Of a DNA stretch of 64,000 nucleotides, positions 1 to 64,000 are shown piece by piece. Every line of letters begins with the position of its first letter. Positions within the stretch are counted from its first letter, which is position 1. Origin of the DNA: Thiovibrio frasassiensis (GTDB taxonomy: Bacteria; Desulfobacterota; Desulfobulbia; Desulfobulbales; Desulfurivibrionaceae). The notes below the pieces were generated by a model, which had not been told where the DNA came from, ran no database searches, and saw nothing but the letters and a program-made list of their open reading frames with translations. The translations under genes and the position numbers were made by a program. Where the stretch lies: NCBI RefSeq assembly GCF_029607905.1, contig NZ_JAPHEH010000001.1, forward strand, positions 897,530 to 961,529, in the 5' to 3' direction.

Positions 1-125
1 AGGTGACGGCCGATACCGTTGGCATGTTTGGGAAAAAAGAGTGCTGCACAATAAACTCCGAGAAAAAAAGAAGAGAAAAAAGGGACGTCTATGATTACCT
101 CTAATTACCTCTTACAATTACAAAC

Positions 126-156
126 AAAAAGAGGGAAGGGCTTGCGCCCTTCCCTC
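126..156 (-). terminator. Rho-independent terminator of the porin gene
   Basis: An 11-bp perfect stem (131-141 with 146-156, loop TTGC) is followed on the minus strand by a run of T (A run at 126-130 on the plus strand). It lies 42 bases past the porin stop codon. Confidence 0.85.
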
Positions 157-197
157 TTCAATATTACGAGAACAACAGGTACTACAGAACAACTGGA

Positions 198-1751
198 TTA
201 GAACTGTGCCTCAAAGGTCAGGTATACCTGATCTGCACTGTCGATGATGTCCTGACCAGCGAAGTTTGCTTTCCAAGCTTCGGCATCGTCATTCACATCG
301 TACGGCATAGTGGTCCAATCCATGGAACCGGTGAAGTCATAATCATAATGCTGGTAGCCCAAGCGGATGAAGGCCTTGCCAAACTTGGACACAGCCTCGC
401 CACCGGGGATGTCATAGATGGTGTAGAGCTCATAGACATTACCGCGGGTAGCAAGCTTGGAGGCGTACACATCATCATGACCGGGGGTCATGGCAATCCA
501 GTACTTGGATCCGTGGTTGTACTCGGCACCAATCTTGAAGAGAGAGTCAGGAATATCATAACGCACACCGAGATGCACGGAATAGCCATTCTCTTTGTCT
601 GTATTCGCTGCGCCAGAGGTCCAATCGTTCAGCATACCATTGGTATTGGGATCGGTCCGACTCCAGGCAGCTGTCAAGAAGTAGTTCAGATTCTCATACT
701 TATCCTGGTACACGCCGGAGGTATGATAAATATTACCCATGTTATACCGGGCCCCCATCATCGCTTCCATACCCATTGCCGTCAATGAATCTGAAAAATC
801 CGGGTAACTGAACACATCCATGGCTGCAAAGGACTGGAGATAGGCAAAACGGTTGCCCTTCTTGTAGACATCCCAGCTCACGCCGATAAAGTCGGTGTCG
901 TTGATCCCACCACTAGCCGTTGCCGACTGGTCTTGGTTCAGGCCGGCCTCAAAGCCGCGGCCGTAACAAATACGGACCCGACCCGGGGCATCCTGCATGC
1001 CGAAAAGGTTGTTGTAAGCATAGCCGGCGGAAATACCATCAAATGGCCAATCCATAAAGGCGGTGGGGGTGGCCATCCGCTCGTCCTGCCCCATGCGCAG
1101 CTGGGCAGCCGGGCCATCGGTGGTGGGCCTACGGCCAACGGAAAACCAAACCGGCGAATCGCCGATGTTGTTCCAGTTGACAAAGGCGCGATCAACCTGC
1201 AAGGCGCTGTCGCCGGGGGTCCGGGTTGCATTGCCGTCAAAGGCAGGGAAAGCGCCGATTGGCGCATTGCCATCGCTATCGGGAGTTGACTGCATTCCCC
1301 AAGCCTTGTACATGGCCAGACGCCCCTTGAACTCGACATTCTCCAGAGCCTTGGCGCGCATATCCAGACGGAAGCGGTTGGTCATCATGGAATTGTTCGT
1401 GTCCGTAACCTCGGTGTAAGCGATGGGAGCGCCAGGGGCAGTGAACATGGCAACATTAGAGACTCTCCGATCACGGGTGTAGTAATCGCCCCGAGAACGG
1501 AAATCGCCGCTCAACTGAATACGAGAGGCCAGGTCCCACTTTTCTGCCTTCTCATCAAAAGACTCAAACTTCTGGTCCTGAGTGGTCTTGATGTCCGCCA
1601 TCTGAGCCTTCAGGGCGTTGAGCTGCTTGGTCAGGGCATCAACCTGCGCCTGCACGTCCGCGGTGGCGGCTGCGCCGCCCGCACCTGCGGAAGCCATGGC
1701 CGGAAGAGCCAGAAGGCCAACCAGTGCCAATGTAGAAATTTTCTTCACCAT
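198..1751 (-). CDS. Outer-membrane porin, DUF3373 type
   Basis: Predicted outer-membrane beta-barrel protein of 517 residues. Residues 1-22 form a Sec signal peptide ending at an Ala-Ser-Ala-type site. Residues 33-65 form a short coiled-coil rich in Gln, Lys and Leu, as in periplasmic S-layer-homology-like stalks of porins. The rest shows alternating aromatic/polar strands and Gly/Asn-rich loops, and the chain ends in Phe (VYLTFEAQF), the usual C-terminal beta-signal for BAM insertion. The length and the motif RFRLDMRAKALENVEFKGRL fit the DUF3373 porins common in sulfate-reducing and related bacteria. An AAGGAG-like site precedes the ATG. It is a single-gene unit with its own terminator. The solute is not predictable. 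Confidence 0.8.
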   Translation of the reverse strand: MVKKISTLALVGLLALPAMASAGAGGAAATADVQAQVDALTKQLNALKAQMADIKTTQDQKFESFDEKAEKWDLASRIQLSGDFRSRGDYYTRDRRVSNVAMFTAPGAPIAYTEVTDTNNSMMTNRFRLDMRAKALENVEFKGRLAMYKAWGMQSTPDSDGNAPIGAFPAFDGNATRTPGDSALQVDRAFVNWNNIGDSPVWFSVGRRPTTDGPAAQLRMGQDERMATPTAFMDWPFDGISAGYAYNNLFGMQDAPGRVRICYGRGFEAGLNQDQSATASGGINDTDFIGVSWDVYKKGNRFAYLQSFAAMDVFSYPDFSDSLTAMGMEAMMGARYNMGNIYHTSGVYQDKYENLNYFLTAAWSRTDPNTNGMLNDWTSGAANTDKENGYSVHLGVRYDIPDSLFKIGAEYNHGSKYWIAMTPGHDDVYASKLATRGNVYELYTIYDIPGGEAVSKFGKAFIRLGYQHYDYDFTGSMDWTTMPYDVNDDAEAWKANFAGQDIIDSADQVYLTFEAQF

Positions 1752-2394
1752 CTCATTTTCTCCTTAAGAAAATATTTGGTAATTCGGGGTGATTGCTCCA
1801 CCCCCTCCCTCTCGGTGGCATGCGACGTCCACATGCCACCATTCGCTCCCTGCTCCCCCCTCAAGGGCGAGAAGCAAGATTAAGATCTGCGTAATTACTG
1901 ACAACTCCCCCTAAAAATTAGGAATTATATTCTGTTACCGCAGGTTGACACGGTTGTCAAAATAAAAATGCACACAATATGAATAGCACTTCACAAAAAA
2001 GCTTATTCCTGGTCAGGAATCATCGCCCACCTGTCGGCTTACACGAACATCTATTGATATTACTATGGAAACCTCTTATCGACCCGGCGATTCAATACGT
2101 CATTCCCGCGCAGGCGGGAATCCAGAGAGATGGATGCCCGACGAACGCATTCGGGCATGACATCAAAAAACCGACTGAAGATCAATGGCAATCAAAAAAA
2201 ATATTCACTCTCCGCCACGCATCTGCCCTTATCCAGCGCTATCTCGCCCGTGGTTCATAAAAAAATCTTGCCAGGCTTGCTTGCTATGTATTAAAGGATG
2301 AGGGCCTGAGATTCTTCCACATTTTTTTGTGCTTCGACAGGCTCAGCACGAGCGAAAATAATCGCCTGTTCCCAAGGCGACCCAAGGAAACCAC
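1752..2394. other. Intergenic region between porin and glyQ
   Basis: No convincing gene. It holds the divergent upstream regions of the porin (minus) and glyQ (plus), a REP-like repeat (2099-2161) and a second dispersed-repeat-like motif CTTCGACAGGCTCAGCACGA at 2333-2352. An open frame at 1979-2260 runs through the repeat and has no coding character. Confidence 0.5.
2099..2161. repeat. REP-like palindromic repeat
   Basis: Two adjacent hairpins: ATTCCCGC (2102-2109) pairs with GCGGGAAT (2114-2121), and ATGCCCGA (2134-2141) pairs with TCGGGCAT (2151-2158). The 'CATTCCCGCGCAGGCGGGAA' core is a well-known dispersed bacterial intergenic repeat type, possibly mobilised by a RAYT transposase encoded elsewhere. 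Confidence 0.65.
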
Positions 2395-3276
2395 ATGTAC
2401 TTTCAGGATATCATCCTCGAACTCAGCAAATTTTGGGCCGAACAGGGGTGTGCGTTACAGCAGCCCTATGACATGGAGGTGGGGGCCGGCACCTTCCATC
2501 CCGCCACCCTGTTACGGGCCTTGGGTCCCGAGCCTTGGAAGGTTGCTTACGTACAGCCTTCCCGGCGGCCAACCGATGGCCGCTATGGCGAAAACCCGAA
2601 CCGGCTTCAGCATTACTACCAGTTTCAGGCGATGCTCAAGCCCTCTCCCGCCAATATTCAGGATCTCTATATCGAGAGCCTGACCCGTTTCGGCCTGGAC
2701 CCGCTGGAGCACGATATCCGCTTTGTCGAGGATGACTGGGAGTCTCCAACCCTCGGCGCCTCGGGCTTAGGCTGGGAGGTATGGCTGGACGGCATGGAGA
2801 TCACCCAATTCACCTACTTCCAACACGCGGGCAGCCTGGAGCTGCATCCGATCACGGTGGAGGTGACCTACGGGTTGGAACGGATCGCCATGTATCTGCA
2901 AGGGGTGGACAGCGTCTACGATATCGCCTGGAACTCCGAGATCTCCTACGGGGACATCTTTCACCGGGCCGAGGTGGAATTCTCCACCTTCAACTTCGAG
3001 CAGGCCAATGTCACGGCCCTGCTCTCCTTCTTCGACACCTTTGAATCGGAAGCCCACCGGCTGCTCGGTGCGGAGTTGATCCTGCCCGCCTACGATTACT
3101 GCCTCAAATGCTCGCACACCTTCAACCTGCTGGACGCAAGAAAGGCCATCAGCGTTGCAGAGCGGACCAGATACATCGGCAGGATCAGGAATATCGCGAG
3201 AAAGGTAGCGGAACAGTTCGTGGCCCAGCGCGAGAAGATGGGCTTTCCGCTATTGAAAGTGAAGAATGGAGAGTGA
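2395..3276 (+). CDS. glyQ: Glycyl-tRNA synthetase alpha subunit
   Basis: Catalytic alpha subunit of the bacterial alpha2beta2 glycyl-tRNA synthetase, which charges tRNA-Gly in the cytoplasm. The chain of 293 residues is the usual length and shows family blocks near the N-terminus ([16 protein letters not shown]), at about residues 33-52 ([20 protein letters not shown]) and the [20 protein letters not shown] segment that forms the adenylate site. The ATG at 2395 begins the conserved N-terminus. Oddity: the beta-subunit gene glyS, usually immediately downstream, is absent, and the next gene is tRNA-Sec on the other strand. The last codons and stop lie in an imperfect inverted repeat (about 3262-3352). 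Confidence 0.95.
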
Positions 3277-3352
3277 AAAATGAAAAGTGAACAGCAAGAC
3301 GAAAAGCAGAGGTAATATTCCTTTAACTTTTCATTCTCCACTTTTCACTTTG
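3262..3352. repeat. Imperfect inverted repeat overlapping the end of glyQ
   Basis: The left arm (about 3262-3292, GTGAAAAATGAAAAGTGAA core) and the right arm (about 3320-3352) are reverse complements with a few mismatches. They flank a purine-rich loop. The glyQ stop codon lies in the left arm. It could be a small dispersed palindromic element or a terminator-like structure. Confidence 0.5.
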
Positions 3353-3362
3353 CATTATCTTC

Positions 3363-3460
3363 TGGCGGAAGTGCATGGGAATCGAACCCACCCACCAGGC
3401 TGTTAACCCGGTGCACCGGATTTGAAGTCCGGGAGAGCCACCAGAGCCCTTTCCACTTCC
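3363..3460 (-). tRNA. selC: tRNA-Sec (anticodon TCA)
   Basis: Reading the minus strand, the gene starts GGAAGTGG, has the anticodon loop around ACTTCAAATC (TCA anticodon), a long extra arm, the T-loop GGGTTCGATTCCC and ends CACTTCCG-CCA. The 98-nt length, the long variable arm and the encoded GCCA end match bacterial selC. The eighth acceptor pair appears as G-G. It implies that this organism reads some UGA codons as selenocysteine. No selenoprotein gene is evident in the window. Confidence 0.93.
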
Positions 3461-3650
3461 ATCCGCTGAGCCAAGATATAATGTTGTCCGCGGGGAAACA
3501 ACATTTTTCTTTTTTTTGCAAGAAGAGTCTGGGCAGCAGAAAAGAAATACGGTACATATGGCACGACTCACGTTCGGTAAGCATAGGGCTTGCCTTGTTG
3601 GTGAGGATGCGTCGATTTTTGTTTTGAATCAGACATAAGGAGTAATAGCG

Positions 3651-4019
3651 ATGGAATGCGAGCGCTTACAGAGGCTTGTCAAATCATGGTATGCCCAAGT
3701 CCAGGAAGAGTCCATGGCGCCTGCGCGCATGGCTTCCTTCATGGAAAAGCACATTGCCGAGTGTGCCTTTTGTCTTGCAGATCCGCTGGTGCGACAAGAT
3801 ATTGATAAAATTACCGCTATCATCCTGCCCCCAACAAAAATCCGCAAGCCCACAGGGGAGGAAGAGGACGAACTTGCCGCCGTCCCCGAAGAGGATGGAG
3901 ACACCTCCGCAGACGATGACCTGGCCGAAGATGATCCTGCAACCGAGGATGAGGAAACCGATGACGAGGCTCTTGAGGATGAAGAGCTTGAAGAAGAAGA
4001 CCTGGAGGATGACGAATAA
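3651..4019 (+). CDS. Small acidic protein, unknown function
   Basis: 122 residues with a good ribosome site (TAAGGAG) before the ATG. The N-terminal 60 residues hold a CysX33-type pair and a short 'HIAECAFCLADP' segment resembling a degenerate zinc ribbon (Cys3, His34, Cys38, Cys41). The C-terminal half (about 65-122) is almost entirely Glu/Asp, ending EDLEDDE. It has its own strong terminator. I do not recognise a characterised family. It could be a nucleic-acid-mimic or chaperone-like acidic protein, but that is speculation. Confidence 0.75.
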   Translation: MECERLQRLVKSWYAQVQEESMAPARMASFMEKHIAECAFCLADPLVRQDIDKITAIILPPTKIRKPTGEEEDELAAVPEEDGDTSADDDLAEDDPATEDEETDDEALEDEELEEEDLEDDE

Positions 4020-4043
4020 CTCCACGCTCGGACCAGAAGATAC

Positions 4044-4074
4044 AAAAAAAGCGCTCCCTTGGGAGCGCTTTTTT
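4044..4074. terminator. Rho-independent terminator, bidirectional
   Basis: GCGCTCCC (4051-4058) and GGGAGCGC (4061-4068) form an 8-bp stem with A7 upstream and T6 downstream. It can serve the acidic-protein gene (plus) and the membrane-protein gene (minus). Confidence 0.9.
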
Positions 4075-4100
4075 ATTGGCCAAAGAGAAAGAAAGCCCGC

Positions 4101-4481
4101 TCAATAACTCGGGGGATCCGCATCATGGCTTTTTTTATTGCTCCGTTTTCTGACAAGCAAGGCGATGACAACAGCAACCCCGGCAACAGGCGCCCAAACA
4201 GGGGACAACACACAGAGCAACCCCACGAAGAAAATCGCGAACGCCCCCAGCAAGAGCATGGAGGCCCCGGCAAAAACCAACGCCGCCAATGCCAACGCCC
4301 CCGTCACCGCAAGCCCAGCGGCCAGCAACCCTCCCGTGACTAAAGCCACCCCCGGAAAGCCATGCATCTTTTCGCCATTGACGGTGATTGAATAATGCAC
4401 CCCTGCTGCGCCGAAATAATACCCGAGCAGCAAAAGCACCGTAGCGACAATGAGGACCCACAAAAAAGCTTTTTTGAACAC
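4101..4481 (-). CDS. Small integral membrane protein, unknown function
   Basis: 126 residues with an N-terminal membrane segment (about 5-25), a short hydrophilic stretch (YSITVNGEKMHGFPG), two long Ala/Gly/Leu-rich membrane segments (about 45-95), a fourth (about 95-110) and a Lys/Arg-rich cytoplasmic tail. It is the last host gene before the element and shares a bidirectional terminator with the acidic-protein gene. Function not recognisable. Confidence 0.7.
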   Translation of the reverse strand: MFKKAFLWVLIVATVLLLLGYYFGAAGVHYSITVNGEKMHGFPGVALVTGGLLAAGLAVTGALALAALVFAGASMLLLGAFAIFFVGLLCVLSPVWAPVAGVAVVIALLVRKRSNKKSHDADPPSY

Positions 4482-4637
4482 CTTCCCCTCCTTGTCCCTG
4501 CACGATGCGCGCGATGCTCGTGCATGTACACCATATAAAAAAAAGCCCCCATCCGATATCCCAGTTATACCACCGGGTCGAAGGAGAGCTTTTATATGCT
4601 ACAACTCGCAATAGTTTCAACGAGTTATGATATTAAA

Positions 4638-4654
4638 TGGTGGCGATGCAGGGA
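4638..4654. repeat. Left attachment site of the 30-kb element (attL-type direct repeat)
   Basis: TGGTGGCGATGCAGGGA is identical to 34636-34652, which is the 3' end (CCA, acceptor and part of the T arm) of tRNA-Met. The two copies lie 29,998 bp apart and bracket all the AT-rich genes, including an integrase beside the tRNA. This is the classical signature of site-specific insertion into a tRNA 3' end. Similarity continues loosely (GAACCC) past the repeat. Confidence 0.88.
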
Positions 4655-4736
4655 ATCGAACCCTTACCACTCACTGCTCGCCATATCGTTGTAATTACGC
4701 ACTTCTCAAAATTCGATGCCGTACAATTTCGACCGA

Positions 4737-4760
4737 TTGTGTACTAATCTGTGTACAAAC
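4737..4760. promoter_or_regulatory. Putative integrase arm-type sites, left end
   Basis: Two GTGTAC(A/T)A copies (4739-4746 and 4751-4758) lie about 85-100 bases inside the left attachment repeat. The same GTGTACAAA motif occurs twice at the right end (34550-34570), which fits arm-type binding sites of the element's tyrosine integrase. Confidence 0.5.
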
Positions 4761-4832
4761 GGTGTCCAAAGCCTAATCTTTTTCGATGGGGCTGTACAGC
4801 ATAAAAGTGATGGTAGATAAAGCCTCCCTGCG

Positions 4833-4900
4833 AACTGCACATGTGCAGTTGCGAGCCATTACCAGGGGTCAGAGGCGTATCCAACTGCACATGTGCAGTT
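4833..4900. repeat. Paired-palindrome unit 1
   Basis: Two perfect 18-bp palindromes AACTGCACATGTGCAGTT at 4833-4850 and 4883-4900, exactly 50 bp apart, with spacer text CGAGCCATTACC. The same architecture recurs at 15322-15389 and 15599-15666. It lies 180 bp inside the left end of the element. Likely a binding site for a dimeric protein, but the partner is unknown. Confidence 0.85.
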
Positions 4901-4922
4901 GGTATGGTACCTCCAGGGAAAG

Positions 4923-4957
4923 AAAAAAGGCCCGTCAGACGATGCTGATCGGGCCTT
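4923..4957 (-). terminator. Terminator of the CsgG-like gene
   Basis: AAGGCCCG...CGGGCCTT forms a stem (about 4928-4957), with a T run in the minus-strand direction (A6 at 4923-4928). It lies 26 bases after the CsgG-like stop codon. Confidence 0.8.
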
Positions 4958-4982
4958 CCAATTGCGGTGTCAATCAAGGACT

Positions 4983-5801
4983 TTAATTGACTTTTAGGGC
5001 ACTGCCGGTGCCGAGACCGCCGCGTTGTGTCTGTGCCTTATAAGACTTGGCTGCCTTGACTACATTATTGAAGGCATCCATATAAGCTGCCACGATCACT
5101 TTACCTTCGCTGGTATTAGCGTAGGCTCCGAGCGAGCCGCCTAACTTGCTGCCGAACATTCCACCAAACCCGCCGAAGTCAAAATTCTTGGCGCTACCTT
5201 CCGCTACCGCGACCTGAACGGAAGTACGGTTATCCGTCAATGTCAGCAGCGCGGAGGCGGTCTTCGACTGCATTCCAGCGCCGACAACACTGCCGATGGA
5301 ACCGAAGAGGCCGCCAACGACGCCGCCGATGCCTCCAGCATGGTTGTTGTCATAGGTCAATGTCGGTGTCAACGTAAGGTCTGCCGCTACAACTTGTCCT
5401 TTATGGTATTTCGAATTTGACCGGAGCTCGCCGGAATCACGTAGAGCACGGTCTCCAGCGGCAATATTCATTGCGTGTCCTCGATCAACCACAATAAAGC
5501 ACCCGCTCTGCTGAGCTATCAGCTTAACGATGGCGGCTGAATTTTGGACATGCGGGCCTGATGTTATGATGTAGCTATTGTCACCGGCTGAAGAGGCCGC
5601 GTAGTCTGCGATTGCTACGGTGCCGATGGTTTCAGTGCATGTTTCCAAGGCGCTATTTGCGTTTTGGGAGTTTGCACCTCCAGCCGCGCCGGTTGCCATC
5701 GTTTTGGCGTCGTTGTTGCCCATGCTCATGGACGACATGCAAGCGGTAGACATGGTGCCGACCAACGCAATTGCTGCCAGTGTCAAAAATTTCTTCTTCA
5801 T
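4983..5801 (-). CDS. CsgG/HfaB-like outer-membrane lipoprotein
   Basis: 272 residues. The N-terminus (KKKFLTLAAIALVGTMSTAC) is a lipoprotein signal with lipid-carrying Cys at about 21. Residues about 50-230 show a CsgG-like pattern: a T/V-rich first strand, 'AAIVKLIAQQSGCFIVVDRG' (helix then strand), Gly-rich membrane-loop region (GGIGGVVGGLFGSIGSVVGAG) and paired 'LTLTDNRTSVQVAVAEG' strands. CsgG proteins form an outer-membrane export channel for curli, and related lipoproteins occur on conjugative elements. It overlaps the small upstream gene by 4 bases (ATGA), so the two are co-transcribed. A role at the donor surface is inference. Confidence 0.6.
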   Translation of the reverse strand: MKKKFLTLAAIALVGTMSTACMSSMSMGNNDAKTMATGAAGGANSQNANSALETCTETIGTVAIADYAASSAGDNSYIITSGPHVQNSAAIVKLIAQQSGCFIVVDRGHAMNIAAGDRALRDSGELRSNSKYHKGQVVAADLTLTPTLTYDNNHAGGIGGVVGGLFGSIGSVVGAGMQSKTASALLTLTDNRTSVQVAVAEGSAKNFDFGGFGGMFGSKLGGSLGAYANTSEGKVIVAAYMDAFNNVVKAAKSYKAQTQRGGLGTGSALKVN

Positions 5802-5992
5802 TTATCACTCTCCTTTAGTTTTATTTTTCCAGCCAAGATCTGTAGTCCCAAAATAGCCAATGCCGTGTTTGATGGGTTCGGTTGCAGTTGAGCGACAGCG
5901 TCATCGACGTAGTGCTTTTTGTATGCTGTCAGTGCGTCGACTAGCTCGATCCGTGGCAATCGAACCGTTACATGTGTTTCGTTTTTCATCAC
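5798..5992 (-). CDS. Small protein, possible ribbon-helix-helix type
   Basis: 64 residues beginning MKNETHVTVRLPRIELVDAL, a beta-strand followed by a helix as in ribbon-helix-helix repressors. The rest is helical and Leu/Ala-rich. Translationally coupled to the CsgG-like gene (4-base overlap). The upstream 164-bp region contains a repeated TTTACTGCA that could be its operator. Family assignment is tentative. Confidence 0.5.
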   Translation of the reverse strand: MMKNETHVTVRLPRIELVDALTAYKKHYVDDAVAQLQPNPSNTALAILGLQILAGKIKLKESDK

Positions 5993-6051
5993 CCTCCTTC
6001 GCCGTAGTTAAATTCAATACAACCTACACTTAACTACAATTTAATTAGTAT

Positions 6052-6082
6052 TTTACTGCATGTACAATGAAAGTTTACTGCA
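6052..6082. promoter_or_regulatory. Putative operator repeats in a divergent promoter region
   Basis: TTTACTGCA occurs at 6052-6060 and 6074-6082, 22 bp apart (two helical turns), in the AT-rich gap between divergently transcribed genes 5798-5992 and 6163-6477. This suggests a shared operator. Confidence 0.4.
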
Positions 6083-6162
6083 ACTTAACTTGATGTATTG
6101 CAATAACCATCATTCAGTTTAAAATATATGCATAATCATCAAATAAAAAGGAGAATTTGCAG

Positions 6163-6477
6163 ATGTGGAACGAACCGACGGAGAAAGACTTAGTGGCGCT
6201 GCCGAGGATTTACGAAACCGAGAGTATAGCGATCGATGAAAAGATCATTCACATGCACTTTTTTATCGGCGCGTGTGACTGGTACGCAGCGGAGTATGAC
6301 GGTGAAGATAAGTTTTTTGGGTACGTGATTTTGAACGGTGACTTGGATTGTGCGGAATGGGGATATTTTTCGTTAGAAGAGCTGAAGAGTATTAAAGTGA
6401 AAGGATGGGCCGAGATAGACCGTGATCTGTATTGGAAAACGCGGCCTTTTGGCGAAGTGATGAAAGAACGATCATAA
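6163..6477 (+). CDS. DUF2958-family protein
   Basis: About 104 residues. The sequence has the DUF2958 pattern seen on plasmids and conjugative elements: 'IHMHFFIGACDWYAAEYDGE', then 'FFGYVILNGDLDCAEWGYFS' followed by 'EIDRDLYW'. ATG at 6163 is preferred over TTG at 6157 because AAGGAG lies 10 bases upstream. The biochemical function of the family is not known, and it usually sits among plasmid maintenance or anti-restriction genes. It is convergent with the next gene. Confidence 0.75.
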   Translation: MWNEPTEKDLVALPRIYETESIAIDEKIIHMHFFIGACDWYAAEYDGEDKFFGYVILNGDLDCAEWGYFSLEELKSIKVKGWAEIDRDLYWKTRPFGEVMKERS

Positions 6478-6487
6478 GAACAGGGAA

Positions 6488-7333
6488 TTATAATGACCCA
6501 AGCTGCGTTGGTATGGCATCGACGAGGTTTGCGGGAAGAAATTCCACACTTACGCCGTCAAAAGTTGTTGTATCAGACCCTTCATGTGTTTCGACATAAA
6601 CTGTCATGCCTACACGATGTGCGTCATTTTGGAGCCGACGCACGCGCTGTTTCGCTATACCCAATGCGACGCGCATAAATATTTGTTGATCTACTCGCTT
6701 TGCTTGAACCCCACCATACTTCGGATCACCTTTCCGATATTCACTGGAATTCTCAAGACGCCGTGCAATCTCTTTGTATACCTTTCTCGTATTTCTTCCT
6801 GATTTGTTCGCGTATTCTTGAATTAATTGAGATCCGCTCAGGTCGCTTAATTCAAATGATTGGTTAATGCGCAAGAGGACTTTGGTCTTCGTTAGAGGCT
6901 GGAGCCGAATTGATGCATATTGATTTCTGTCAAGCGCTGGAGGGTACCTGGAACGGAGGTAATCGGCGGAAAAAACCACGTGCCCATTAAGAGTGGCCAG
7001 AGACAACATCAACCTCAGATCTTCCGCAGAAATCGATCGACCCAACACCTCTTTGACTCCAGCAATTGTTGTTGTTTCATTACCCCAGCTAGAATGCCAA
7101 ATAGCTACCAGAGATAATAAATCTTCTCGTGAACACTGCGGCTGGTAATAAAGGATGCGGTCGAAAGCCGTTATGTCATTGCCGGTCATTCGCTTGCTTA
7201 GTTTATACGCCCATGACTTTTTGCATCCAAACACCTTCATGATAGTTTTAATTTTTTCTTTTTGAGTACCCTGTTGCACCATCAAAAAAAGTTTTTCTCG
7301 TAATATTTCCGAGTAGTTAGTTTTGCGCTTCAT
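6488..7333 (-). CDS. Putative DNA-binding protein of unknown family
   Basis: 281 basic residues. Residues about 20-50 (QKEKIKTIMKVFGCKKSWAY) look like a helix-turn-helix, in which a helix, a Gly/Cys turn and a 'KSWAYKLSKRM' recognition helix can be drawn. The C-terminal half has an Arg/Lys-rich helix (KQRVRRLQNDAHRVG) and a short beta C-terminus. No known domain is recognised. It is transcribed away from the replication genes and is a candidate regulator of the left block. Confidence 0.6.
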   Translation of the reverse strand: MKRKTNYSEILREKLFLMVQQGTQKEKIKTIMKVFGCKKSWAYKLSKRMTGNDITAFDRILYYQPQCSREDLLSLVAIWHSSWGNETTTIAGVKEVLGRSISAEDLRLMLSLATLNGHVVFSADYLRSRYPPALDRNQYASIRLQPLTKTKVLLRINQSFELSDLSGSQLIQEYANKSGRNTRKVYKEIARRLENSSEYRKGDPKYGGVQAKRVDQQIFMRVALGIAKQRVRRLQNDAHRVGMTVYVETHEGSDTTTFDGVSVEFLPANLVDAIPTQLGSL

Positions 7334-7628
7334 GATTCCACTCCGCTTCAGCGATTCTTCGCGAAAAATTCAATAAATACTCCGCAGTCTTTTGTCCCGC
7401 ACGGATTCCAGCGAAATTCCCCCACAAGACAATCATATTAAATTTTCCACTAAAAGTCAAAAATCACGGAAATTAGACAACGACCGCAAATTCTCGACCT
7501 CTTATTCTCAAAAAAATCAAATGGTTAACCCCGAGCTCAGCTCTTCGAGGCTTGTGAATATCTACAGGCAAGAAAGACGAAAATTGTGATGTCTTCAAAC
7601 CGTCAGGATAGGAGGTGACAAAAAATTT

Positions 7629-7709
7629 ATGACTCTGGTGGCACTTCTTGGTGCGCCGCTAACCCTTGCTCTGGTGAACTTCTTGGTTCTCCGGGTATCT
7701 GCTCTTTGA
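7629..7709 (+). CDS. Candidate 26-residue hydrophobic peptide
   Basis: Short frame MTLVALLGAPLTLALVNFLV followed by LRVSAL, essentially a single membrane helix. It is preceded by AGGAGGT at 7610-7616 (12-base spacing). It lies in an otherwise gene-poor stretch (7334-7805) before the next operon. It could be a leader peptide, a type I toxin-like peptide or chance. Confidence 0.35.
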   Translation: MTLVALLGAPLTLALVNFLVLRVSAL

Positions 7710-7805
7710 GAAAATCGTGGACTGAACGGCATTAGGCGCATAGCGCCCCCAAGTAGGCCAAAAACCGTACATCTCATATTTCATTAAATCCCAGGAGGTA
7801 ACATC

Positions 7806-8222
7806 ATGCCAATCATAACTCAGGTATTCACTCAAAACTTCAAACCCAAAACTAGCACGCAGCGCATTAAAATCATTGCAGTCAAGGGCGTGCCACGCAC
7901 GCTAGAAAACGACCAAACTGTTGAGTGTATCGTACTCAAGTTTAAAATCGTCAGCGGAGAGTTCGAAGGCTTTATTGCTGAGATTTGGTTCAAGCCGACA
8001 CACCCAAATTTGTCTATCGCCAATCTTGACATCGATCGGTTACTGAAAACTTTCGCAGCGTTCAATGTCGAAAGTGGGCGACCGGCTGATCTGGAAGGAT
8101 GCGAAGCGAAAGTGCACTTAGAAGTTCGCAAAGGAACAAGCTGCGAGTTCTACAGTATATCCCCACTTATTCAAGTGGCTGACCTTGAGGAGAACGAAAA
8201 CCTAGACACTGCTCTTGCTTGA
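7806..8222 (+). CDS. Conserved-looking protein of unknown function, first gene of the replication block
   Basis: 138 residues with a strong AGGAGGT site 5' of the ATG. Predicted mainly beta (TQRIKIIAVKGVPRTL, VECIVLKFKIVSGEFEG) with an acidic C-terminal tail (DLEENENLDTALA). An OB-like all-beta core plus acidic tail is the layout of ssDNA-binding proteins, and the gene precedes the primase-helicase, but I see no sequence motif that proves it. It is followed by a strong terminator, so it is expressed separately from the next genes. Confidence 0.6.
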   Translation: MPIITQVFTQNFKPKTSTQRIKIIAVKGVPRTLENDQTVECIVLKFKIVSGEFEGFIAEIWFKPTHPNLSIANLDIDRLLKTFAAFNVESGRPADLEGCEAKVHLEVRKGTSCEFYSISPLIQVADLEENENLDTALA

Positions 8223-8237
8223 TCGTCTCCTTAACGT

Positions 8238-8284
8238 ATACCGCCGCTTAGCACAAAAAAGTGCTTATCGGCGGTATTTTTTTG
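8238..8284 (+). terminator. Rho-independent terminator
   Basis: ATACCGCCG (8238-8246) pairs with CGGCGGTAT (8269-8277), with an inner AGCAC/GTGCT stem, followed by T7. Confidence 0.88.
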
Positions 8285-8359
8285 TGTAAAATCATCCACT
8301 TACTATATATAAATATACTTAAGAAGATGATTAAACACTTTTTAAAGGAGGCACCATCA

Positions 8360-8638
8360 ATGGAAGCAAATCACAAGATGACACGTGTCATCGGTTATGT
8401 GGATGCGGAGACACTCAAAGCCGTCCGTCTCCGTGTACAGGAGCGTATTAGAGCGCCGAAAGTGTCAATGGCGCAACTGCTTAAGTTCGTGTTCGCGGAA
8501 TATGCACTGCTTGAGCTTGAGCGCAGCGTTGAAGAAAAAATTGAGCACTTACGGAGGCTGAGCGAAGAACAACAGCTTCTCGAAGGTATTGCTGAGGCTG
8601 AGGCCAGCATTGCTGGTGCGACGGCCCGTTTAAGATAA
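8360..8638 (+). CDS. Small protein with helical C-terminus, possible RHH type
   Basis: 92 residues. The start at 8360 is set by AAAGGAGG 10 bases upstream; the open frame extends further 5' but without a site. The N-terminus 'TRVIGYVDAETLKAVRLRVQ' is a strand-helix like ribbon-helix-helix proteins. The remainder is a coiled-coil-like helix (ALLELERSVEEKIEHLRRLS). Precedes the 8657 gene by 18 bases. Candidate copy-number or replication regulator. Confidence 0.55.
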   Translation: MEANHKMTRVIGYVDAETLKAVRLRVQERIRAPKVSMAQLLKFVFAEYALLELERSVEEKIEHLRRLSEEQQLLEGIAEAEASIAGATARLR

Positions 8639-8656
8639 TTGAAAGGAGCTAAGAAA

Positions 8657-9118
8657 ATGAACAAAGCAACGAAGTTCAAATCATTTGGCGCTGCTCTGTA
8701 CCCGGAGTTATTGTCGGCGGCTTTCGCTAACACTGATTTTCTTGATTTCCATCGCGGTGCGGATGTCCTGCCAGCGTCCGTCGCCGGAAATATTACGCGA
8801 GCTTGTCGGTGCATGTTTTTTCAAATGCTTACCCGTTCGCTGGATCGTGTTCAGTCAAAGCATGCTATTCCAGCGACCAGCTTGAGCTTTGACGACTTCA
8901 ACTCCGCCGTTGATTATTCATATTCGCAGATTATGCATGTGGCTAGCCGCAACATGAAGCAGCCGGTGCATATTAGGATGACCGCCGATGATGTGCAACA
9001 AGTGTGTGAATATGCCTATGCGATGCACGGAAGCGCATTTGACCTAGAAGTAGTGGACGCTACCGAGATGGCTACGAGATATCTCAGTGGCAAAGATCGT
9101 CAGAGCTGGTTGCAGTAA
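8657..9118 (+). CDS. Unknown protein upstream of the primase-helicase
   Basis: 153 residues. AAAGGAG lies 10 bases before ATG 8657. No recognised domain. It is helical with two Cys (TRACRCMFFQ) and an acidic/aromatic centre. The AT-rich base use and spacing show it belongs to the replication operon. It ends before a 13-bp hairpin in the gap to the primase gene. Confidence 0.6.
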   Translation: MNKATKFKSFGAALYPELLSAAFANTDFLDFHRGADVLPASVAGNITRACRCMFFQMLTRSLDRVQSKHAIPATSLSFDDFNSAVDYSYSQIMHVASRNMKQPVHIRMTADDVQQVCEYAYAMHGSAFDLEVVDATEMATRYLSGKDRQSWLQ

Positions 9119-9131
9119 AACAGAAAACACA

Positions 9132-9167
9132 TCGGGCACGGTTAGCTACCAGTTTAACCGTGCCCGA
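9132..9167. promoter_or_regulatory. 13-bp perfect hairpin before the primase-helicase
   Basis: TCGGGCACGGTTA (9132-9144) pairs with TAACCGTGCCCGA (9155-9167) over a 10-base loop. There is no T run, so it is more likely an operator or mRNA control structure than a terminator. It lies 27 bases upstream of the primase ATG, immediately before its ribosome site (GCAAGGAG). Confidence 0.6.
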
Positions 9168-9193
9168 CGTCCCTGCAAGGAGATTGATTTATT

Positions 9194-11638
9194 ATGGATA
9201 ATAGTACACAGAAGATTACGGAAAATACACAAAAGAGTGCTGTAGACGTCACCTCAGCCAAAGACCTAGCTTATGCGTTGTCGTCGGACGCTAAGGCATC
9301 CGGCGATGGCTGGATGACACGATGTCCAGCGCATGAAGATGACAAGCCATCGCTATATGTCAGTGAGGACCTGGAGAAAGATAGAATACTCTGGCATTGT
9401 AAGGCTGGTTGTTCTCAGAAAGCCGTTCATGAGGCTCTTGTCGCGTCTGGGCTGTGGCGAAGTCGTCGCTCTGCCGGTGAAGAATATATCTACACCGATT
9501 TTGACGAGACGCCGCTATACAAGCTTGTTAAAAGACCTGCCGCTAATGCGGAATCTAGCCCTGAGCGTTACATTGAAATTTTTGATACGACTCTTAAGCG
9601 TTGGGTGCGTGGCAAACTTGAAGACCATGCTATTGAAAGAGTGCTCTATCGTTTGCCTGAACTCGGTTCAGCCGGAATCAAAAAGTCCACTCGTCTCTAC
9701 ATTGTAGAAGGCGAAAAAGACGCCGAGACGCTTCGTGCATTTGGTTTCTGTGCTACCACGAACTCCGGCGGCGCATCCGCATGGAAGCCGGAATTTACCA
9801 AGCTGTTGGCAGACAAACATTTATGCATCGTTCCAGACAATGACGCTACTGGATGGAAACGCGCCGAGACTCTTTACAAGGAGTTCAAGGATTGCTCAAA
9901 ATCATTATTTTTGTGCAACACGAGTTTGTTGATCGGCGAAAAAGGTGACATTACTGACATTGTTGAGTGCTGGCGCGAAAACGGTGCCGATGACTCTGTT
10001 ATTGCCGAAAAACTCAAAGAGATCTTCGGAGATATTCACCTCACCAATGACGTGGCGTGCTTCAACTTCCAGTCCAGAAATTTTACGGCATCGATGTCAA
10101 TGACATGCCAGCTGCAAGAGTGCACCACACCCGAACTCATTGCTCAGGATTTTGAGGAAGCTCTACGGCGCAGGTTGGGCGTCAGTTTCATGGCTTTGCA
10201 CGTTGCAAAATTGCCGTCTAAAATATCTGATGGACTGGAAGATCGATCAGAAAAAAAGCGGCTGGCGGAAATCACCGAACAGCTAAAAGCCGCTCTCGGT
10301 CAAATTCTTCGCAATGAATGCCATGTTTTCAATGATCCGAAAGTTAATCAGCGTTTCATGTACTTGCCTTCGCAGTCAGCGCATTATGACATTGACTTCA
10401 AGGCGTATGAATCAGCTATTGCTACGGCCTACGCTAATTTACTGCAACGAATGCTAAACAGTTGGGCATTAGTTGACGACGTGCGCTTGCCCGTTAGCGG
10501 TTTCGGCAAAATCGCGAAAAGCACTTTGATTGACACAATGACGCCTGAAGCCATTGACGAAACGCTGTATTTATGCGCGAAAGGTAATGCCCTGGACTTG
10601 CGTTCTGGCGTTGTCACGCAGCTCTCATCAAGCGTATTCCGACAATCCGCACTTCAAGTCTCGCTGCTGACTCAGCCGATAACTCAGCGCCCGAAAATCT
10701 GGCAGCAATTTTTAGATGGGGTTGGATTCGAGGGCGAAATTGCTGACTTCTTTGAAGACTTGACCTTGTATCTACTCACGACCTCAACCGCGAGAGAAGA
10801 AGCGTACTTTCTAGTCGGCGATGGCTCAAACGGCAAGTCAACGTATATCAAATGGCTAACGTCGGTGGTCGGTCGCCATCATGTGTCATCGGCGTCACTA
10901 CAAGATTTCCAAACGAACTTCGGCGCGTCATCAATGGTCGGCAAGCGCCTAAATTTGTCCACGGAAAGCAGCAACCGAGACTTTGTTGAGTCCCACAAGT
11001 TCAAAGCTATTGTTACTGGCGACTCCGTGCAGGTTGATCGAAAAAATCGTGATCCGATCACTGCCGCGATGAAAACGAAGCTTGTGTTTGCGCTCAATGA
11101 CAGCCCGAGCATTTCCGACACGTCTTTCGGCATGGTGCGGCGTATGGTGATTGTGCGCTTTGACAATGTTATCAGCAAAGAAAATGCAATAGATGGTTAT
11201 GACAGGCGACTGTTTGACGCATCGGCTGAGATTATCGCGTGGCTATGGCATTCGCATACGACTAGGCATAATACTAGTGCCTTCAAGGTCAAATTTGAAA
11301 TGCCGGATCGTGTGCGGTCATGGGCTGAAGCAATATTTGCGTCCGACAACGATCCGCTGAATTTGTGGATCTATGAGCGTGTGACAGTAACCGACGACAG
11401 GCTCAAGATGCATGAATATACGTCCGCGCAGCTCTACAGGTTCTATTGCGTGTTCTGCAAGAATCAGGGACTGGAACCGTCGTTCAAACTCCGCAGCTTT
11501 TCAAGTGCATTCCCGCATCGTGTGCAGCGTGTCTTCAAGACGAAAGTGGAGCGGAAGACGCTATCAGGCAATCGTTCGTCGGTGGTCAATTTAATTGTAG
11601 ACTTGTCGAAGGATAATCCTGAATTAGCGGCGGCATAG
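9194..11638 (+). CDS. Primase-helicase, D5/SF3 type
   Basis: 814 residues combining primase and helicase functions for replication of the element. Residues about 25-90 hold a CHC2-like zinc finger (CPAHEDDKPSL ... WHCKAGCSQKAV). Residues about 155-265 form a TOPRIM domain with 'LYIVEGEKDAETLRAFGF' and 'CIVPDNDATG'. Residues about 350-500 are a D5_N-like linker, and about 535-680 an SF3 helicase with Walker A GDGSNGKS near 542, 'NLSTESSNRDF' and 'KLVFALNDSPS' as Walker B/C-type blocks. The same architecture occurs in phage and plasmid autonomous primases (P4 alpha-like). The downstream iteron region is the probable origin it serves. Confidence 0.88.
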   Translation: MDNSTQKITENTQKSAVDVTSAKDLAYALSSDAKASGDGWMTRCPAHEDDKPSLYVSEDLEKDRILWHCKAGCSQKAVHEALVASGLWRSRRSAGEEYIYTDFDETPLYKLVKRPAANAESSPERYIEIFDTTLKRWVRGKLEDHAIERVLYRLPELGSAGIKKSTRLYIVEGEKDAETLRAFGFCATTNSGGASAWKPEFTKLLADKHLCIVPDNDATGWKRAETLYKEFKDCSKSLFLCNTSLLIGEKGDITDIVECWRENGADDSVIAEKLKEIFGDIHLTNDVACFNFQSRNFTASMSMTCQLQECTTPELIAQDFEEALRRRLGVSFMALHVAKLPSKISDGLEDRSEKKRLAEITEQLKAALGQILRNECHVFNDPKVNQRFMYLPSQSAHYDIDFKAYESAIATAYANLLQRMLNSWALVDDVRLPVSGFGKIAKSTLIDTMTPEAIDETLYLCAKGNALDLRSGVVTQLSSSVFRQSALQVSLLTQPITQRPKIWQQFLDGVGFEGEIADFFEDLTLYLLTTSTAREEAYFLVGDGSNGKSTYIKWLTSVVGRHHVSSASLQDFQTNFGASSMVGKRLNLSTESSNRDFVESHKFKAIVTGDSVQVDRKNRDPITAAMKTKLVFALNDSPSISDTSFGMVRRMVIVRFDNVISKENAIDGYDRRLFDASAEIIAWLWHSHTTRHNTSAFKVKFEMPDRVRSWAEAIFASDNDPLNLWIYERVTVTDDRLKMHEYTSAQLYRFYCVFCKNQGLEPSFKLRSFSSAFPHRVQRVFKTKVERKTLSGNRSSVVNLIVDLSKDNPELAAA

Positions 11639-11952
11639 GCAACGCTCCAAAGCGTTTGCCTTTTCGCGCCCCAAGGCGCGGAAATCTCATTTTAGCGGGG
11701 CTCTATTGAACACAGAGCCCCCGCTTATCATTCTAAGTTCCATCATTAAATAAAAGCCTCATTTATTGAACGTAAATATGCATTACGCTCTTGAGTTCTT
11801 TTTATAATCTATTCTTTCTCTAATCATAATCCTGCAATACGTTTTATTTTCTAAAAAGAAAATAGAGTTATATCTATTATATCTTAGTTACTACTTAAAA
11901 ATATAGATATAACTATCTTTGTCTTAAGCCTTATATATGTTCATTCTTCAAT

Positions 11953-12206
11953 AGTTATGACTGTTACATCTTTTTTACACTTTCCAATAAAAAAAAATAC
12001 CATTGAGAAAATATCATATAAAAAATAAGAAGAAGTTGAAAAAGTTAACAAGTCATAACAGTCATAACTATTTTCGCTCTTGACGTATCTTGTGGCTACG
12101 TTGAGCGCAGTTATGACTTTCAAAGGTAGTCATAACTAGTCATAACTGTATATTCCATTCGCATATATCGGCATTGCGTTCGCTCGACTGAGCCATAGTT
12201 ATAACT
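11953..12206. repeat. Iteron cluster AGTCATAACT
   Basis: Copies at 11953-11962 (-), 12051-12059 (+, 9 of 10), 12060-12069 (+), 12109-12118 (-), 12128-12137 (+), 12138-12147 (+) and 12197-12206 (AGTTATAACT, a self-complementary variant). Two pairs are directly abutting. Such clustered 10-bp repeats beside AT-rich DNA are typical initiator-binding sites. Confidence 0.75.
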
Positions 12207-12625
12207 ACTCTCCGCACGGCCACCGCGCCAAACGCACCCAAATCACTCCTGCTGCACCCAACATGACGCGGTCATGGTTCCATATTACTTTGACGTCAGA
12301 AAGGCCGCAGAAGTGACGGAAATGATTTCTGCGGCATCATCGTATGACTCAATGAGTCTATTTTTAATGATCGATCTTAAAATGATCTTTTTGAAGGCCG
12401 CTTTGGAGCGGCCTCAGTAATTGAAGGTCTCAAACGTGTTGAGCTGCTTTCCTTTTTTCCCATCACCTCACATGAGACACGCAGACCGAGGCGGGCAGGG
12501 CTTTGTGTGGGCACTCACGCCCCCTAAGGGCGAGAGTGAGTGTCCACGACCTGCCCGTCACGGACGGCGATGTCTTCGTGAGAATTCCAAACTTTTTCAC
12601 TCTTCGTTCTCCGCAGTCGCCATAA

Positions 12626-12660
12626 GGCACTTCCACTTTTGTATTATTAGTGGAAGTGCC
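12626..12660. repeat. 12-bp perfect inverted repeat
   Basis: GGCACTTCCACT (12626-12637) pairs with AGTGGAAGTGCC (12649-12660) over an 11-base AT-rich loop. No T run follows. It could be a nicking or protein-binding hairpin upstream of the recombinase gene at 12790. Confidence 0.5.
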
Positions 12661-12789
12661 CGAAGTCAACGTAACTCGGCGTTTTTTCGTTAAAAAATAG
12701 CAAAAAAGACGTGTTTAAACACTTCTAGTTTCGTTACTATAAATATATAAAAGGTAAAGTTTATATCGTTGAATTAACGGGAAATTGTG

Positions 12790-13386
12790 ATGCCAAAAAG
12801 TCTGAAACTACGAACTGGAAAAACTCTCGCCGTTGAGCCGATCCAAAGCCGCGAGCACGTCGCACAAATCAAGCGCATGCTGAAAGCGAAATCAGACCCG
12901 CGTGACTATGCATTGTTTATTTTTGGTATCAATACCGCTCTTCGAGCCTGCGACTTGCGCCGGTTGACTGTCAATGATGTCCAACATCTCAAGCTTGGTG
13001 ATCCTTGGACGTTTCGTGAGCGAAAAACCGGAAAAATCCGAAAATTTGTGATGAATAGAGACATGTTTGACGCGAAAGTTCGGTTGCTCAAATCTCGACC
13101 CGACTTCACTGCCGCATCGCCGCTATTCATCGGCTATCAAGGAAGGCCGTTATGCGGCAAGTATATCAACTTGCTTGTGCAAGAATGGTGTCGTGCCGTA
13201 GGCATCACGTACCGCGTTGGAGGACACACGCCCCGCAAGACCTTCGGCTACCAAAAACGCGTCTATGAAAATGTAGATTTCGCTGTCCTGCATGAAATCT
13301 ACGGGCACTCTAGCATTTACATACTCAAGCGCTACTTATGCGTGACGGACGCTGAAGTACTCAACATACACACTGAACCGATTTAA
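12790..13386 (+). CDS. Short tyrosine recombinase, catalytic domain only
   Basis: About 198 residues. Core tyrosine-recombinase residues are visible: Arg in 'NTALRACDLRRLTVNDV', a Lys beta-hairpin (ERKTGKIRKFV), HxxR in 'GGHTPRKTFGY', His in 'IYGHSS' and the nucleophile region 'YILKRYLCV'. It lacks the N-terminal core-binding domain of full integrases and is distinct from the long integrase at 33022-34530. ATG 12790 follows GTG 12787. It sits beside the putative origin, so multimer resolution or a Xer-like role is possible (inference). Confidence 0.8.
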   Translation: MPKSLKLRTGKTLAVEPIQSREHVAQIKRMLKAKSDPRDYALFIFGINTALRACDLRRLTVNDVQHLKLGDPWTFRERKTGKIRKFVMNRDMFDAKVRLLKSRPDFTAASPLFIGYQGRPLCGKYINLLVQEWCRAVGITYRVGGHTPRKTFGYQKRVYENVDFAVLHEIYGHSSIYILKRYLCVTDAEVLNIHTEPI

Positions 13387-13402
13387 CCAAGGAGCAATGA
13401 TC

Positions 13403-13936
13403 ATGCGCATCAAATCTTCAGCTTTTGAACCAATTTGCCTTTCGGTCTGCGTGTTGCTTGTGTTGTCGTATGTCATTCTGACACTACGACCAGCGACTCC
13501 GACCAGCGAACTCATCTTGCCGTCTAAAGTCCGACAGATGCTCAAAGACGACGCCCCGCCGATGCTGCCGGTGCCGATGACTTACGCTTCCGTTGGCAAT
13601 GCTCTGAAACTCTCCCTCAATAATCGTCAGTCAAGATATGCGCTGCTTCGTGATTACACGACGTACATGCCTTCAGCAAAACCGACCTGGCTCGATCTCA
13701 AAATTCAGTCAGACAGCGCGATATTTGACATTTCCCGCAATCCACGCGAGCTTATTCTTGAGTATCCTGCATTTGATGTGATCGACAAACAGCTTGTGTT
13801 GCTTCGCACGTCACTTACGGCGACCAACAATAATTTCAGCACACCGACAATCACGGTCGCCGAGCCAAGCGTAACGAGCCACCTGACGTCCGATGGCTCG
13901 CCATCCGAAGGCGTCTTTTTGATGCCGATCAACTAA
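13403..13936 (+). CDS. Bitopic membrane protein, unknown, transfer block
   Basis: About 177 residues with one N-terminal membrane helix (about 10-30, CLSVCVLLVLSYVILTL) and a periplasmic remainder of mixed alpha/beta. ATG 13403 is preferred because AAGGAG lies 8 bases upstream, while ATG 13397 is too close. Position before the rhomboid gene (9-base gap) suggests an operon. The topology resembles VirB8/TraE-like mating-pair proteins in size only, and no sequence motif was found. Confidence 0.6.
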   Translation: MRIKSSAFEPICLSVCVLLVLSYVILTLRPATPTSELILPSKVRQMLKDDAPPMLPVPMTYASVGNALKLSLNNRQSRYALLRDYTTYMPSAKPTWLDLKIQSDSAIFDISRNPRELILEYPAFDVIDKQLVLLRTSLTATNNNFSTPTITVAEPSVTSHLTSDGSPSEGVFLMPIN

Positions 13937-13945
13937 GGTGCGACG

Positions 13946-14644
13946 ATGAAAACATTCTTTTCAGCGATATTTCGTGAGTCTATTTCTCCAGCGACGGTTC
14001 TTGTGCTGAGCATACTGATTACCGCGACTCATGCAAGCGACTTGGTTGATTTTGGTTTGACTGCGGAGAACTTGTCATCGTTGTTCGCATGGCAATTTTG
14101 TCATCGATTTGATGCGCATTTTCTCGTGAACATGTTTTTCGTCGTGTTGTTGATTCGATCTTCAGTACGAATTTCTCTTTTTGACATGATCACGCTGTCT
14201 CTATATGCGCTCGCCATGACAAAATTCACGCCGCTTCCTTGGTACGGCGCGTCAGGAATCATTCATTTTTATATCGGCTACATCATTCGGGCGCGGCTTT
14301 ATACTGAAACATTCGACTTCCCGTGGGCTGCCACCAATATTTCGTTATCAGCGCCGCTCGCGCGCTTGCTGCCCCGTCGTGTTATGGGATGGGTTCCGAA
14401 GCGTATTGCTTACTTCAATGTCATATTTCTTCATGTTGCGCTCTACCAGTTCGCGATAAATGGTTCTGTAGTGCAAGAAAGCCTGCATCTTTTCGCTTTA
14501 TTGCTTGGCATGTGTCCGATCTCAACGATTATTGAACACATTCGCCAGCCAATACACCCAAACGGCCTACAATCGCGAAAAAAATATTCAACAAACACCT
14601 TGTTGTATTGCCCGACAACTCAACCTGGACGAGAGATCTTATGA
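13946..14644 (+). CDS. Rhomboid-family intramembrane serine protease
   Basis: 232 residues, about six membrane helices. The three rhomboid signatures are present in order: H58-F-L-V-N62 (the HxxxN oxyanion motif in TM2), G101-A-S103-G (catalytic Ser in GxSG) and H181 in 'ESLHLFALLLG' (catalytic His). Rhomboids cut substrates within or next to membrane helices. It overlaps the next gene by 4 bases and lies inside the transfer block, so substrates may be the small membrane proteins encoded nearby. The C-terminal tail of about 30 residues is polar. Confidence 0.75.
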   Translation: MKTFFSAIFRESISPATVLVLSILITATHASDLVDFGLTAENLSSLFAWQFCHRFDAHFLVNMFFVVLLIRSSVRISLFDMITLSLYALAMTKFTPLPWYGASGIIHFYIGYIIRARLYTETFDFPWAATNISLSAPLARLLPRRVMGWVPKRIAYFNVIFLHVALYQFAINGSVVQESLHLFALLLGMCPISTIIEHIRQPIHPNGLQSRKKYSTNTLLYCPTTQPGREIL

Positions 14645-15300
14645 CGCGAACAAGCATAAAGGCAATGCTCATAGAGGCGACAGTATTTTTTATACTTGGC
14701 GCTCTTGGCTGCTGGTTGAGTTATCGACAAGGCAAACAAGAAGCTTATGCGTCGGCTGAGCCTATGACCTCTACCGACAACACTGCTCCTGAGCTGCAAA
14801 AGCTACTATACCGCTCGGCGATAGCTATTGAGGTACAGCAAACGATCATATACGCTAAGGAGTGCCTCAACGCCGCCGCGAGATTTGGGCAATCGCATGC
14901 TTTTTTACCGACCGATTCTCAAAAATCTCCGATCCTCCTGCTTGACGAAATTTCTCAAGCAGCACAACAGCTCCACCAGCAGCGCAAGGATCGTCGTCTC
15001 GGCCAGCTATTTACGGTGTCTTTGCGAATGCTCGATACCGAAGACCCGCCACTTTCTGAGGCGCAATGCTTCACCGACATCGTGTCTTTTTTTGAAAATT
15101 CCAATCCACCACATCTCTATTATGTCTTCAAAAACGAGGGCATCTCAGTGTCTTTTTTGTTCATCACCAACGACCGCGCCGATGAAATGAAGTTGAGTGG
15201 CAGCGACGAACGGGTCCGCATTCAGCTACAAGATCACTTTATGTCCAAAGGTTTCGCGATCGTCGCTCCAGAAGGCCTTTTTGACATCGATTCTGAGTGA
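14641..15300 (+). CDS. Signal-anchored protein of unknown function
   Basis: 219 residues. ATG 14641 overlaps the rhomboid stop (ATGA). An N-terminal membrane helix (about 8-27) is followed by a mainly helical periplasmic domain and a C-terminal domain with 'VSFLFITNDRADEMKLSGSD'. A degenerate copy of this last domain is found at 15421-15534. Possible substrate of the adjacent rhomboid, given the single N-terminal membrane helix, but this is untested. Confidence 0.6.
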   Translation: MTRTSIKAMLIEATVFFILGALGCWLSYRQGKQEAYASAEPMTSTDNTAPELQKLLYRSAIAIEVQQTIIYAKECLNAAARFGQSHAFLPTDSQKSPILLLDEISQAAQQLHQQRKDRRLGQLFTVSLRMLDTEDPPLSEAQCFTDIVSFFENSNPPHLYYVFKNEGISVSFLFITNDRADEMKLSGSDERVRIQLQDHFMSKGFAIVAPEGLFDIDSE

Positions 15301-15321
15301 CGCTCCCTGCGACCTCCCGTG

Positions 15322-15389
15322 AACTGCACATGTGCAGTTACGAGCCATTACCGAGATTCAGAGACCTCACCAACTGCACATGTGCAGTT
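15322..15389. repeat. Paired-palindrome unit 2
   Basis: Perfect AACTGCACATGTGCAGTT at 15322-15339 and 15372-15389, again 50 bp apart with CGAGCCATTACC in the spacer, preceded by a CCTCCC-type box as in the other units. Confidence 0.88.
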
Positions 15390-15420
15390 GGAAAAGCACC
15401 TTTTTGGAGCTCCAGGGGCC

Positions 15421-15534
15421 TCAATTTTGGTCGTCACCAGTAACCACGCCGTGAAAAAACTGAAATTGAACGGCCCCGACGACCGAATTCATCTTCGCTG
15501 CCGCGATTTTTTTATGTCCCGAAGTGTCGTGTAA
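15421..15534 (+). pseudogene. Degenerate duplicate of the 3' end of the 14641-15300 gene
   Basis: Translation of this stretch (ILVVTSNHAVKKLKLNGPDD then RIHLRCRDFFMSR) aligns with the C-terminal part of the upstream protein (FLFITNDRADEMKLSGSDER then VRIQLQDHFMSK) at roughly 40% identity with one gap, and ends in TAA. It lacks the N-terminal membrane part. Palindrome unit 2 separates the intact gene from the fragment. Confidence 0.6.
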
Positions 15535-15598
15535 GGCGCTCGCATGGTTCGTTTTTGACGCCGTTCTAGAACACAACATCCGCTGGTAGCCTCCCGTG

Positions 15599-15666
15599 GA
15601 CTGCACATGTGCAGTTGCGAGCCGTTACCGACGCTCAGATGCTGCACCAACTGCACATGTGCAGTT
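15599..15666. repeat. Paired-palindrome unit 3
   Basis: Palindromes at 15599-15616 (first base G instead of A) and 15649-15666 (perfect), 50 bp apart, spacer CGAGCCGTTACC. Unit 3 begins 277 bp after unit 2. Confidence 0.88.
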
Positions 15667-15792
15667 GAGAGAGCTTCTTTTTCGATCGTCTGGAGCCTCA
15701 AAAATGCGTCACAGACGACGCTTCCCTATTTCCACTCCTCGATTTACCGAATTTCGTTAAGGCGTTGGGGGTTTTATGCCTTTTGAGGAATT

Positions 15793-15868
15793 GCTTGAAA
15801 GTGGGCTCCGGTGGAGCCGGGCACTTTCCAAGCAAGGGCGCATTCAGCCCAACCGCGAAGCGGTTGGG
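15793..15868. promoter_or_regulatory. Two tandem stem-loops, candidate oriT or structured RNA
   Basis: First: GCTTGAAAGTG (15793-15803) pairs with CACTTTCCAAGC (15822-15833) with an inner GGCTCC/GGAGCC stem. Second: CCCAACCGC (15848-15856) pairs with GCGGTTGGG (15860-15868) over GAA. No poly-T follows. Adjacent hairpins upstream of relaxase genes are typical of transfer origins. Confidence 0.5.
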
Positions 15869-16088
15869 TAATGTGCCTTTACGCGTACATCACGCGGCAT
15901 TTCTTTTTTCCCGCTCTCACCCCAACGCCTGATTCCGACGCCTTCTCGTATGCAACAATAGCGTTGTACAAAGCCGCTAGAATTGGGTTCTATATAGATA
16001 GAAACGCCAATGAGTACGGGCACTTATGAATCATGAGCGTATCAAATTGATACGCCGCAAAGTGCCCAATGTACAAGGACGAATGGCC

Positions 16089-16619
16089 ATGAGGACGTAC
16101 AAATTCACCGCTGATCCAATCGCTGCCGCCTCGTATTTTCAGAGCGCGCCAGTGAAGCATTTCATCGCCGATTTTGAGCCGCAAGCTCGACTGCTTCGAG
16201 GCGCTTTTTTCCGTGACATGGAAGACCGCAAGATTCTTCAAATCTGTGCGAAAAGTGCGAGTGAAATTGCCACGGCCAGGAAAAATGGGATCGCTGGATA
16301 TCACGTGGTCTTTGAGCTTCCGAAACTCGATTCAGTGGCCATAATTGCCGTAGCGAAAGCTGTGTTAGCGTTATTTCCGAACGATCTTCCAAGCGTGATG
16401 GCCTATCACACCGGAGCCTACGAAAATGCAGGTAAGGCTCGACCGCACATGCATTTGTACTTCATTGCATATCCAGATGGCTCACCGACTAAGCGCCTGA
16501 TTAAGACCGTGAGAAGCTTGTTCTTTCTCAACCGCATTCGCCGTGTTGTAAGCGATATGTGTGAAGTTGTAGGTCGTTCAATGGATTGGGACTATGGCCA
16601 ATCGCAAACCGGCAACTGA
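16089..16619 (+). CDS. HUH-type relaxase-like protein A
   Basis: About 176 residues from ATG 16089, chosen because AAGGA lies 9 bases upstream; ATGs at 16083 and 16026 are alternatives. Residues about 105-125 read 'YHTGAYENAGKARPHMHLYF': a His, then an Asn/Lys-rich loop, then His-Met-His, matching the metal-binding HUH motif of conjugative relaxases and Rep proteins. An early Tyr (Tyr4) is a candidate nucleophile. A central 'AGYHVVFELP...FPNDLPSVMAYH' block is shared with the next protein, showing the two are paralogs. Likely nicks DNA at the element's oriT. No standard MOB family could be assigned by reading. Confidence 0.55.
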   Translation: MRTYKFTADPIAAASYFQSAPVKHFIADFEPQARLLRGAFFRDMEDRKILQICAKSASEIATARKNGIAGYHVVFELPKLDSVAIIAVAKAVLALFPNDLPSVMAYHTGAYENAGKARPHMHLYFIAYPDGSPTKRLIKTVRSLFFLNRIRRVVSDMCEVVGRSMDWDYGQSQTGN

Positions 16620-17529
16620 TTTTGTAAGGACGGAACCCGTGCACGCCGACTCTTATATCGCGAACCCGCATGTTGATTATTTGCATAAAGAAGATGCCGT
16701 GACCGGTTCCGCTCTCTACAGCAATGGCTTCTTCGAGCCAGGCGCAGACCCGGTGACGGTCAAACGCTTCTTTATTGAATCGGCGATTGACGCCAATGAT
16801 CATGCGAGAGCGAACACGAATGCCGTGGCCGGATGGCGTGGCTTGGTTCTTTTGCCGAACGATGCTTCACCACATGAAGTAACAACGCTAATGAAAAACT
16901 GCCTCCAGACGATCCCAAAAGAGTATCCAGTCGTTGCGACGGTTCATGCCGGGAGCGGAGCACGGAAGAATCTTCACATGCATTTTTATCTCGTGCCGCG
17001 TGCCGATGGCTCGACCTCGAACAAGGTCAACAAGAGCTTCGCGCATCAACCACTTACGAACCGCATCAAGGCTGCCGTGCAATCGACTTGGAAGCAATTC
17101 GGTCGTGAAATGCTTGTCAATGTTGACGAACACAAACTTCCGCCGATTTCGCCTAAATTTCGTGCCCATATCCGAAACACTCCGCAGAACGATGTGCTCA
17201 GCGGCAAAGCGGAAATGAGCGCGACCAACCCCGAATTGAAAAACTACTACCGGGTTTATCGAGAGAAGCTTCTCTACAAGCAGCGGCTCGACGATCTTGA
17301 CGCTGATGCGCGGAAATCGACGCTGTCGCCTGCCGCTCGTCGTGCTGAAGCTTTTCAGGAGCCGATTATTGACGATGTTTACCAATCGTTAGCCTTGAAA
17401 GCATCTACCGCAAAAATTGACATCGTAGCATCCAAGGTTGATGACATCGGCATCAAGCCTGTGCTCAACACCCCGAAGATCTCACCGACGAAACCTACAA
17501 TTAAGCTGCAAACCGGCCTGTCACGGTAA
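16594..17529 (+). CDS. HUH-type relaxase-like protein B
   Basis: 311 residues, overlapping gene A by 26 bases. Residues 118-130 read H-A-G-S-G-A-R-K-N-L-H-M-H, again His plus His-Met-His, followed by 'FYLVPRADGS'. The preceding block 'AVAGWRGLVLLPNDASPHEV' aligns with protein A. Candidate catalytic tyrosines lie at about 21, 29 and 42. The C-terminal 120 residues are basic and low-complexity (Lys/Pro/Thr), typical of DNA-binding or coupling-protein contact tails. Together with protein A it suggests a two-subunit relaxase. Assignment rests on the motif and on neighbours (coupling ATPase, TraG-like protein). Confidence 0.6.
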   Translation: MANRKPATDFVRTEPVHADSYIANPHVDYLHKEDAVTGSALYSNGFFEPGADPVTVKRFFIESAIDANDHARANTNAVAGWRGLVLLPNDASPHEVTTLMKNCLQTIPKEYPVVATVHAGSGARKNLHMHFYLVPRADGSTSNKVNKSFAHQPLTNRIKAAVQSTWKQFGREMLVNVDEHKLPPISPKFRAHIRNTPQNDVLSGKAEMSATNPELKNYYRVYREKLLYKQRLDDLDADARKSTLSPAARRAEAFQEPIIDDVYQSLALKASTAKIDIVASKVDDIGIKPVLNTPKISPTKPTIKLQTGLSR

Positions 17530-17546
17530 ACCAAGGAGCGACCGCT

Positions 17547-18383
17547 ATGTTCCAATACATGCTAATTGATCCATCGATGACGGGTGATGACCGTGAAAAG
17601 TCGGTGCGAAGCATCACGAAAATGTTGCCGAGAGTGAGTGGCTACGACTCTTTTATTACGGCGAGACGTTACAACGAACACCGTGAATTAGAGGAACTGA
17701 CATCGGATGACGTTGTTGAGACTCTAATCAACGATGTCATTGACTTCTGGTGCATCCGCTGCGACTCGACGGCTGGTGTGTTCAAAGACATCATTGAGAA
17801 AGCATCCCGTGACAAAATAGCGGATCTCCAAAATCAACTGAAGCTTCTCGATTTTGACACCTTCCAGCGAGCACATTCATCATCTAAGAACATTGACGAG
17901 CTACAACGTGAACATACCATTCGCTCAAATGTCATTAAGGCCCGGACACTGAAAGATAGCTTCGCCGATATTGCGCAAGCTGCCCTTGAAGCGTTGACCG
18001 TCGAACAAGCGCATGTTGCCATTACGCTCTTCAATGAACTCTTCCCGTCTGAAAAGCTTATCGTGCCTGATTTCATGCTTGGCCGCCGCAGCTTTACCGA
18101 CGACGAGCGCAAAATGTATCTCAGCGAATACCGCAATGTATCTTTTCCGGTTCTGTATGGCATGGCGTCATACATGATTTCTAATAACGGCTATATCCTG
18201 CCCGAAGCGAAAGCCATGCTGATGCCTGCAACATATCAAAATCTGAAATCCATACATGATGACGCGAAAGCCGAATTTCTTGCTGAGCATGACGAAAATG
18301 AAGGCGTCGTTCCTCGTTCACCCGCTGCCACCGAGCGCTATGTCAACGACCTCGCGGCTAAAGCAACGGAGGCTGGATTATGA
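17547..18383 (+). CDS. Unknown soluble helical protein, transfer operon
   Basis: 278 residues with AAGGAG before the ATG. Predicted mostly helical with a coiled-coil-like stretch around 90-130 (KIADLQNQLKLLDFDTFQRA) and no membrane segment. No domain recognised. It overlaps the following small membrane-protein gene by 4 bases. Could be a relaxosome accessory factor because it follows the two HUH genes directly, but this is inference from position. Confidence 0.6.
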   Translation: MFQYMLIDPSMTGDDREKSVRSITKMLPRVSGYDSFITARRYNEHRELEELTSDDVVETLINDVIDFWCIRCDSTAGVFKDIIEKASRDKIADLQNQLKLLDFDTFQRAHSSSKNIDELQREHTIRSNVIKARTLKDSFADIAQAALEALTVEQAHVAITLFNELFPSEKLIVPDFMLGRRSFTDDERKMYLSEYRNVSFPVLYGMASYMISNNGYILPEAKAMLMPATYQNLKSIHDDAKAEFLAEHDENEGVVPRSPAATERYVNDLAAKATEAGL

Positions 18384-18619
18384 AGAAACTTTTTTGGCTC
18401 TTGTTGTTGTTTTTAGTGCTCGCTGGTGTCGCTGCTTACTCCGAATCTATCGGGCGCTCAGCGGTGACGTTCATCTCAACGTTTTCGTTAGCGATTACTT
18501 GCGGTCTCATTGGTGTTGTTGTTCTCAAAGTTGGCGGCGGGGTTTCCAAAAGCTTTAAATCTCAGCTTCCAACGGAAGTTGAGGCGGATATCATCGAACT
18601 CAAGAGGCGATTGCCATGA
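18380..18619 (+). CDS. Small two-helix membrane protein
   Basis: 79 residues with two membrane helices (about 3-22 and 31-50) and a C-terminal charged tail ending EADIIELKRRLP. It overlaps genes on both sides by 4 bases, so its expression is tightly coupled to the TraG-like protein. The size and hydrophobicity would suit a pilin-like or VirB2/TrbC-like subunit, but there is no long signal peptide, so this is speculative. Confidence 0.6.
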   Translation: MKKLFWLLLLFLVLAGVAAYSESIGRSAVTFISTFSLAITCGLIGVVVLKVGGGVSKSFKSQLPTEVEADIIELKRRLP

Positions 18620-21198
18620 ATAGTGCGCTAATGGCGTTTGATTTGAACAATGCACAGATGTTATCGAGCGGTCTTTATGCTGGTAGTGTGGTGTTCAATT
18701 ATGGGTTTAAGGCCATTGCTACTTATGGGGTTATCGTTGGGCTCCTCATGATCTTCGTAACAAAAAAACCTTTGCATTTTATTGCTACGGCGCTTATCGG
18801 CTACGGCGTGATGCACATATTATTCGCCACAGACGCGCTGCAATCTTCGCCGTCATCTACGTCCTCAACGCTCTCAATGTCCGTTATCAGCGATGATGTC
18901 TATGCTGGATTCTCTCCCGCTACAGCTTCTCCGATTTCAAAAATCATCACATTCCGAGATCCGGGTTTGAATGCCAAACAAGAAAGCATGGATACTTACG
19001 GCACAACGACGTACGAAGTGCTCGCGGCTCTTGGCGATGGAAGCGATGTTGTTGCTTCAGCCGACACGTCAAACATCGCTGGCCCGACATTTGATCCGAA
19101 ACAAATGACCGTCTTTGTGATGCCGTCAACGCGCACGTCAGATAGCGACAGTTGGCGAGCGCTTCCTGCTGCCGGGTCACAATATGGCGGTGCCTTTTCA
19201 AAAGCGATGATGTTCGCGCATAATACTGGCATGCGTGTTGCTTTTGCATCCGCGCATCATCTCGATGCAGAGTCGTTGTTTGATTCCGTTGTTGATTGGG
19301 CCGCCTCGCAGGGTCCCGCTAACTCTCCAGAACAGACCAAGCAGGCAATGCTTGATAACACATATGCTTCTCTTTCAGGCGGCGGTACGGTTGCTTTACG
19401 TGCACCGACTTATCAGCATTATCCTGGCGGAGTATCCGGGTACGCAAATCGTCTAAGCACGATCGTTAAAAATCCGATGACGGTTTTCACTTCCAAAACG
19501 GCGGATGCGTCGTCATTCATCGATCCATCAAAGCCGAGCATTGGTCGTATGGATACCATTTCCAAAAAGTATGGGTATGACTCGAACGACACCGGCGTGT
19601 CAGCCGAATATTATTTGCAGACCCATATCCCGTTGTATGAATCACAGTGCGCTCAGGAGCCCGTGTTGAGCACGGCTGAAAATGCTCAGGAATTCATGAA
19701 TGGCCTAAATCCATGCGCTACTTTCCGATCACGACCGTTCAGCTACCTATCCAATACTCCGGGTAAGATGGCGTCGGTCAAGGGTCTTGATCAAGCGTTA
19801 GAAAAGACCTCCAAGACGGTTGACAATGTATCGCAGTGGCTAAACAATGGCTCTTCGTGGAAAGCGATCGGCGGGGCTGCTAGTTTTGTCAGCGGAACGT
19901 TTAATTTGCCTGTGACGTCGGCACCGGCATGCACGGCTGCCAAGTCACTCGGTGACTTGAAGCATATCTACGAAGAATGGTCTAAGTCGGAAGCCCCACA
20001 AGCTCTATCTAGACGCGGATGCTTGAAGCTCGCGCAAAACATTTCCGCCGCGCAACAAGCGATTGCGGAGACAATGGACGAAAATGATGACATTATTGAT
20101 GGCTTCTATTCTAAGCAATCATCGTATGCTCTTGAGGCATCCTCGGCATATGCGGTTTCAGTCAACGTCGGCACTGAAGCCCTTGCGTTGCATGAAGCTA
20201 ACTTTGCCGGCATCGACAATGTGCTTCAAGGTCTTGAAAAGTCCATATTAACGTCGTCTCTGCCGCCGGTTCAGCTGAAAAGTGACATTGTTGTCGAAAA
20301 TCTCAGTGCACCAAGCATCGTTTCTCCGGGTATGGCCGCTGGAACGGTTGCCACGTTAGGATTCACGACGGCTGAAGTCTCCGCAATGATTGATGGCAAA
20401 GCGAGTTATTTCACTCGTACTTGGGATGGTCTCAAAAATTTAGGAACGAAGGCGGTCACGGCTGTAAAAAGCACTGGCGCTAAGGTCGCTAACTCAAGCG
20501 TCCGTGCGCTCAAAAGCATCTCTCCTTTCGAATGGATTACTAAGGCCGCTAAGTGGATCGGGGTCTTGCTTGCGTTGCTCCCGGTCATTGCAATCCTCTC
20601 TTTATACGCGACGGCGTATTTCACTATCACCGCGCATTCGATGGCGATCTTTGCGATGTTGCCAATTGCGTCCTCGCTGGTATATGCGCGAATGATGACA
20701 TCTACCGCTTCCGACGAGGCTCAAGGTGGCGTGGCTAATTTTCCGGTACTGAAGACTCTAGTAATTATCCCTGCGGTAGTTGGTCTCGAAAATGTCGCCA
20801 TTGGCGCTGCCGGTCCTCTAGTCATGAGTTTTTTTCACTCGTCCGTCGGCATACTCTTGAAGTCGCTCGCCATTGTCGGTGGAGCGTTGGTTGAATCCGT
20901 GACTCTTGGCGTGTTCGAGTTTGATATCACTGGCATGCTATTGAACACGCTGAAGCCTCTCGGTGCGATAATTGTCATGTTTGTTGTTGCGAAAGCTGCG
21001 CTGAAGCTGTTGCCCGGTGGTGTCGGGTCAGGAGCTAGTATGGAGCAAAGCGCCAGCGCCGCTATGCCATCAGCACCTGCTGGTGGCGGTGGCGGTGGTT
21101 CCAATAAGAGCGACTCCGGGTCTTCGAGCGGCTCTAAAAGCGCGGTAACTCCGACCACATCAACCGAATTAGGCCATAACATTGCCGCGAAATCATAA
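18616..21198 (+). CDS. Large polytopic TraG-N/DotA-like conjugation membrane protein
   Basis: 860 residues. Two to three membrane helices at about 20-75, a long periplasmic domain with several Cys (about 340-480), then four to five helices at about 640-800, and a Gly/Ser/Lys-rich tail after 820. A TM / large periplasmic / TM-cluster layout is shared by F-type TraG N-domains and DotA/TraY proteins, which stabilise mating pairs or form the inner-membrane channel. Residues about 155-215 (VFVMPSTRTSDSDSWRALPA) could be the substrate-sensing part. There is no ATPase motif. The family call is based on topology and neighbours, not strong sequence identity. Confidence 0.55.
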   Translation: MNSALMAFDLNNAQMLSSGLYAGSVVFNYGFKAIATYGVIVGLLMIFVTKKPLHFIATALIGYGVMHILFATDALQSSPSSTSSTLSMSVISDDVYAGFSPATASPISKIITFRDPGLNAKQESMDTYGTTTYEVLAALGDGSDVVASADTSNIAGPTFDPKQMTVFVMPSTRTSDSDSWRALPAAGSQYGGAFSKAMMFAHNTGMRVAFASAHHLDAESLFDSVVDWAASQGPANSPEQTKQAMLDNTYASLSGGGTVALRAPTYQHYPGGVSGYANRLSTIVKNPMTVFTSKTADASSFIDPSKPSIGRMDTISKKYGYDSNDTGVSAEYYLQTHIPLYESQCAQEPVLSTAENAQEFMNGLNPCATFRSRPFSYLSNTPGKMASVKGLDQALEKTSKTVDNVSQWLNNGSSWKAIGGAASFVSGTFNLPVTSAPACTAAKSLGDLKHIYEEWSKSEAPQALSRRGCLKLAQNISAAQQAIAETMDENDDIIDGFYSKQSSYALEASSAYAVSVNVGTEALALHEANFAGIDNVLQGLEKSILTSSLPPVQLKSDIVVENLSAPSIVSPGMAAGTVATLGFTTAEVSAMIDGKASYFTRTWDGLKNLGTKAVTAVKSTGAKVANSSVRALKSISPFEWITKAAKWIGVLLALLPVIAILSLYATAYFTITAHSMAIFAMLPIASSLVYARMMTSTASDEAQGGVANFPVLKTLVIIPAVVGLENVAIGAAGPLVMSFFHSSVGILLKSLAIVGGALVESVTLGVFEFDITGMLLNTLKPLGAIIVMFVVAKAALKLLPGGVGSGASMEQSASAAMPSAPAGGGGGGSNKSDSGSSSGSKSAVTPTTSTELGHNIAAKS

Positions 21199-21214
21199 CG
21201 AGAAGGTGCTACTC

Positions 21215-22741
21215 ATGAAAAAACTGATCTGTGCTGGTTTGATCATAACGGGAATATTTGGCGGCTCAGCGTCGGCTGAACTTGCGAGCGTCAATGACCT
21301 TGTTACACTCCGCGACCAGTTGCTTGGGGCAAAGGTGACAAATACTGCTCTTGATGCCATTAAGCCGGAAACGGCTGACACGACGAGTGCTGCGAATGCA
21401 AATGCTGCGGCCCTGGAACGTGCGAACAAAGTTGAAAGCGAAATAACATCACCGAGGTCGGCTAGTGATGCATCAAATATCCGCGTCATGTTCGTTACGC
21501 CATTTAAGTACAAGAACGTCGGCAACATCTTGATCCGAAAAAGCTTCAATGACGTTCAAAAGAGCTATGCTCTTGAGCCGGGTTCAGAAAAAAATGACTA
21601 CGTGTCATTCGAGAAAACAGCCAAGGCTATCCTTGATTCTATCGGCAAATGTCAGCTTCCGGGTTCCGTAGCCGACCGGCTTCAAGAGTGCGCAAATAAA
21701 CTTCCAGATGAATTTGTTATGGCTACAAACTTGATCCATTCATATCAAGCATGGAAAGATGTTGAGATCCGCACGATTCTTGGTTTGTACGCCGACAAAT
21801 GGAAATCTCCGGTTCTAGCTGATCGTCTCCAGGCGCGGTTGCTTAGTTCGTGTATGCACAAAGCGTTGTCCGACACGTCCGACTCGGGTGCGTCGATTGA
21901 GACCTGTCGCCAAGCCGCGAATTGGGATCTTCGTGATCTTTTTACCGGGTTCAATGACGCTGCATGCTCCGGCGGCTCAATGCCTACAAAGACCAAAAGC
22001 GTGTTTGATTACCGAGATTTTGTGAAAGGCTGTGTTGCCAATAACAAAATCGCAACGGCTTCTACCGGAACGCAGCTTGCCGTAGACCTGTTTCCGACGA
22101 TTAAGATAGCCGTCCAGACGGTAAAAGGTGGCGGCAGCGTCCAAGTTGTCCTACAGCCGCCGCTTATCGCCTCTTCAGCATTGTATTCCGCAGTCTATAT
22201 GCGTCTCATTGGTACCGAAGATGCGCCGGGAATCCTAAAATCCGATTGGTTTTTAAGTGGCTCGACACAAGGCCGGATTCCATCAATCTTCGCTCCCGCC
22301 AATGTGTCATATGACAACAAGAACATGCAATATTTCTCAATCGGCATTCCGCCGACGTTGATCACTAAGCTGAATGCGCTGCCGCTTGGTGATCGTGAGT
22401 TTTTCATTGAAATGCTTGCGAGAAAATTAACGCTCATCCAGTCGCTCGAAATCATACGTGGCGCGCAAATGATTGCCATTGAATCCGACCGAGCGCTAAA
22501 CTCAAGTGATACGGATCTCGGACGCTTGACCGCGACCGTTGTTGAGTATTTTGACATCATGGCTCGAAGCTATAATGAGAGCATCGATCTAACATCGACA
22601 TTGACCATCGAAGACATCTTGCTTGCGGTTGACAATCTCTATCAGAATTATATGGAGGCGCGGCGAAAGCATGGCAACTCCGTTGCAGTCTTACAGAATG
22701 AAGTTCATCGCCAGATGGTTGACAAGAGTCTTGGCAAATAA
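21215..22741 (+). CDS. Exported protein partner of the TraG-like protein
   Basis: 508 residues. ATG 21215 is preferred (AGAAGGTG upstream) because it starts a clear Sec signal peptide (KKLICAGLIITGIFGGSASA). The mature protein has an N-terminal helical region, several Cys (about 145-165, 205-260) suited to disulfides, and a helical C-terminus. Size, export and position after a TraG-like gene parallel TraH of F-type systems, but I could not find a TraH signature. It is followed by a strong bidirectional terminator that closes this operon. Confidence 0.55.
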   Translation: MKKLICAGLIITGIFGGSASAELASVNDLVTLRDQLLGAKVTNTALDAIKPETADTTSAANANAAALERANKVESEITSPRSASDASNIRVMFVTPFKYKNVGNILIRKSFNDVQKSYALEPGSEKNDYVSFEKTAKAILDSIGKCQLPGSVADRLQECANKLPDEFVMATNLIHSYQAWKDVEIRTILGLYADKWKSPVLADRLQARLLSSCMHKALSDTSDSGASIETCRQAANWDLRDLFTGFNDAACSGGSMPTKTKSVFDYRDFVKGCVANNKIATASTGTQLAVDLFPTIKIAVQTVKGGGSVQVVLQPPLIASSALYSAVYMRLIGTEDAPGILKSDWFLSGSTQGRIPSIFAPANVSYDNKNMQYFSIGIPPTLITKLNALPLGDREFFIEMLARKLTLIQSLEIIRGAQMIAIESDRALNSSDTDLGRLTATVVEYFDIMARSYNESIDLTSTLTIEDILLAVDNLYQNYMEARRKHGNSVAVLQNEVHRQMVDKSLGK

Positions 22742-22762
22742 AGTCTTGCCGAGAAGTATCCC

Positions 22763-22797
22763 AAAAAGGCTCTCCGATGACCTCAGAGAGCCTTTTT
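22763..22797. terminator. Bidirectional terminator between convergent genes
   Basis: AAAAAGGCTCTC pairs with GAGAGCCTTTTT (12-bp stem, T run on both strands). Separates the exported-protein gene from the reverse-strand S41 protease. Confidence 0.9.
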
Positions 22798-22855
22798 CAT
22801 GTGCGGTAATATGTTTTTATATCAACTGCGTGAAAAGAGACCCACGAGCCTCTAA

Positions 22856-23917
22856 TTAAATCCCGTGACCTTCATACGTGGTACCGTCGGGAAGATACAC
22901 TCGACCGATCGTCATCACGAGCCCGCCTTTTAAGAATTTTTTAAACTGGATCGTTGACCATTTTCCGTATGTTGTGTCGCCGACAACATCAAGTTTCTCC
23001 TTCGGCAGGTTGTATTTCAGGACGCCGATGAAGATTTCAGCCGCCGATGCGGTTCGTGCGGATTTCAGCACACGTATTCGCCCGTTGAACTTGGTTAAAT
23101 CAAAATCCGGCGTTCTAGCGGTGCTGTAGGCGATTGTTTTGTTGCGCCGCACTTCCGTAAACATCTTTGTGTTCTTCGGCAAGAGCGATGACAGCAGCGT
23201 CGTCAAGGTGTTGACGCGACCTCCTGGACACTGTGACAGGTCAAATTCAATGGTATGGATTCGCTTTGCGTCCAATGAATCTAGAAAATTTACAAATGGA
23301 ACATGTGTCTCATATGCGAAGCTATACATCGTCACTCGTGCCGTGTCGCCTTCAACCTCAGTATACAGAGACTTCAGCTCTCCAGATTGAAGCTTTATCG
23401 AGCGTTCGATTTTGTTGGTACCGCGAACCACAACATTAAGTTCATTGGACGCCTGAAACGCCGCTAAGAACTTTTCCGGCTTCTCTTCAGCCGCGACACG
23501 TATGATCGTTTCTCCAGGCTGAAGGAGAGCATAGTTTTTTGAGTGCCTCAAGACGTCGGTGATCACTCCCGTCTTTCTATCAAATCGTATTCCGTACTTC
23601 TTCCTGTCCGGCGAGTCATATGACTGATACAGGTCGTTGAACTCGTGCTCACTCTCCAAGAAAGAAATGTAGCGGTCTTTCGTCCGAAGGCCGGTCTCAA
23701 CTGCCGCTGTTAAGTCTTGTTCCGTGATGAATTCCGAGCTTGCGTTAATGGCCCGTCCCACCTGCGACAAATACGATGACGCCGAATAGCTGTCCGTCGA
23801 ATGGTAGGCGAATTGTGTTGCGACGAAGCAGCTCCCAAACAACAGCACATATTCTAATTTTCTCGACAGAAGATGCCTAAGCGGTTTCCAAAAAATTGCA
23901 TATCGCCCCATGTCCAT
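22856..23917 (-). CDS. S41-family (CtpA-like) serine protease, membrane-anchored
   Basis: 353 residues. An N-terminal membrane helix (about 20-38) anchors a periplasmic protease. Residues about 105-165 are PDZ-like (KYGIRFDRKTGVITDVLRHS ... QPGETIIRV). The S41 core follows: 'EFDLSQCPGGRVNTLTTLLS' (canonical DLRxNPGG, here with Cys), S291 in 'ARTASAAEIF' and K319 in 'VVGDTTYGKW', giving an intact Ser/Lys dyad. ATG has AAGGAG 8 bases upstream. It is the only reverse-strand gene inside the transfer block. It may process a transfer component or act in surface exclusion (inference). Confidence 0.82.
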   Translation of the reverse strand: MDMGRYAIFWKPLRHLLSRKLEYVLLFGSCFVATQFAYHSTDSYSASSYLSQVGRAINASSEFITEQDLTAAVETGLRTKDRYISFLESEHEFNDLYQSYDSPDRKKYGIRFDRKTGVITDVLRHSKNYALLQPGETIIRVAAEEKPEKFLAAFQASNELNVVVRGTNKIERSIKLQSGELKSLYTEVEGDTARVTMYSFAYETHVPFVNFLDSLDAKRIHTIEFDLSQCPGGRVNTLTTLLSSLLPKNTKMFTEVRRNKTIAYSTARTPDFDLTKFNGRIRVLKSARTASAAEIFIGVLKYNLPKEKLDVVGDTTYGKWSTIQFKKFLKGGLVMTIGRVYLPDGTTYEGHGI

Positions 23918-24038
23918 AGCAATGACTCCTTAAATAGTGGTTGTGTCATTATCATATCTAGACATTGCAATGGTGTACATTTAAAAATGTATGCAAAATT
24001 AAGTGTTTAAGTCCAAATTATCAAGATAATATATCACT

Positions 24039-24221
24039 ATGAAAGAGAAAATTCAGACAATGCATTTGTTCTTGAATGATGATGCAAAGGTTCAACAGCT
24101 TCAGCGGTTTTTTCGTAGCCGCTACAAGCTTCGTAAGCTTCCATCAAGAACACGAACGGTCCAGTACGCTCTCGATGAATGCATTGCTTTTGCTGAAATA
24201 CTAGGAGACCGAACAACATGA
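24039..24221 (+). CDS. Small basic protein, possible regulator
   Basis: 60 residues, basic (KLRKLPSRTRTVQYALDECI), overlapping the next gene by 4 bases (ATGA). A strand ending in 'SRTRTVQYALDE' followed by a helix is ribbon-helix-helix-like. First gene of the coupling-protein operon, so autoregulation is plausible. Confidence 0.5.
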   Translation: MKEKIQTMHLFLNDDAKVQQLQRFFRSRYKLRKLPSRTRTVQYALDECIAFAEILGDRTT

Positions 24222-24673
24222 ACAAGCATGATGCTTTCAAAACAATGGCCGGTTCAATGTGGCGGACGTTTATAGCGTGCCTCTTTGCGCCGGAGCGTCT
24301 TCTTGAAAGAGAGCAGCCGTTGTCGTTTTCACCCGAACAACAGGCGAGTTTCGCGGTCGTCGGAAGTTTATTGCTCAGCGTGTATGCCGGTCTTGGCTGG
24401 TTGTCGCTAGCTGTGATGCCCGTAAGCATGTTGATGCTCTACATGCTCTTTGAGACCAGTGATATTGCGGGATACGCTGCCGTTTCAGTGACGGTGTGTA
24501 CCGGCTGGATCATCGTCATTCATCCAATGCTTTCCGTTGTCGTTGTCGTCCTGTCTCTCGTAGGCGTTTACCGGGTCATAGATCCTTCAAAACGAAGGGT
24601 TGCGATAATTTTAGAAGTCGTTCGCTTTGGCGCGCTACTTGGAGTTGTAGCGTTCATCATGTTGCATCGCTGA
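24218..24673 (+). CDS. Integral membrane protein, unknown
   Basis: 151 residues with about four membrane helices (about 45-65, 68-82, 88-115, 135-150) and an N-terminal cytoplasmic segment (PERLLEREQPLSFSPEQQ). Located 9 bases before the coupling protein and overlapping the gene before it. Could be an inner-membrane partner of the coupling ATPase, as TraP/TrbJ-like or MobB-like proteins are, but no motif supports it. Confidence 0.6.
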   Translation: MNKHDAFKTMAGSMWRTFIACLFAPERLLEREQPLSFSPEQQASFAVVGSLLLSVYAGLGWLSLAVMPVSMLMLYMLFETSDIAGYAAVSVTVCTGWIIVIHPMLSVVVVVLSLVGVYRVIDPSKRRVAIILEVVRFGALLGVVAFIMLHR

Positions 24674-24682
24674 GGTCCAGTT

Positions 24683-26659
24683 GTGAACTCGAAATTTATT
24701 GGCATCACCATAATGCTCGCACTGGGTCTTGTATTTTTCATCCCTGCGATCCTTATCGATTCTTGGTTTCAAGGTATCGAGCATTTCAACTATGGCGATG
24801 ACTTTGATGCATGGGAAGTATGGTTCTATACCCGAGATATCTTCTTCGATGCTGGCGTTGCCATAAAATGGCGCTTGTACTTGTTTTGCTTTAAATACGC
24901 GCCTTATGCCTACACAGCATGCGTGACCGTTGGCGGCGCAGTCCTTTACCACAAGAACCGGCAGGCACTCATAAAGGCGAAGATCTCTGCTACGTGGGCC
25001 AAGAAATCCGATCTGAAAGAATTTCTCGGTAAGGATGGCGTCAAGCTGACACAGAACATTCGGCTCAACGAAAATACGTGCTACGGCCATTTGTTGATCG
25101 TTGGCCCGACGGGTTCCGGTAAAACCGTTTCCTACTTCTTGCCGAACCTTTTCTTGCTCGACCCGAGATACTCAGCCGTCGTCACCGATCCGAAAGGCGA
25201 GCTTTACCAACAGACCTCAGCTTATTTGAGGGCGCATGGCTGGAAAACGAAGCTGCTGAAGCTAGACAATAAAGATGTTTCGGAAAACTGGAATCCGCTC
25301 GACTTGCCGACGGATGAGACAATGATGCTGAAAGTGTGCCAGTCGATTATGGCCAATGCTTCCGGCGATCACGGTGCCGGTGCCAATGAAATGTTCGTCA
25401 AGGCCGCTAACAACATGCTACTCGCGATGATTTATATCGTGAAGGTGTTGCCGGAGCGCTCAGGCTCCGGTGTGGATGGCTCATACGGAAATTTGCGAAA
25501 CGTAGCCGAGCTTGCATCTACGTTATCTTTTGAAGCAATTGTCGGATTGACGGAGTATGCCGCTGCGAAGCTGAAAAATGACAGCTTGCTCAACCGTGTC
25601 GCGAAATTTCGACCAGGGCGAGGCGAAGAGTCAACGAACAACTCCGTCAGCTTTGTCTTGGGTCCGGCCCTAGAGCCGTTCATGAACGATGACATTACAA
25701 AAATCACCGCCCAAACAACTTTTGATTTCACGGAACTGAAATCGGCTGAGCATCCCACCGTGTTGTTTGTTTCAGTTCCAGAGCACAAAGTATCAGCCGT
25801 AAAAGCGGTTCTCGCTACGCTGTACATGCAGATTTTCGATGCATTGCTCGAATTTGGCCCAAGCGGTCATCCAGTTTTCTTCTTTCTCGATGAATTCGCC
25901 AATATCGGCAAGGTCGTCGGCTTCCCGCAATATATTGCTACGATCCGAAGCCGAAAACTCTCGGTCTCAGTGTGTCTTCAGTCCATCGAGCAGCTTGAAC
26001 GTGTATATGGGGAATCCGAGAAGAAAGAAATACTGAACAACCTAAAGACGCAGCTGATCCTTCCTGGTCTGAAAGAAGATGAGTCTCTCTCATACTTCTC
26101 AAAGATCTCCGGCGACGTCAGCTACATGGAACGCGAAGAAGCCGATGGAAGCTTGAGGGTGCACTCGAAAGAGCGCTTGCCGATTCACGAAATACGAGGA
26201 CTTGAAGACAATGCCGACAAAAAACTGCATGAAGCTATCGTATTCTGTCAGAACAAAAATGCCTTCAAAGATCGACAATGTCGCTCTTATCTCGATTCTG
26301 AGGTCAGCTCGAAGATGCGACAGTACGGAACAACCCCGTTTCCGACGCTTCCGGCTGATTATTATGAGCGCGTTGCAGAGTCTTGTTTTTTGTCGCCCTC
26401 AATGAAGGAACTCCTCGACAAGATTGGGATGTACATACTTTATCGCGGCGACGTAAAGAACATTCCCGCCGACTACAAAGAGCGGTCACAAGCGAAAATG
26501 CAAGATTTCATCAGCGTCGTTGGGCGTCCGACCATCGAGCGCTCCGGCACTGATATTGCCGTCATCTGGAACCCTCACGCCACGAGCCTTGAAGGTATCT
26601 ATGCTCAGCAAATAATTTCAACCGCGTTTGAGTATCTCACGAAGCAAAATCTGATGTAA
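24683..26659 (+). CDS. VirD4/TraG-type coupling protein (T4CP)
   Basis: 658 residues. Two N-terminal membrane helices (about 5-25 and 75-97) are followed by the T4SS-DNA_transf/TraG-D domain with Walker A 'GPTGSGKT' near 142, 'DPKGELYQQT' near 170 and Walker B 'FFLDEFANIG' near 400. The chain then continues with 'IATIRSRKLSVSVCLQS'. It links the relaxosome to a type IV secretion channel and powers DNA transfer. Translation begins at GTG 24683. It is the best-supported conjugation protein here and, with the HUH pair, identifies the element as mobile by conjugation or mobilization. Confidence 0.93.
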   Translation: MNSKFIGITIMLALGLVFFIPAILIDSWFQGIEHFNYGDDFDAWEVWFYTRDIFFDAGVAIKWRLYLFCFKYAPYAYTACVTVGGAVLYHKNRQALIKAKISATWAKKSDLKEFLGKDGVKLTQNIRLNENTCYGHLLIVGPTGSGKTVSYFLPNLFLLDPRYSAVVTDPKGELYQQTSAYLRAHGWKTKLLKLDNKDVSENWNPLDLPTDETMMLKVCQSIMANASGDHGAGANEMFVKAANNMLLAMIYIVKVLPERSGSGVDGSYGNLRNVAELASTLSFEAIVGLTEYAAAKLKNDSLLNRVAKFRPGRGEESTNNSVSFVLGPALEPFMNDDITKITAQTTFDFTELKSAEHPTVLFVSVPEHKVSAVKAVLATLYMQIFDALLEFGPSGHPVFFFLDEFANIGKVVGFPQYIATIRSRKLSVSVCLQSIEQLERVYGESEKKEILNNLKTQLILPGLKEDESLSYFSKISGDVSYMEREEADGSLRVHSKERLPIHEIRGLEDNADKKLHEAIVFCQNKNAFKDRQCRSYLDSEVSSKMRQYGTTPFPTLPADYYERVAESCFLSPSMKELLDKIGMYILYRGDVKNIPADYKERSQAKMQDFISVVGRPTIERSGTDIAVIWNPHATSLEGIYAQQIISTAFEYLTKQNLM

Positions 26660-26671
26660 GGAGCCTCCAAA

Positions 26672-26851
26672 ATGAATATTCGCGTTAGTGCCGACCGCGA
26701 GTTGGTTGAGTCAACCTTATTGCTGCAAATGGAATATACGGACAACCTATGCCCGGCAATCACAAAGCCGAGAATAACGAGAAAGGACTTCATTGAAGCG
26801 CTCGTGCGAGAAAGGAAGATTGTGCTAGAGCGGGAGCTGCGGAAGCTATGA
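26672..26851 (+). CDS. 59-residue RHH-like protein
   Basis: Short frame starting NIRVSADRELVESTLLLQME and ending in a charged helix (RERKIVLERELRKL). TAAGGAG lies 9 bases upstream, overlapping the coupling-protein stop. The strand-helix N-terminus resembles ribbon-helix-helix relaxosome or antitoxin proteins. A 30-residue frame (26848-26940) overlaps its stop and abuts the endonuclease ATG; it may only couple translation. Confidence 0.5.
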   Translation: MNIRVSADRELVESTLLLQMEYTDNLCPAITKPRITRKDFIEALVRERKIVLERELRKL

Positions 26852-26940
26852 TGTCAGACTTCACTGACTCATGGTTGTTTTTAACAAAAAACAGGAGTAC
26901 TCTTCGGGCATTAAAAATTCTGGCCGACAGAGGCTCTTGA

Positions 26941-27549
26941 ATGAAACGATTTGTTTTCCTTTTGCTGCTAATCCCTGCCATAGCAATAGCCGACGACTCA
27001 CGCTATCACTATGTCCGCGACACTTTTTTCTGGCCCATAATTTACAATCACGCATACGAAGATCTCTATTGCGGACGACCTTTCCCCGCCGGAAAAAGGA
27101 TTACCGTCGAACATGTGTACCCCGCTGACTGGATTGCCGAAGCGAATGAATGCAAAAATAGAAAAAACTGTGACGTGGAAGCGTATCGAGTAGCCAGCTC
27201 CGACCTTCATAATCTCTGGCCAGCCGAACAGCGGTATAATTCATCTCGCAGCAGCCTTCCGTTTGGGGTAATCCCTGAAAATACACCCCGGTTTAATAAT
27301 GATGAGTGTGATTTTGAGCGCACGACCGGCGAAAATGCTATCGTTGAACCGAGAGACGAGGTGAAAGGTGATATCGCTCGTTCCATGCTTTACATGATTT
27401 GGAAATACAAGCTGCCGGATCATGGGCAGACGGATTTAATGCTACAATGGAACATGATCGACCCTCCGACCGACGCGGAGAAGGCACGATACAAGAAGAA
27501 TCTAGAGATCCAAGGCAACAGCAATCCGTATATTGAGATGTGGGAGTAG
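26941..27549 (+). CDS. Endonuclease I (EndA/NucM family), periplasmic
   Basis: 202 residues with a Sec signal peptide (KRFVFLLLLIPAIAIA, cut near 17). The family core is visible: 'ITVEHVYPADWI' carrying the catalytic His of the beta-beta-alpha-metal fold, 'SSDLHNLWPAEQRYNSSRSS' and 'GDIARSMLYM'. Such enzymes cut nucleic acid nonspecifically in the periplasm or outside the cell. Last gene of the coupling-protein operon. It could degrade incoming or competing DNA or feed on extracellular DNA. Confidence 0.9.
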   Translation: MKRFVFLLLLIPAIAIADDSRYHYVRDTFFWPIIYNHAYEDLYCGRPFPAGKRITVEHVYPADWIAEANECKNRKNCDVEAYRVASSDLHNLWPAEQRYNSSRSSLPFGVIPENTPRFNNDECDFERTTGENAIVEPRDEVKGDIARSMLYMIWKYKLPDHGQTDLMLQWNMIDPPTDAEKARYKKNLEIQGNSNPYIEMWE

Positions 27550-27665
27550 ATCTCGCTGAAATCCATAGAATATATCTTTACTTAACGACACTGTTAGGGT
27601 TGAGTATTATGTTGAAATGTGGACATGAAATAGTCGAGATTTAATTCTCTTCTATTAATAGAATA

Positions 27666-28376
27666 ATGCCTACCCCGTTATTTACTGCCATGGATTTGGA
27701 AGACTTACGAAAAATTATAGAAAATGGAACTCTACCGTTAGATTGTTCATCTAATGTGATTGAGTCCGGAAAATTACGCGATTGCAACGATATTTTGCAT
27801 AGTTACACGATAACTAACGGCTGGAATATTGTATTCTCCAATAAATGCGATCGTGAATGGCAAGCATACTTTCTAAAATTGTTTGAATTTATAGAAAAAC
27901 AAAACTATGCGGAAGAGAAGTTAGGTGAAATACTTTCAGAAATTCAAACCCAAGACCTTCATTGGGATTGGTTTAAAAAGTCTGTCGCATATACAACCCC
28001 TGAATACGAATGGTTTTATTTGATTGCCGATAATAAACCTCAAGGGGCGTGTTTAATTTATCACCCAAAAGACAGTATCACGGATGCAAGAAAAATTTTC
28101 TATATAGAATATCTCGCAGTTGCACCATGGAACAGAAACAACCCGATGGGAGCAAGGCTCTTTAGAGGGGTAGGAAGCATCTTGTTGAAGTGTGCCTTGT
28201 CATATGCGGTTAACACACTAGGCCTTGAATATGGTTTTTCGTTGCATTCTCTGGCTCAAGCCAAGGATTACTATAAAAAAATAGGAATGGAGAGCTATCC
28301 TGCAAGAGACAAGGAACACTTATTTTATTTTGAAATGTCTAGGGCCAATTCAACAGCGATGTTGGGGGGAACATGA
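27666..28376 (+). CDS. GNAT-like acetyltransferase, first gene of putative defence operon
   Basis: 236 residues. The central part has the GNAT pattern: 'WFYLIADNKPQGACLIYHPK' (strands 2-3), 'YIEYLAVAPWNRNNPMGARL' (beta4/motif A with the acetyl-CoA loop in a less usual NNPMGARLF form) and 'SLAQAKDYYKKIGME' as motif B. It lies 116 bases after endonuclease I and overlaps the metallopeptidase gene by 4 bases. Base use is clearly AT-richer than the transfer genes. It may modify a partner protein or tRNA, as GNAT toxins do, but that is inference. Confidence 0.6.
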   Translation: MPTPLFTAMDLEDLRKIIENGTLPLDCSSNVIESGKLRDCNDILHSYTITNGWNIVFSNKCDREWQAYFLKLFEFIEKQNYAEEKLGEILSEIQTQDLHWDWFKKSVAYTTPEYEWFYLIADNKPQGACLIYHPKDSITDARKIFYIEYLAVAPWNRNNPMGARLFRGVGSILLKCALSYAVNTLGLEYGFSLHSLAQAKDYYKKIGMESYPARDKEHLFYFEMSRANSTAMLGGT

Positions 28377-29263
28377 ATACAGAAAACTTCCACTTAAGCG
28401 AATTGAATGACTTTGAAGTTAGTAAGCATCAGTCATCTAGTGAAACTGCTACGTCATATTATAATAGCTACCTAAAATTCAAAGAGATTGTTGCTGAGCT
28501 CCCGAAAGATGAGCTCATCAACCGAGGCTGGATTAGTTCCAAGGATGACTTGGCCTCACTGGTCCCGCTTTATCAAAGCATCTCATCCAATAATCTGAAA
28601 ACTTTATTCCGTAAATCGAACACATCGAATAATGCGCTCTGCTCTGCATGGCTCGCAAGTGTGACCACCACTGCTAAGCTTATGGTTTCCATCGGAAGAA
28701 TTAATAACTTTGACGGGTTAAACAAAAACTTTCTGAAAGAAATTGCACAGCTAAGTCCGGATGTGTCCATAATCACGAAGCTACCAGAAATATTAGCAAC
28801 GAAAGGGATCGTTCTTGTTTACGAAAAGGCTTTGCCTGGGATGAAACTTGACGGGGTAGTCTTAAAGCTTGTGTCAAATAACCCTGTCATAGGAATTAGC
28901 TTTAGATATCCAAGGATAGACCATTTTTGGTTCACGTTATTACATGAATTAGCTCATATATGCATCCACCTTGATCAACTTGATACACCAATTTTTGATG
29001 ATTTTGAGTCAGAAGAAGTTGAAACGAATGAACTGAAGGCAAACCGGTTAGCAAAAAACTCTTTTGTTGAAAAACATGCTTGGCGTAATTGCATGGCAAA
29101 ATACGATACAAATCCTGAATCTGTTGTTGAATTTGCAAATTATATCGGCATACATCCTGCGATTGTTGCTGGCATGCTACAGAAAGAGACAAACAAATAC
29201 AATAGATACAGAAAGCTAACTGACGAAGTTGACATAAGGAAAATGGTGTTTGGCGATGACTAA
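28373..29263 (+). CDS. ImmA/IrrE-type zinc metallopeptidase
   Basis: 296 residues. 'FWFTLLHELAHICIHLD' carries HExxH at 191-195, with a downstream acidic segment (ESEEVETNELKANRLAKNSF) holding the third zinc ligand, typical of ImmA/IrrE (DUF955) peptidases. An N-terminal helical part (about 25-115) resembles HigA-like/COG3093 fused regions. ImmA proteins cut repressors of mobile elements. Here it is translationally coupled to the GNAT-like and beta-type genes. Confidence 0.82.
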   Translation: MNTENFHLSELNDFEVSKHQSSSETATSYYNSYLKFKEIVAELPKDELINRGWISSKDDLASLVPLYQSISSNNLKTLFRKSNTSNNALCSAWLASVTTTAKLMVSIGRINNFDGLNKNFLKEIAQLSPDVSIITKLPEILATKGIVLVYEKALPGMKLDGVVLKLVSNNPVIGISFRYPRIDHFWFTLLHELAHICIHLDQLDTPIFDDFESEEVETNELKANRLAKNSFVEKHAWRNCMAKYDTNPESVVEFANYIGIHPAIVAGMLQKETNKYNRYRKLTDEVDIRKMVFGDD

Positions 29264-30329
29264 CAGGTACATTCCTTTTTTAAAACTGAAGTCTAGTGAA
29301 ATTTTAGCCATTAAAGAATTAAGCGACGAATTAAAAGAAAATTTTGTTCCTTTTTTTGATTTTCCACGGCAGAAGAAAAATACTCAGCTTGCTTTTAAAA
29401 GCACTACAGAGAAAATGGTTCGAAGTATGTCAAGTCATTTAAAAGAAAATTTCAATTTCTATTTAGATAATTTTGATATTGATTCAATTCTGGAAATTGA
29501 CAGCATAAATAATTATGCTTACTTATTGAAATCATTTTCAGAGTTCAATGTAATTCCTGTAGTCTCAATCGATCGATGTGCCGAGCATCTAGCTGCTGTT
29601 GTTGATGCTAAAAGTTCAGGGGAGCTTAGTTCTGTTGTTTTTGCTTTACGGCTTGTTCCCGAAGATTTTGCGTCGTACGACGCTGTCGCGGATGAAATCT
29701 CAGATGCTCTAATTGAGATTTTCGCCTTGTTTGACTCTGTTGATCTTATTTTTGATTGTAGAGTTTGCCTGGGGCAGGATCTAAAGCAGCTAAAGATTAA
29801 TATCGTTGAATTTGCCAACGATTTTTCTAAAGATTATCCTCTTCGAAAATTAATCGTTGCCGGTTCATCTATTCCTGCGTCCATCCGGGACGTCGCCGGT
29901 GCAGAAAGCGAAGTTGAGCTAACTCGACCCGAGCTTAAAATATATAAGAGCGTTGAAAAAGAAATAGGCCAGATTTATGATGTTGTCTTGGGTGACTACG
30001 CGACTGTTAGCCCATTTTACTCTGAGCTCGATATCATGCCTGAGATAATGCAAAACGTAACAGCTCCGAAAATAATATATTCATTTGATGATCAACATTA
30101 TATCATTAGAGGCGGCGCGCTAAAGACCCACCAAAGAGGATTTGCGCAATATTTTGATCTTGCTGCAGTCCTTGTTTCTAAAAATTTTTACAGAAGTGCC
30201 GAATATTCTTTTGGGGATCATTACTTAAGTGAAAAAAGTCTTGGTATTGGCAAAAATGTCACGCCTAGTAGCATAGTTAAACCTACGCTCAACGCACACA
30301 TTTCATATATGCTAAAAGACTTTTTTTAG
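29256..30329 (+). CDS. 'Beta' family (sce7725-type) protein
   Basis: 357 residues. Begins 'TNRYIPFLKLKSSEILAIKE', contains 'LSDELKENFVPFFDFPR' and further on 'VLGDYATVSPFYSELDIMPE', the layout I associate with the beta-protein/sce7725 family related to T4-like beta. Several paired strands and acidic loops suggest an alpha/beta barrel. It starts inside the metallopeptidase stop (8-base overlap) and its stop overlaps the stop of the convergent sce7726-type gene by 4 bases. Family function unknown. Confidence 0.6.
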   Translation: MTNRYIPFLKLKSSEILAIKELSDELKENFVPFFDFPRQKKNTQLAFKSTTEKMVRSMSSHLKENFNFYLDNFDIDSILEIDSINNYAYLLKSFSEFNVIPVVSIDRCAEHLAAVVDAKSSGELSSVVFALRLVPEDFASYDAVADEISDALIEIFALFDSVDLIFDCRVCLGQDLKQLKINIVEFANDFSKDYPLRKLIVAGSSIPASIRDVAGAESEVELTRPELKIYKSVEKEIGQIYDVVLGDYATVSPFYSELDIMPEIMQNVTAPKIIYSFDDQHYIIRGGALKTHQRGFAQYFDLAAVLVSKNFYRSAEYSFGDHYLSEKSLGIGKNVTPSSIVKPTLNAHISYMLKDFF

Positions 30330-30889
30330 GCTTTTGCTTGCAAGTGTCGTGTAAAAAGTAACTCGCTAATTTCTTTGCTGAGCTCGGCCTTCTTTCTACT
30401 TGCTGAAATTAGTTCTGCCAAAATTTCTCTACTCTTTTTTTTATCTGTTTTATTATGGCCGTAAGTTAAACTGAGCATTTCACTTTTCCACAATGTCATT
30501 AATGCCAGCCCTTTGTCAAAATTGGCGTTATTTTTTGCGCGCCTAACATACCTTAGTGTTACTTGGTCGTTGATTTCTTCAGCCACCATTATGCCCCAAT
30601 AGTTTGGAGCTATAGATAACGCCTTCGACACATGCCTCCTGGTTGTTACAAGCGTTATTTTTCTAAATGAAGAATTGTAATACTGACCTTGTTCTGTAAT
30701 CCGTTCAACTTTATCGCCATCGCCTTTTATCTCAAAACAGTGAGCTTCTGTATACAAAGCTACCACATCCGCTATGGCGTTACCATTGTGCACCCTAAGC
30801 TCTTCGATAATAGCCTTAGGTTTTGCCACTTGCTGCTTGAGTTTCCGAATTAAACTAGATCGGATTTCTCTGTCGCCTAAATTTGTCAT
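30326..30889 (-). CDS. sce7726-family protein, putative PD-(D/E)XK nuclease
   Basis: 187 residues. The N-terminal half carries a nuclease-like core: helix (REIRSSLIRKLKQQ), 'NGNAIADVVALY' with D41, 'AHCFEIKGDGDK' with E53-I-K55 and Q69 in 'ITEQGQYYN', which together match the D-ExK-Q pattern of PD-(D/E)XK enzymes. The C-terminal half is helical and Lys-rich. sce7726 and sce7725 proteins are named as linked families. Here they are convergent rather than in one operon. Confidence 0.62.
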   Translation of the reverse strand: MTNLGDREIRSSLIRKLKQQVAKPKAIIEELRVHNGNAIADVVALYTEAHCFEIKGDGDKVERITEQGQYYNSSFRKITLVTTRRHVSKALSIAPNYWGIMVAEEINDQVTLRYVRRAKNNANFDKGLALMTLWKSEMLSLTYGHNKTDKKKSREILAELISASRKKAELSKEISELLFTRHLQAKA

Positions 30890-31171
30890 AGTAATTCACA
30901 AGAATCTGTAGCTTTTCTTCATAAAATACGCGCTGTCGGGAGCGGGTAATCTTACGCTTAATTGCCACGTTCGTACAGAAGTTTAAATTGTCGATGCACC
31001 TGCTATTCTTACAAGTTACCATGTACCATGAAAATCCGGCAGTTTTCCGAACAAAATTTTTGCTTTTAATTCTTCAGTCCACAAATTAGTCACGCCCCTA
31101 TCTTGTTGCTTCATTCACAAAAACATGATAAATTTCGCGGAGCTATGCAATAAAAATTAATCGGGGAATAC

Positions 31172-32092
31172 ATGCCTAGAATTGCAAGAACTATTCAAAA
31201 TGAAGTAGCGGAACCCGTACAAGACGAACTGGATCTTAATTTTGATATTCCGGTAAACATTGTCATCGGTGATGTGCGGAAGTGCCTCTCTCAATTACCA
31301 GAACAAACTTTTCGTTGCTGCGTAACCAGTCCTCCATATTGGGGCTTGCGTGATTACGGTGCTGAAAACCAAATCGGCTCTGAAATAACTGTAGAGGCAT
31401 ACATCAATGACTTGACCGCCGTTTTCCGTGAAGTACGGAGGGTTCTTACTGACGACGGGACCTTCTGGCTCAATATTGGTGATAGTTATACAAGCGGCAA
31501 CCGCACTTGGCGCGGTCCTGACAAGAAAAACCCAGCCAGAGGCATGAGCTACCGCGCCCCTACCCCTAATGGCTTGAAATCTAAAGACCTTATCGGTATT
31601 CCTTGGAAGCTTGCCTTTGCGCTCCAACAAGATGGCTGGTATTTACGTTCGGATATAATTTGGAATAAACCCAATTGTCAGCCGGAGTCGGTCAAAGATC
31701 GTCCGACACGCTCACATGAATATGTCTTTCTGCTGACAAAATCCGAGAAATATTTCTATAATTGGGAAGCTGTGCGTGAGCCAACAAAGAATCAAAAACA
31801 ATATCGAAGCAAGCGTACTGTCTGGGATGTCAATACCGAACCTTTCAGCGCCGCGCATTTTGCGGTATTTCCACCAGGGCTCGTTGAACCGTGTATCCTG
31901 GCCGGGACAGAACCCGGTGATGTCGTGCTAGATCCGTTTTTTGGGTCAGGAACAGTTGGACTTGTTTGCTTGAGGACAAAACGAAAATGCGTCGGTGTCG
32001 AGCTTAAAACTGAATATGTTCAGCTAGCACAAGAGCGACTTCGACCGGAAACAGACCTGTTCTTGCCAAGAGCTGCTATCAACGTTATTTAA
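31172..32092 (+). CDS. DNA (cytosine-N4) methyltransferase, SmaI-type system
   Basis: 306 residues, beta-class order: catalytic motif IV 'VTSPPYWGLRDYG' at about 47-59 (TSPPY predicts N4-cytosine), target-recognition region in the middle, and SAM-binding motif I 'VLDPFFGSGTVGLVCL' at about 250-265 followed by 'CVGVELKTEY'. It is convergent with, and overlaps by 4 bases, the endonuclease gene, an arrangement common for type II systems. It would protect host DNA at the site cut by that endonuclease. Confidence 0.88.
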   Translation: MPRIARTIQNEVAEPVQDELDLNFDIPVNIVIGDVRKCLSQLPEQTFRCCVTSPPYWGLRDYGAENQIGSEITVEAYINDLTAVFREVRRVLTDDGTFWLNIGDSYTSGNRTWRGPDKKNPARGMSYRAPTPNGLKSKDLIGIPWKLAFALQQDGWYLRSDIIWNKPNCQPESVKDRPTRSHEYVFLLTKSEKYFYNWEAVREPTKNQKQYRSKRTVWDVNTEPFSAAHFAVFPPGLVEPCILAGTEPGDVVLDPFFGSGTVGLVCLRTKRKCVGVELKTEYVQLAQERLRPETDLFLPRAAINVI

Positions 32093-32907
32093 GCACTGGC
32101 AAATTTCCACTGCCCGTGGACAATGCATTCACTTTTTAACAAATGCTTAATTTGGAGTTTCCTTTCGGTTCCGCCGTCGAAATAAAGCTGGAATAGCAAC
32201 TTTCCGTTTGTATCTTTTACATGACAATAGCCTGGTTTTGGATTTTGACGGCTGCCCATCATCATCTCAAGCGTACCATCTTTAGCTTTCAGCAACAGAC
32301 TCTTCGGGATTTCCACAAGTTCATAAATCCAAGGCGACGGATATTGCGAAAGTGTACGAAGCGTGAAAATGCGTTCGTATGACTGCATATGGCTAAAAAA
32401 ACGGTCACGAAGTCCTTCCAAATCTTTTACTTCAGAGCCCCACTTGCCTTTCCCAAGTTCGTGAAATTTAGATATGTGAATCTCGTCATTCTTAATTGTC
32501 ATATCAGACTGTGTTTTGAGCGAAACTGGCACGTCGCGAATCGTGATATCATGACCTGGATTTCCCCGTTTTGCTAACTTTGCCGGTACTCCACCGATAC
32601 TAAGGATTTCTTCAAGAGCATACTCAAATCGATCTTTACCAAATGCTTGTTTTGACAGTGCATGATGAATTCGAAGGTTATCACCGAACGCCGCAAGAAA
32701 TTCCTCAGTAACAATGTCCGAAGCTGCGTTTCGTTCATACTCAAAAGGCGCAGAGAGACACTTGATAATATTCTCAATCCACTCGAATTGACCAGCTGTT
32801 AGTTTCGGCAGGAGATTACAAAGATTCGTGAGTCTGGAAGGTTCCACAAGTACGCTCCGATAGAGATAATATCGAAGCAACTTAGCAGTCGCACAAATTC
32901 CTGTCAA
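32089..32907 (-). CDS. Type II restriction endonuclease, SmaI-like
   Basis: 272 residues from TTG 32907; a later start is possible. 'RGNPGHDITIRDVPVSLKTQ' gives D120 and K131, a PD-(D/E)XK-like catalytic hairpin. Downstream 'HISKFHELGKGKW', 'ELVEIPKSLLLKAK' and 'LYFDGGTERKLQIKHL' match the SmaI endonuclease (CCCGGG) as I remember it. This comes from memory and needs an alignment. The paired N4-cytosine methyltransferase agrees with a SmaI-type system. By eye I found no CCCGGG in the element. Confidence 0.65.
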   Translation of the reverse strand: MTGICATAKLLRYYLYRSVLVEPSRLTNLCNLLPKLTAGQFEWIENIIKCLSAPFEYERNAASDIVTEEFLAAFGDNLRIHHALSKQAFGKDRFEYALEEILSIGGVPAKLAKRGNPGHDITIRDVPVSLKTQSDMTIKNDEIHISKFHELGKGKWGSEVKDLEGLRDRFFSHMQSYERIFTLRTLSQYPSPWIYELVEIPKSLLLKAKDGTLEMMMGSRQNPKPGYCHVKDTNGKLLFQLYFDGGTERKLQIKHLLKSECIVHGQWKFASA

Positions 32908-33021
32908 TTTAAAGGTTTTTTATGTCGCGTCCTCTTCCGCGACCCCTGAGAGGCTTTTCGACTATCGATATGATTTCATATGACACTGGAGGCTTCCATG
33001 CCTCCAGTGTATCCCAAGAGC

Positions 33022-34530
33022 TTACCAAGGCTTCACGTGTTGTAGTGCCTGCCCGTATTCAATTTTCTGAAGATGCGGCAACAAGACGTCCATAGTATAT
33101 GGTTTGCCGTAGAGTTTGTATGTGATTGTGTTTTTTCCCTCGTGCCCAACGATCGCATTTGCTATCGACTCAGGGACTTCGTTCTTCTTAAGTGTATTGC
33201 TGACAGTGTGCCGGAAACAGTGAAATACTTTCTTCGAATCCGTAATCTGAATCATCTTTCTCAAAAAATTGGCGTTGAAGTACTCCGAATACTTGTGGCC
33301 GTACTTTAGTCTCCGATCATCTTTGCACTTATATCTCTTCAGCTCTGGAAAGAGACGCGCAGCACGTCGTTGTTTTTGTTGCTGGACAAATCTCAGAAAG
33401 CCGATCTCGATCAATGTTGGATGAATCGGCACGACCCGCACCGACCGCGAGCCTCGTTTAAGCTGTTTGTCTGGAGTGTTTTCGTTGATGCTCAACGAAA
33501 GGACGTCGTCTTCTGTGATAATATCTGCAACGCGTAGAGCACAGATCTCTTCAAGTCGTATTCCCTGATAAAGAGCGATCAAAGGTATCCAGAATTGAGA
33601 CGGCTTCGTGAATGAATGCTGTGTATAAATGCTGTGCGTAAAAATTTTAGTCAAATCTTCGGGTGTGAACACGTCACGAGCTAAGTGCGGTGCGTCGTTC
33701 TTCGCCGGTAGCCTGAAATGACCAAAAAAATCTTCGGTGAAGTATTTACGCTTATGCGCCCATTGCGAAAAAGAACGGAGCTGAATGACATACCCACGAC
33801 GAGTCGTTGATGTCATGACGTGCTCTGACGGAATTTTCATTGCAAGGATCTGGTCACAAGTCTTGCCGCGATATTCTTTACGTGTTGCTATCCGCTGCGG
33901 CAATTTGGCAAAGATTGCTTCAAATTTGTTTGTTTCGGAGGTGGTGAAGTCGGTATTGCGAATGTCTCCTAGCACATAAATTAGTAATGTAAGCTTGGCG
34001 CGGTAGTCCGCGATCGTCGATGCTGAGACCTTTGTTTTATTGGATGGGTACCAATCTAGGTATTTTTCAATGAGTTCCGAGAGCGTGAGTGTCTCAGAGA
34101 GCTTTACGACGCCGTTTGATGTCGCTACAGCGTTATTCAGCTCAGTAATATGCTTACCAACGTATTGTTCTCTAAACGCCTCTAAGAGCTCTTTCTCGGC
34201 GTCAATTTTGTCCGGGTCCATCTCAATGCGTTCCACGACGCTGCCGTCTGGTTTTCTCGTCGTCTCGACTATCAGCTCCTTCATGTTGCTCAAGCCGTAT
34301 TTTTTAAAAATGTCGTCGGTCATATGATTTCGAGAATCCAGTTGCGCGAACAGATGATGAACCGTTGAGGCATGGAACATCGCTAGCCGATTGGCTTTCG
34401 TCAAATCTTGCGTGTTGAGCGACTTTTTTATTTCTTTTTTGCCGCACAGCTGCCGTAACCTCTTCGGCACCCGCATCCTAAAGTAATAGTAGCCGTTTCC
34501 TCCGCGCAACAAGTAGTTTTGTGAAGACAT
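33022..34530 (-). CDS. int: Tyrosine integrase of the element
   Basis: About 502 residues. ATG 34530 is preferred over the open-frame start because GGAGG lies upstream. The N-terminus (LLRGGNGYYYFRMRVPKRLR) is the DUF6538-type arm-binding fold, then a SAM-like core-binding domain (about 170-260) and a catalytic domain with Arg in 'YQGIRLEEICAL', HxxR in 'HCFRHTVSN', His in 'AIVGHEGKN' and the Tyr region 'YKLYGKPYT'. It faces away from tRNA-Met, as expected for integrases that use a tRNA 3' end. Its promoter region carries two GTGTACAA repeats. Confidence 0.92.
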   Translation of the reverse strand: MSSQNYLLRGGNGYYYFRMRVPKRLRQLCGKKEIKKSLNTQDLTKANRLAMFHASTVHHLFAQLDSRNHMTDDIFKKYGLSNMKELIVETTRKPDGSVVERIEMDPDKIDAEKELLEAFREQYVGKHITELNNAVATSNGVVKLSETLTLSELIEKYLDWYPSNKTKVSASTIADYRAKLTLLIYVLGDIRNTDFTTSETNKFEAIFAKLPQRIATRKEYRGKTCDQILAMKIPSEHVMTSTTRRGYVIQLRSFSQWAHKRKYFTEDFFGHFRLPAKNDAPHLARDVFTPEDLTKIFTHSIYTQHSFTKPSQFWIPLIALYQGIRLEEICALRVADIITEDDVLSLSINENTPDKQLKRGSRSVRVVPIHPTLIEIGFLRFVQQQKQRRAARLFPELKRYKCKDDRRLKYGHKYSEYFNANFLRKMIQITDSKKVFHCFRHTVSNTLKKNEVPESIANAIVGHEGKNTITYKLYGKPYTMDVLLPHLQKIEYGQALQHVKPW

Positions 34531-34549
34531 AAAAAAACCTCCAGATCGA

Positions 34550-34570
34550 GTGTACAAACTTGTGTACAAC
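34550..34570. promoter_or_regulatory. Putative integrase arm-type sites, right end
   Basis: GTGTACAAAC at 34550-34559 and TGTGTACAAC at 34561-34570, same orientation as the left-end copies, lying between the integrase start and tRNA-Met and flanked by GAGTG/CACTC. They may also let the integrase repress its own promoter. Confidence 0.5.
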
Positions 34571-34635
34571 ACTCGAACCTGGAGGTATGTGCGAAGCAGA
34601 AAACCTTAATTATATTAAGTATCTGCGTGATATTC

Positions 34636-34652
34636 TGGTGGCGATGCAGGGA
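34636..34652. repeat. Right attachment site of the 30-kb element
   Basis: TGGTGGCGATGCAGGGA, identical to 4638-4654, forms the 3' end of tRNA-Met. The tRNA gene is kept intact, so insertion does not disrupt it. Confidence 0.88.
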
Positions 34653-34712
34653 CTTGAACCCCGGACACTACGGATATGAGCCGTATGCTCTAACCAGCTG
34701 AGCTACATCGCC
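34636..34712 (-). tRNA. tRNA-Met (CAT), integration target
   Basis: Minus strand starts GGCGATGTAGCTCAGCTGG, has anticodon CAT in CTCATAT, T-loop GGTTCAAGTCC and ends ATCGCCACCA with encoded CCA. It could be elongator tRNA-Met or lysidine-modified tRNA-Ile2, which also reads CAT in the gene. Confidence 0.92.
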
Positions 34713-34763
34713 AGTGAAAAAAGAAGTCCTTATATTCAAGATTTTGCGGCAATTGTCAACCAC

Positions 34764-34807
34764 AAAAAAGCCCCCGGTGTTTCCGCGCGCGAAAAACCCG
34801 GGGGCTA
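34764..34807 (-). terminator. Terminator of groEL
   Basis: AGCCCCCGGG... pairs with CCCGGGGGCT across a 15-base loop and has a T run on the minus strand. Lies 33 bases past groEL. Confidence 0.88.
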
Positions 34808-34840
34808 CTTGAGCAACTAGGAAACTGCGGACCGCAACTC

Positions 34841-36517
<1,677 letters not shown>

Positions 36518-36569
36518 CTAATCACAAGAAATTACACAACTTGTTGGAGTCGCTATTTACAAACGCAGC

Positions 36570-36863
36570 TTATTTTCCCTCAAGAACTCCGAGCACATCA
36601 TCCTCACGCATGATGAGGTAGTCCTCGCCATCGATCTTGATCTCGTTGCCGCCATACTTGGAAAAAAGAACCCGGTCGCCGGCCTTGAGATCCACCGCCA
36701 CCCGCTCGCCCTTCTCGTTGAGACGGCCCTTGCCTACGGCAACAACCTTGCCCTCGGCAGGTTTTTCCTTGGCGCTGTCGGGGATAAAGAGTCCGCCCTT
36801 GGTTTTCATCTCTTCTTCCAGTCTTTTGATCAGAATACGATCATTTAACGGACGAATTTTCAT
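36570..36863 (-). CDS. groES: GroES (Hsp10) co-chaperonin
   Basis: 97 residues. Starts [20 protein letters not shown], has the mobile loop [20 protein letters not shown] that docks on GroEL, and ends [14 protein letters not shown]-like ([14 protein letters not shown]). ATG 36863 has GGAGGC upstream; the open frame extends 50 codons 5' with no support. First gene of the groESL operon. Confidence 0.96.
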
Positions 36864-37124
36864 GTAATGCCTCCAATTGTGTTTGGTAATGTATTGTGTG
36901 TAACCATGAAACGAAACAGCGGGGAATAACCGCCCGAAGCGTTTCTCGACCCGTAAATGAAGCGGCAGGGAAGACCGTTCTGCACGGCACTTTCCTGCCT
37001 TGATGGCACACAATATGTATCGGGCCTTAAAAAATCAAGAGGTGCGGTTTACTTTTTTTATGTAACAATATCGGCTTGTTATGTTGTTCTCCAGAAGACG
37101 CTCTCTTTTCTCCCGAAAAAAAAC
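36864..37124. other. groESL promoter region and ilvE 3' flank
   Basis: Non-coding. No CIRCE inverted repeat and no clear sigma-32 boxes were visible. Nothing else recognised. Confidence 0.4.
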
Positions 37125-38192
37125 TCAGACCCGGATCACCCAACCATAGGGGTCTTCCTTGGCCCCGTACTGGATGGCCTGGATTTCATCAAAAAGCCTC
37201 TGGGACAAGGCGCCGGTTTCCCCATTGTTGATCAGGCAATCCTGTCCCTTGTAATGCAGGGAGCCCACCGGCGAGATCACCGCTGCGGTGCCGGTGCCGA
37301 AGATCTCTTTGAGCGAGCCGTTTTCCTGGGCCGCCAATACCTCATCAATGGTTATTCTCCGTTCCACCACATTCAACCCCCACCCCTTGGCCACCTGAAT
37401 CACCGAATCCCTGGTGATTCCAGGCAAGATGCTGCCGCCCAGCGGCGGGGTAACGATCTCGTCGCCGATGACAAAAAAGATGTTCATGGTGCCGACTTCT
37501 TCGATGTAGCGTCGCTCCACGGCATCGAGCCAGAGCACCTGGGTGAAGCCGGCCTGCTGGGCCTCCACCGCCGCCATGATACTGGCCGCGTAGTTGCCCG
37601 CGGTTTTTATATGCCCCACCCCGCCGGGCACGGCGCGGACATATTTGTCGGTGACATAGATCTTAACCGGGTTGAATCCCTCCGGATAATAGGCGCCAAC
37701 CGGGCTTAAGATGACAAAGAAGAGATATTGTTTTGCCGGGCGCACCCCCAAGGCGGCCTCGGTGGCAATCATGGTGGGCCGGATATAGAGGGTGGCGCCC
37801 TTGGCCGTGGGAATCCAATCCTCATCGAGGCGCAGCAGCTCCTTCAAGGCAACGAGGACCTCGTCCACCGGCAGTTGCGGCATGCAGAGCCGAGCCGCCG
37901 AGATGTTCATCCGCTCGATATTGTCCGCCGGGCGAAAGAGATAGATGCCGCCGTCCTTGCCGCGATAAGCCTTCATTCCCTCGAAGATTGCCTGGCCGTA
38001 ATGCAGCACCATGGCGGCCGGGTCCAGGGAAAAATTCCGGTAGGGCTGGATGGTGAGATCATGCCACCCCTTCCCCTCGGTGTACGGCATGACCAGCATA
38101 TGATCGGTGAAATGTCTGCCAAACCCCAGGCTGTTTTGATCCGGCTTGGTCTTTGCTTCTTTTTCGCTGATTTTTTCCAGTTGTATATCCAT
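37125..38192 (-). CDS. ilvE: Branched-chain amino acid aminotransferase (class IV)
   Basis: 355 residues. PLP-dependent enzyme that transaminates Leu, Ile and Val with 2-oxoglutarate. 'LHYGQAIFEGMKAYRGKDGG' and 'IKTAGNYAASIMAAVEAQQA' (catalytic Lys in IKTAGNYA) and 'EVGTMNIFFVI' are family IIIa/BCAT2-type blocks. ATG 38192 is chosen because GAGG precedes it; the frame extends to TTG 38210. Single gene, transcribed toward groES. Confidence 0.93.
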   Translation of the reverse strand: MDIQLEKISEKEAKTKPDQNSLGFGRHFTDHMLVMPYTEGKGWHDLTIQPYRNFSLDPAAMVLHYGQAIFEGMKAYRGKDGGIYLFRPADNIERMNISAARLCMPQLPVDEVLVALKELLRLDEDWIPTAKGATLYIRPTMIATEAALGVRPAKQYLFFVILSPVGAYYPEGFNPVKIYVTDKYVRAVPGGVGHIKTAGNYAASIMAAVEAQQAGFTQVLWLDAVERRYIEEVGTMNIFFVIGDEIVTPPLGGSILPGITRDSVIQVAKGWGLNVVERRITIDEVLAAQENGSLKEIFGTGTAAVISPVGSLHYKGQDCLINNGETGALSQRLFDEIQAIQYGAKEDPYGWVIRV

Positions 38193-38414
38193 GCTCTTTT
38201 CCTCGAACAAAACACTCCGTTACGATGCGACACCGCCCTGTTGCCGGGATTTTCGGCCCAATATCGAAATAACCCCAGGTGTTGCACTCAAAATCAAGGT
38301 CAACAAATATAAATGATATTGCGCCTGGCTGAAACAACTTATTGCTGCCGCCACGGTAAACTTATGCTTAAGCGTCTCAGGGGGATCGAAAAAGGGGGGG
38401 GGAAAGAAAGGTGG

Positions 38415-38492
38415 TGGTCGGGGCGAGAGGATTCGAACCTCCGGCCTCCTGCTCCCAAGGCAGGCGCGCTAACCAGACTGCGCTACGCCCCG
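38415..38492 (-). tRNA. tRNA-Pro (TGG)
   Basis: Minus strand CGGGGCGTAGCGCAGTCTGG..., anticodon TGG in CCTTGGGAG, T-loop GGTTCGAATCC, ends CGCCCCGA-CCA. The 7-bp acceptor stem is perfect. Confidence 0.95.
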
Positions 38493-38746
38493 ACGGACGA
38501 CGATAATGGAAGTTGCTTTATTAGCACTCTGCCCGGGGCGGGTCAAGAGAATTGTTTTTAGGCCCGATGGATTTTGTCTGCTCGGCCGGCGTGCAAAATA
38601 ACAGTATTCAGGGCTTTGAAATGCTGTCCCGGGCATAAAAGCCGTAACGAAAAAATGCCCAGTAAGAGATATTTCGCCACACCTCCTAAAAATCTTGACG
38701 CACGGATACGCACTTGCTATATTGCCCGCGTTCAGATGAATATCGT

Positions 38747-38822
38747 TCCTGGGTAGCTCAGTTGGTAGAGCAGGTGACTGTTAATCACCCTGTCGGGGGT
38801 TCGAATCCCTCCCCGGGAGCCA
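38747..38822 (+). tRNA. tRNA-Asn (GTT)
   Basis: TCCTGGGTAGCTCAGTTGGT..., anticodon GTT in GACTGTTAATC, T-loop GGTTCGAATCC, acceptor CCCGGGAG plus CCA. One T-G acceptor pair. Confidence 0.95.
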
Positions 38823-38831
38823 CGAAAATTC

Positions 38832-38865
38832 AAGGCCGCCTGTTTATAACAGGCGGCCTTTTTTT
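38832..38865 (+). terminator. Terminator after tRNA-Asn
   Basis: AAGGCCGCCTG pairs with CAGGCGGCCTT followed by T6. Ends the tRNA-Asn transcript. Confidence 0.9.
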
Positions 38866-39165
38866 GGGCTCTTTTTCCTGCTCCCCATCTGCCCAGCAGC
38901 AAAGGGACACGCCCGCCTTTTTCTGTTTTCAATGATACCAAGTGACAGCCAAAGCCCAATACAGGGGGGCATGAAGAATAAGAAAATTGATATTGCTGGA
39001 TTTGATGAGACTTGAATGAGACTTTTGCCAGACTTTATGCGGACCTTCGGATGATGAGAAAATATTTTTCGGCGCGATTTTCATGTTAAGAAAATTGGCC
39101 GGTCAGTCCATAAATTTATGTGCTTTTTGCAAATGATCTAAGAAAAATTTTCAGCGAAAAAAAAT
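38866..39165. other. Junction region, likely left end of the Mu-like prophage
   Basis: No gene. Contains repeated TAAGAAAATTG (38979-38989 and 39087-39097) and ATGAGACTT (39005-39013 and 39016-39024), the kind of short repeats that serve as transposase end sites. The exact end and the target duplication cannot be fixed from one end. Confidence 0.4.
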
Positions 39166-39552
39166 CTACTCAACATCCGTGACCGTAATAACCTCGCCGC
39201 TGGAATTCAGCATGAACAGCTTGTTTTCAACCGCATAGCCGCCGAAAGAGTTTTTTGCCCTGTACTTGCAACGAACAAAGTAGCCATTTGCATTCTTAAT
39301 GACTTTGCTCCACTCTATTGCCTCGAATGAGCCTGGGTCTTTCAAGTTCTGCTTTAGCCAGGATTCTACCTGTAAAACAGAGCCATCCCATGAGAGATTA
39401 TGCACGACCTCTTTTGGCTTATCCTCTAAGGGGTGTCTTGAATTGTAAGACATGAACCGCTCAAGGATAAAGATAGCAAAAAAGGCAACCAAGACAAGTA
39501 TAACAGTAGCAAAAACGCTAAGTTTCTCGTCAGTTTCCGTTGTTGTAGTCAT
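39166..39552 (-). CDS. Membrane-anchored unknown protein at prophage left end
   Basis: 128 residues with one N-terminal membrane helix (about 10-30) and a periplasmic alpha/beta domain ('SWLKQNLKDPGSFEAIEWSK', typical of small surface-exposed hypothetical proteins). It lies outside the repressor on the minus strand, where lysogenic-conversion or superinfection-exclusion genes of transposable phages are often found. Confidence 0.6.
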   Translation of the reverse strand: MTTTTETDEKLSVFATVILVLVAFFAIFILERFMSYNSRHPLEDKPKEVVHNLSWDGSVLQVESWLKQNLKDPGSFEAIEWSKVIKNANGYFVRCKYRAKNSFGGYAVENKLFMLNSSGEVITVTDVE

Positions 39553-39582
39553 GTCCCCACCCCCTCTTATTTGTTCCTGCGA

Positions 39583-40308
39583 CTATAACCTTCTCCCGAC
39601 CCACACCACCCGGCCGATGATCTTTAGCCGATCCGCCTTATCCTCAGAGACAGTCTCCGTATCATAGCGAGCGTTATCTGATTTTACCACAAGACTACCG
39701 TCAAGCATACGCTGGATGCGTTTAACGAGCAGCCCACCGTTTAACTGCAGCGCGTAAATTGATCCATCTAAAACGCTTGTGGTGGTCATATCCAGGAGCA
39801 CCACATCCCCTTCGGAGAGACTCGGTTCCATGGAGTCACCGATCACGCTGATCAGCGCCAGATCGCGCACCGAGACACCCAGAGTACTTCGCACCCAATC
39901 CGCCCGGAAAGAAAGATAGTCCACCACCTGTTCACTGTGAACAATGGCCCCGCCATCAGCGCTGGCGCTCACTTCGTAGCGTGGGATATGAACGTATTCA
40001 ACATTACCCCTTGATTCATAGGGGGCTGCAGGTTCCGCGCTCTTGTATCCCCGGCCACCTCCAGTTGCGCCTGCAGTTGTGCCTTGGTCCTTGATGAGCA
40101 TCGGTACATCGTCAGTGAAAAACCATCCTGCGTTAAAACCAAGACTGGTGAGCAATTCAAACACCTCACCAGTTGGAAATCCCTCTCCCTGCTCGTACCT
40201 CTGCCACGATCGATGGGCCTTTCCACAAAGTGTCGCCATTTCTTGCTGATCTTTCCCAAGAAATTTACGCGCAACTTTTAACTTTTCGGCGAGTAGCTCT
40301 TTAGACAT
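39583..40308 (-). CDS. Phage repressor, HTH plus S24/LexA-like peptidase
   Basis: 241 residues. An N-terminal HTH (KVARKFLGKDQQEMATLCGK ... SWQRYEQGEG) is followed by a C-terminal LexA-type domain with the serine in 'VIGDSMEPSLSEGD' and Lys in 'NGGLLVKRIQRM'. It is transcribed away from the early genes, with the operator/promoter region between. CI-like and probably cleaved upon RecA activation, so it holds the prophage silent. Confidence 0.9.
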   Translation of the reverse strand: MSKELLAEKLKVARKFLGKDQQEMATLCGKAHRSWQRYEQGEGFPTGEVFELLTSLGFNAGWFFTDDVPMLIKDQGTTAGATGGGRGYKSAEPAAPYESRGNVEYVHIPRYEVSASADGGAIVHSEQVVDYLSFRADWVRSTLGVSVRDLALISVIGDSMEPSLSEGDVVLLDMTTTSVLDGSIYALQLNGGLLVKRIQRMLDGSLVVKSDNARYDTETVSEDKADRLKIIGRVVWVGRRL

Positions 40309-40311
40309 TTA

Positions 40312-40489
40312 TTGCGTCCAGCTTTCTTTCTGTAAAGTCCGACAAAAAGCCGGACGCGCTACTGGCAAGGGAGTAAGCCAGATAAATAACAATAAAACAA
40401 GTAGTTGCGTCTTTATTGACAAAAAATGCGTAATTCGGAAGCTGGACGCATCTTTTGTCTTTACATGTGACATATTTTGCGCTTATAGT
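40312..40489. promoter_or_regulatory. Early promoter and candidate operators
   Basis: TGCGTC at 40313-40318 and 40406-40411 and its reverse GACGCA at 40445-40450 are candidate repressor sites. TTTACA (40460-40465), 18-bp spacer, TATAGT (40484-40489) is a plausible sigma-70 early promoter reading toward the transposase genes. Confidence 0.45.
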
Positions 40490-40592
40490 GTGCACAAGGA
40501 ACGGGTGTTCCCCATTTCTACACAATACATGTCCTGTAGAAATGGGTCAACGTCCGAGTGATTGCAAAAATTCTGCCTGAAACATCTACCGC

Positions 40593-41030
40593 GTGGACGG
40601 GGTAACAACATTGGCACCTCAACAGCTCGACCTTTTCAATCAGCCGACCCTCGGAACAATAGTCCGCGACATCAAAGCGGCCATGAACCAAGCGGTCAAG
40701 GACTCCGGAAAATCGCGCGAGCAGGTGCTCGATCTACTGAACGCCATGGCTGCGAGGTACGGCATGCGATTGAACGGTAAAGGTGGCCTCAGTAAGGACA
40801 CCTTTGAGAAGTGGCTCAACATAGAGGATGGGGACCGGATGCCGAGCATCAAGGGTATCACGATCTTTTGCGCGGTACTTGGCACCATAAGGCCCATGGA
40901 AACCATGGTCAAGCTCCTTGGCGGCCAGATCATCGAGGGGAAGGATGTAAGTCTCCTTCGGTGGTCGAAACGGTATCACCAAGCCAAGGATCTCCGCAAG
41001 CAGATGCGGGAGTTGGAGTCGGAGTTATGA
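40593..41030 (+). CDS. Early phage protein, unknown
   Basis: 145 residues from GTG 40593 (TTG 40611 possible). Central HTH-like segment 'SGKSREQVLDLLNAMAARYG' and a helical C-terminus (RYHQAKDLRKQMRELESEL). It is the first early gene after the promoter and overlaps the next gene by 4 bases. In transposable phages this place is taken by regulators of lysis/lysogeny. Confidence 0.55.
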   Translation: MDGVTTLAPQQLDLFNQPTLGTIVRDIKAAMNQAVKDSGKSREQVLDLLNAMAARYGMRLNGKGGLSKDTFEKWLNIEDGDRMPSIKGITIFCAVLGTIRPMETMVKLLGGQIIEGKDVSLLRWSKRYHQAKDLRKQMRELESEL

Positions 41031-41239
41031 GAAACACGATGGAAATAGAAATATGGATGAAGCGTAAAGGGTTCACGGTGGTGGGTATCCAGCGGGCGCT
41101 GGAATTTGCCAACCATGGAACGGTGAGCAACACCCTGGCCGGACGCAAGCACAACCGGAAGGTGTTGCAGTACCTGCTTACAAAAGGATGCCCGGCAAGA
41201 TATTTGGATCTGCCGGAGGATATGAGGGAGGCAGCATGA
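41027..41239 (+). CDS. Ner-like small DNA-binding protein
   Basis: 70 residues. 'WMKRKGFTVVGIQRALEFAN' followed by 'TVSNTLAGRKHNRKVLQYLL' reads as a helix-turn-helix of the Ner/lambda-repressor-like class, which represses early and repressor transcription in Mu. ATG overlaps the upstream stop. Confidence 0.55.
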   Translation: MRNTMEIEIWMKRKGFTVVGIQRALEFANHGTVSNTLAGRKHNRKVLQYLLTKGCPARYLDLPEDMREAA

Positions 41240-41248
41240 TGGCGACCT

Positions 41249-41674
41249 CTAATCACCAAACGGACTGTCTCCAGGCAGCGGCCACCAGTGAAAACCTTCG
41301 CTCATTAGAGCGCGAAATTGATCACCTGTTTGAGATGCAAGATCTCGATATCCCACGCCATGTGAGATCAGATCTTCACAAGTGGCAGCGTTGCTCAATA
41401 CCGATTGAGCTGCACGAAGATAAACGAGGGCGCTCCCCGTTAAGAGCAGGCGAAATTTGCTATCTTGCCAAGCCTTACGGCGGATGCGCTGGGAAGGGGT
41501 TGCTTGAACGTATTTTTTCACCTCTTCCGTGTGACGGAAATACCAAGAAGCGAATTCTCGGCGACCGAGGCTGGCGAGTTCAGTTCGCAATTCGTCTACA
41601 TCTTCTGGCGTTAGAGATTTCAATAATTCCTTGGAGAGTTCGGTGCAAGCTCCGGCGTATTTATGGAAACTCAT
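41249..41674 (-). CDS. Reverse-strand helical protein in the early region
   Basis: 141 residues with a strong AAGGAGG site before ATG 41674. Regular amphipathic helices (LSKELLKSLTPEDVDELRTE, then WYFRHTEEVKKYVQAT). It is transcribed against the early operon. A plus-strand frame from ATG 41236 to 41760, also with a ribosome site, overlaps it, but its residue pattern is poorer. If real, this is a moron-like gene. Confidence 0.5.
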   Translation of the reverse strand: MSFHKYAGACTELSKELLKSLTPEDVDELRTELASLGRREFASWYFRHTEEVKKYVQATPSQRIRRKAWQDSKFRLLLTGSALVYLRAAQSVLSNAATCEDLISHGVGYRDLASQTGDQFRALMSEGFHWWPLPGDSPFGD

Positions 41675-41759
41675 GGTCTTCTCCTCCTTGTGTGAAATGG
41701 TTGGTTGGCGCTTTCCAGAGTAGCACAAGGATGGAGAAAATAAAAAGAGGGAGAGGGTA

Positions 41760-42626
41760 ATGGGTAAAGGAATTGTAGTCATGGAAGAAGAGATTAAGCC
41801 GCTGTCATCCAGGGAGCGGATGCTCCGGGAAGAACTCGAACGACGCATTATTTCTGAATTTGGCGCTTTCCACCGGGTGGGCACCGCTTTGGCGGAGATC
41901 AACGAGCGGCAGCTCTACCGGGAAACGCATCGCACCTTTGAATCGTACTGCAAGAATCTCTGGGACATGGCTCGCGGAACGGCATACCGCTATATCGCGG
42001 CGGCAGAGGTGTTTGAAAATGTCTCCAAGTTGGAGACAAATACAGACGAGACGATGACCTTATTGCCCATTAACGAGGCGCAGGTGCGGCCCCTCACCAG
42101 ACTGAAACCTGAGCAACAGGTAGCGGTATGGCGATCGGTGGTCGATACCGCCGGGCCAGGTCGGAAAATAACGGCCAGCTTGGTCAACAAAGCGGTCAAG
42201 GGATTCTTGGGCGAAAGGGTCGTTAAGGCCATCCGCACGGCCAAGGCAAAAGTGCGGTTGTCTCCGGTGAGCGCCGAGTTTATCGAAGTTTTTGAGGCCT
42301 TCGCCGACCAGCTTATCAAAGAAAAAGAGTCCGGCTACAAATACACCCCCCGGGTTGAAATCATCAAGCGGCTGGACCAGCTCCGGGCCGAGATCGCCAT
42401 GGACGGCGAGGAGATCGAGGGACCGGCCTTCCATGGCGGCTCTGACGATACCAGTAAACTGCTCCGGGCCGGATACCGCCTGTTCCGCACGGATCGCTCC
42501 AGCATGACCGTCAAGGAACACGGCGGCACGGGCTGGAAGAAACACAGCGGCCCATTCGACACCATCAAAGCGATGGATGAAGAACTCAAAACAATCCTGC
42601 AAGACGAAAAGCACTTGCGGGGTTAG
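41760..42626 (+). CDS. ParB-like/plasmid-type DNA-binding protein ahead of MuA
   Basis: 288 residues. 'LSSRERMLREELERRIISEF' leads to 'ETHRTFESYCKNLWDMARGT' and 'AYRYIAAAEVFENVSK', which resembles the HTH of phage/plasmid ParB- and DUF3102-like proteins. The C-terminus (about 200-285) has an acidic/aromatic domain of unknown type. It ends 3 bases before the transposase ATG. Function is inferred only from position and HTH. Confidence 0.5.
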   Translation: MGKGIVVMEEEIKPLSSRERMLREELERRIISEFGAFHRVGTALAEINERQLYRETHRTFESYCKNLWDMARGTAYRYIAAAEVFENVSKLETNTDETMTLLPINEAQVRPLTRLKPEQQVAVWRSVVDTAGPGRKITASLVNKAVKGFLGERVVKAIRTAKAKVRLSPVSAEFIEVFEAFADQLIKEKESGYKYTPRVEIIKRLDQLRAEIAMDGEEIEGPAFHGGSDDTSKLLRAGYRLFRTDRSSMTVKEHGGTGWKKHSGPFDTIKAMDEELKTILQDEKHLRG

Positions 42627-42629
42627 GCC

Positions 42630-44762
42630 ATGAACGCATTGTATTCGGCAAAAGAATTGCTGGGCCTCGGCTTGTCCACGCTGCCCGGAACCGAGCGAAG
42701 CATTGCCCGCCGGGCCGAGCAGGAAAACTGGTCGTTTTCTTGGCAGACTGTCCAGGGCGGACCGCGCAAAATGTACCGGGCGCATATCCTACCGGATTAT
42801 ATACGCAAGGCCATCCTTGCCAGGGAAGAGATCGACGCCCTGGTGCCGGTATCTCCGCAGCCCCTCCCGCAAGACGAGGCGGTGAGCGAGAGCCAAACCC
42901 AAAAGGCCCTGCTCAAAGCCGACCTGCTCCGCCTCTACATGCAGGCCATGGCCATCGCCCCCTGGGGCAAAAAGGACCAGGCCCGCGCCGACTTCCTCGC
43001 CGCCTACAACTCCGGCATCGCCTACCCGCAGATCTTCGCCGCCCTGGGCGAGATCAACTGGAAAACCATCGAAGGCTGGAAGATCCGGATCAAGAAGAGC
43101 AACGGCAACACCTTCCAGCTCGCCGACCGTCGCGGCTCCTGCCGCAAAGGCAAAAGCGGCCTCAATGAGACGCAAACCGACATCCTGCTGCGCTGCGCCC
43201 TGCACCCCAACAAGCCCCGTATCGCCGAGGCCATCCGCATGGCGCACAGCATCATGCGGACCAAGGGGATCAGCAACGGCCACTCGGAGGCCACCTATCG
43301 CCGCTGGCTCCAGGACTGGACCGACCGCAACTATCATATCTGGGTGTTCAACCGCGAGGGCGCCAAGGCCTGGAATGACAAGTGCGCCTTCTACATCGAA
43401 CGCGACTACAACCTGATCAACGTGGGCGACGTGGTGGTGGCCGACGGTCACACCCTGAACTTCGAGGTGATAAACCCCTGGACCGGAAAGCCGAAGCGCA
43501 TGACGCTGATCTGCTTCCTGGACATGAAGTCCGGCATCGCCCTGGGCTGGGAGATCATGCCCACCGAGAACACTGCGGCGATCTCCAGCGCCCTGCGTCG
43601 GGCCATCCTGCGCCTGGGTAAAATTCCCCAGGTCGTCTATCTCGACAATGGTCGGGCCTTCAAGAGCCGGTTCTTCCAGGGCACGAATTTTGAGGAGGCC
43701 GGGTTTGCCGGGCTCTATGAGCGCCTCGACATCAAGACCATCTTTGCCTGGCCCTACCATGGCCAGAGCAAAACCGTGGAGCGCTTCTTCGGCTCCTTTG
43801 CCGAGCTGGAGCGCTGGTGCCCCACCTATACCGGCACCTCCATCGAGCACAAGCCGCCCCGCATGATGCGCGGCGAGCGGTTGCACCGCAAGCTGCATGA
43901 AAAAGCGACCGGCGGGCACGTCCTCACCATGGAGGAGGCGCACCGCGCCATCGCCGTCTGGTTCGATGCGCATGCCAACCGGCCGCAGCGTGGCCACCTG
44001 GACGGCCAAACGCCAATGGAATTGTTCCTGGAAGGCCGAGGCCCTGGGGTGGACAAGGCAGCGCTGGCCTACCTGATGATGAGCATTGAGATCAAGACCA
44101 TCCATCGCAACGGCGTCACCTTCCAGGGCCAGAACTACTATGCCCCGGCGCTCTACGGTCGCCGCCATCCGGTAGTCATCCGTTATGACCTGCAAGACAC
44201 CTCGACGATTTATGTCTTTGAGCAGGATGGCACCTACCTCTGCGAGGCAAACCCGGTAGAGAAAGTCCACCCGGCCGCCACCTGTCTTGGCACCGAAGAG
44301 GACAAGGCGAAACTCCTCCAGCACATTGAATTCAAAAAGGGCCAGGAAAAGGAAGCCTCGGCCACGGCCCGCGTCTTCTTGGAGCAGGAAGTCCTGCCCG
44401 AGCACCAGCGGCAAATGGCCACCATCGGTGTGCTGACAGACGATCGCGGGCAAGCCAAGCAGCTTCCCGCCCCGGTGATCCATCTTGATGCCGAGAAGCT
44501 GGCCCGCGAAGTGGCGGAGAATGCCCGCCTGCAGGGCGAGGCGGACGAAAGAGAGTTCCGGGAGACCTTGCTGGCCATGGATAACAGCGACCGCTTTGAG
44601 AAACTGCTGGAGCTGGAGGCGCAGGGAGTGGAGCTGGCGGAGGAGTGGCTGGGGTTCATGGCCTTCTTCCCGAAGACCGGCGACTACACGAACCACGAAG
44701 AATACTGGGAGTCGCGCCGGATGGCGTTCACTCTGATGTACCGGAACCAGGCTTCTAAATAA
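42630..44762 (+). CDS. MuA-like DDE transposase
   Basis: 710 residues. N-terminal MuA-type binding domain (ELLGLGLSTLPGTERSIARR ... WSFSWQTVQGGPRKMY), followed by an integrase core with D272 in 'VVVADGHTLNF', D339 in 'VVYLDNGRAFKS' and E384 in 'SKTVERFFGSF', positions close to Mu (D269, D336, E392). The Mu-C beta-barrel and a helical C-terminus follow. It catalyses strand transfer for integration and replicative transposition of the phage genome, with MuB downstream. Confidence 0.95.
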   Translation: MNALYSAKELLGLGLSTLPGTERSIARRAEQENWSFSWQTVQGGPRKMYRAHILPDYIRKAILAREEIDALVPVSPQPLPQDEAVSESQTQKALLKADLLRLYMQAMAIAPWGKKDQARADFLAAYNSGIAYPQIFAALGEINWKTIEGWKIRIKKSNGNTFQLADRRGSCRKGKSGLNETQTDILLRCALHPNKPRIAEAIRMAHSIMRTKGISNGHSEATYRRWLQDWTDRNYHIWVFNREGAKAWNDKCAFYIERDYNLINVGDVVVADGHTLNFEVINPWTGKPKRMTLICFLDMKSGIALGWEIMPTENTAAISSALRRAILRLGKIPQVVYLDNGRAFKSRFFQGTNFEEAGFAGLYERLDIKTIFAWPYHGQSKTVERFFGSFAELERWCPTYTGTSIEHKPPRMMRGERLHRKLHEKATGGHVLTMEEAHRAIAVWFDAHANRPQRGHLDGQTPMELFLEGRGPGVDKAALAYLMMSIEIKTIHRNGVTFQGQNYYAPALYGRRHPVVIRYDLQDTSTIYVFEQDGTYLCEANPVEKVHPAATCLGTEEDKAKLLQHIEFKKGQEKEASATARVFLEQEVLPEHQRQMATIGVLTDDRGQAKQLPAPVIHLDAEKLAREVAENARLQGEADEREFRETLLAMDNSDRFEKLLELEAQGVELAEEWLGFMAFFPKTGDYTNHEEYWESRRMAFTLMYRNQASK

Positions 44763-44765
44763 AAA

Positions 44766-44790
44766 AAGGCCGGTGTTCTAGCACCGGCCC
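44766..44790. terminator. GC-rich hairpin after the transposase
   Basis: GGCCGGTG/CACCGGCC stem (about 44768-44789) with an A7 run upstream and no T run downstream. It could attenuate between muA and muB or terminate reverse transcription. Confidence 0.5.
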
Positions 44791-44821
44791 GCACATCAAC
44801 CCTCAACCCAATGGAGGTGGC

Positions 44822-45556
44822 ATGAGTCAGAATATAAAATTCACCCCGACGTTTGTCCAGACAAAAAACGTGCGCGAGTTCGACACGTTGATGAAGGGAC
44901 TGATGATCGGCAAAGGCGGATCAGGCGAAGGCGACGAGCGGCTTGCCTGCGTGTCCGGCCGGGCCGGGCGCGGCAAGACCCGCACCACCCAGACCTGGGC
45001 GGCAAGAAACGGCTGCGCTTACATCGAGACCGTGTCGGTGTGGAGCGAGCTGGATTTCTTGAAAAAGCTATGTCTGGAGTTGGGGGTACGGCAAATCAGC
45101 CATCGCCGGGGCCCATGCTTCGACGCCATTATCGACGTCATGTTGTCAAACCCCAACAGGCCGGTCTTTATCGACGAGATCGAGCGGTTCGGCCAGCGCT
45201 ACCTGGAGATCATCCGTGATCTGGCCAAGATCACCGGCGGAATCATCGTGCTGATCGGAGAAGAGGAGCTGCCCCACCTGATGAAACAGAACCGCCGGGT
45301 CTGGTCCCGTACATACCGCGCCATGGAGTTTGAGCCGGTAAGCCCCTCGGATATCGTCACCTATGTTGCCCAGACCACCACCCTGCCCCTGGGGGCAAAG
45401 GCGACGGAGGTGATGCACAAGGCCTCCGGCGGGGATCTCCGGATCGTGCGGCGGGACACCATCAATCTGGTTCATGCCGTAAACAGCCTCAAGCGCACCG
45501 GAGAAGTGGACGCAGAGCTGGCCGGGATCGCCTGCAAGTGCGGGCTCAGGGGGTAG
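44822..45556 (+). CDS. MuB-like AAA+ ATPase, target selection
   Basis: 244 residues. Walker A 'SGRAGRGKTRTTQTW' near 45-60, Walker B 'RPVFIDEIERFGQRY' near 115-130. It lacks the N-terminal HTH of Mu MuB, so it is the short version. MuB coats target DNA and activates MuA. GGAGGT lies upstream of ATG. Confidence 0.85.
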   Translation: MSQNIKFTPTFVQTKNVREFDTLMKGLMIGKGGSGEGDERLACVSGRAGRGKTRTTQTWAARNGCAYIETVSVWSELDFLKKLCLELGVRQISHRRGPCFDAIIDVMLSNPNRPVFIDEIERFGQRYLEIIRDLAKITGGIIVLIGEEELPHLMKQNRRVWSRTYRAMEFEPVSPSDIVTYVAQTTTLPLGAKATEVMHKASGGDLRIVRRDTINLVHAVNSLKRTGEVDAELAGIACKCGLRG

Positions 45557-45559
45557 GTA

Positions 45560-46123
45560 ATGGCCCACAAATCCTTTTCAAAGAGGGTGCTTGTTGCCGT
45601 AACCGATCGCGCCGCCTCAGCCCCGGAAGGTCAGGCCACGGTGAGCGATATATCCGACGCCATGATGATCCAGACCACGGCAGATCACAAACGCATGCTC
45701 AACACGCTGTCCGACCTGAAGAATGCAGGCCGGATCGTGCGGGTAAGCCAGGGGGTATACGCTCCGGCCAAGCGAGAGAGCCAGCCGGAGATCCGCGAGG
45801 TGATGTGGCGGGTACTCCGGATGCGCCGCCGGGTCACGGTGGACGATCTGGTGGAGATGGCCGGAGCAGGCGCGGAGTATGCCAGCGATTGGTTGCGCAT
45901 GCTTGAAGTCCGGGCGGTGGTGCGGAAGATCAACCCTGGAGGCGGCAAGCCCTGCGTCTGGCAGATGATTAACGATACCGTGGAAATGCCGGTGGATACT
46001 GACAGCGCTGCCAAGCATCGGGCGTTGCGAATAAAGAAGAAACAACAGGCCCTGGCGGACCTTGCGGCAGCGCAGAAGCTGATCGGCAAGGCGCACCAGG
46101 CCATAACGGAGCTGGAGGATTGA
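45560..46123 (+). CDS. Winged-helix-like early phage protein
   Basis: 187 residues. Two HTH-like blocks: 'VSDISDAMMIQTTADHKRML' with 'LKNAGRIVRVSQGVYAP', and 'VTVDDLVEMAGAGAEYASDW' with 'LEVRAVVRKI'. The C-terminus is Lys/Ala-rich helical. Starts 4 bases after the MuB-like stop. Role unknown. Confidence 0.6.
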   Translation: MAHKSFSKRVLVAVTDRAASAPEGQATVSDISDAMMIQTTADHKRMLNTLSDLKNAGRIVRVSQGVYAPAKRESQPEIREVMWRVLRMRRRVTVDDLVEMAGAGAEYASDWLRMLEVRAVVRKINPGGGKPCVWQMINDTVEMPVDTDSAAKHRALRIKKKQQALADLAAAQKLIGKAHQAITELED

Positions 46124-46125
46124 TT

Positions 46126-46581
46126 ATGGGTAACACGGCAAAGGTTATCGGCATGGTGCCGGTTGATGAACGAGTCAAGGAAGTTGCCCACCGCATCCTT
46201 GACGATGTGGTCTCGGTGCAGACGGCCATCAGCGGCCAGGACTATGTGCCGGGGGTGGTCAGGTCGGGACTGAATGCGATCCAGGTACAGGCTAGATCGC
46301 TGCTTTCCGGGGGCAAGATCGCGCCCGTGCCGGATGGTCTGCTCAGTCAGGAGTATCGGCAGGACATGATGGAGCTGCTGGGTGGACTGCTCGACCTCTT
46401 GACCAGCAAAGTCACGGTTCTCCCGCTGCCGGGAGAGCTATCGGACGATGATCTCAGGACCATAGCCCTGGCGGCCAAGGCAGCGGTCGGCAGGATCACC
46501 AATTATCTGACCGTCAAGCAGGCGGAAAACCGGATGCAGCGGCGGGAGGGCGGCAATGGACTGGCTCAGCCTGCTGCGTAA
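46126..46581 (+). CDS. Unknown early phage protein
   Basis: About 151 residues, mostly helical. ATG 46126 is more likely than TTG 46120 (GGAGG upstream). The last 26 bases overlap the next gene. No domain recognised; composition is typical of the prophage. Confidence 0.55.
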   Translation: MGNTAKVIGMVPVDERVKEVAHRILDDVVSVQTAISGQDYVPGVVRSGLNAIQVQARSLLSGGKIAPVPDGLLSQEYRQDMMELLGGLLDLLTSKVTVLPLPGELSDDDLRTIALAAKAAVGRITNYLTVKQAENRMQRREGGNGLAQPAA

Positions 46582-47344
46582 AGCGGTAGAGGTCGAGGGC
46601 GGCCAGGCTGCGGTGGGCCGCAAAATAGACTACAGCGCGCCCACCATCAGTCAGGTGTTGGGCGGGACATACAACGGCAGCACCGATGCGATCCGCGACA
46701 AGGTGCTGGCAATCTACGGAGGAAGGACATTGGACACGAAACCTGTGCCGGAAGGCTATATGAAAAACGGGGTTGGCAATCTGGTCCCCATCGAGAGCAT
46801 CAAAGAGATCGATCTGGTCCGCGACCGGTTTGTCCGGGACGTGGTGGCCAAGGCCGAAAAAGTGAGCGAGATGCTCACCGAATTCAAGCAGCTCGTGGCT
46901 GGCGATATCCAGGCATTCCTGGAGCTTTCCGCAGAGAAATACAAGGCTGATATGGGCGGATCCAGGGGCAACGTGAGTCTGACTAGCTTCGACGGCAAGT
47001 ACAAGGTGCTGCGGGCCGTGGCCGACCGGCTGGAGTTTGACGAACGGCTGCAAGCGGCCAAGAGCCTGATCGATGAGTGCTTGCGGGAGTGGACCAAGGA
47101 CAGCGGCAGCGAGATCCGGGCCTTGATCGATCAGGCCTTCCAGGTTGATAAAAAAGGCAAGATCAACGCCAAGCGCATTATCAGCCTGCGCCAGCTCAAG
47201 ATCGAGCACCCTACCTGGCTGCGGGCCATGGAGGCCATCGGCGACGCCCTAACCGTGACCGGCTCCCGCGACTACTACCGGGTGTATGAGCGGGACGAGC
47301 GAGGGGAGTATCAACAGATCCCGCTTGATTTTTCGGGGGTGTGA
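46556..47344 (+). CDS. HTH-DUF3164 fusion protein
   Basis: 262 residues. Residues 1-55 form a Cro/XRE-like HTH ('QAAVGRKIDYSAPTISQVLG'). From about 68 on is the DUF3164 family: 'YMKNGVGNLVPIESIKEIDL', 'GNVSLTSFDGKYKVLRAV', 'LIDECLREW' and the C-terminal 'YYRVYERDERGEYQQIPLDF'. DUF3164 proteins are normally free-standing in Mu-like phages, with no HTH. Their role in replication is not established. Confidence 0.8.
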   Translation: MDWLSLLRKAVEVEGGQAAVGRKIDYSAPTISQVLGGTYNGSTDAIRDKVLAIYGGRTLDTKPVPEGYMKNGVGNLVPIESIKEIDLVRDRFVRDVVAKAEKVSEMLTEFKQLVAGDIQAFLELSAEKYKADMGGSRGNVSLTSFDGKYKVLRAVADRLEFDERLQAAKSLIDECLREWTKDSGSEIRALIDQAFQVDKKGKINAKRIISLRQLKIEHPTWLRAMEAIGDALTVTGSRDYYRVYERDERGEYQQIPLDFSGV

Positions 47345-47347
47345 GCC

Positions 47348-47569
47348 ATGGAAAGCCCGAACTGTGGTGTTGGCTCGGATAGGTCAGCAAAGATAGCGGT
47401 CGCGCTGTGCGTACTCCTGCTCGCCGCTGCCATGTTTTTGTCCTTCCGCAACCAGAGGCTTTTTGATGATATCGCCAGACTTCAGCGGGAAAATCTTGAT
47501 CGGGCTGGGGTTGTCGGCTGGGTGCGGATGGACCCGGAAACTAAACAGCTTTGTTTTGTGAGGAGATGA
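47348..47569 (+). CDS. Small membrane protein, prophage
   Basis: 73 residues with one membrane helix (about 13-31, AKIAVALCVLLLAAAMFLS) and a short helical/strand remainder. It lies 3 bases after the previous stop. Function unknown. Confidence 0.5.
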   Translation: MESPNCGVGSDRSAKIAVALCVLLLAAAMFLSFRNQRLFDDIARLQRENLDRAGVVGWVRMDPETKQLCFVRR

Positions 47570-47572
47570 GAG

Positions 47573-47833
47573 ATGAAAAAGAGACCAGACAAAGTTGTCA
47601 TCACCATCACGGCAGAAGGAATAAGCACTGTTGTTTTTGCGGGCGACCAGGAGCTGTCGAATCGTTCGGAAATCATGGAGAGTGCTGGCTGTGCGAAAGC
47701 AACAAAGAAAGGAGACATCTTTGACGACCTCGAAGAAGAGTTCCTCGATCTGGCTGGCGAGATTGATGACTTGAATTTTGGCCCGTTCGGGGTGGCCGGA
47801 GCCCTTTACACCATAAGAGAAGAGGCTGGATAG
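47573..47833 (+). CDS. Small acidic prophage protein
   Basis: 86 residues, beta at the N-terminus (KVVITITAEGISTVVFAGDQ) and acidic helical at the C-terminus. GAGGAGATGAGAG region upstream provides the ribosome site. Unknown function. Confidence 0.5.
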   Translation: MKKRPDKVVITITAEGISTVVFAGDQELSNRSEIMESAGCAKATKKGDIFDDLEEEFLDLAGEIDDLNFGPFGVAGALYTIREEAG

Positions 47834-47919
47834 ATATCTTTCAGTCATGCGAAACCGGGCTTCGGCCCGGTCATCCAGGCGTGGCTGCCTGGGTCTGATG
47901 ATGCAGCCAAAGGATAAAA

Positions 47920-48135
47920 ATGAGCGCGGAACCCCTGGAACAGGAAGAAGAACAAAGCCCCACCCGGCATAAGCCGGTGATGGTCAAGCTGCGCCCTGGA
48001 AGCGGAGGGGTAAGGCTTGTTGGTTGCCCGGCCTGGCCGACAACCGGCACCTATGCCGGGGCCAGCCTGGAGTGGTGCCGGAGGAATCAAGGCAAGATGA
48101 CGGCCTGCGGAAAGTGCAAGTGGAAAACAGCGTGA
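47920..48135 (+). CDS. Small Cys-containing prophage protein
   Basis: 71 residues. The C-terminus 'CRRNQGKMTACGKCKWKTA' with an earlier Cys suggests a zinc-binding site. The stop overlaps the GTG of the next gene (GTGA). Unknown function. Confidence 0.45.
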   Translation: MSAEPLEQEEEQSPTRHKPVMVKLRPGSGGVRLVGCPAWPTTGTYAGASLEWCRRNQGKMTACGKCKWKTA

Positions 48136-48455
48136 ATAACTGCCGTGGCTGCTGGTGCGATTGGTGCCCCGTAAAAATACAACTGGAGTGTGAGGAGCAA
48201 CGAATGACCCCCATCGAAAGGATCGAACATATCAGGCAATGCTTACGGCGGATGAACCCGGTGCTGGGTTCCGAGCTGGCCGGAGCCGCTGCCATAGAAA
48301 AGGAATTGCAGGGCCTGGAGCTGATTTTTACCCGGCTGCGCGTGATGGTTGAGGCGTTGTCGCCTAAAGACCCGCAGCGCTGCCCTGCCTGCCCCTATCC
48401 CGCATCCCTGGAGGCAATGACCCGTGATGCCCTCAACGGTGCCCCATGCGGTTGA
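48132..48455 (+). CDS. Cys-rich small prophage protein
   Basis: About 107 residues from GTG 48132. An N-terminal cysteine cluster (NNCRGCWCDWCPVKIQLECE) is followed by helices and a second CPACPYP motif near the end. ATG 48204 is an alternative start that would lose the first cluster. Probably metal-binding. Confidence 0.45.
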   Translation: MNNCRGCWCDWCPVKIQLECEEQRMTPIERIEHIRQCLRRMNPVLGSELAGAAAIEKELQGLELIFTRLRVMVEALSPKDPQRCPACPYPASLEAMTRDALNGAPCG

Positions 48456-48943
48456 TCTGCCCAGGCTGCGGCCTCACCGCTTCGGTGGAGGCGTGGCTCA
48501 ATGATGCCGAGGCCCGCGAGCTGTTGCTTGTCGTGGTCCGGTTGCCTCATCCACTGCCTGAAGCCTGCCTGCCGTACCTGGGGCTGTTCCGGCCGGAGAG
48601 CAAGGCCCTGGCCTGGAAGAAAGCGGGACGGATCGTGGCCGAGCTGGCGAAGCTCGCTGGTTCCGGCCATGTCCAGGTGCAGGGCAAGCCTTCCCGATCA
48701 TGCCCGCCCAGGATCTGGGCCGAGGCCATGGGGCAGATGCTTGATCGCCGGGACCGGATCACCAGGCCCATGCCGAACCACAACTACCTGCGCCAGGTGG
48801 CCTGGCAACTTGCCGACGAGGCGGACGCCAAGGGCGAGAAGCAGCGCAACGAACATGAAAAGACAGGGGCTCTGCCCAGAGAACGCATTGTCAGCACAAG
48901 TCCGCTGGCCAAACTGATGGGGTTTGATGATGAACAGAGCTGA
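48446..48943 (+). CDS. Zinc-finger-like early phage protein
   Basis: 165 residues starting 'RLICPGCGLTASVEAWL' (CxxCG knuckle), then helices and 'RDRITRPMPNHNYLRQVAWQ', similar in layout to phage replication or helicase-loader accessory proteins. It overlaps the next gene by 17 bases. Unknown function. Confidence 0.5.
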   Translation: MRLICPGCGLTASVEAWLNDAEARELLLVVVRLPHPLPEACLPYLGLFRPESKALAWKKAGRIVAELAKLAGSGHVQVQGKPSRSCPPRIWAEAMGQMLDRRDRITRPMPNHNYLRQVAWQLADEADAKGEKQRNEHEKTGALPRERIVSTSPLAKLMGFDDEQS

Positions 48944-49382
48944 TCTTGCCAAGATCCACATCGCCAAGAAAGAGTTGGGCATCACCGACGAGGCCTACCG
49001 GGATATGCTGCACCTGCATTTCCAGGTGGACAGCGCCAAGGATCTCAAGCCCCAGCAGGTGGTGGTGCTGCTCAATAAGTTCCGGGCCAAAGGGTGGAGG
49101 CCAAAGAAAAGCACGGCTGTAAAGCATGGCCGCTCTGGCCATATCCGCAAGAACGATAACTTTATCGAGATCAAGCCGGGGCCGAATGCCAAGCAGCAGC
49201 GCTACATCCTGGCCCTGTGGAATTCCCTGGGCTATGACGTTGCCAGGCTGCATGCCCGCTGTAAAAAGCAGTTTAACGTGGAGCGGTTCGAATGGCTGGA
49301 AGATGACCACGATCTGTTCGTCCTGGTCACGGATCTGCGTCAGCGGTGCATGAATGTCGGCATCGATCCGGAGCCGAATTGA
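48927..49382 (+). CDS. GemA-family protein (gp16/DUF1018)
   Basis: About 151 residues. 'LAKIHIAKKELGITDEAYRD' and 'QQRYILALWNSLGYDVARLH' are characteristic of the GemA/gp16 family of Mu-like phages, which modulate host functions. The preferred start is ATG 48927 or 48930; the frame also allows TTG 48924. Confidence 0.85.
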   Translation: MMNRADLAKIHIAKKELGITDEAYRDMLHLHFQVDSAKDLKPQQVVVLLNKFRAKGWRPKKSTAVKHGRSGHIRKNDNFIEIKPGPNAKQQRYILALWNSLGYDVARLHARCKKQFNVERFEWLEDDHDLFVLVTDLRQRCMNVGIDPEPN

Positions 49383-49384
49383 CA

Positions 49385-49729
49385 ATGAGCAAGGCTGCCT
49401 GTGATACCATCGGATTGCCGGATGATGCCATGCCCTCTATCGAGGAGCTGCCGGGCGATCTGCGTTTGATAGCCGAGGTGATCGGCGTTAGGCCAACCAT
49501 GCAACTGGCCCAGGTGTTCGGCGGCACCCCGCTGTACATCGTCAAAATCGATGGCTTTGCTCGTCGGCTGCGTGATAAGGCTTTTCGTGAGGAGTTCGAC
49601 CAGAGAACGGGACGAGGAGAAACCGCCACAGCCGTGGTGCGGGATATCGCCAGGAGCCGTGGTCTGTGTGAGCGCCAGCTCTGGAATATCGTAAACGCCC
49701 AGGACGAGCGGCAAATGAGGATGTGGTGA
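49385..49729 (+). CDS. Mor-family middle transcription activator
   Basis: 114 residues. 'DLRLIAEVIGVRPTMQLAQV' and 'FGGTPLYIVKIDGF' followed by the HTH 'VVRDIARSRGLCERQLWNIV' match the Mor/C activator family, which turns on middle/late phage transcription by contacting RNA polymerase. The next gene's ATG overlaps its stop. Confidence 0.85.
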   Translation: MSKAACDTIGLPDDAMPSIEELPGDLRLIAEVIGVRPTMQLAQVFGGTPLYIVKIDGFARRLRDKAFREEFDQRTGRGETATAVVRDIARSRGLCERQLWNIVNAQDERQMRMW

Positions 49730-50313
49730 TGAGGAAGGCGATTCAGACCGATCTGGGCTGTGAGATCCAATGTTCCCGTTGCAAGGAGTATTGGCCAGCC
49801 AGTATAGATTTCTTCTACAGGAGAGGAGATGGCTGGCACTCTTACTGTAAAGCGTGTTATTCGGAAAGATTAAAGGAGCTGCGCAATGGCGCGGCCAGAA
49901 AACATACGAGAAGAAATGATAAGGGAGGCGCTATGCGGCAAGCTCTTTTGGTATTATTGGTTTGCTTGTGCCTGCCGTCGGCGGCGGATGCCCAGCGGTT
50001 ACATAAGGAGAAGTGGTACCAGGAGCAATGGTGCTCCGAGCATGGCGGACAGGCCGAGGTGGTTCTCTCGGACAGCACACGCGCCGATTGCATCACGGCC
50101 ACCCATGCCGTCGAGCACGACTTCGGGCCGAAATGGGCAGAGGCAATCGGCCAAGCCCTCTATTACTCGTTACAAACCGGCAAACGGGCCGGGATTGTGC
50201 TTATACTGGAAGACCAGCGAGATCGCGTGTACTGGCTGCGGCTGAATAGTACGATCCAGCACTTCAAGCTGCCGATCGACACTTGGGCGATCGGCGCTGG
50301 TGCGGTCAATTAA
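49729..50313 (+). CDS. Zn-ribbon protein fused in frame to an exported protein
   Basis: 194 residues. Residues about 13-45 contain CSRC ... CKAC, a zinc-ribbon. After a basic linker (KHTRRNDKGG) residues about 69-85 (MRQALLVLLVCLCLPSAADA) look like a Sec signal peptide, and the rest (to residue 194) is a secreted domain. ATG 49933 has GGGAGG upstream, so the same frame probably also produces the exported protein alone. Two genes may have fused by loss of a stop codon. The exported part is of a type I associate with phage-borne periplasmic proteins. Confidence 0.6.
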   Translation: MRKAIQTDLGCEIQCSRCKEYWPASIDFFYRRGDGWHSYCKACYSERLKELRNGAARKHTRRNDKGGAMRQALLVLLVCLCLPSAADAQRLHKEKWYQEQWCSEHGGQAEVVLSDSTRADCITATHAVEHDFGPKWAEAIGQALYYSLQTGKRAGIVLILEDQRDRVYWLRLNSTIQHFKLPIDTWAIGAGAVN

Positions 50314-50879
50314 GAGGGAAAAAAATCCCGGATGTCTCGCGGTAGGCGGCTTCCATTAAAGATTTTCCAGAACATAGTAGCCATGTGAGCAAAGATAGGG
50401 TCGCCGTAACCCCTTCCTGCGTGACCGTAAAGAACATTCGCCTTGTCTTCTGGTGAACACATCCCTGGATTGGCTGCGGCGTGAAATGTCCGGCAGTTAA
50501 GGGGCCGCACCTCATAAATTTTGCAGTAATCATCACCGCTCAGAAAAGGGCATGGGCTTCTATGGGAAGATGTCTGTTTTTCGCCATAGTCCATACGAAT
50601 CTTACAAGAGAAAGCTATGTACTCAGCCTCTGCGAGCGTCAAGCTGACATCTATTTTGCAACATGCCGCGCAACCAGGCTTGCACACAGCGAATTTATCG
50701 ATGTAATCCCGCTTGTAACGGTCGATGAAGTCATAGACCTTTTTGATATGGTAAAAAACAGGTTCGTGTGATCGTTGTATTTCCTCGGTCAAGAATTGAT
50801 AGTTTTTAAGAAAATATTGGGGGATGGGCTCTAGGGCCTCCCGCAGTTCCTCAAATTTCTGCTTTTCCTCTTCGTTCAT
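50310..50879 (-). CDS. YkgJ-type cysteine-cluster protein
   Basis: 189 residues. 'CKPGCAACCKIDVSLTLAEA' (CxxxCxxCC cluster) and the later 'CPFLSGDDYCKIYEVRPLNC' are the YkgJ (CxxCxxCC) family. It probably binds zinc or an iron-sulfur cluster. It is transcribed against the phage genes and overlaps the upstream gene's stop, which is typical of a moron or captured host gene. ATG 50879 has GGAGGGGAG upstream. Confidence 0.8.
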   Translation of the reverse strand: MNEEEKQKFEELREALEPIPQYFLKNYQFLTEEIQRSHEPVFYHIKKVYDFIDRYKRDYIDKFAVCKPGCAACCKIDVSLTLAEAEYIAFSCKIRMDYGEKQTSSHRSPCPFLSGDDYCKIYEVRPLNCRTFHAAANPGMCSPEDKANVLYGHAGRGYGDPIFAHMATMFWKIFNGSRLPRDIRDFFPS

Positions 50880-51042
50880 CTCCCCTCCTTCCACTGAACT
50901 CCATTCACTGCAACGCTTCAGCTAACCTTCCCCTCTGCAACCTAGTAATTCTATCACCACAAGAAGCGCTTTTCCATCTTCTTTCTCCCGAAGCCACCGG
51001 GCTGGACACGTCCGGTCCGGTGGCTGTTTCCACGGAGGCAGC

Positions 51043-51141
51043 ATGAAGAAAAATTTAATGGCCACCATGACCAGGGCGCAGCGTCTCCGTTATCTGGAGA
51101 ACCTGCTTCAGCTTTGGCGCTGGCGGAGGGAAAACGCATGA
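51043..51141 (+). CDS. Short 32-residue frame before the endolysin gene
   Basis: Basic peptide (MKKNLMATMTRAQRLRYLEN followed by LLQLWRWRREN) with GGAGGC upstream. Its stop overlaps the endolysin ATG (ATGA). It could be a translational coupler. Confidence 0.45.
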   Translation: MKKNLMATMTRAQRLRYLENLLQLWRWRRENA

Positions 51142-51524
51142 GTCCCATGGCTACCAAGCATTTTTCAATCAATGAACTGAAGTGCAAATGCGGCTGCGAT
51201 CGCATGGAAATCCCGCCAGCCTTCCTCGACAAGCTGGAGGATCTGCGGGTCGCCCTTGACAGGCCCATGATCATCACCTCCGGCTACCGCTGCCCCAAAC
51301 ACAACGCGGAAGTCTCCGAGACCGGCGATGTCGGGCCGCACACCGTGGGCGCAGTAGATATAGCCATCTCCGGAGCGGACGCCCACAAGCTCCTGCAGCT
51401 GGCCTTCATGATCGGCTTTACCGGGGTCGGCATCAAACAGAAGGGGCCGTTCGCAGCCAGGTTCATTCACCTGGACGATATGCCGCCCACCACCCATCCG
51501 CGCCCTCGGGTGTGGACCTACTAG
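51138..51524 (+). CDS. Peptidase M15-type endolysin
   Basis: 128 residues. 'SINELKCKCGCDRMEIPPAF' and 'MIITSGYRCPKHN' (zinc ligand region), 'HTVGAVDIAI' (HxxxxxxD) and the C-terminal 'ARFIHLDDMP' (HxD-type) fit D-Ala-D-Ala carboxypeptidase/VanY-like phage lysins that cut peptidoglycan cross-links. The holin-like gene follows. Confidence 0.85.
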   Translation: MSPMATKHFSINELKCKCGCDRMEIPPAFLDKLEDLRVALDRPMIITSGYRCPKHNAEVSETGDVGPHTVGAVDIAISGADAHKLLQLAFMIGFTGVGIKQKGPFAARFIHLDDMPPTTHPRPRVWTY

Positions 51525-51533
51525 GAGGCACCC

Positions 51534-51989
51534 ATGGGACTTGACTTAACCGGGCTCGGCTCGGTAGCCGACCTGGCCAAAGGCTTGGTCAACAGATTCT
51601 TCCCGCCCGCCATGAGCGACACGGAGAAGGCCGCCGCCCAGATCCAGATCGAACAAATGCTGGAGCAACGGGAGACCGCCCTGATCGATCTGCAGCGGTC
51701 GGTGATCACCGCCGAGATGGCCCAGGGCGACAACTACACCAAGCGGGCGCGGCCGACCATCGTCTATTTCGGTCTGGGCGCCATCGGCCTGGTCCATGTC
51801 CTGCTGCCTGTTCTCGCTTGGCTGGTCCTGACCCTCATGGGCAAGCCAATTGTCTTGCCCACGATCGCACTGCCGGAGCAGTTCTGGCTCACCTGGGGCG
51901 GGGTCTGTTCCATCTGGATGATCGGTAGGAGCGCGGAGAAACGCGGCCAGAGCGGCAAGATGTTGAGCCTGATTACAGGGTCGAAATAA
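51534..51989 (+). CDS. Holin, 3TM family
   Basis: 151 residues. A helical N-terminal domain precedes membrane segments about 77-100 and 112-132 ('IVYFGLGAIGLVHVLLPVLA', 'FWLTWGGVCSIWMIG'). The layout is that of Phage_holin_3TMs. It works with the preceding endolysin. The next gene's ATG overlaps its stop (TAATG). Confidence 0.75.
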   Translation: MGLDLTGLGSVADLAKGLVNRFFPPAMSDTEKAAAQIQIEQMLEQRETALIDLQRSVITAEMAQGDNYTKRARPTIVYFGLGAIGLVHVLLPVLAWLVLTLMGKPIVLPTIALPEQFWLTWGGVCSIWMIGRSAEKRGQSGKMLSLITGSK

Positions 51990-52228
51990 TGCAGCATCAC
52001 GAACCCAGAGACGAGGGCGAAGTGGCCGCGGATTACCAGGCCAAACTCAATGAGGCTGGCCTGGCCGATCACCGGGCAAAAATGAGCCGGCAGCTCGCGA
52101 CTCCGTCTTTGGAGATCTGCGAGGACTGCGAAGAGAAAATCCCGGCGGAACGCCGCAAGAAACAACCGGGCTGCCCCCGCTGCGTGGCGTGTCAGTCACT
52201 CCATGAACGCCTGAGAGGGGGGATGTGA
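51989..52228 (+). CDS. DksA/TraR-type zinc finger protein
   Basis: 79 residues with the C4 finger 'ICEDCEEKIPAERRKKQPGC' and 'CVACQSLHE', typical of phage TraR/DksA-like proteins that bind the RNA polymerase secondary channel. Overlaps both neighbours. Confidence 0.9.
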   Translation: MQHHEPRDEGEVAADYQAKLNEAGLADHRAKMSRQLATPSLEICEDCEEKIPAERRKKQPGCPRCVACQSLHERLRGGM

Positions 52229-52647
52229 TGTTTGAAGGCCTGTCCTTGGCAACGATTATGCCCATTGTCACCATGCTGGGCCTGCCTGGGCTGGTGCTGA
52301 TCTTCTGGTATGTGGATCAGCGCCGCCTGGACCAGGAACAAAAGAACCACCAGGCATCCCTGGCTGCGTCGGAGGCCCGGCACCTGGCCGAGATCGCGGA
52401 AATCAAGGCGCTGTTCACCCAGGCAAGAACTGACTCGGACAAACGGTTTGAGGCGGTGGTGCGGATGTACGAGGACAACAGCCTCCTGGTCAAAGGGTAT
52501 GAGCGGCTGGCTGGTGATCTGGCCAACATCATCCACCTGAACACCCAGATGCAGACCAGGCTGGCGGAGAAGATCGATAACAACATGAACTGCCCGATTG
52601 TGCGGGATGGAGGGTTTGGAAAATGGGCCTTGACAGCGAACGGCTGA
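52228..52647 (+). CDS. Membrane-anchored coiled-coil phage protein
   Basis: 139 residues with one N-terminal membrane helix (about 8-26) and a long helical region (about 27-125, e.g. HLAEIAEIKALFTQARTDSD). The topology is spanin- or lysis-accessory-like. It overlaps the next gene by 25 bases. Confidence 0.6.
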   Translation: MFEGLSLATIMPIVTMLGLPGLVLIFWYVDQRRLDQEQKNHQASLAASEARHLAEIAEIKALFTQARTDSDKRFEAVVRMYEDNSLLVKGYERLAGDLANIIHLNTQMQTRLAEKIDNNMNCPIVRDGGFGKWALTANG

Positions 52648-52874
52648 AACACCGGGGCAGACTGGCTGAAAAAGAGGCGGACGCCAGGCGGCTTGATATG
52701 AGCATCCAGGGCGACATCGCCGCCATCCGGGATCTCCTGGACCCGTTTGCGCCGATCGAGGATCTGCGGGCCGAGGTTGCCGCCTCCCAGGCCGTGGAGC
52801 TGGCAGGCAAGCATGCCGAGTATTGCGGCGTTCTTGCCGAGATCAAGGCTATCAAGAAGGCCCTGGGGATCTGA
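52623..52874 (+). CDS. Small helical phage protein upstream of terminase
   Basis: 83 residues, two amphipathic helices, conserved-looking ('ASQAVELAGKHAEYCGVLAE'). Commonly present in this place in Mu-like phages. Function unknown. Confidence 0.6.
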   Translation: MGLDSERLKHRGRLAEKEADARRLDMSIQGDIAAIRDLLDPFAPIEDLRAEVAASQAVELAGKHAEYCGVLAEIKAIKKALGI

Positions 52875-52877
52875 TCC

Positions 52878-53483
52878 ATGGCCGAGTACTCCTGGGAGAT
52901 CCGCGAGCAGGCGGAAGAACTCTACATCATCGACGGCCTCACCTATGAGGCCGTGGCCGATGTCACCGGCGTGTCGCTCTCCCAGCTCAAGCGCTGGGGC
53001 GGAGAAGACACCTGGGTGGATCGTCGCAAGGAGTACCGCCAGGCCCAGACCTCGATTCGCCGGGGAGTAACACTGGCCAAGGCCAAGGCAGTTGATGCCC
53101 TGCTCACCACCATGGACCCGCAAACGGCGTATGCCTTCGCCTCCCTGGTCAGTTCCGGCAAGATCATCGAACAGGAAGCGCGGGAGAGTCAAACCAGGGC
53201 CGTGTCTGAACCGGCCACCGGCAGCATCGAGCGGCCGATCAAGACCGCTGTGGATGCTGTGACTGCTCTGCAAGAGGCGGTGGAGAAGAAGATCAATGCC
53301 ATGCTCACCCAGCCGGGCGGGGTATCGCTCGCCGGGATCAAGGAGATCCGTCAGTCTTTGGAGATGGTCGAGGACATGACCGCCAAGTACAAACCGAGCA
53401 CCGAAGAAACCGGCAAACCTGGCGGCCTTTCCGATGAAGCGGCCGAGGCTATCCGTCGGCAGATCCTGGGGTTGAGCAAGTAG
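52878..53483 (+). CDS. Terminase small subunit (DUF1804 type)
   Basis: 201 residues. The N-terminal HTH 'GLTYEAVADVTGVSLSQLKR' followed by 'WGGEDTWVDRRKEY' matches the DUF1804 small terminases of Mu-like phages. It recognises packaging DNA and passes it to the large subunit, encoded 2 bases downstream. Confidence 0.8.
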   Translation: MAEYSWEIREQAEELYIIDGLTYEAVADVTGVSLSQLKRWGGEDTWVDRRKEYRQAQTSIRRGVTLAKAKAVDALLTTMDPQTAYAFASLVSSGKIIEQEARESQTRAVSEPATGSIERPIKTAVDAVTALQEAVEKKINAMLTQPGGVSLAGIKEIRQSLEMVEDMTAKYKPSTEETGKPGGLSDEAAEAIRRQILGLSK

Positions 53484-53485
53484 CG

Positions 53486-55018
53486 ATGACCGAAGATACC
53501 TTTGTCAAAGAAGACCGCTCGAAACGCACGCCCATGGCGTTGCTGCCCTACCAGCAGCGCTGGCTGGAGGACGATGCGGACGTCAAGGTCATCGAAAAGT
53601 CGCGGCGTATCGGTTTGTCCTGGGCGGAGGCGGCGGACGATGCCCTGCTGGCCGCAAGCCAGAGCGGCATGGATGTTTGGTACATCGGCTACAACAAGGA
53701 CATGGCCCAGGAGTTCATCGAGGACTGCGGCGACTGGCTCAAGCATTACAACAAGGCCGCCTCCGAGGTTGAGGAGTTTGTTTTCGATGACGAGGACAAG
53801 GACATCCTGGCCTTCCGGATCCGCTGCGCCTCCGGCCATAAGATCGTGGCCCTGTCGAGCAGGCCCTCCAACCTGCGCGGTAAGCAGGGCAAGGTGGTCA
53901 TCGACGAAGCTGCCTTCCACGACAACCTGGGCGAGCTGATCAAGGCGGCCATGGCGCTGCTCATGTGGGGCGGAAAGGTGGTGATCATCTCCACCCACGA
54001 CGGCGACAGCAATGCTTTCAACGAAGTGATCCAGGAGGTGCGGGCCGGAAAGAAACCGTACAGCCTGCACCGGGTAACCCTGGATGATGCCCTGGCTGAA
54101 GGGCTGTACGAGCGAATCTGCCTGCGGCTCGGCAAGGAGTGGACCCCGGAGAGAGAGGATATCTGGCGCAAGCTGATTGTCGCCCAGTACGGAGACGGCG
54201 CGGATGAAGAGCTTTTCTGTATCCCCAGCGCCGGTGGCGGCACCTATCTGACCAGGGCGGTTATCGAGCGCTGCATGCGGGCCGATATCCCGATTCTGCG
54301 CTGGGCTTGCAATAATGAGTTTGCCATCCTGCCGGATCACATCCGCCAGGCAGAGGCCCGCGACTGGTGCAAAGAGCAGCTGGAACCGTTGCTGGCCGAA
54401 CTTGACCCGAAACGCGCCCATTACTTCGGCGAGGACTTTGCCCGCTCCGGCGACCTGACAGTCATCGCGCCGCTGGCAGAGAAACAGAATCTCACCTACC
54501 GCACCCCCTTCATGGTGGAGCTGGGAAACGTGCCCTTCACGGAGCAGGAACTGATTCTGTACTACATCGTGGACCGGCTGCCGCGCTTCACCCATGGCAA
54601 CCTGGACTCGCGGGGTAACGGTCAGTACCTCGGCGAGCGGGCCATGCAGAAGTACGGCCCAGAACGCATCGGCCAGATCATGCTTTCCGAGGCCTGGTAC
54701 CGGGAGGAGATGCCCAGGTTCAAGTCGTTCTTTGACGACGGCACCATCGAGGTGCCGCAACATGCCGACCACATGGACGATTACCGGGCGGTCAAGATGA
54801 TCAAGGGCGTGGCCAAGCTGCCGGAGACCAAGACCAAGGGAAAGGACGGACGGCAGCGCCACGGTGACGCCGCCATTGCCGTGGCCATGGCCGTGGCCGC
54901 CACCAGGTTTGAGGGCGGCGAATACGCCTACCACCAGATAACCGCCAAGGATATGCGCGACATGGGGCATCAGATCAATACCACTAACGGCTTCGGCCGC
55001 CTGCAGGGGGCCATGTAA
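53486..55018 (+). CDS. Terminase large subunit (Mu gp28-like)
   Basis: 510 residues. The ATPase half shows 'VIEKSRRIGLSWAEAADDAL' (Walker A-like) and 'GKVVIDEAAFHDNLGELIK' (Walker B). The nuclease half has Asp-rich 'HYFGEDFARSGDLTVIAPLA' and 'HGDAAIAVAMA'. Packages phage DNA by the headful mechanism. The stop overlaps the portal ATG. Confidence 0.92.
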   Translation: MTEDTFVKEDRSKRTPMALLPYQQRWLEDDADVKVIEKSRRIGLSWAEAADDALLAASQSGMDVWYIGYNKDMAQEFIEDCGDWLKHYNKAASEVEEFVFDDEDKDILAFRIRCASGHKIVALSSRPSNLRGKQGKVVIDEAAFHDNLGELIKAAMALLMWGGKVVIISTHDGDSNAFNEVIQEVRAGKKPYSLHRVTLDDALAEGLYERICLRLGKEWTPEREDIWRKLIVAQYGDGADEELFCIPSAGGGTYLTRAVIERCMRADIPILRWACNNEFAILPDHIRQAEARDWCKEQLEPLLAELDPKRAHYFGEDFARSGDLTVIAPLAEKQNLTYRTPFMVELGNVPFTEQELILYYIVDRLPRFTHGNLDSRGNGQYLGERAMQKYGPERIGQIMLSEAWYREEMPRFKSFFDDGTIEVPQHADHMDDYRAVKMIKGVAKLPETKTKGKDGRQRHGDAAIAVAMAVAATRFEGGEYAYHQITAKDMRDMGHQINTTNGFGRLQGAM

Positions 55019-56604
55019 TGTCACTCCTCGATGCCTATGGCCGCCCCATCAAGAGCCAGGATCTTACCCGCGAGCACGCCGCGCCATCGCTCACCGGAGT
55101 GCGGACCATCTGGGACGATACCGTTGCCTCCGGACTCACCCCGATGCGGTTGGCTGGCCTGCTCCGTGGCGCTGTCCTGGGCGAGACCTATGAGTACCTG
55201 ACCCTGGCCGAGGAGATGGAGGAGCGCGATCTCCATTACGCCTGCGAACTCGGCAAGCGCAAGCTCGCCGTCAGCCGGTTGCCGGTCACGGTCGAGGCCT
55301 ACAGCGACGACGCCAAGGACCAGAAGCTCGCCGACAGTATCCGGTCGCTGGTGCGGAAGCCCGGCTTTCGTGGGCTGCTCAAGGATCTGCTCGACTCTTT
55401 GGGTAAAGGCTATTCGGCCAGCGAGATCATCTGGCAACGGGGTGCGCAATGGCTGCCGGTACGCTACGAGCACCGCGACCCGCGCTTCTTCCAATTCGAC
55501 CAGGTCAGCCGCCGTGAGCTGAGGCTGCGCGACGAAGCGGATCTCATGAATGGCCTGCCGCTGGCCCCCTACAAGTTCATCGTTCACGTCCCGCACCTGA
55601 AATCAGGGCTGCCCATCCGAGGCGGCCTGGCCAGGCTCGCGGCCTGGGCCTGGATGTGCAAGAACTACACGGTCAAGGACTGGATGGCTTTTGCCGAGGT
55701 CTTCGGTATGCCCCTGCGCGTCGGCAAGTACCGGCCTGGGGCCAACAGCGACGACATCTCCATCCTCAAGATGGCGGTGGCCAACCTGGGCAGCGATGCG
55801 GCGGCGGTAATTCCGGAGTCGATGCTGATCGATCTGGTGGAGCGCAAGGGCGGCGCTGGCGGAGAGACTGTTTTTCAGGTGCTCGCCGACTGGTTCGACT
55901 CCCAGGTCAGCCGTGGCATCCTCGGCCAGACCGCGTCCAGCTCGGGCACCCCCGGCAGGCTCGGTGACGACAAGCTCCAGTCCGAGGTCCGAGACGATAT
56001 CCGCGACGATGATGCCGAGCAGCTCGCCGAGACCATCAACCGTGATCTGGTGCGGGCGTATATCGATCTGAATTTCGGGCCGCAGGAGAACTATCCCCAG
56101 GTCATCCTCCGCGACGTGAGCCAGGAAGATGTGGCGGCAATCTCCGACTCCCTGGCCAAGCTGGTGCCGCTTGGTCTCAAGGTCGAGCAGAGCGTGGTTC
56201 GAGACCGCCTGGGCTGGCCGGACCCTGCTCCCAATGCCAAGCCGGAAGATCTGCTGGGCAGCCAACCAGCTGCGCTCCCGCCAAGCATCCCTGCCAAGGC
56301 CGAGAACCGGCAGCGGACTTGTCCTGGTTGCGGCTCGGCCAGGAACAGCCAGGGCGCCGCCAGTCAGGACACCGTGGATCTGCTCGCCGAGCAGGCCCTG
56401 GCCGACGCGGACGGCACCGACATGGTGGCCGAAGTGTACCGCCTGCTGGCCGAGTGCGGCAGCCTGGAAGAGGCCCATGAGAAGCTGCTCGATATCTACG
56501 ATCGCATTCCGCTGGCCGCTACCGGCGAGGCCCTGGGTAACAGATTGTTCCAGGCGGAGCTGACCGGCCGGGCCGAGATCCTCGACGAGGCTGGCAATGG
56601 TTGA
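55018..56604 (+). CDS. Portal protein, DUF935 family (Mu gp29-like)
   Basis: 528 residues. 'LLRGAVLGETYEYLTLAEEM' and 'LPLAPYKFIVHVPHLKSGLP' and 'WMAFAEVFGMPLRVGKYRPG' are DUF935 portal blocks. It forms the dodecameric portal ring. The next gene overlaps by 8 bases. The C-terminal region (about 435-525) is extended and has a CPGCG segment. Confidence 0.92.
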   Translation: MSLLDAYGRPIKSQDLTREHAAPSLTGVRTIWDDTVASGLTPMRLAGLLRGAVLGETYEYLTLAEEMEERDLHYACELGKRKLAVSRLPVTVEAYSDDAKDQKLADSIRSLVRKPGFRGLLKDLLDSLGKGYSASEIIWQRGAQWLPVRYEHRDPRFFQFDQVSRRELRLRDEADLMNGLPLAPYKFIVHVPHLKSGLPIRGGLARLAAWAWMCKNYTVKDWMAFAEVFGMPLRVGKYRPGANSDDISILKMAVANLGSDAAAVIPESMLIDLVERKGGAGGETVFQVLADWFDSQVSRGILGQTASSSGTPGRLGDDKLQSEVRDDIRDDDAEQLAETINRDLVRAYIDLNFGPQENYPQVILRDVSQEDVAAISDSLAKLVPLGLKVEQSVVRDRLGWPDPAPNAKPEDLLGSQPAALPPSIPAKAENRQRTCPGCGSARNSQGAASQDTVDLLAEQALADADGTDMVAEVYRLLAECGSLEEAHEKLLDIYDRIPLAATGEALGNRLFQAELTGRAEILDEAGNG

Positions 56605-57799
56605 ATACGGAAGCCTGCCCTTTGAGGAGGCGGAGACGTTCTTCCGCAATAAGGTCCGCATTCCCACGCGGCAATGGGATGACCTGAAAAAAGGCCAGCA
56701 TGCCAGGGGCTTCATGATCGCCGGGGCGCAACGCGACGACATGCTCTGCGACTTTCAGACCGCGCTGCGCAAAGGCATCGAGCAGGGCACCACCCTGGAG
56801 GCGTTCCGCCAGGATTTCGACCAGATAGTGGGCCGCTACGGCTGGAGCTACAACGGTGGCCGGGGCTGGCGCACCAGGGTGATCTACGACACCAACCTGC
56901 GCACCTCGTACATGGCCGGGCGTTACAAGCAGATGACCGATCCAGACGTGCTCGCCTACCGGCCCTTTTGGCGATACCGCCACGGCGACAGCCAACGGCC
57001 ACGGCCCCAACATCTTGCTTGGCACGGGTTGGTCCTGGCCCATGACGATGGCTTTTGGTCCAGCCACTACCCGCCCAACGGCTGGGGCTGCAAGTGCTCG
57101 GTGGAGGCGCTCTCCGGCCGCGATGTGGAACGGTTGGGCAAGAGCGGGCCGGACAAGGCCCCGCCCATTGTCATCGATCCGAAGACCGGTGCGCCGGTTG
57201 GTATCGACAAGGGCTGGGACTACAACGTGGGCGAAGCGGCCTGGGGCAAGAAGCTCTCGGAAACAAGCATGAACGAATATCGGGCGCAGGGCGCGAAGGC
57301 CTGGGAGAGATTGACCCCTGGGGATTGGCAGAGTCATGGCCGCAAGGAGCGCATCCCAGCCGACACCCCACGGGCAGCCCTCGGCCCCAAGCTCACCACG
57401 ACCCAGGCTGCAGCCAAGGCCTTGACCGGGATCATGGGCGCAGAGGAGCGAATCTACACGCTGCCTTCAGGAGGCAAGATGCTGGTGAACGCCGAGAGCC
57501 TGGCCGCCCATGTCGATCTGGACCGCACCCCGTACCTGCCGCTGCTCCCGGAGGTGCTGGAAGATCCCTACGAAACGTGGCTCTCCTTCGAGCAGCACAA
57601 GGGAACCGGCAAGGTGGTGCTGCGGCAGCGGCTGATCAAGCTGGTGCAACTGGATAAGAAACGCGGCCTGCTGGTGACGGCTCAGGCGAAGAACGGAATG
57701 CTGGAAGCGTGGACGATGGTGCCGACAACGAAGCTCGACTACATCAACAAGCAGCGGAACGGGAAGTTGTTGTGGGGAAGAGAAGAGGTGGGGCCGTGA
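56597..57799 (+). CDS. Head morphogenesis protein (Mu F-like)
   Basis: 400 residues. An N-terminal 'VRIPTRQWDDLKKGQHARGF' part, then the F-type minor head domain with 'VIYDTNLRTSYMAGRYKQMT', 'RPQHLAWHGLVLAHDDGFWS' and 'HYPPNGWGCKCSVEALSGRD'. The C-terminal part (about 280-400) resembles the barnase-EndoU-ColicinE5/PBECR-type domains sometimes fused to MuF proteins ('WTMVPTTKLDYINKQRNGKL'). Confidence 0.88.
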   Translation: MVEYGSLPFEEAETFFRNKVRIPTRQWDDLKKGQHARGFMIAGAQRDDMLCDFQTALRKGIEQGTTLEAFRQDFDQIVGRYGWSYNGGRGWRTRVIYDTNLRTSYMAGRYKQMTDPDVLAYRPFWRYRHGDSQRPRPQHLAWHGLVLAHDDGFWSSHYPPNGWGCKCSVEALSGRDVERLGKSGPDKAPPIVIDPKTGAPVGIDKGWDYNVGEAAWGKKLSETSMNEYRAQGAKAWERLTPGDWQSHGRKERIPADTPRAALGPKLTTTQAAAKALTGIMGAEERIYTLPSGGKMLVNAESLAAHVDLDRTPYLPLLPEVLEDPYETWLSFEQHKGTGKVVLRQRLIKLVQLDKKRGLLVTAQAKNGMLEAWTMVPTTKLDYINKQRNGKLLWGREEVGP

Positions 57800-57900
57800 G
57801 GCTTCCGCAGCAGCCTTGGCGCTAGGTTCCGGTTTTCGGGACTGCGGCCCAACCGGAACCATCGTTCACATAAAGTAGCTCAATCGACGGAGATTGTCAA

Positions 57901-58437
57901 ATGGCCGGAGCCTTCACCCTCATAAGCAAGATCGACGACAGCCAGATCGTCAGGGCTCTTGATCGCCGGCACGCCAAAGCTGGCAGGCTTGCTCCGGCCT
58001 TTAAAAACATCGGCGAGGTGGTGTTGCGATCCACCCAGGATCGATTCGGCAGCCAGACAGATCCGGACGGGCGGCCCTGGCAGAAACTCAAGGCTTCTAC
58101 CATTGCCAGCAAGTCCCTGCGCGGTCACAGCGGCAAGATCTTAATCGGCCGCCGCTATCTCGTGGACTCGATCCGGTACCAGGCGAGCGATGCCGGAGTG
58201 CGAATCGGCACCAACCGGATCTACGGCGCGATCCACCAGTTCGGCGGCAAGACGAAGCCGCATGTGATCAAGCCGAAAAACAAGAAGGCTCTTGCCTGGC
58301 CAGGGGGGAGACACCCGGCCAGAGCGGTTAATCACCCTGGGTCCGATATCCCGGCGCGGCCATTCCTGGGGCTCTCGCGGCAGGACCGTGACCGGGTACT
58401 GGAGGTGGTCTCTGACCATCTCGGGATGAAAACGTAA
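57901..58437 (+). CDS. Virion morphogenesis protein (Mu gpG-like)
   Basis: 178 residues. 'RLAPAFKNIGEVVLRSTQDR' and 'LVDSIRYQASDAGVRIGTNR' with 'YGAIHQFGGKTKPHVI' are the phage gpG/tail-completion family blocks. Required for tail or head completion in Mu. The gap before it (57800-57900) has nothing I can name. Confidence 0.88.
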   Translation: MAGAFTLISKIDDSQIVRALDRRHAKAGRLAPAFKNIGEVVLRSTQDRFGSQTDPDGRPWQKLKASTIASKSLRGHSGKILIGRRYLVDSIRYQASDAGVRIGTNRIYGAIHQFGGKTKPHVIKPKNKKALAWPGGRHPARAVNHPGSDIPARPFLGLSRQDRDRVLEVVSDHLGMKT

Positions 58438-58567
58438 ATAAGGGCCCGTAGCGGCGTTTTAAGAAACAAAACGCCCGGACGCACGGGCAAGGATGCTCGC
58501 GCCCCGCACAAGAGAATCTAAAGATGTTTTAAACGCGGTTGGTGTTCAACGGACATAGGAGAAAAGG

Positions 58568-59593
58568 ATGCGCAAGAAATGTACGGGCATTGCCATGAAC
58601 AGCCAGGCCGATCGCGGCGCCTGTGCGGCCTTGAATTTCGAGTTTCATCCGGGAGCGGTCGTACCGGACTGGATCATGCTGCTCCCGGCCGGACCGGAGA
58701 TCAAGGGCAGGGACGGCAGAAGCTGGCTTATGGCCGATGCCGATGCACGGACGATCATCGATACCTTTGTCGCCGACAAACAGGATCTGCCGGTGGACAT
58801 CGAGCACGCCACCGAGCTGAAGGCGCCAAAGGGTGATAGTGCCCCGGCGGTTGGCTGGATCAAGGAGCTTGAACTGCGTGACGACGGCAGCATCTGGGGC
58901 CGGGTGGAATGGAACAACGACGGCGGCTTCACGGTGAGCAACCGCCAGTACCGCTATATCTCTCCGGTTTTTCGCTATCACAAACTGACCAAGCAGATCC
59001 TGCGGCTGACCTCAGCCGCTTTGACCAACCAGCCGAATCTGGCACTACAGGCCCTCAACACCGAGGGACAACTCGAACACGAGGAGGAACCAGCAATGAA
59101 GAAGATCTATGCGGCCCTCGGCCTGGCCGATACAGCCACCGAGACAGAGGCGTTGAACGCCATCACCAAACTGCAGGGCGATCTGGCCACTGCCGCCAAT
59201 CGGGCAGAGACCCCCAGCCTGGCCAGCTTCGTACCCAGGGCAGATTACGACACGGCCCTGAACCGGGCAGCCAAGGCGGAGCAGACCATCGCCGACCTGA
59301 AAAAGGCGGATATGGAAACCGCCATCAACACCGAGATCTCCGCTGCGCTGGCCGCTGGCAAGATCACCCCGGCCACGGTCGATTATCACAAGGCAAGCTG
59401 TCGGCAGGAAGGCGGGCTCGATCGCTTCAAGGACTTCGTCAAGGCAGCGCCGACGGTCGCCGATGACTCCGGCCTGGACGGCAAGGATCCGGATAAGGAC
59501 AAGGGGCTGGCCCTGAACGCCGACCAGACCAAGATCGCCGAGATGTTCGGAAACTCGGCCGAGGATCTCAAGAAGTACGGCGCACAAGCGTAA
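58568..59593 (+). CDS. Capsid maturation protease with internal scaffold (Mu I/Z-like)
   Basis: 341 residues. The N-terminal protease part contains 'DLPVDIEHATELKAPKGDSA' (His of the Mu I-type peptidase near 81) and 'YISPVFRYHKLTKQILRLTS' (Ser-rich segment). The C-terminal half is helical scaffold with an Asp-rich end. An internal ATG at 59096 has GAGGAGG 8 bases upstream and starts 'KKIYAALGLADTATE', as for Mu gpZ, which is translated in frame inside gpI. Confidence 0.88.
   Translation: MRKKCTGIAMNSQADRGACAALNFEFHPGAVVPDWIMLLPAGPEIKGRDGRSWLMADADARTIIDTFVADKQDLPVDIEHATELKAPKGDSAPAVGWIKELELRDDGSIWGRVEWNNDGGFTVSNRQYRYISPVFRYHKLTKQILRLTSAALTNQPNLALQALNTEGQLEHEEEPAMKKIYAALGLADTATETEALNAITKLQGDLATAANRAETPSLASFVPRADYDTALNRAAKAEQTIADLKKADMETAINTEISAALAAGKITPATVDYHKASCRQEGGLDRFKDFVKAAPTVADDSGLDGKDPDKDKGLALNADQTKIAEMFGNSAEDLKKYGAQA
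59096..59593 (+). CDS. Internal in-frame scaffold protein (Z-like)
   Basis: 165 residues sharing frame with the protease C-terminus. Strong GAGGAGG site 8 bases before ATG. Coiled-coil regions (ALNRAAKAEQTIADLKKADM). Expected to fill the procapsid and be removed by the protease. Confidence 0.7.
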   Translation: MKKIYAALGLADTATETEALNAITKLQGDLATAANRAETPSLASFVPRADYDTALNRAAKAEQTIADLKKADMETAINTEISAALAAGKITPATVDYHKASCRQEGGLDRFKDFVKAAPTVADDSGLDGKDPDKDKGLALNADQTKIAEMFGNSAEDLKKYGAQA

Positions 59594-59656
59594 GGCCGGA
59601 CGATTTCCGAGAAACGAAACTGGATCCCATCCCACAACCTAGAGAGGTAACGCATC

Positions 59657-60523
59657 ATGGGAGCACTTGCAGAAGACAAACAAGCACACCGCAAGGACGG
59701 CGTCGAGCTGCCCTTCAAGGTGAAGACCGCGACAACCATCTTCGGCGGCAGTAACGCCTGCATCGGGGCCGACGGCTATGCCGTACCCGGTGCCGACACC
59801 GCCGGTCTGATCTTTCAGGGCGTGGCCACAAGTCAGGTGGTGAACGCCGGAGCCAGCGGCGCCAAAACCGTGGTTCTCCGCCGCCGTGGCGTGTTCCTGA
59901 TGGAGCTGGCCACCCCGATCACCATCGCCAATGTCGGCGACAATGTATTCCTGGCCGACGATCAGCTGGTGGATCTTACCGCCAATGTCATCAATAACAT
60001 CTACTGCGGCATCATCGCCGAGTACGTGGACACCACCCATGCCTGGATCGACATTGATCCCGCCATTCAGCATGCTGCCGTTGCCACCCATATCGCCGAT
60101 GCCGCCGGAGCCCATGCGGCCAGCGCTATCAGCCTAGCCGATGCCGGGCAACTCACGGCGTCAGCTACGGTCGAAGCGGTGGTCGCCGAGATACTGGTCA
60201 AGTGCCCGGTCACCATTGCCGACCCCGGCAACGCAGGCGCCATCCCGGTCACCCGCTCCGGCAACTGCGCCATCACCAGCGCTGGAGCCGAGACCCGCAC
60301 CCTGGCCATCCCCGGCGTTGCCGGCATCGAGCTGGCCCTGAGCATGGATGTGGACGGCGGAGACGCCGTAGTCACTGTGGCCAGCGCCATCAACCAGGCG
60401 GGCAACAACACCATCACCCTCAATGATGCCGGTGATACGGTGGTCCTCAAGGCAGTGAAAAAGGCCGGGGCTCTGATCTGGCGGGTAGTAGTCAACGACG
60501 GCGCGACCCTCTCGACCGTATAA
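59657..60523 (+). CDS. Capsid-associated (decoration/fibre-like) protein
   Basis: 288 residues. The N-terminal 120 residues (e.g. 'DAGGLIFQGVAT'-like strands, 'RRRGVFLMELATPITIANVG') resemble DUF2190-type capsid decoration proteins. The remainder is Ala/Val/Thr-rich beta ('VTVASAINQAGNNTITLNDA'). It lies between the scaffold and the major capsid genes. The subfamily is not resolved. Confidence 0.65.
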   Translation: MGALAEDKQAHRKDGVELPFKVKTATTIFGGSNACIGADGYAVPGADTAGLIFQGVATSQVVNAGASGAKTVVLRRRGVFLMELATPITIANVGDNVFLADDQLVDLTANVINNIYCGIIAEYVDTTHAWIDIDPAIQHAAVATHIADAAGAHAASAISLADAGQLTASATVEAVVAEILVKCPVTIADPGNAGAIPVTRSGNCAITSAGAETRTLAIPGVAGIELALSMDVDGGDAVVTVASAINQAGNNTITLNDAGDTVVLKAVKKAGALIWRVVVNDGATLSTV

Positions 60524-60587
60524 GGCGGGGTCGGCTGAGTAATAAATTGTAACGATTCATTTTCTTAACCAAATGGAGGATTTCACA

Positions 60588-61655
60588 ATGTTCAAAGGTC
60601 TCTGCAGTTTACTTCTGTGCCTGGCAGGCTTTGTCGGCCTGGCCATCCTGGTCTCTCCGGAGGCGGCCACGGCTGCCGCTATGCCGGGCCTGCCCGACTT
60701 CGGCGCGTTCGGCGTGGCGGGGATGGCAGGCCTGATCGTCAACAAGGCTAATCTGGAAGCGGTATTTATCAACATCAAAACCACCTTCAACCGGGCATTC
60801 GATGCCGCCCCATCCGACTGGGAAAAGACCACGATGAAGATCCCGAGCGGGTCGAGCCAGAACAACTACAACTGGCTGTCCCGTTTCCCCAAGATGCGGG
60901 AGTGGATCGGCGACAAGGTGATCAAAGCCCTGGCCGCTTTCAAGTACATCGTGATCAACAAGGACTGGGAAGCCACCATCGCTGTCGACCGTAACGACAT
61001 CGAGGATGACACTCTGGGCATCTATGCCATCCAGGCGCAGGAGGCAGGGTTTTCCGCCAAGCAGCTTCCGGGCGAGATCGACACCGATCTGAAGAACGGC
61101 GCCTTCGCCAACACCTGTTATGACGGCCAGTTTTTCTACGATACCGACCATCCGGTGGGCAACGGCGCTGAGGTGCCGGTGGCTTCCGTCAGCAATAAGT
61201 TCGCCGCCGTACTCTCCGCCGCCAACCTGGCTGCGGTCGAGGCGAGCTATGGTGCGCTGCGGCACGCGATCATGAACTTCACCGATGACGAGGGCAGAAA
61301 GCTCGGGTTGGTTCCGGATCTTCTGGAAGGGCCGCCTGCGCTTGAAGCAGTGATGAACATCATCGCCACGGCAGACAAGCTCCAGGACAACAACCCCAAT
61401 CCCTACAAGGGCACCTGCACCGTGAAGGTCAACGCCGGGCTTACCAGCGCTACCGGCTACATGCTGCACGTCACCAGTCGGCCGATCAAGCCCTTCATCT
61501 ATCAGGAACGGAAGGCCCCGGTCTTTGTCCAGGCAACCGACCCGAGTTCCGACGCTGTCTTCATGCGCAAGGAATTCAAATACGGCGCCGAGGCTCGGGC
61601 CGTCGGAGCGTATGGCCTCTGGCAGCTCTCAGCCGCCTCCACCGGCCAGGGTTGA
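60588..61655 (+). CDS. Major capsid protein (Mu T-like)
   Basis: 355 residues. From about residue 50 it matches Mu gpT blocks: 'LIVNKANLEAVFINIKTTFN', 'NNYNWLSRFPKMREWIGDKV', 'IAVDRNDIEDDTLGIYAIQA'. ATG 60588 has GGAGG upstream. Residues 1-30 (FKGLCSLLLCLAGFVGLAIL ...) look like a signal peptide, an extension absent from Mu. ATG 60726 could begin the canonical protein without it. Confidence 0.93.
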   Translation: MFKGLCSLLLCLAGFVGLAILVSPEAATAAAMPGLPDFGAFGVAGMAGLIVNKANLEAVFINIKTTFNRAFDAAPSDWEKTTMKIPSGSSQNNYNWLSRFPKMREWIGDKVIKALAAFKYIVINKDWEATIAVDRNDIEDDTLGIYAIQAQEAGFSAKQLPGEIDTDLKNGAFANTCYDGQFFYDTDHPVGNGAEVPVASVSNKFAAVLSAANLAAVEASYGALRHAIMNFTDDEGRKLGLVPDLLEGPPALEAVMNIIATADKLQDNNPNPYKGTCTVKVNAGLTSATGYMLHVTSRPIKPFIYQERKAPVFVQATDPSSDAVFMRKEFKYGAEARAVGAYGLWQLSAASTGQG

Positions 61656-61724
61656 TCGGTTCGGAAGTAAATAACATCGAGCGCCGGGCGGGGAGACCTG
61701 CCCGGCTTTAAGAAGGAGAAAATC

Positions 61725-62162
61725 ATGGCGCTACGTATCACTGCCCAAAACGACGGCTTCCGGCGTTGCGGAATTCCGCACCCCGCCCAGCCAACCGACC
61801 ACCCGGCCGGACGCTTTACCGAGGAACAAATTGCGATCCTCAAGGCTGACCCCATGCTGACCGTGGTCGAGATCGAGGATGCACCCGATCCCGAAGCTGA
61901 GAAGAAAGCCCAGGCCGAGAAGGAAGCTGCGGAGAAGAAGGTTGCTGCTGACAAGGAGGCCGCTGAGAAAGACGCCGCCGACAAGAAGGCTGCTGCCGAC
62001 AAAGAGGCCACTGAGAAAGACGCCGCCGACAAGAAGGCTGCTGCCGACAAAGAGGCCGCTGAGAAAGACGCCGCCGACAAGAAAGCTGCTACCGACAAAG
62101 AGGCTTCGGAGAAAAAGGCTGTCGCTGGCAAGAAGACTCCCGCTTCCGGGCAGAAAAAATAA
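61725..62162 (+). CDS. Mu-like gp35/HI1506-type protein with Lys/Ala/Asp repeats
   Basis: 145 residues. 'RRCGIPHPAQPTDHPAGRFT' followed by 'EEQIAILKADPMLTVVEIED' is the HI1506-related family, a head-tail protein of Mu-like phages. From about 55 on it is a charged repeat array (DKEAAEKDAADKKAAA unit), encoded by a 48-bp tandem repeat. Probably an extended helix. Confidence 0.8.
   Translation: MALRITAQNDGFRRCGIPHPAQPTDHPAGRFTEEQIAILKADPMLTVVEIEDAPDPEAEKKAQAEKEAAEKKVAADKEAAEKDAADKKAAADKEATEKDAADKKAAADKEAAEKDAADKKAATDKEASEKKAVAGKKTPASGQKK
61951..62110. repeat. 48-bp tandem repeat in the HI1506-type gene
   Basis: Period-48 copies begin at 61951, 61999, 62047 and 62095 (GACAA(A/G)GAGGCC start), encoding 16-residue Lys/Ala/Asp/Glu units. 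Suitable for slipped-strand length change without frameshift. Confidence 0.9.
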
Positions 62163-62172
62163 GGGCTGAACC

Positions 62173-62607
62173 ATGTACTGCACCTTGGTTGATATCCGGG
62201 CAACGGTTCCGGAGAATGATCTGATCCAGTTGACCGACGATACGACCCCGCCGGTTGCGGTCAATCAGGTAAATGTGGACCGGGCCATCACCGATGCCGG
62301 TGAGCTGATCGACGGCTATCTCCGTGGGAGGTACACCCTGCCCCTCTCCCCGGTGCCTGGGCTGCTCAATACCCTGGCCGCCGACGTGGCGATCTACCGG
62401 CTGTATGCCAGGCGGATCAAGCTCACCCCGCCGGAGGGCGTTACCGAGCGGTACAAGAGTGCCCTGAAGATCCTGGAGCAGATCCAGACCGACAAGATCT
62501 CTCTCGGGTCGGAAGGTAGCGGCGGCGCGGCGACCCCGGAGGCAGGCGGGGCTGTTGTGTCCGGCCCGGCCAGACTATTCAGCCGCGACAGCATGCGAGG
62601 GTTCTAA
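62173..62607 (+). CDS. DUF1320/gp36-like head-completion protein
   Basis: 144 residues. 'AITDAGELIDGYLRGRYTLP' and 'ADVAIYRLYARRIKLTPPEG' are the conserved DUF1320 blocks. Expected at the head-tail connector. Spacing of 3 bases to the next gene suggests coupled translation. Confidence 0.88.
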   Translation: MYCTLVDIRATVPENDLIQLTDDTTPPVAVNQVNVDRAITDAGELIDGYLRGRYTLPLSPVPGLLNTLAADVAIYRLYARRIKLTPPEGVTERYKSALKILEQIQTDKISLGSEGSGGAATPEAGGAVVSGPARLFSRDSMRGF

Positions 62608-62610
62608 TCT

Positions 62611-63129
62611 ATGCTTACCCAGATCGAAGATGCGATCGTCGCCCGCATAAAAACAAAGCTGGGCAGCACTGCCGGGATGGTTGCCGTGCAGAAAGGGGCC
62701 GAAGGTATCCCGCACCCGGCCGTCTATGTCTCCACCGAGGCGGCGCAGTTCGAGAAGGTCACCATGCAGAGCTACCGCCAGGAGGTGACGATCTTTGTTG
62801 ATGTCATCTTCTCCCACCTGGCCAGTGAGGGTGAGCGGCGCAAGGGGGTGTATCTGATCCTGCAAGGCATCGTCCAGACCCTGTTGCTGCAAAATTTGGG
62901 GCTGGCCATCAAAGCCTTGGTGCCGCGCAACTGGAAGAATGTCACCACCGAGGAATTCAGGGAGAAAGGGCTCATCGTCTACTCGCTGGAGCTGGCTACC
63001 TCGTTTGTTATTACGAAGCTCGATGAAGAGGAGGTCGCGGATCTGCTCACGGTCGGCTTCAATTACTACCTGCAAGATCCGGCGGATGACGGAGTGGCCG
63101 ACGCCTCGGATGAGTTAACCCTTTTGTAA
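62611..63129 (+). CDS. gp37-like (DUF1834) tail-completion protein
   Basis: 172 residues. 'IEDAIVARIKTKLGSTAGMV' and 'TIFVDVIFSHLASEGERRKG' fit the DUF1834/gp37 family of Mu-like phages. The C-terminus is acidic. Operon continues. Confidence 0.82.
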   Translation: MLTQIEDAIVARIKTKLGSTAGMVAVQKGAEGIPHPAVYVSTEAAQFEKVTMQSYRQEVTIFVDVIFSHLASEGERRKGVYLILQGIVQTLLLQNLGLAIKALVPRNWKNVTTEEFREKGLIVYSLELATSFVITKLDEEEVADLLTVGFNYYLQDPADDGVADASDELTLL

Positions 63130-63140
63130 GGAGAAGACCC

Positions 63141-63320
63141 ATGAGAGTAAAAGCCGCGCCGGGCCTCAAGTGCCCGATGGAAGGCAAGCCCAGAGAGTAC
63201 ATCACCGACAGCAAGGCGGTGGAGGTATCTGAATCTCCATATTATCGCCGCCTGGTCACCGATGGCTCCCTGATTGAAGTCGCAGCAGCCCCGCAAAAAG
63301 TCAAGGGAGGTGACCGGTAA
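63141..63320 (+). CDS. DUF2635 family small phage protein
   Basis: 59 residues. 'VKAAPGLKCPMEGKPREYIT' with 'ESPYYRRLVTDGSLIEV' is the DUF2635 pattern. It has a GGAG ribosome site, and the stop overlaps the sheath start (TAATG). Confidence 0.85.
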   Translation: MRVKAAPGLKCPMEGKPREYITDSKAVEVSESPYYRRLVTDGSLIEVAAAPQKVKGGDR

Positions 63321-64000
63321 TGGCATCCAAGAATATCAGCTTTGACACCATCCTTGCCAGTCTCCGCAAGCCTGGCAAGTACGGCGAGTTTAATCTCAGG
63401 CTGGCGGTTCGGACTCTGCCAGCCAACAAACAGCGCATGCTGATAGTGGGCCAACGGCTGGCCGCTGGCTCCGTGGCCGAAAAGGTGCCCACCTTGGCCT
63501 TTTCCGATGCACAGGCGGCCGACTACTTCGGCCAGGGCTCAGTGGCCCACCTGATGACCAGGGCGGCGATCGTGGCTAACCCCTACCTGGACCTCACCAT
63601 CGTGGCGCTTGATGATGCCGCTACCGGGGTGGCGGCGCTCGGCAGCACCAAGATCAACGGGCCTGCCACCAGTTCCGGCAGCAACACGGTATTTATCGCC
63701 AACCGAAAAATTGAGGTGGGTGTCGTCAGTGGCGATACGGCCGCATCCATGGCCACGACACTTAACACCGAGCTGGCCAAATACCCGGACCTGCCGGTCA
63801 CTGCAGAGGTGGATGGCGGAGACACGGAGAAAGTCAACTTCACGGCCAAGAACAAAGGCACGCTCGGCAACCAGATCGGCATCACTTTTTCATCCACCGC
63901 CACGGGCGTAACCTCCACCATTGTCGCCATGAATGGCGGTGCGGTGGATCCGGATATCGCCGCCGCTTTGGCTACGGTTTTTGCCGAGCAGTATCATGTG
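63320..64000 (+). CDS. Tail sheath protein (Mu gpL-like), truncated by the window end
   Basis: The first 227 residues are visible: 'LRKPGKYGEFNLRLAVRTLP', 'RMLIVGQRLAAGSVAEKVP', 'DAQAADYFGQGSVAHLMTRA', typical of gpL of contractile-tailed transposable phages. The frame is open to base 64000, so the gene continues beyond the window. Confidence 0.88.
   Translation, partial: MASKNISFDTILASLRKPGKYGEFNLRLAVRTLPANKQRMLIVGQRLAAGSVAEKVPTLAFSDAQAADYFGQGSVAHLMTRAAIVANPYLDLTIVALDDAATGVAALGSTKINGPATSSGSNTVFIANRKIEVGVVSGDTAASMATTLNTELAKYPDLPVTAEVDGGDTEKVNFTAKNKGTLGNQIGITFSSTATGVTSTIVAMNGGAVDPDIAAALATVFAEQYHV

Follow-up and report, generated by a model that had tools for sequence, protein, structure and literature searches.

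The window, a stretch of 64,000 nucleotides from Thiovibrio frasassiensis, contains a 30-kb island inserted in a tRNA-Met gene (Table 1). The insertion site is empty in all three genomes of the same genus that were examined (16 other genomes of the genus were searched); in these the window's two flanks meet, overlapping by exactly the 26-bp repeat, and nothing between them matches the island. An integrase adjoins the tRNA gene, and the coupling protein that the earlier note had placed in the neighbourhood is real. Because the integrase and the coupling protein are present and no VirB4 gene in the 95% complete genome exceeded the cut-off of the one model used (TIGR00929; best score 17.7 bits), the island is, as judged from its gene content, most likely an integrative mobilizable element, mobilizable rather than self-transmissible. 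Two overlapping genes, A and B, lie between a pair of strong hairpins and the coupling protein gene.

Table 1. Features of the island and of the relatives of A and B. Positions refer to the window.
Feature	Position	Strand	Description and basis
attL	4638-4663		26-bp direct repeat; first 17 bp exact, 24 of 26 overall
P4-type primase of the island	9194-11638		Family search
Small tyrosine recombinase	12787-13386	+	41% identical to an ORF on the Desulfopila contig that carries C
Second strong hairpin, beside the candidate oriT	15791-15835	+	Folding
Candidate oriT	15837-15880	+	Inner hairpin CCCAACCGC-GAA-GCGGTTGGG at 15848-15868, followed directly by TAATGTGCC at 15869-15877
Gene A	16026 or 16089 to 16619	+	ORF calling; 197 aa from ATG 16026, 176 aa from ATG 16089
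Residues of A (197-aa numbering)			Candidate Tyr37; metal-triad His128, His141 and His143; His45 opposite Tyr29 of B
Gene B	16594-17529	+	ORF calling; 311 aa
Residues of B			Candidates Tyr21 and Tyr29; His118, His128 and His130
Domains of B			MOBQ-like HUH relaxase domain, about residues 7-180, then a helical C-terminal part
VirD4-type coupling protein	24683-26659	+	PF02534 (T4SS-DNA_transf) above cut-off
Tyrosine integrase of the island	33022-34572	-	Next to tRNA-Met, which holds attR
attR	34636-34661		attL repeat again, in the 3' end of tRNA-Met (34636-34712, minus strand)
Relative C			Desulfopila aestuarii DSM 18488 (L014); 311 aa, single gene, one match per genome
Relative D			Desulfobulbaceae MAG isolate SB20 (L015); 305 aa, single gene, one match per genome

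The region between gene B and the coupling protein is occupied by two long genes of 860 and 519 aa (18616-22741), the products of which have a membrane or secreted character by eye. They could be element-specific parts of a transfer pore. The TraG-like label given earlier to 18616-21198 was not supported: searches of Pfam, NCBIfam, the PDB, plasmids and related genomes returned nothing usable, and a TraG/TraH-like reading of 18616-21198 and 21182-22741 gained no support from family, structure and plasmid searches. An S41-type peptidase is encoded within the transfer region on the opposite strand (22856-23917). The island also carries defence cargo at 28373-32907, comprising PD-Lambda-2-like B (28373-29263) and C (29250-30329) genes, a cll-like gene (30326-30889) and a SmaI-type restriction-modification pair (31172-32092 and 32089-32907).

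Both open reading frames, A and B, are intact, and they overlap by 26 bases. The start of gene A is likelier to be ATG 16089 than ATG 16026, because it is preceded by AAGGA at 16075-16079. This start, the overlap and the motifs HTG...PHMH in A and HAG...NLHMH in B are as described in the earlier note. The upstream block said to be shared by the two proteins was confirmed in part. AG-[YW]...LP...P-x-V is common to A and B, but the exact string P-x-V-x-A-x-H-x-G occurs in A only, which reads PSVMAYHTG, while B reads PVVATVHAG, with T in place of A. The proposal that the two genes are diverged duplicates stands. BLASTP aligns the proteins with 26% identity (42 identical residues among 163 aligned positions, E 3e-12), B recovers A in a whole-genome search (E 2.1e-7), and by sequence comparison the homology of A and B is far above the chance level.

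Relatives of the pair are few. A two-row profile of A and B matched three of the 257 genomes of the class, namely the own genome and two of the same order, and a scan of genome contigs found relatives on the same two contigs, those of Desulfopila aestuarii and the SB20 isolate (C and D). No relatives were found in the genome contigs by direct search with B, in viral contigs with B and C, or in plasmids with A, B and C, and among 97 related genomes searched with B only the own genome matched. A four-row profile, run across the phylum, matched two of 395 genomes: the own genome and a frame of DNA polymerase III alpha, the latter judged to be a chance match. C and D belong to the same family as A and B, but each occurs as one copy and is followed by a conserved 107-aa gene that overlaps the end of the relaxase gene (L014:10894-11217; L009:12060-12383). 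This small gene, perhaps encoding a relaxosome accessory protein, has no blastp match among the ORFs of the island in the window. The coupling protein of the window has no match in the 33.5 and 32.0 kb compared for C and D (E 0.01). The Desulfopila contig with C also encodes a related integrase (26% over 503) and a small tyrosine recombinase (41% over 183). The host order also contains some sulfate reducers.

The His plus His-x-His triad and LP are invariant in all four members of the family that were found. The long C-terminal part is common to B, C and D, and A does not have it. B has the layout of a full-length relaxase, like the single relaxases C and D, and A appears as a stand-alone MOBQ-like HUH relaxase domain, a bare catalytic domain in which the metal triad is kept.

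The relaxase identity of A and B was examined by fold comparison. The models are of low confidence (mean pLDDT 57 for B and 56 for A) and are not independent, both having been built on alignments of the same four rows. The best Foldseek match of B was MobA of R1162 (E 7.5e-4), with low TM-scores (0.31/0.48), and relaxases took three of the 50 listed rows (ranks 1, 2 and 5). For A, relaxases were again three of the 50 listed rows (ranks 1-3), with E-values of 0.0094-0.059, none at E <=0.001. A second look was taken with VIA-align, which re-aligned the top 1000 chains from Foldseek. The first 26 of the 50 entries listed for B were all relaxases (Z 11.9-8.2), followed by a Rep HUH domain at Z 6.7 and by unrelated chains from 6.1. 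The first 27 of the 50 listed for A were likewise all relaxases (Z 9.2-6.1), and the next entry had Z 5.8. MobA itself (2ns6) aligned with B at Z 10.6 (rmsd 3.4, 146 aligned). The top row of both models was the 4ht4 relaxase, which we take to be NES and which belongs, by the title of its entry, to a staphylococcal vancomycin-transfer system. Its Z-scores (11.9 for B against 4ht4_A, with rmsd 3.8 and 159 aligned; 9.2 for A) lie within 1 of the next rows, and its identity is 16% to B and 11% to A. Absence from the rows listed by Foldseek and VIA-align speaks against no fold. A fold unrelated to HUH enzymes, the outcome that the earlier note had named as contrary to its claim, was not obtained.

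Family models did not recognize the proteins. A and B gave no meaningful match in Pfam, NCBIfam and PHROGs (best E-values 0.15, 0.18 and 0.093), and phmmer searches with A and B found no solved structure in the PDB. PF03389 (MobA_MobL), with a Pfam gathering score of 26.7 bits, did not match A, B or D and matched C below the cut-off (15.2 bits, E 0.019); nothing in the whole genome matched it. In profile-profile comparison, a profile of A, B, C and D scored 46.8 (E 2.5e-6) against a profile of seven MobA/MobL sequences, while 200 column shuffles did not exceed 19.3 and the reversed profile scored 11.6. The profile of A and B scored 31.5, with shuffles at or below 19.9. The MobA/MobL profile was made from six class-level loci (L016, L017, L018, L021, L022 and L026) and the plasmid record L046; L019, of which the trimming rule left 16 residues, and L020, L023, L024, L025, L027 and L028, which are further pieces or copies of such genes, were omitted. 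Against it the single proteins scored 40.4 (C), 39.9 (D), 22.8 (A) and 18.9 (B), the last no better than the best shuffles; the link of A and B to MobA/MobL thus depends in part on C and D.

In both the profile and the MAFFT alignments the three histidines and the LP of the family fall on their MobA/MobL counterparts. In six of the seven MobA/MobL sequences a Glu stands six residues ahead of the P of LP; B, A, C and D have R, H, Q and Q there, respectively. Because this Glu is missing and no member reaches the PF03389 cut-off, the very divergent family is called MOBQ-like here and is not filed in MOBQ. Fold comparison and the shuffle-controlled profile comparison together support the claim that A and B are HUH relaxases, and we regard both as very probably proteins of the relaxase type.

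The position of the catalytic tyrosine depends on the alignment. The motif P-x4-S-Y-[IFL] can be read by eye in A, B, C and D. When the four proteins were aligned with the MobA/MobL rows by MAFFT, Tyr37 of A, Tyr29 of B, Tyr26 of C and Tyr23 of D fell in the MobA/MobL tyrosine column in three of three runs. A forced hhalign alignment placed Tyr21 of B, not Tyr29, in this position, and the default profile alignment spans residues 70-181 of B, outside the tyrosine segment. MAFFT of the four members alone opened an 8-residue gap in C and D, so that their tyrosines share a column with Tyr29 of B and with His45 of A. The models put Tyr37 of A, like Tyr21 and Tyr29 of B, within the first helices, where confidence is low. 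Tyr37 of A is thus a plausible, alignment-dependent candidate for the nucleophile.

Upstream of A, the segment 15790-15890 folds into two adjacent hairpins (-34.2 kcal/mol, z -8.2), and none of 200 shuffles was as stable. The TAATGTGCC that follows the inner hairpin of the candidate oriT itself pairs in the outer stem. When hairpins with arms of at least 8 and loops of 3-8 were counted, the hairpin upstream of A was alone among 20 in the 64 kb in having TAA directly 3', both strands being considered; this is a post hoc statistic, as the GAA loop and the TAA had been spotted before counting. Thirty block shuffles gave a mean of 6.3 hairpins, 0.23 with TAA, and none that also had the GAA loop. 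In RSF1010 a hairpin is described as followed by TAAGTGCG/CCCT, the slash marking nic, and MobA is said to contact the stem at its base only (PMC4814116). By analogy, the layout of the hairpin and TAATGTGCC at 15848-15877 is suggestive of an origin resembling the RSF1010 oriT. A conserved hairpin, CAGGTA/TACCTG, followed by TAAGGGCC, is found upstream of C and D, where the hairpins fold at z -2.8 and -2.9. Because several hairpins precede these single-gene relatives too, the two hairpins upstream of A are not a pointer to two enzymes. Rfam models gave nothing above cut-offs over 15200-16200, the only matches being two weak ones to microRNA models on the palindrome repeat described below. The same interval contains three terminator-like sites, against 1.5 expected; neither of the large hairpins is among them, and one, at 15882-15896, begins just past the candidate oriT.

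The reading that we tentatively favour is that A and B are tandem paralogous MOBQ-like HUH relaxases, both of them working, with B as the pilot and A as a second active protomer; whether both genes are active is in itself nearly balanced, with doubt slightly the heavier. The relaxase would bind the hairpin at 15848-15868, nick the plus strand a few bases 3' of it and stay on the 5' end through a tyrosine of the first helix, and the coupling protein of the element would hand it over to the mating pore of a helper. The resemblance of B to C and D extends past the catalytic domain, which makes B the likely pilot relaxase. A is close in size to minMobA (186 residues), a minimal nicking domain, and keeps the metal triad; it would most likely serve as a second active protomer, either in the second cleavage and termination or in re-nicking on the donor side, rather than persist as a dead copy. 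A relaxase with one active tyrosine is described as needing a second copy for the second cut (PMC6362355, PMC7314908). In a stricter version, duplication would have split the work between obligate partners to give a two-gene relaxase, in which B is transported as the pilot and A serves as the protomer of the donor side or of termination. This version is rather unlikely; if it were true, two different proteins would supply what other systems get from two copies of one.

It may instead be that only B works and that A, a duplicate of the catalytic domain of B, is idle or decaying. C and D each do with a single gene, the long C-terminal part is confined to B, C and D, and the four-row alignment has His45 of A where the others have Tyr. 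Yet A retains His plus His-x-His at only 26% identity to B, its Tyr37 is aligned with the MobA/MobL tyrosine in every MAFFT run that included those rows, and its frame, its ribosome-binding-like site and its overlap with B are intact; one would expect a copy idle for long to have lost some of these features. An idle A is an unlikely account.

Small accessory proteins are usual in relaxosomes. A might act in regulation or as a structural partner: by binding the hairpins that precede its own operon it would repress the operon or assemble the relaxosome, with no nicking of its own. The location of the hairpins and the uncertain tyrosine of A are consistent with this role, but binding alone would not require the conserved metal triad, and we consider it unlikely. 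Still further down stands the possibility that A and B are rolling-circle Rep initiators of the excised element and not conjugative relaxases. Reps are themselves HUH enzymes, and the structural list of B continues with a Rep domain; the relaxases nevertheless rank above it, the profile match is to MobA/MobL, and the island has a coupling protein and a P4-type primase of its own, which makes this reading very improbable. That the small tyrosine recombinase is an atypical relaxase mobilizing the element while A and B do something else is scarcely credible, for all that it is a second, short recombinase with a relative on the Desulfopila contig and that such a role has been proposed for MpsA of SGI1 (PMC9299015), as A and B are already relaxase-like in fold and motifs and the recombinase may equally serve excision or resolution.

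Among known systems, MobA of RSF1010/R1162 (MOBQ, PF03389) is like A and B in predicted fold, in the candidate tyrosine of the first helix, in the order of H and HxH, in the LP strand and in having TAA directly after a hairpin at oriT, here a candidate one. Points of difference are the lack of a Pfam match to A and B, with C under the cut-off, the LP-strand Glu that is absent here, and the presence here of two tandem genes, one of them a bare domain. Two relaxase genes in one element are described for streptococcal IMEs with MobT and MobV, which belong to different superfamilies (PMC5357655), and one plasmid may carry MOBP and MOBQ (PMC9791958); A and B are, instead, adjacent paralogues. SGI1 is similarly described as a mobilizable island with its own transfer genes and a need for a helper, but its presumed relaxase, MpsA, is a relative of tyrosine recombinases (PMC9299015). 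The duplicated relaxase domain of PMC5826034 was set aside as a precedent, the construct described there being an engineered TrwC. Within the terms used, no tandem pair of paralogous relaxases was recognised in the open literature searched.

Which relaxase molecule makes the terminating cut, and whether it does so in one cell or the other, is described as an unsettled question (PMC7314908, PMC6362355). With a natural pair of diverged relaxases, ordinary mutation would suffice to separate the two roles, and the reason why the element has two copies could bear on how relaxases finish transfer. Because the models of Pfam, NCBIfam and PHROGs that were tried miss the family, mobilizable elements with such genes may go unrecognised.

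Elsewhere in the genome, far from the island, a 508-aa frame matches the relaxase family PF03432 (G000:C1:1137908-1138240, 51.6 bits), and another mobile element may be present there. A 112-bp repeat occurs in three copies within the window, one just inside attL (4824-4935) and two upstream of A (15313-15424 and 15590-15701), with 71 and 81% identity to the reference copy. Each copy contains two CTGCACATGTGCAG palindromes 50 bp apart; there are six exact palindromes of this kind in the window and none in 100 shuffles. The repeats may be sites at which a partition, replication or excision protein acts.
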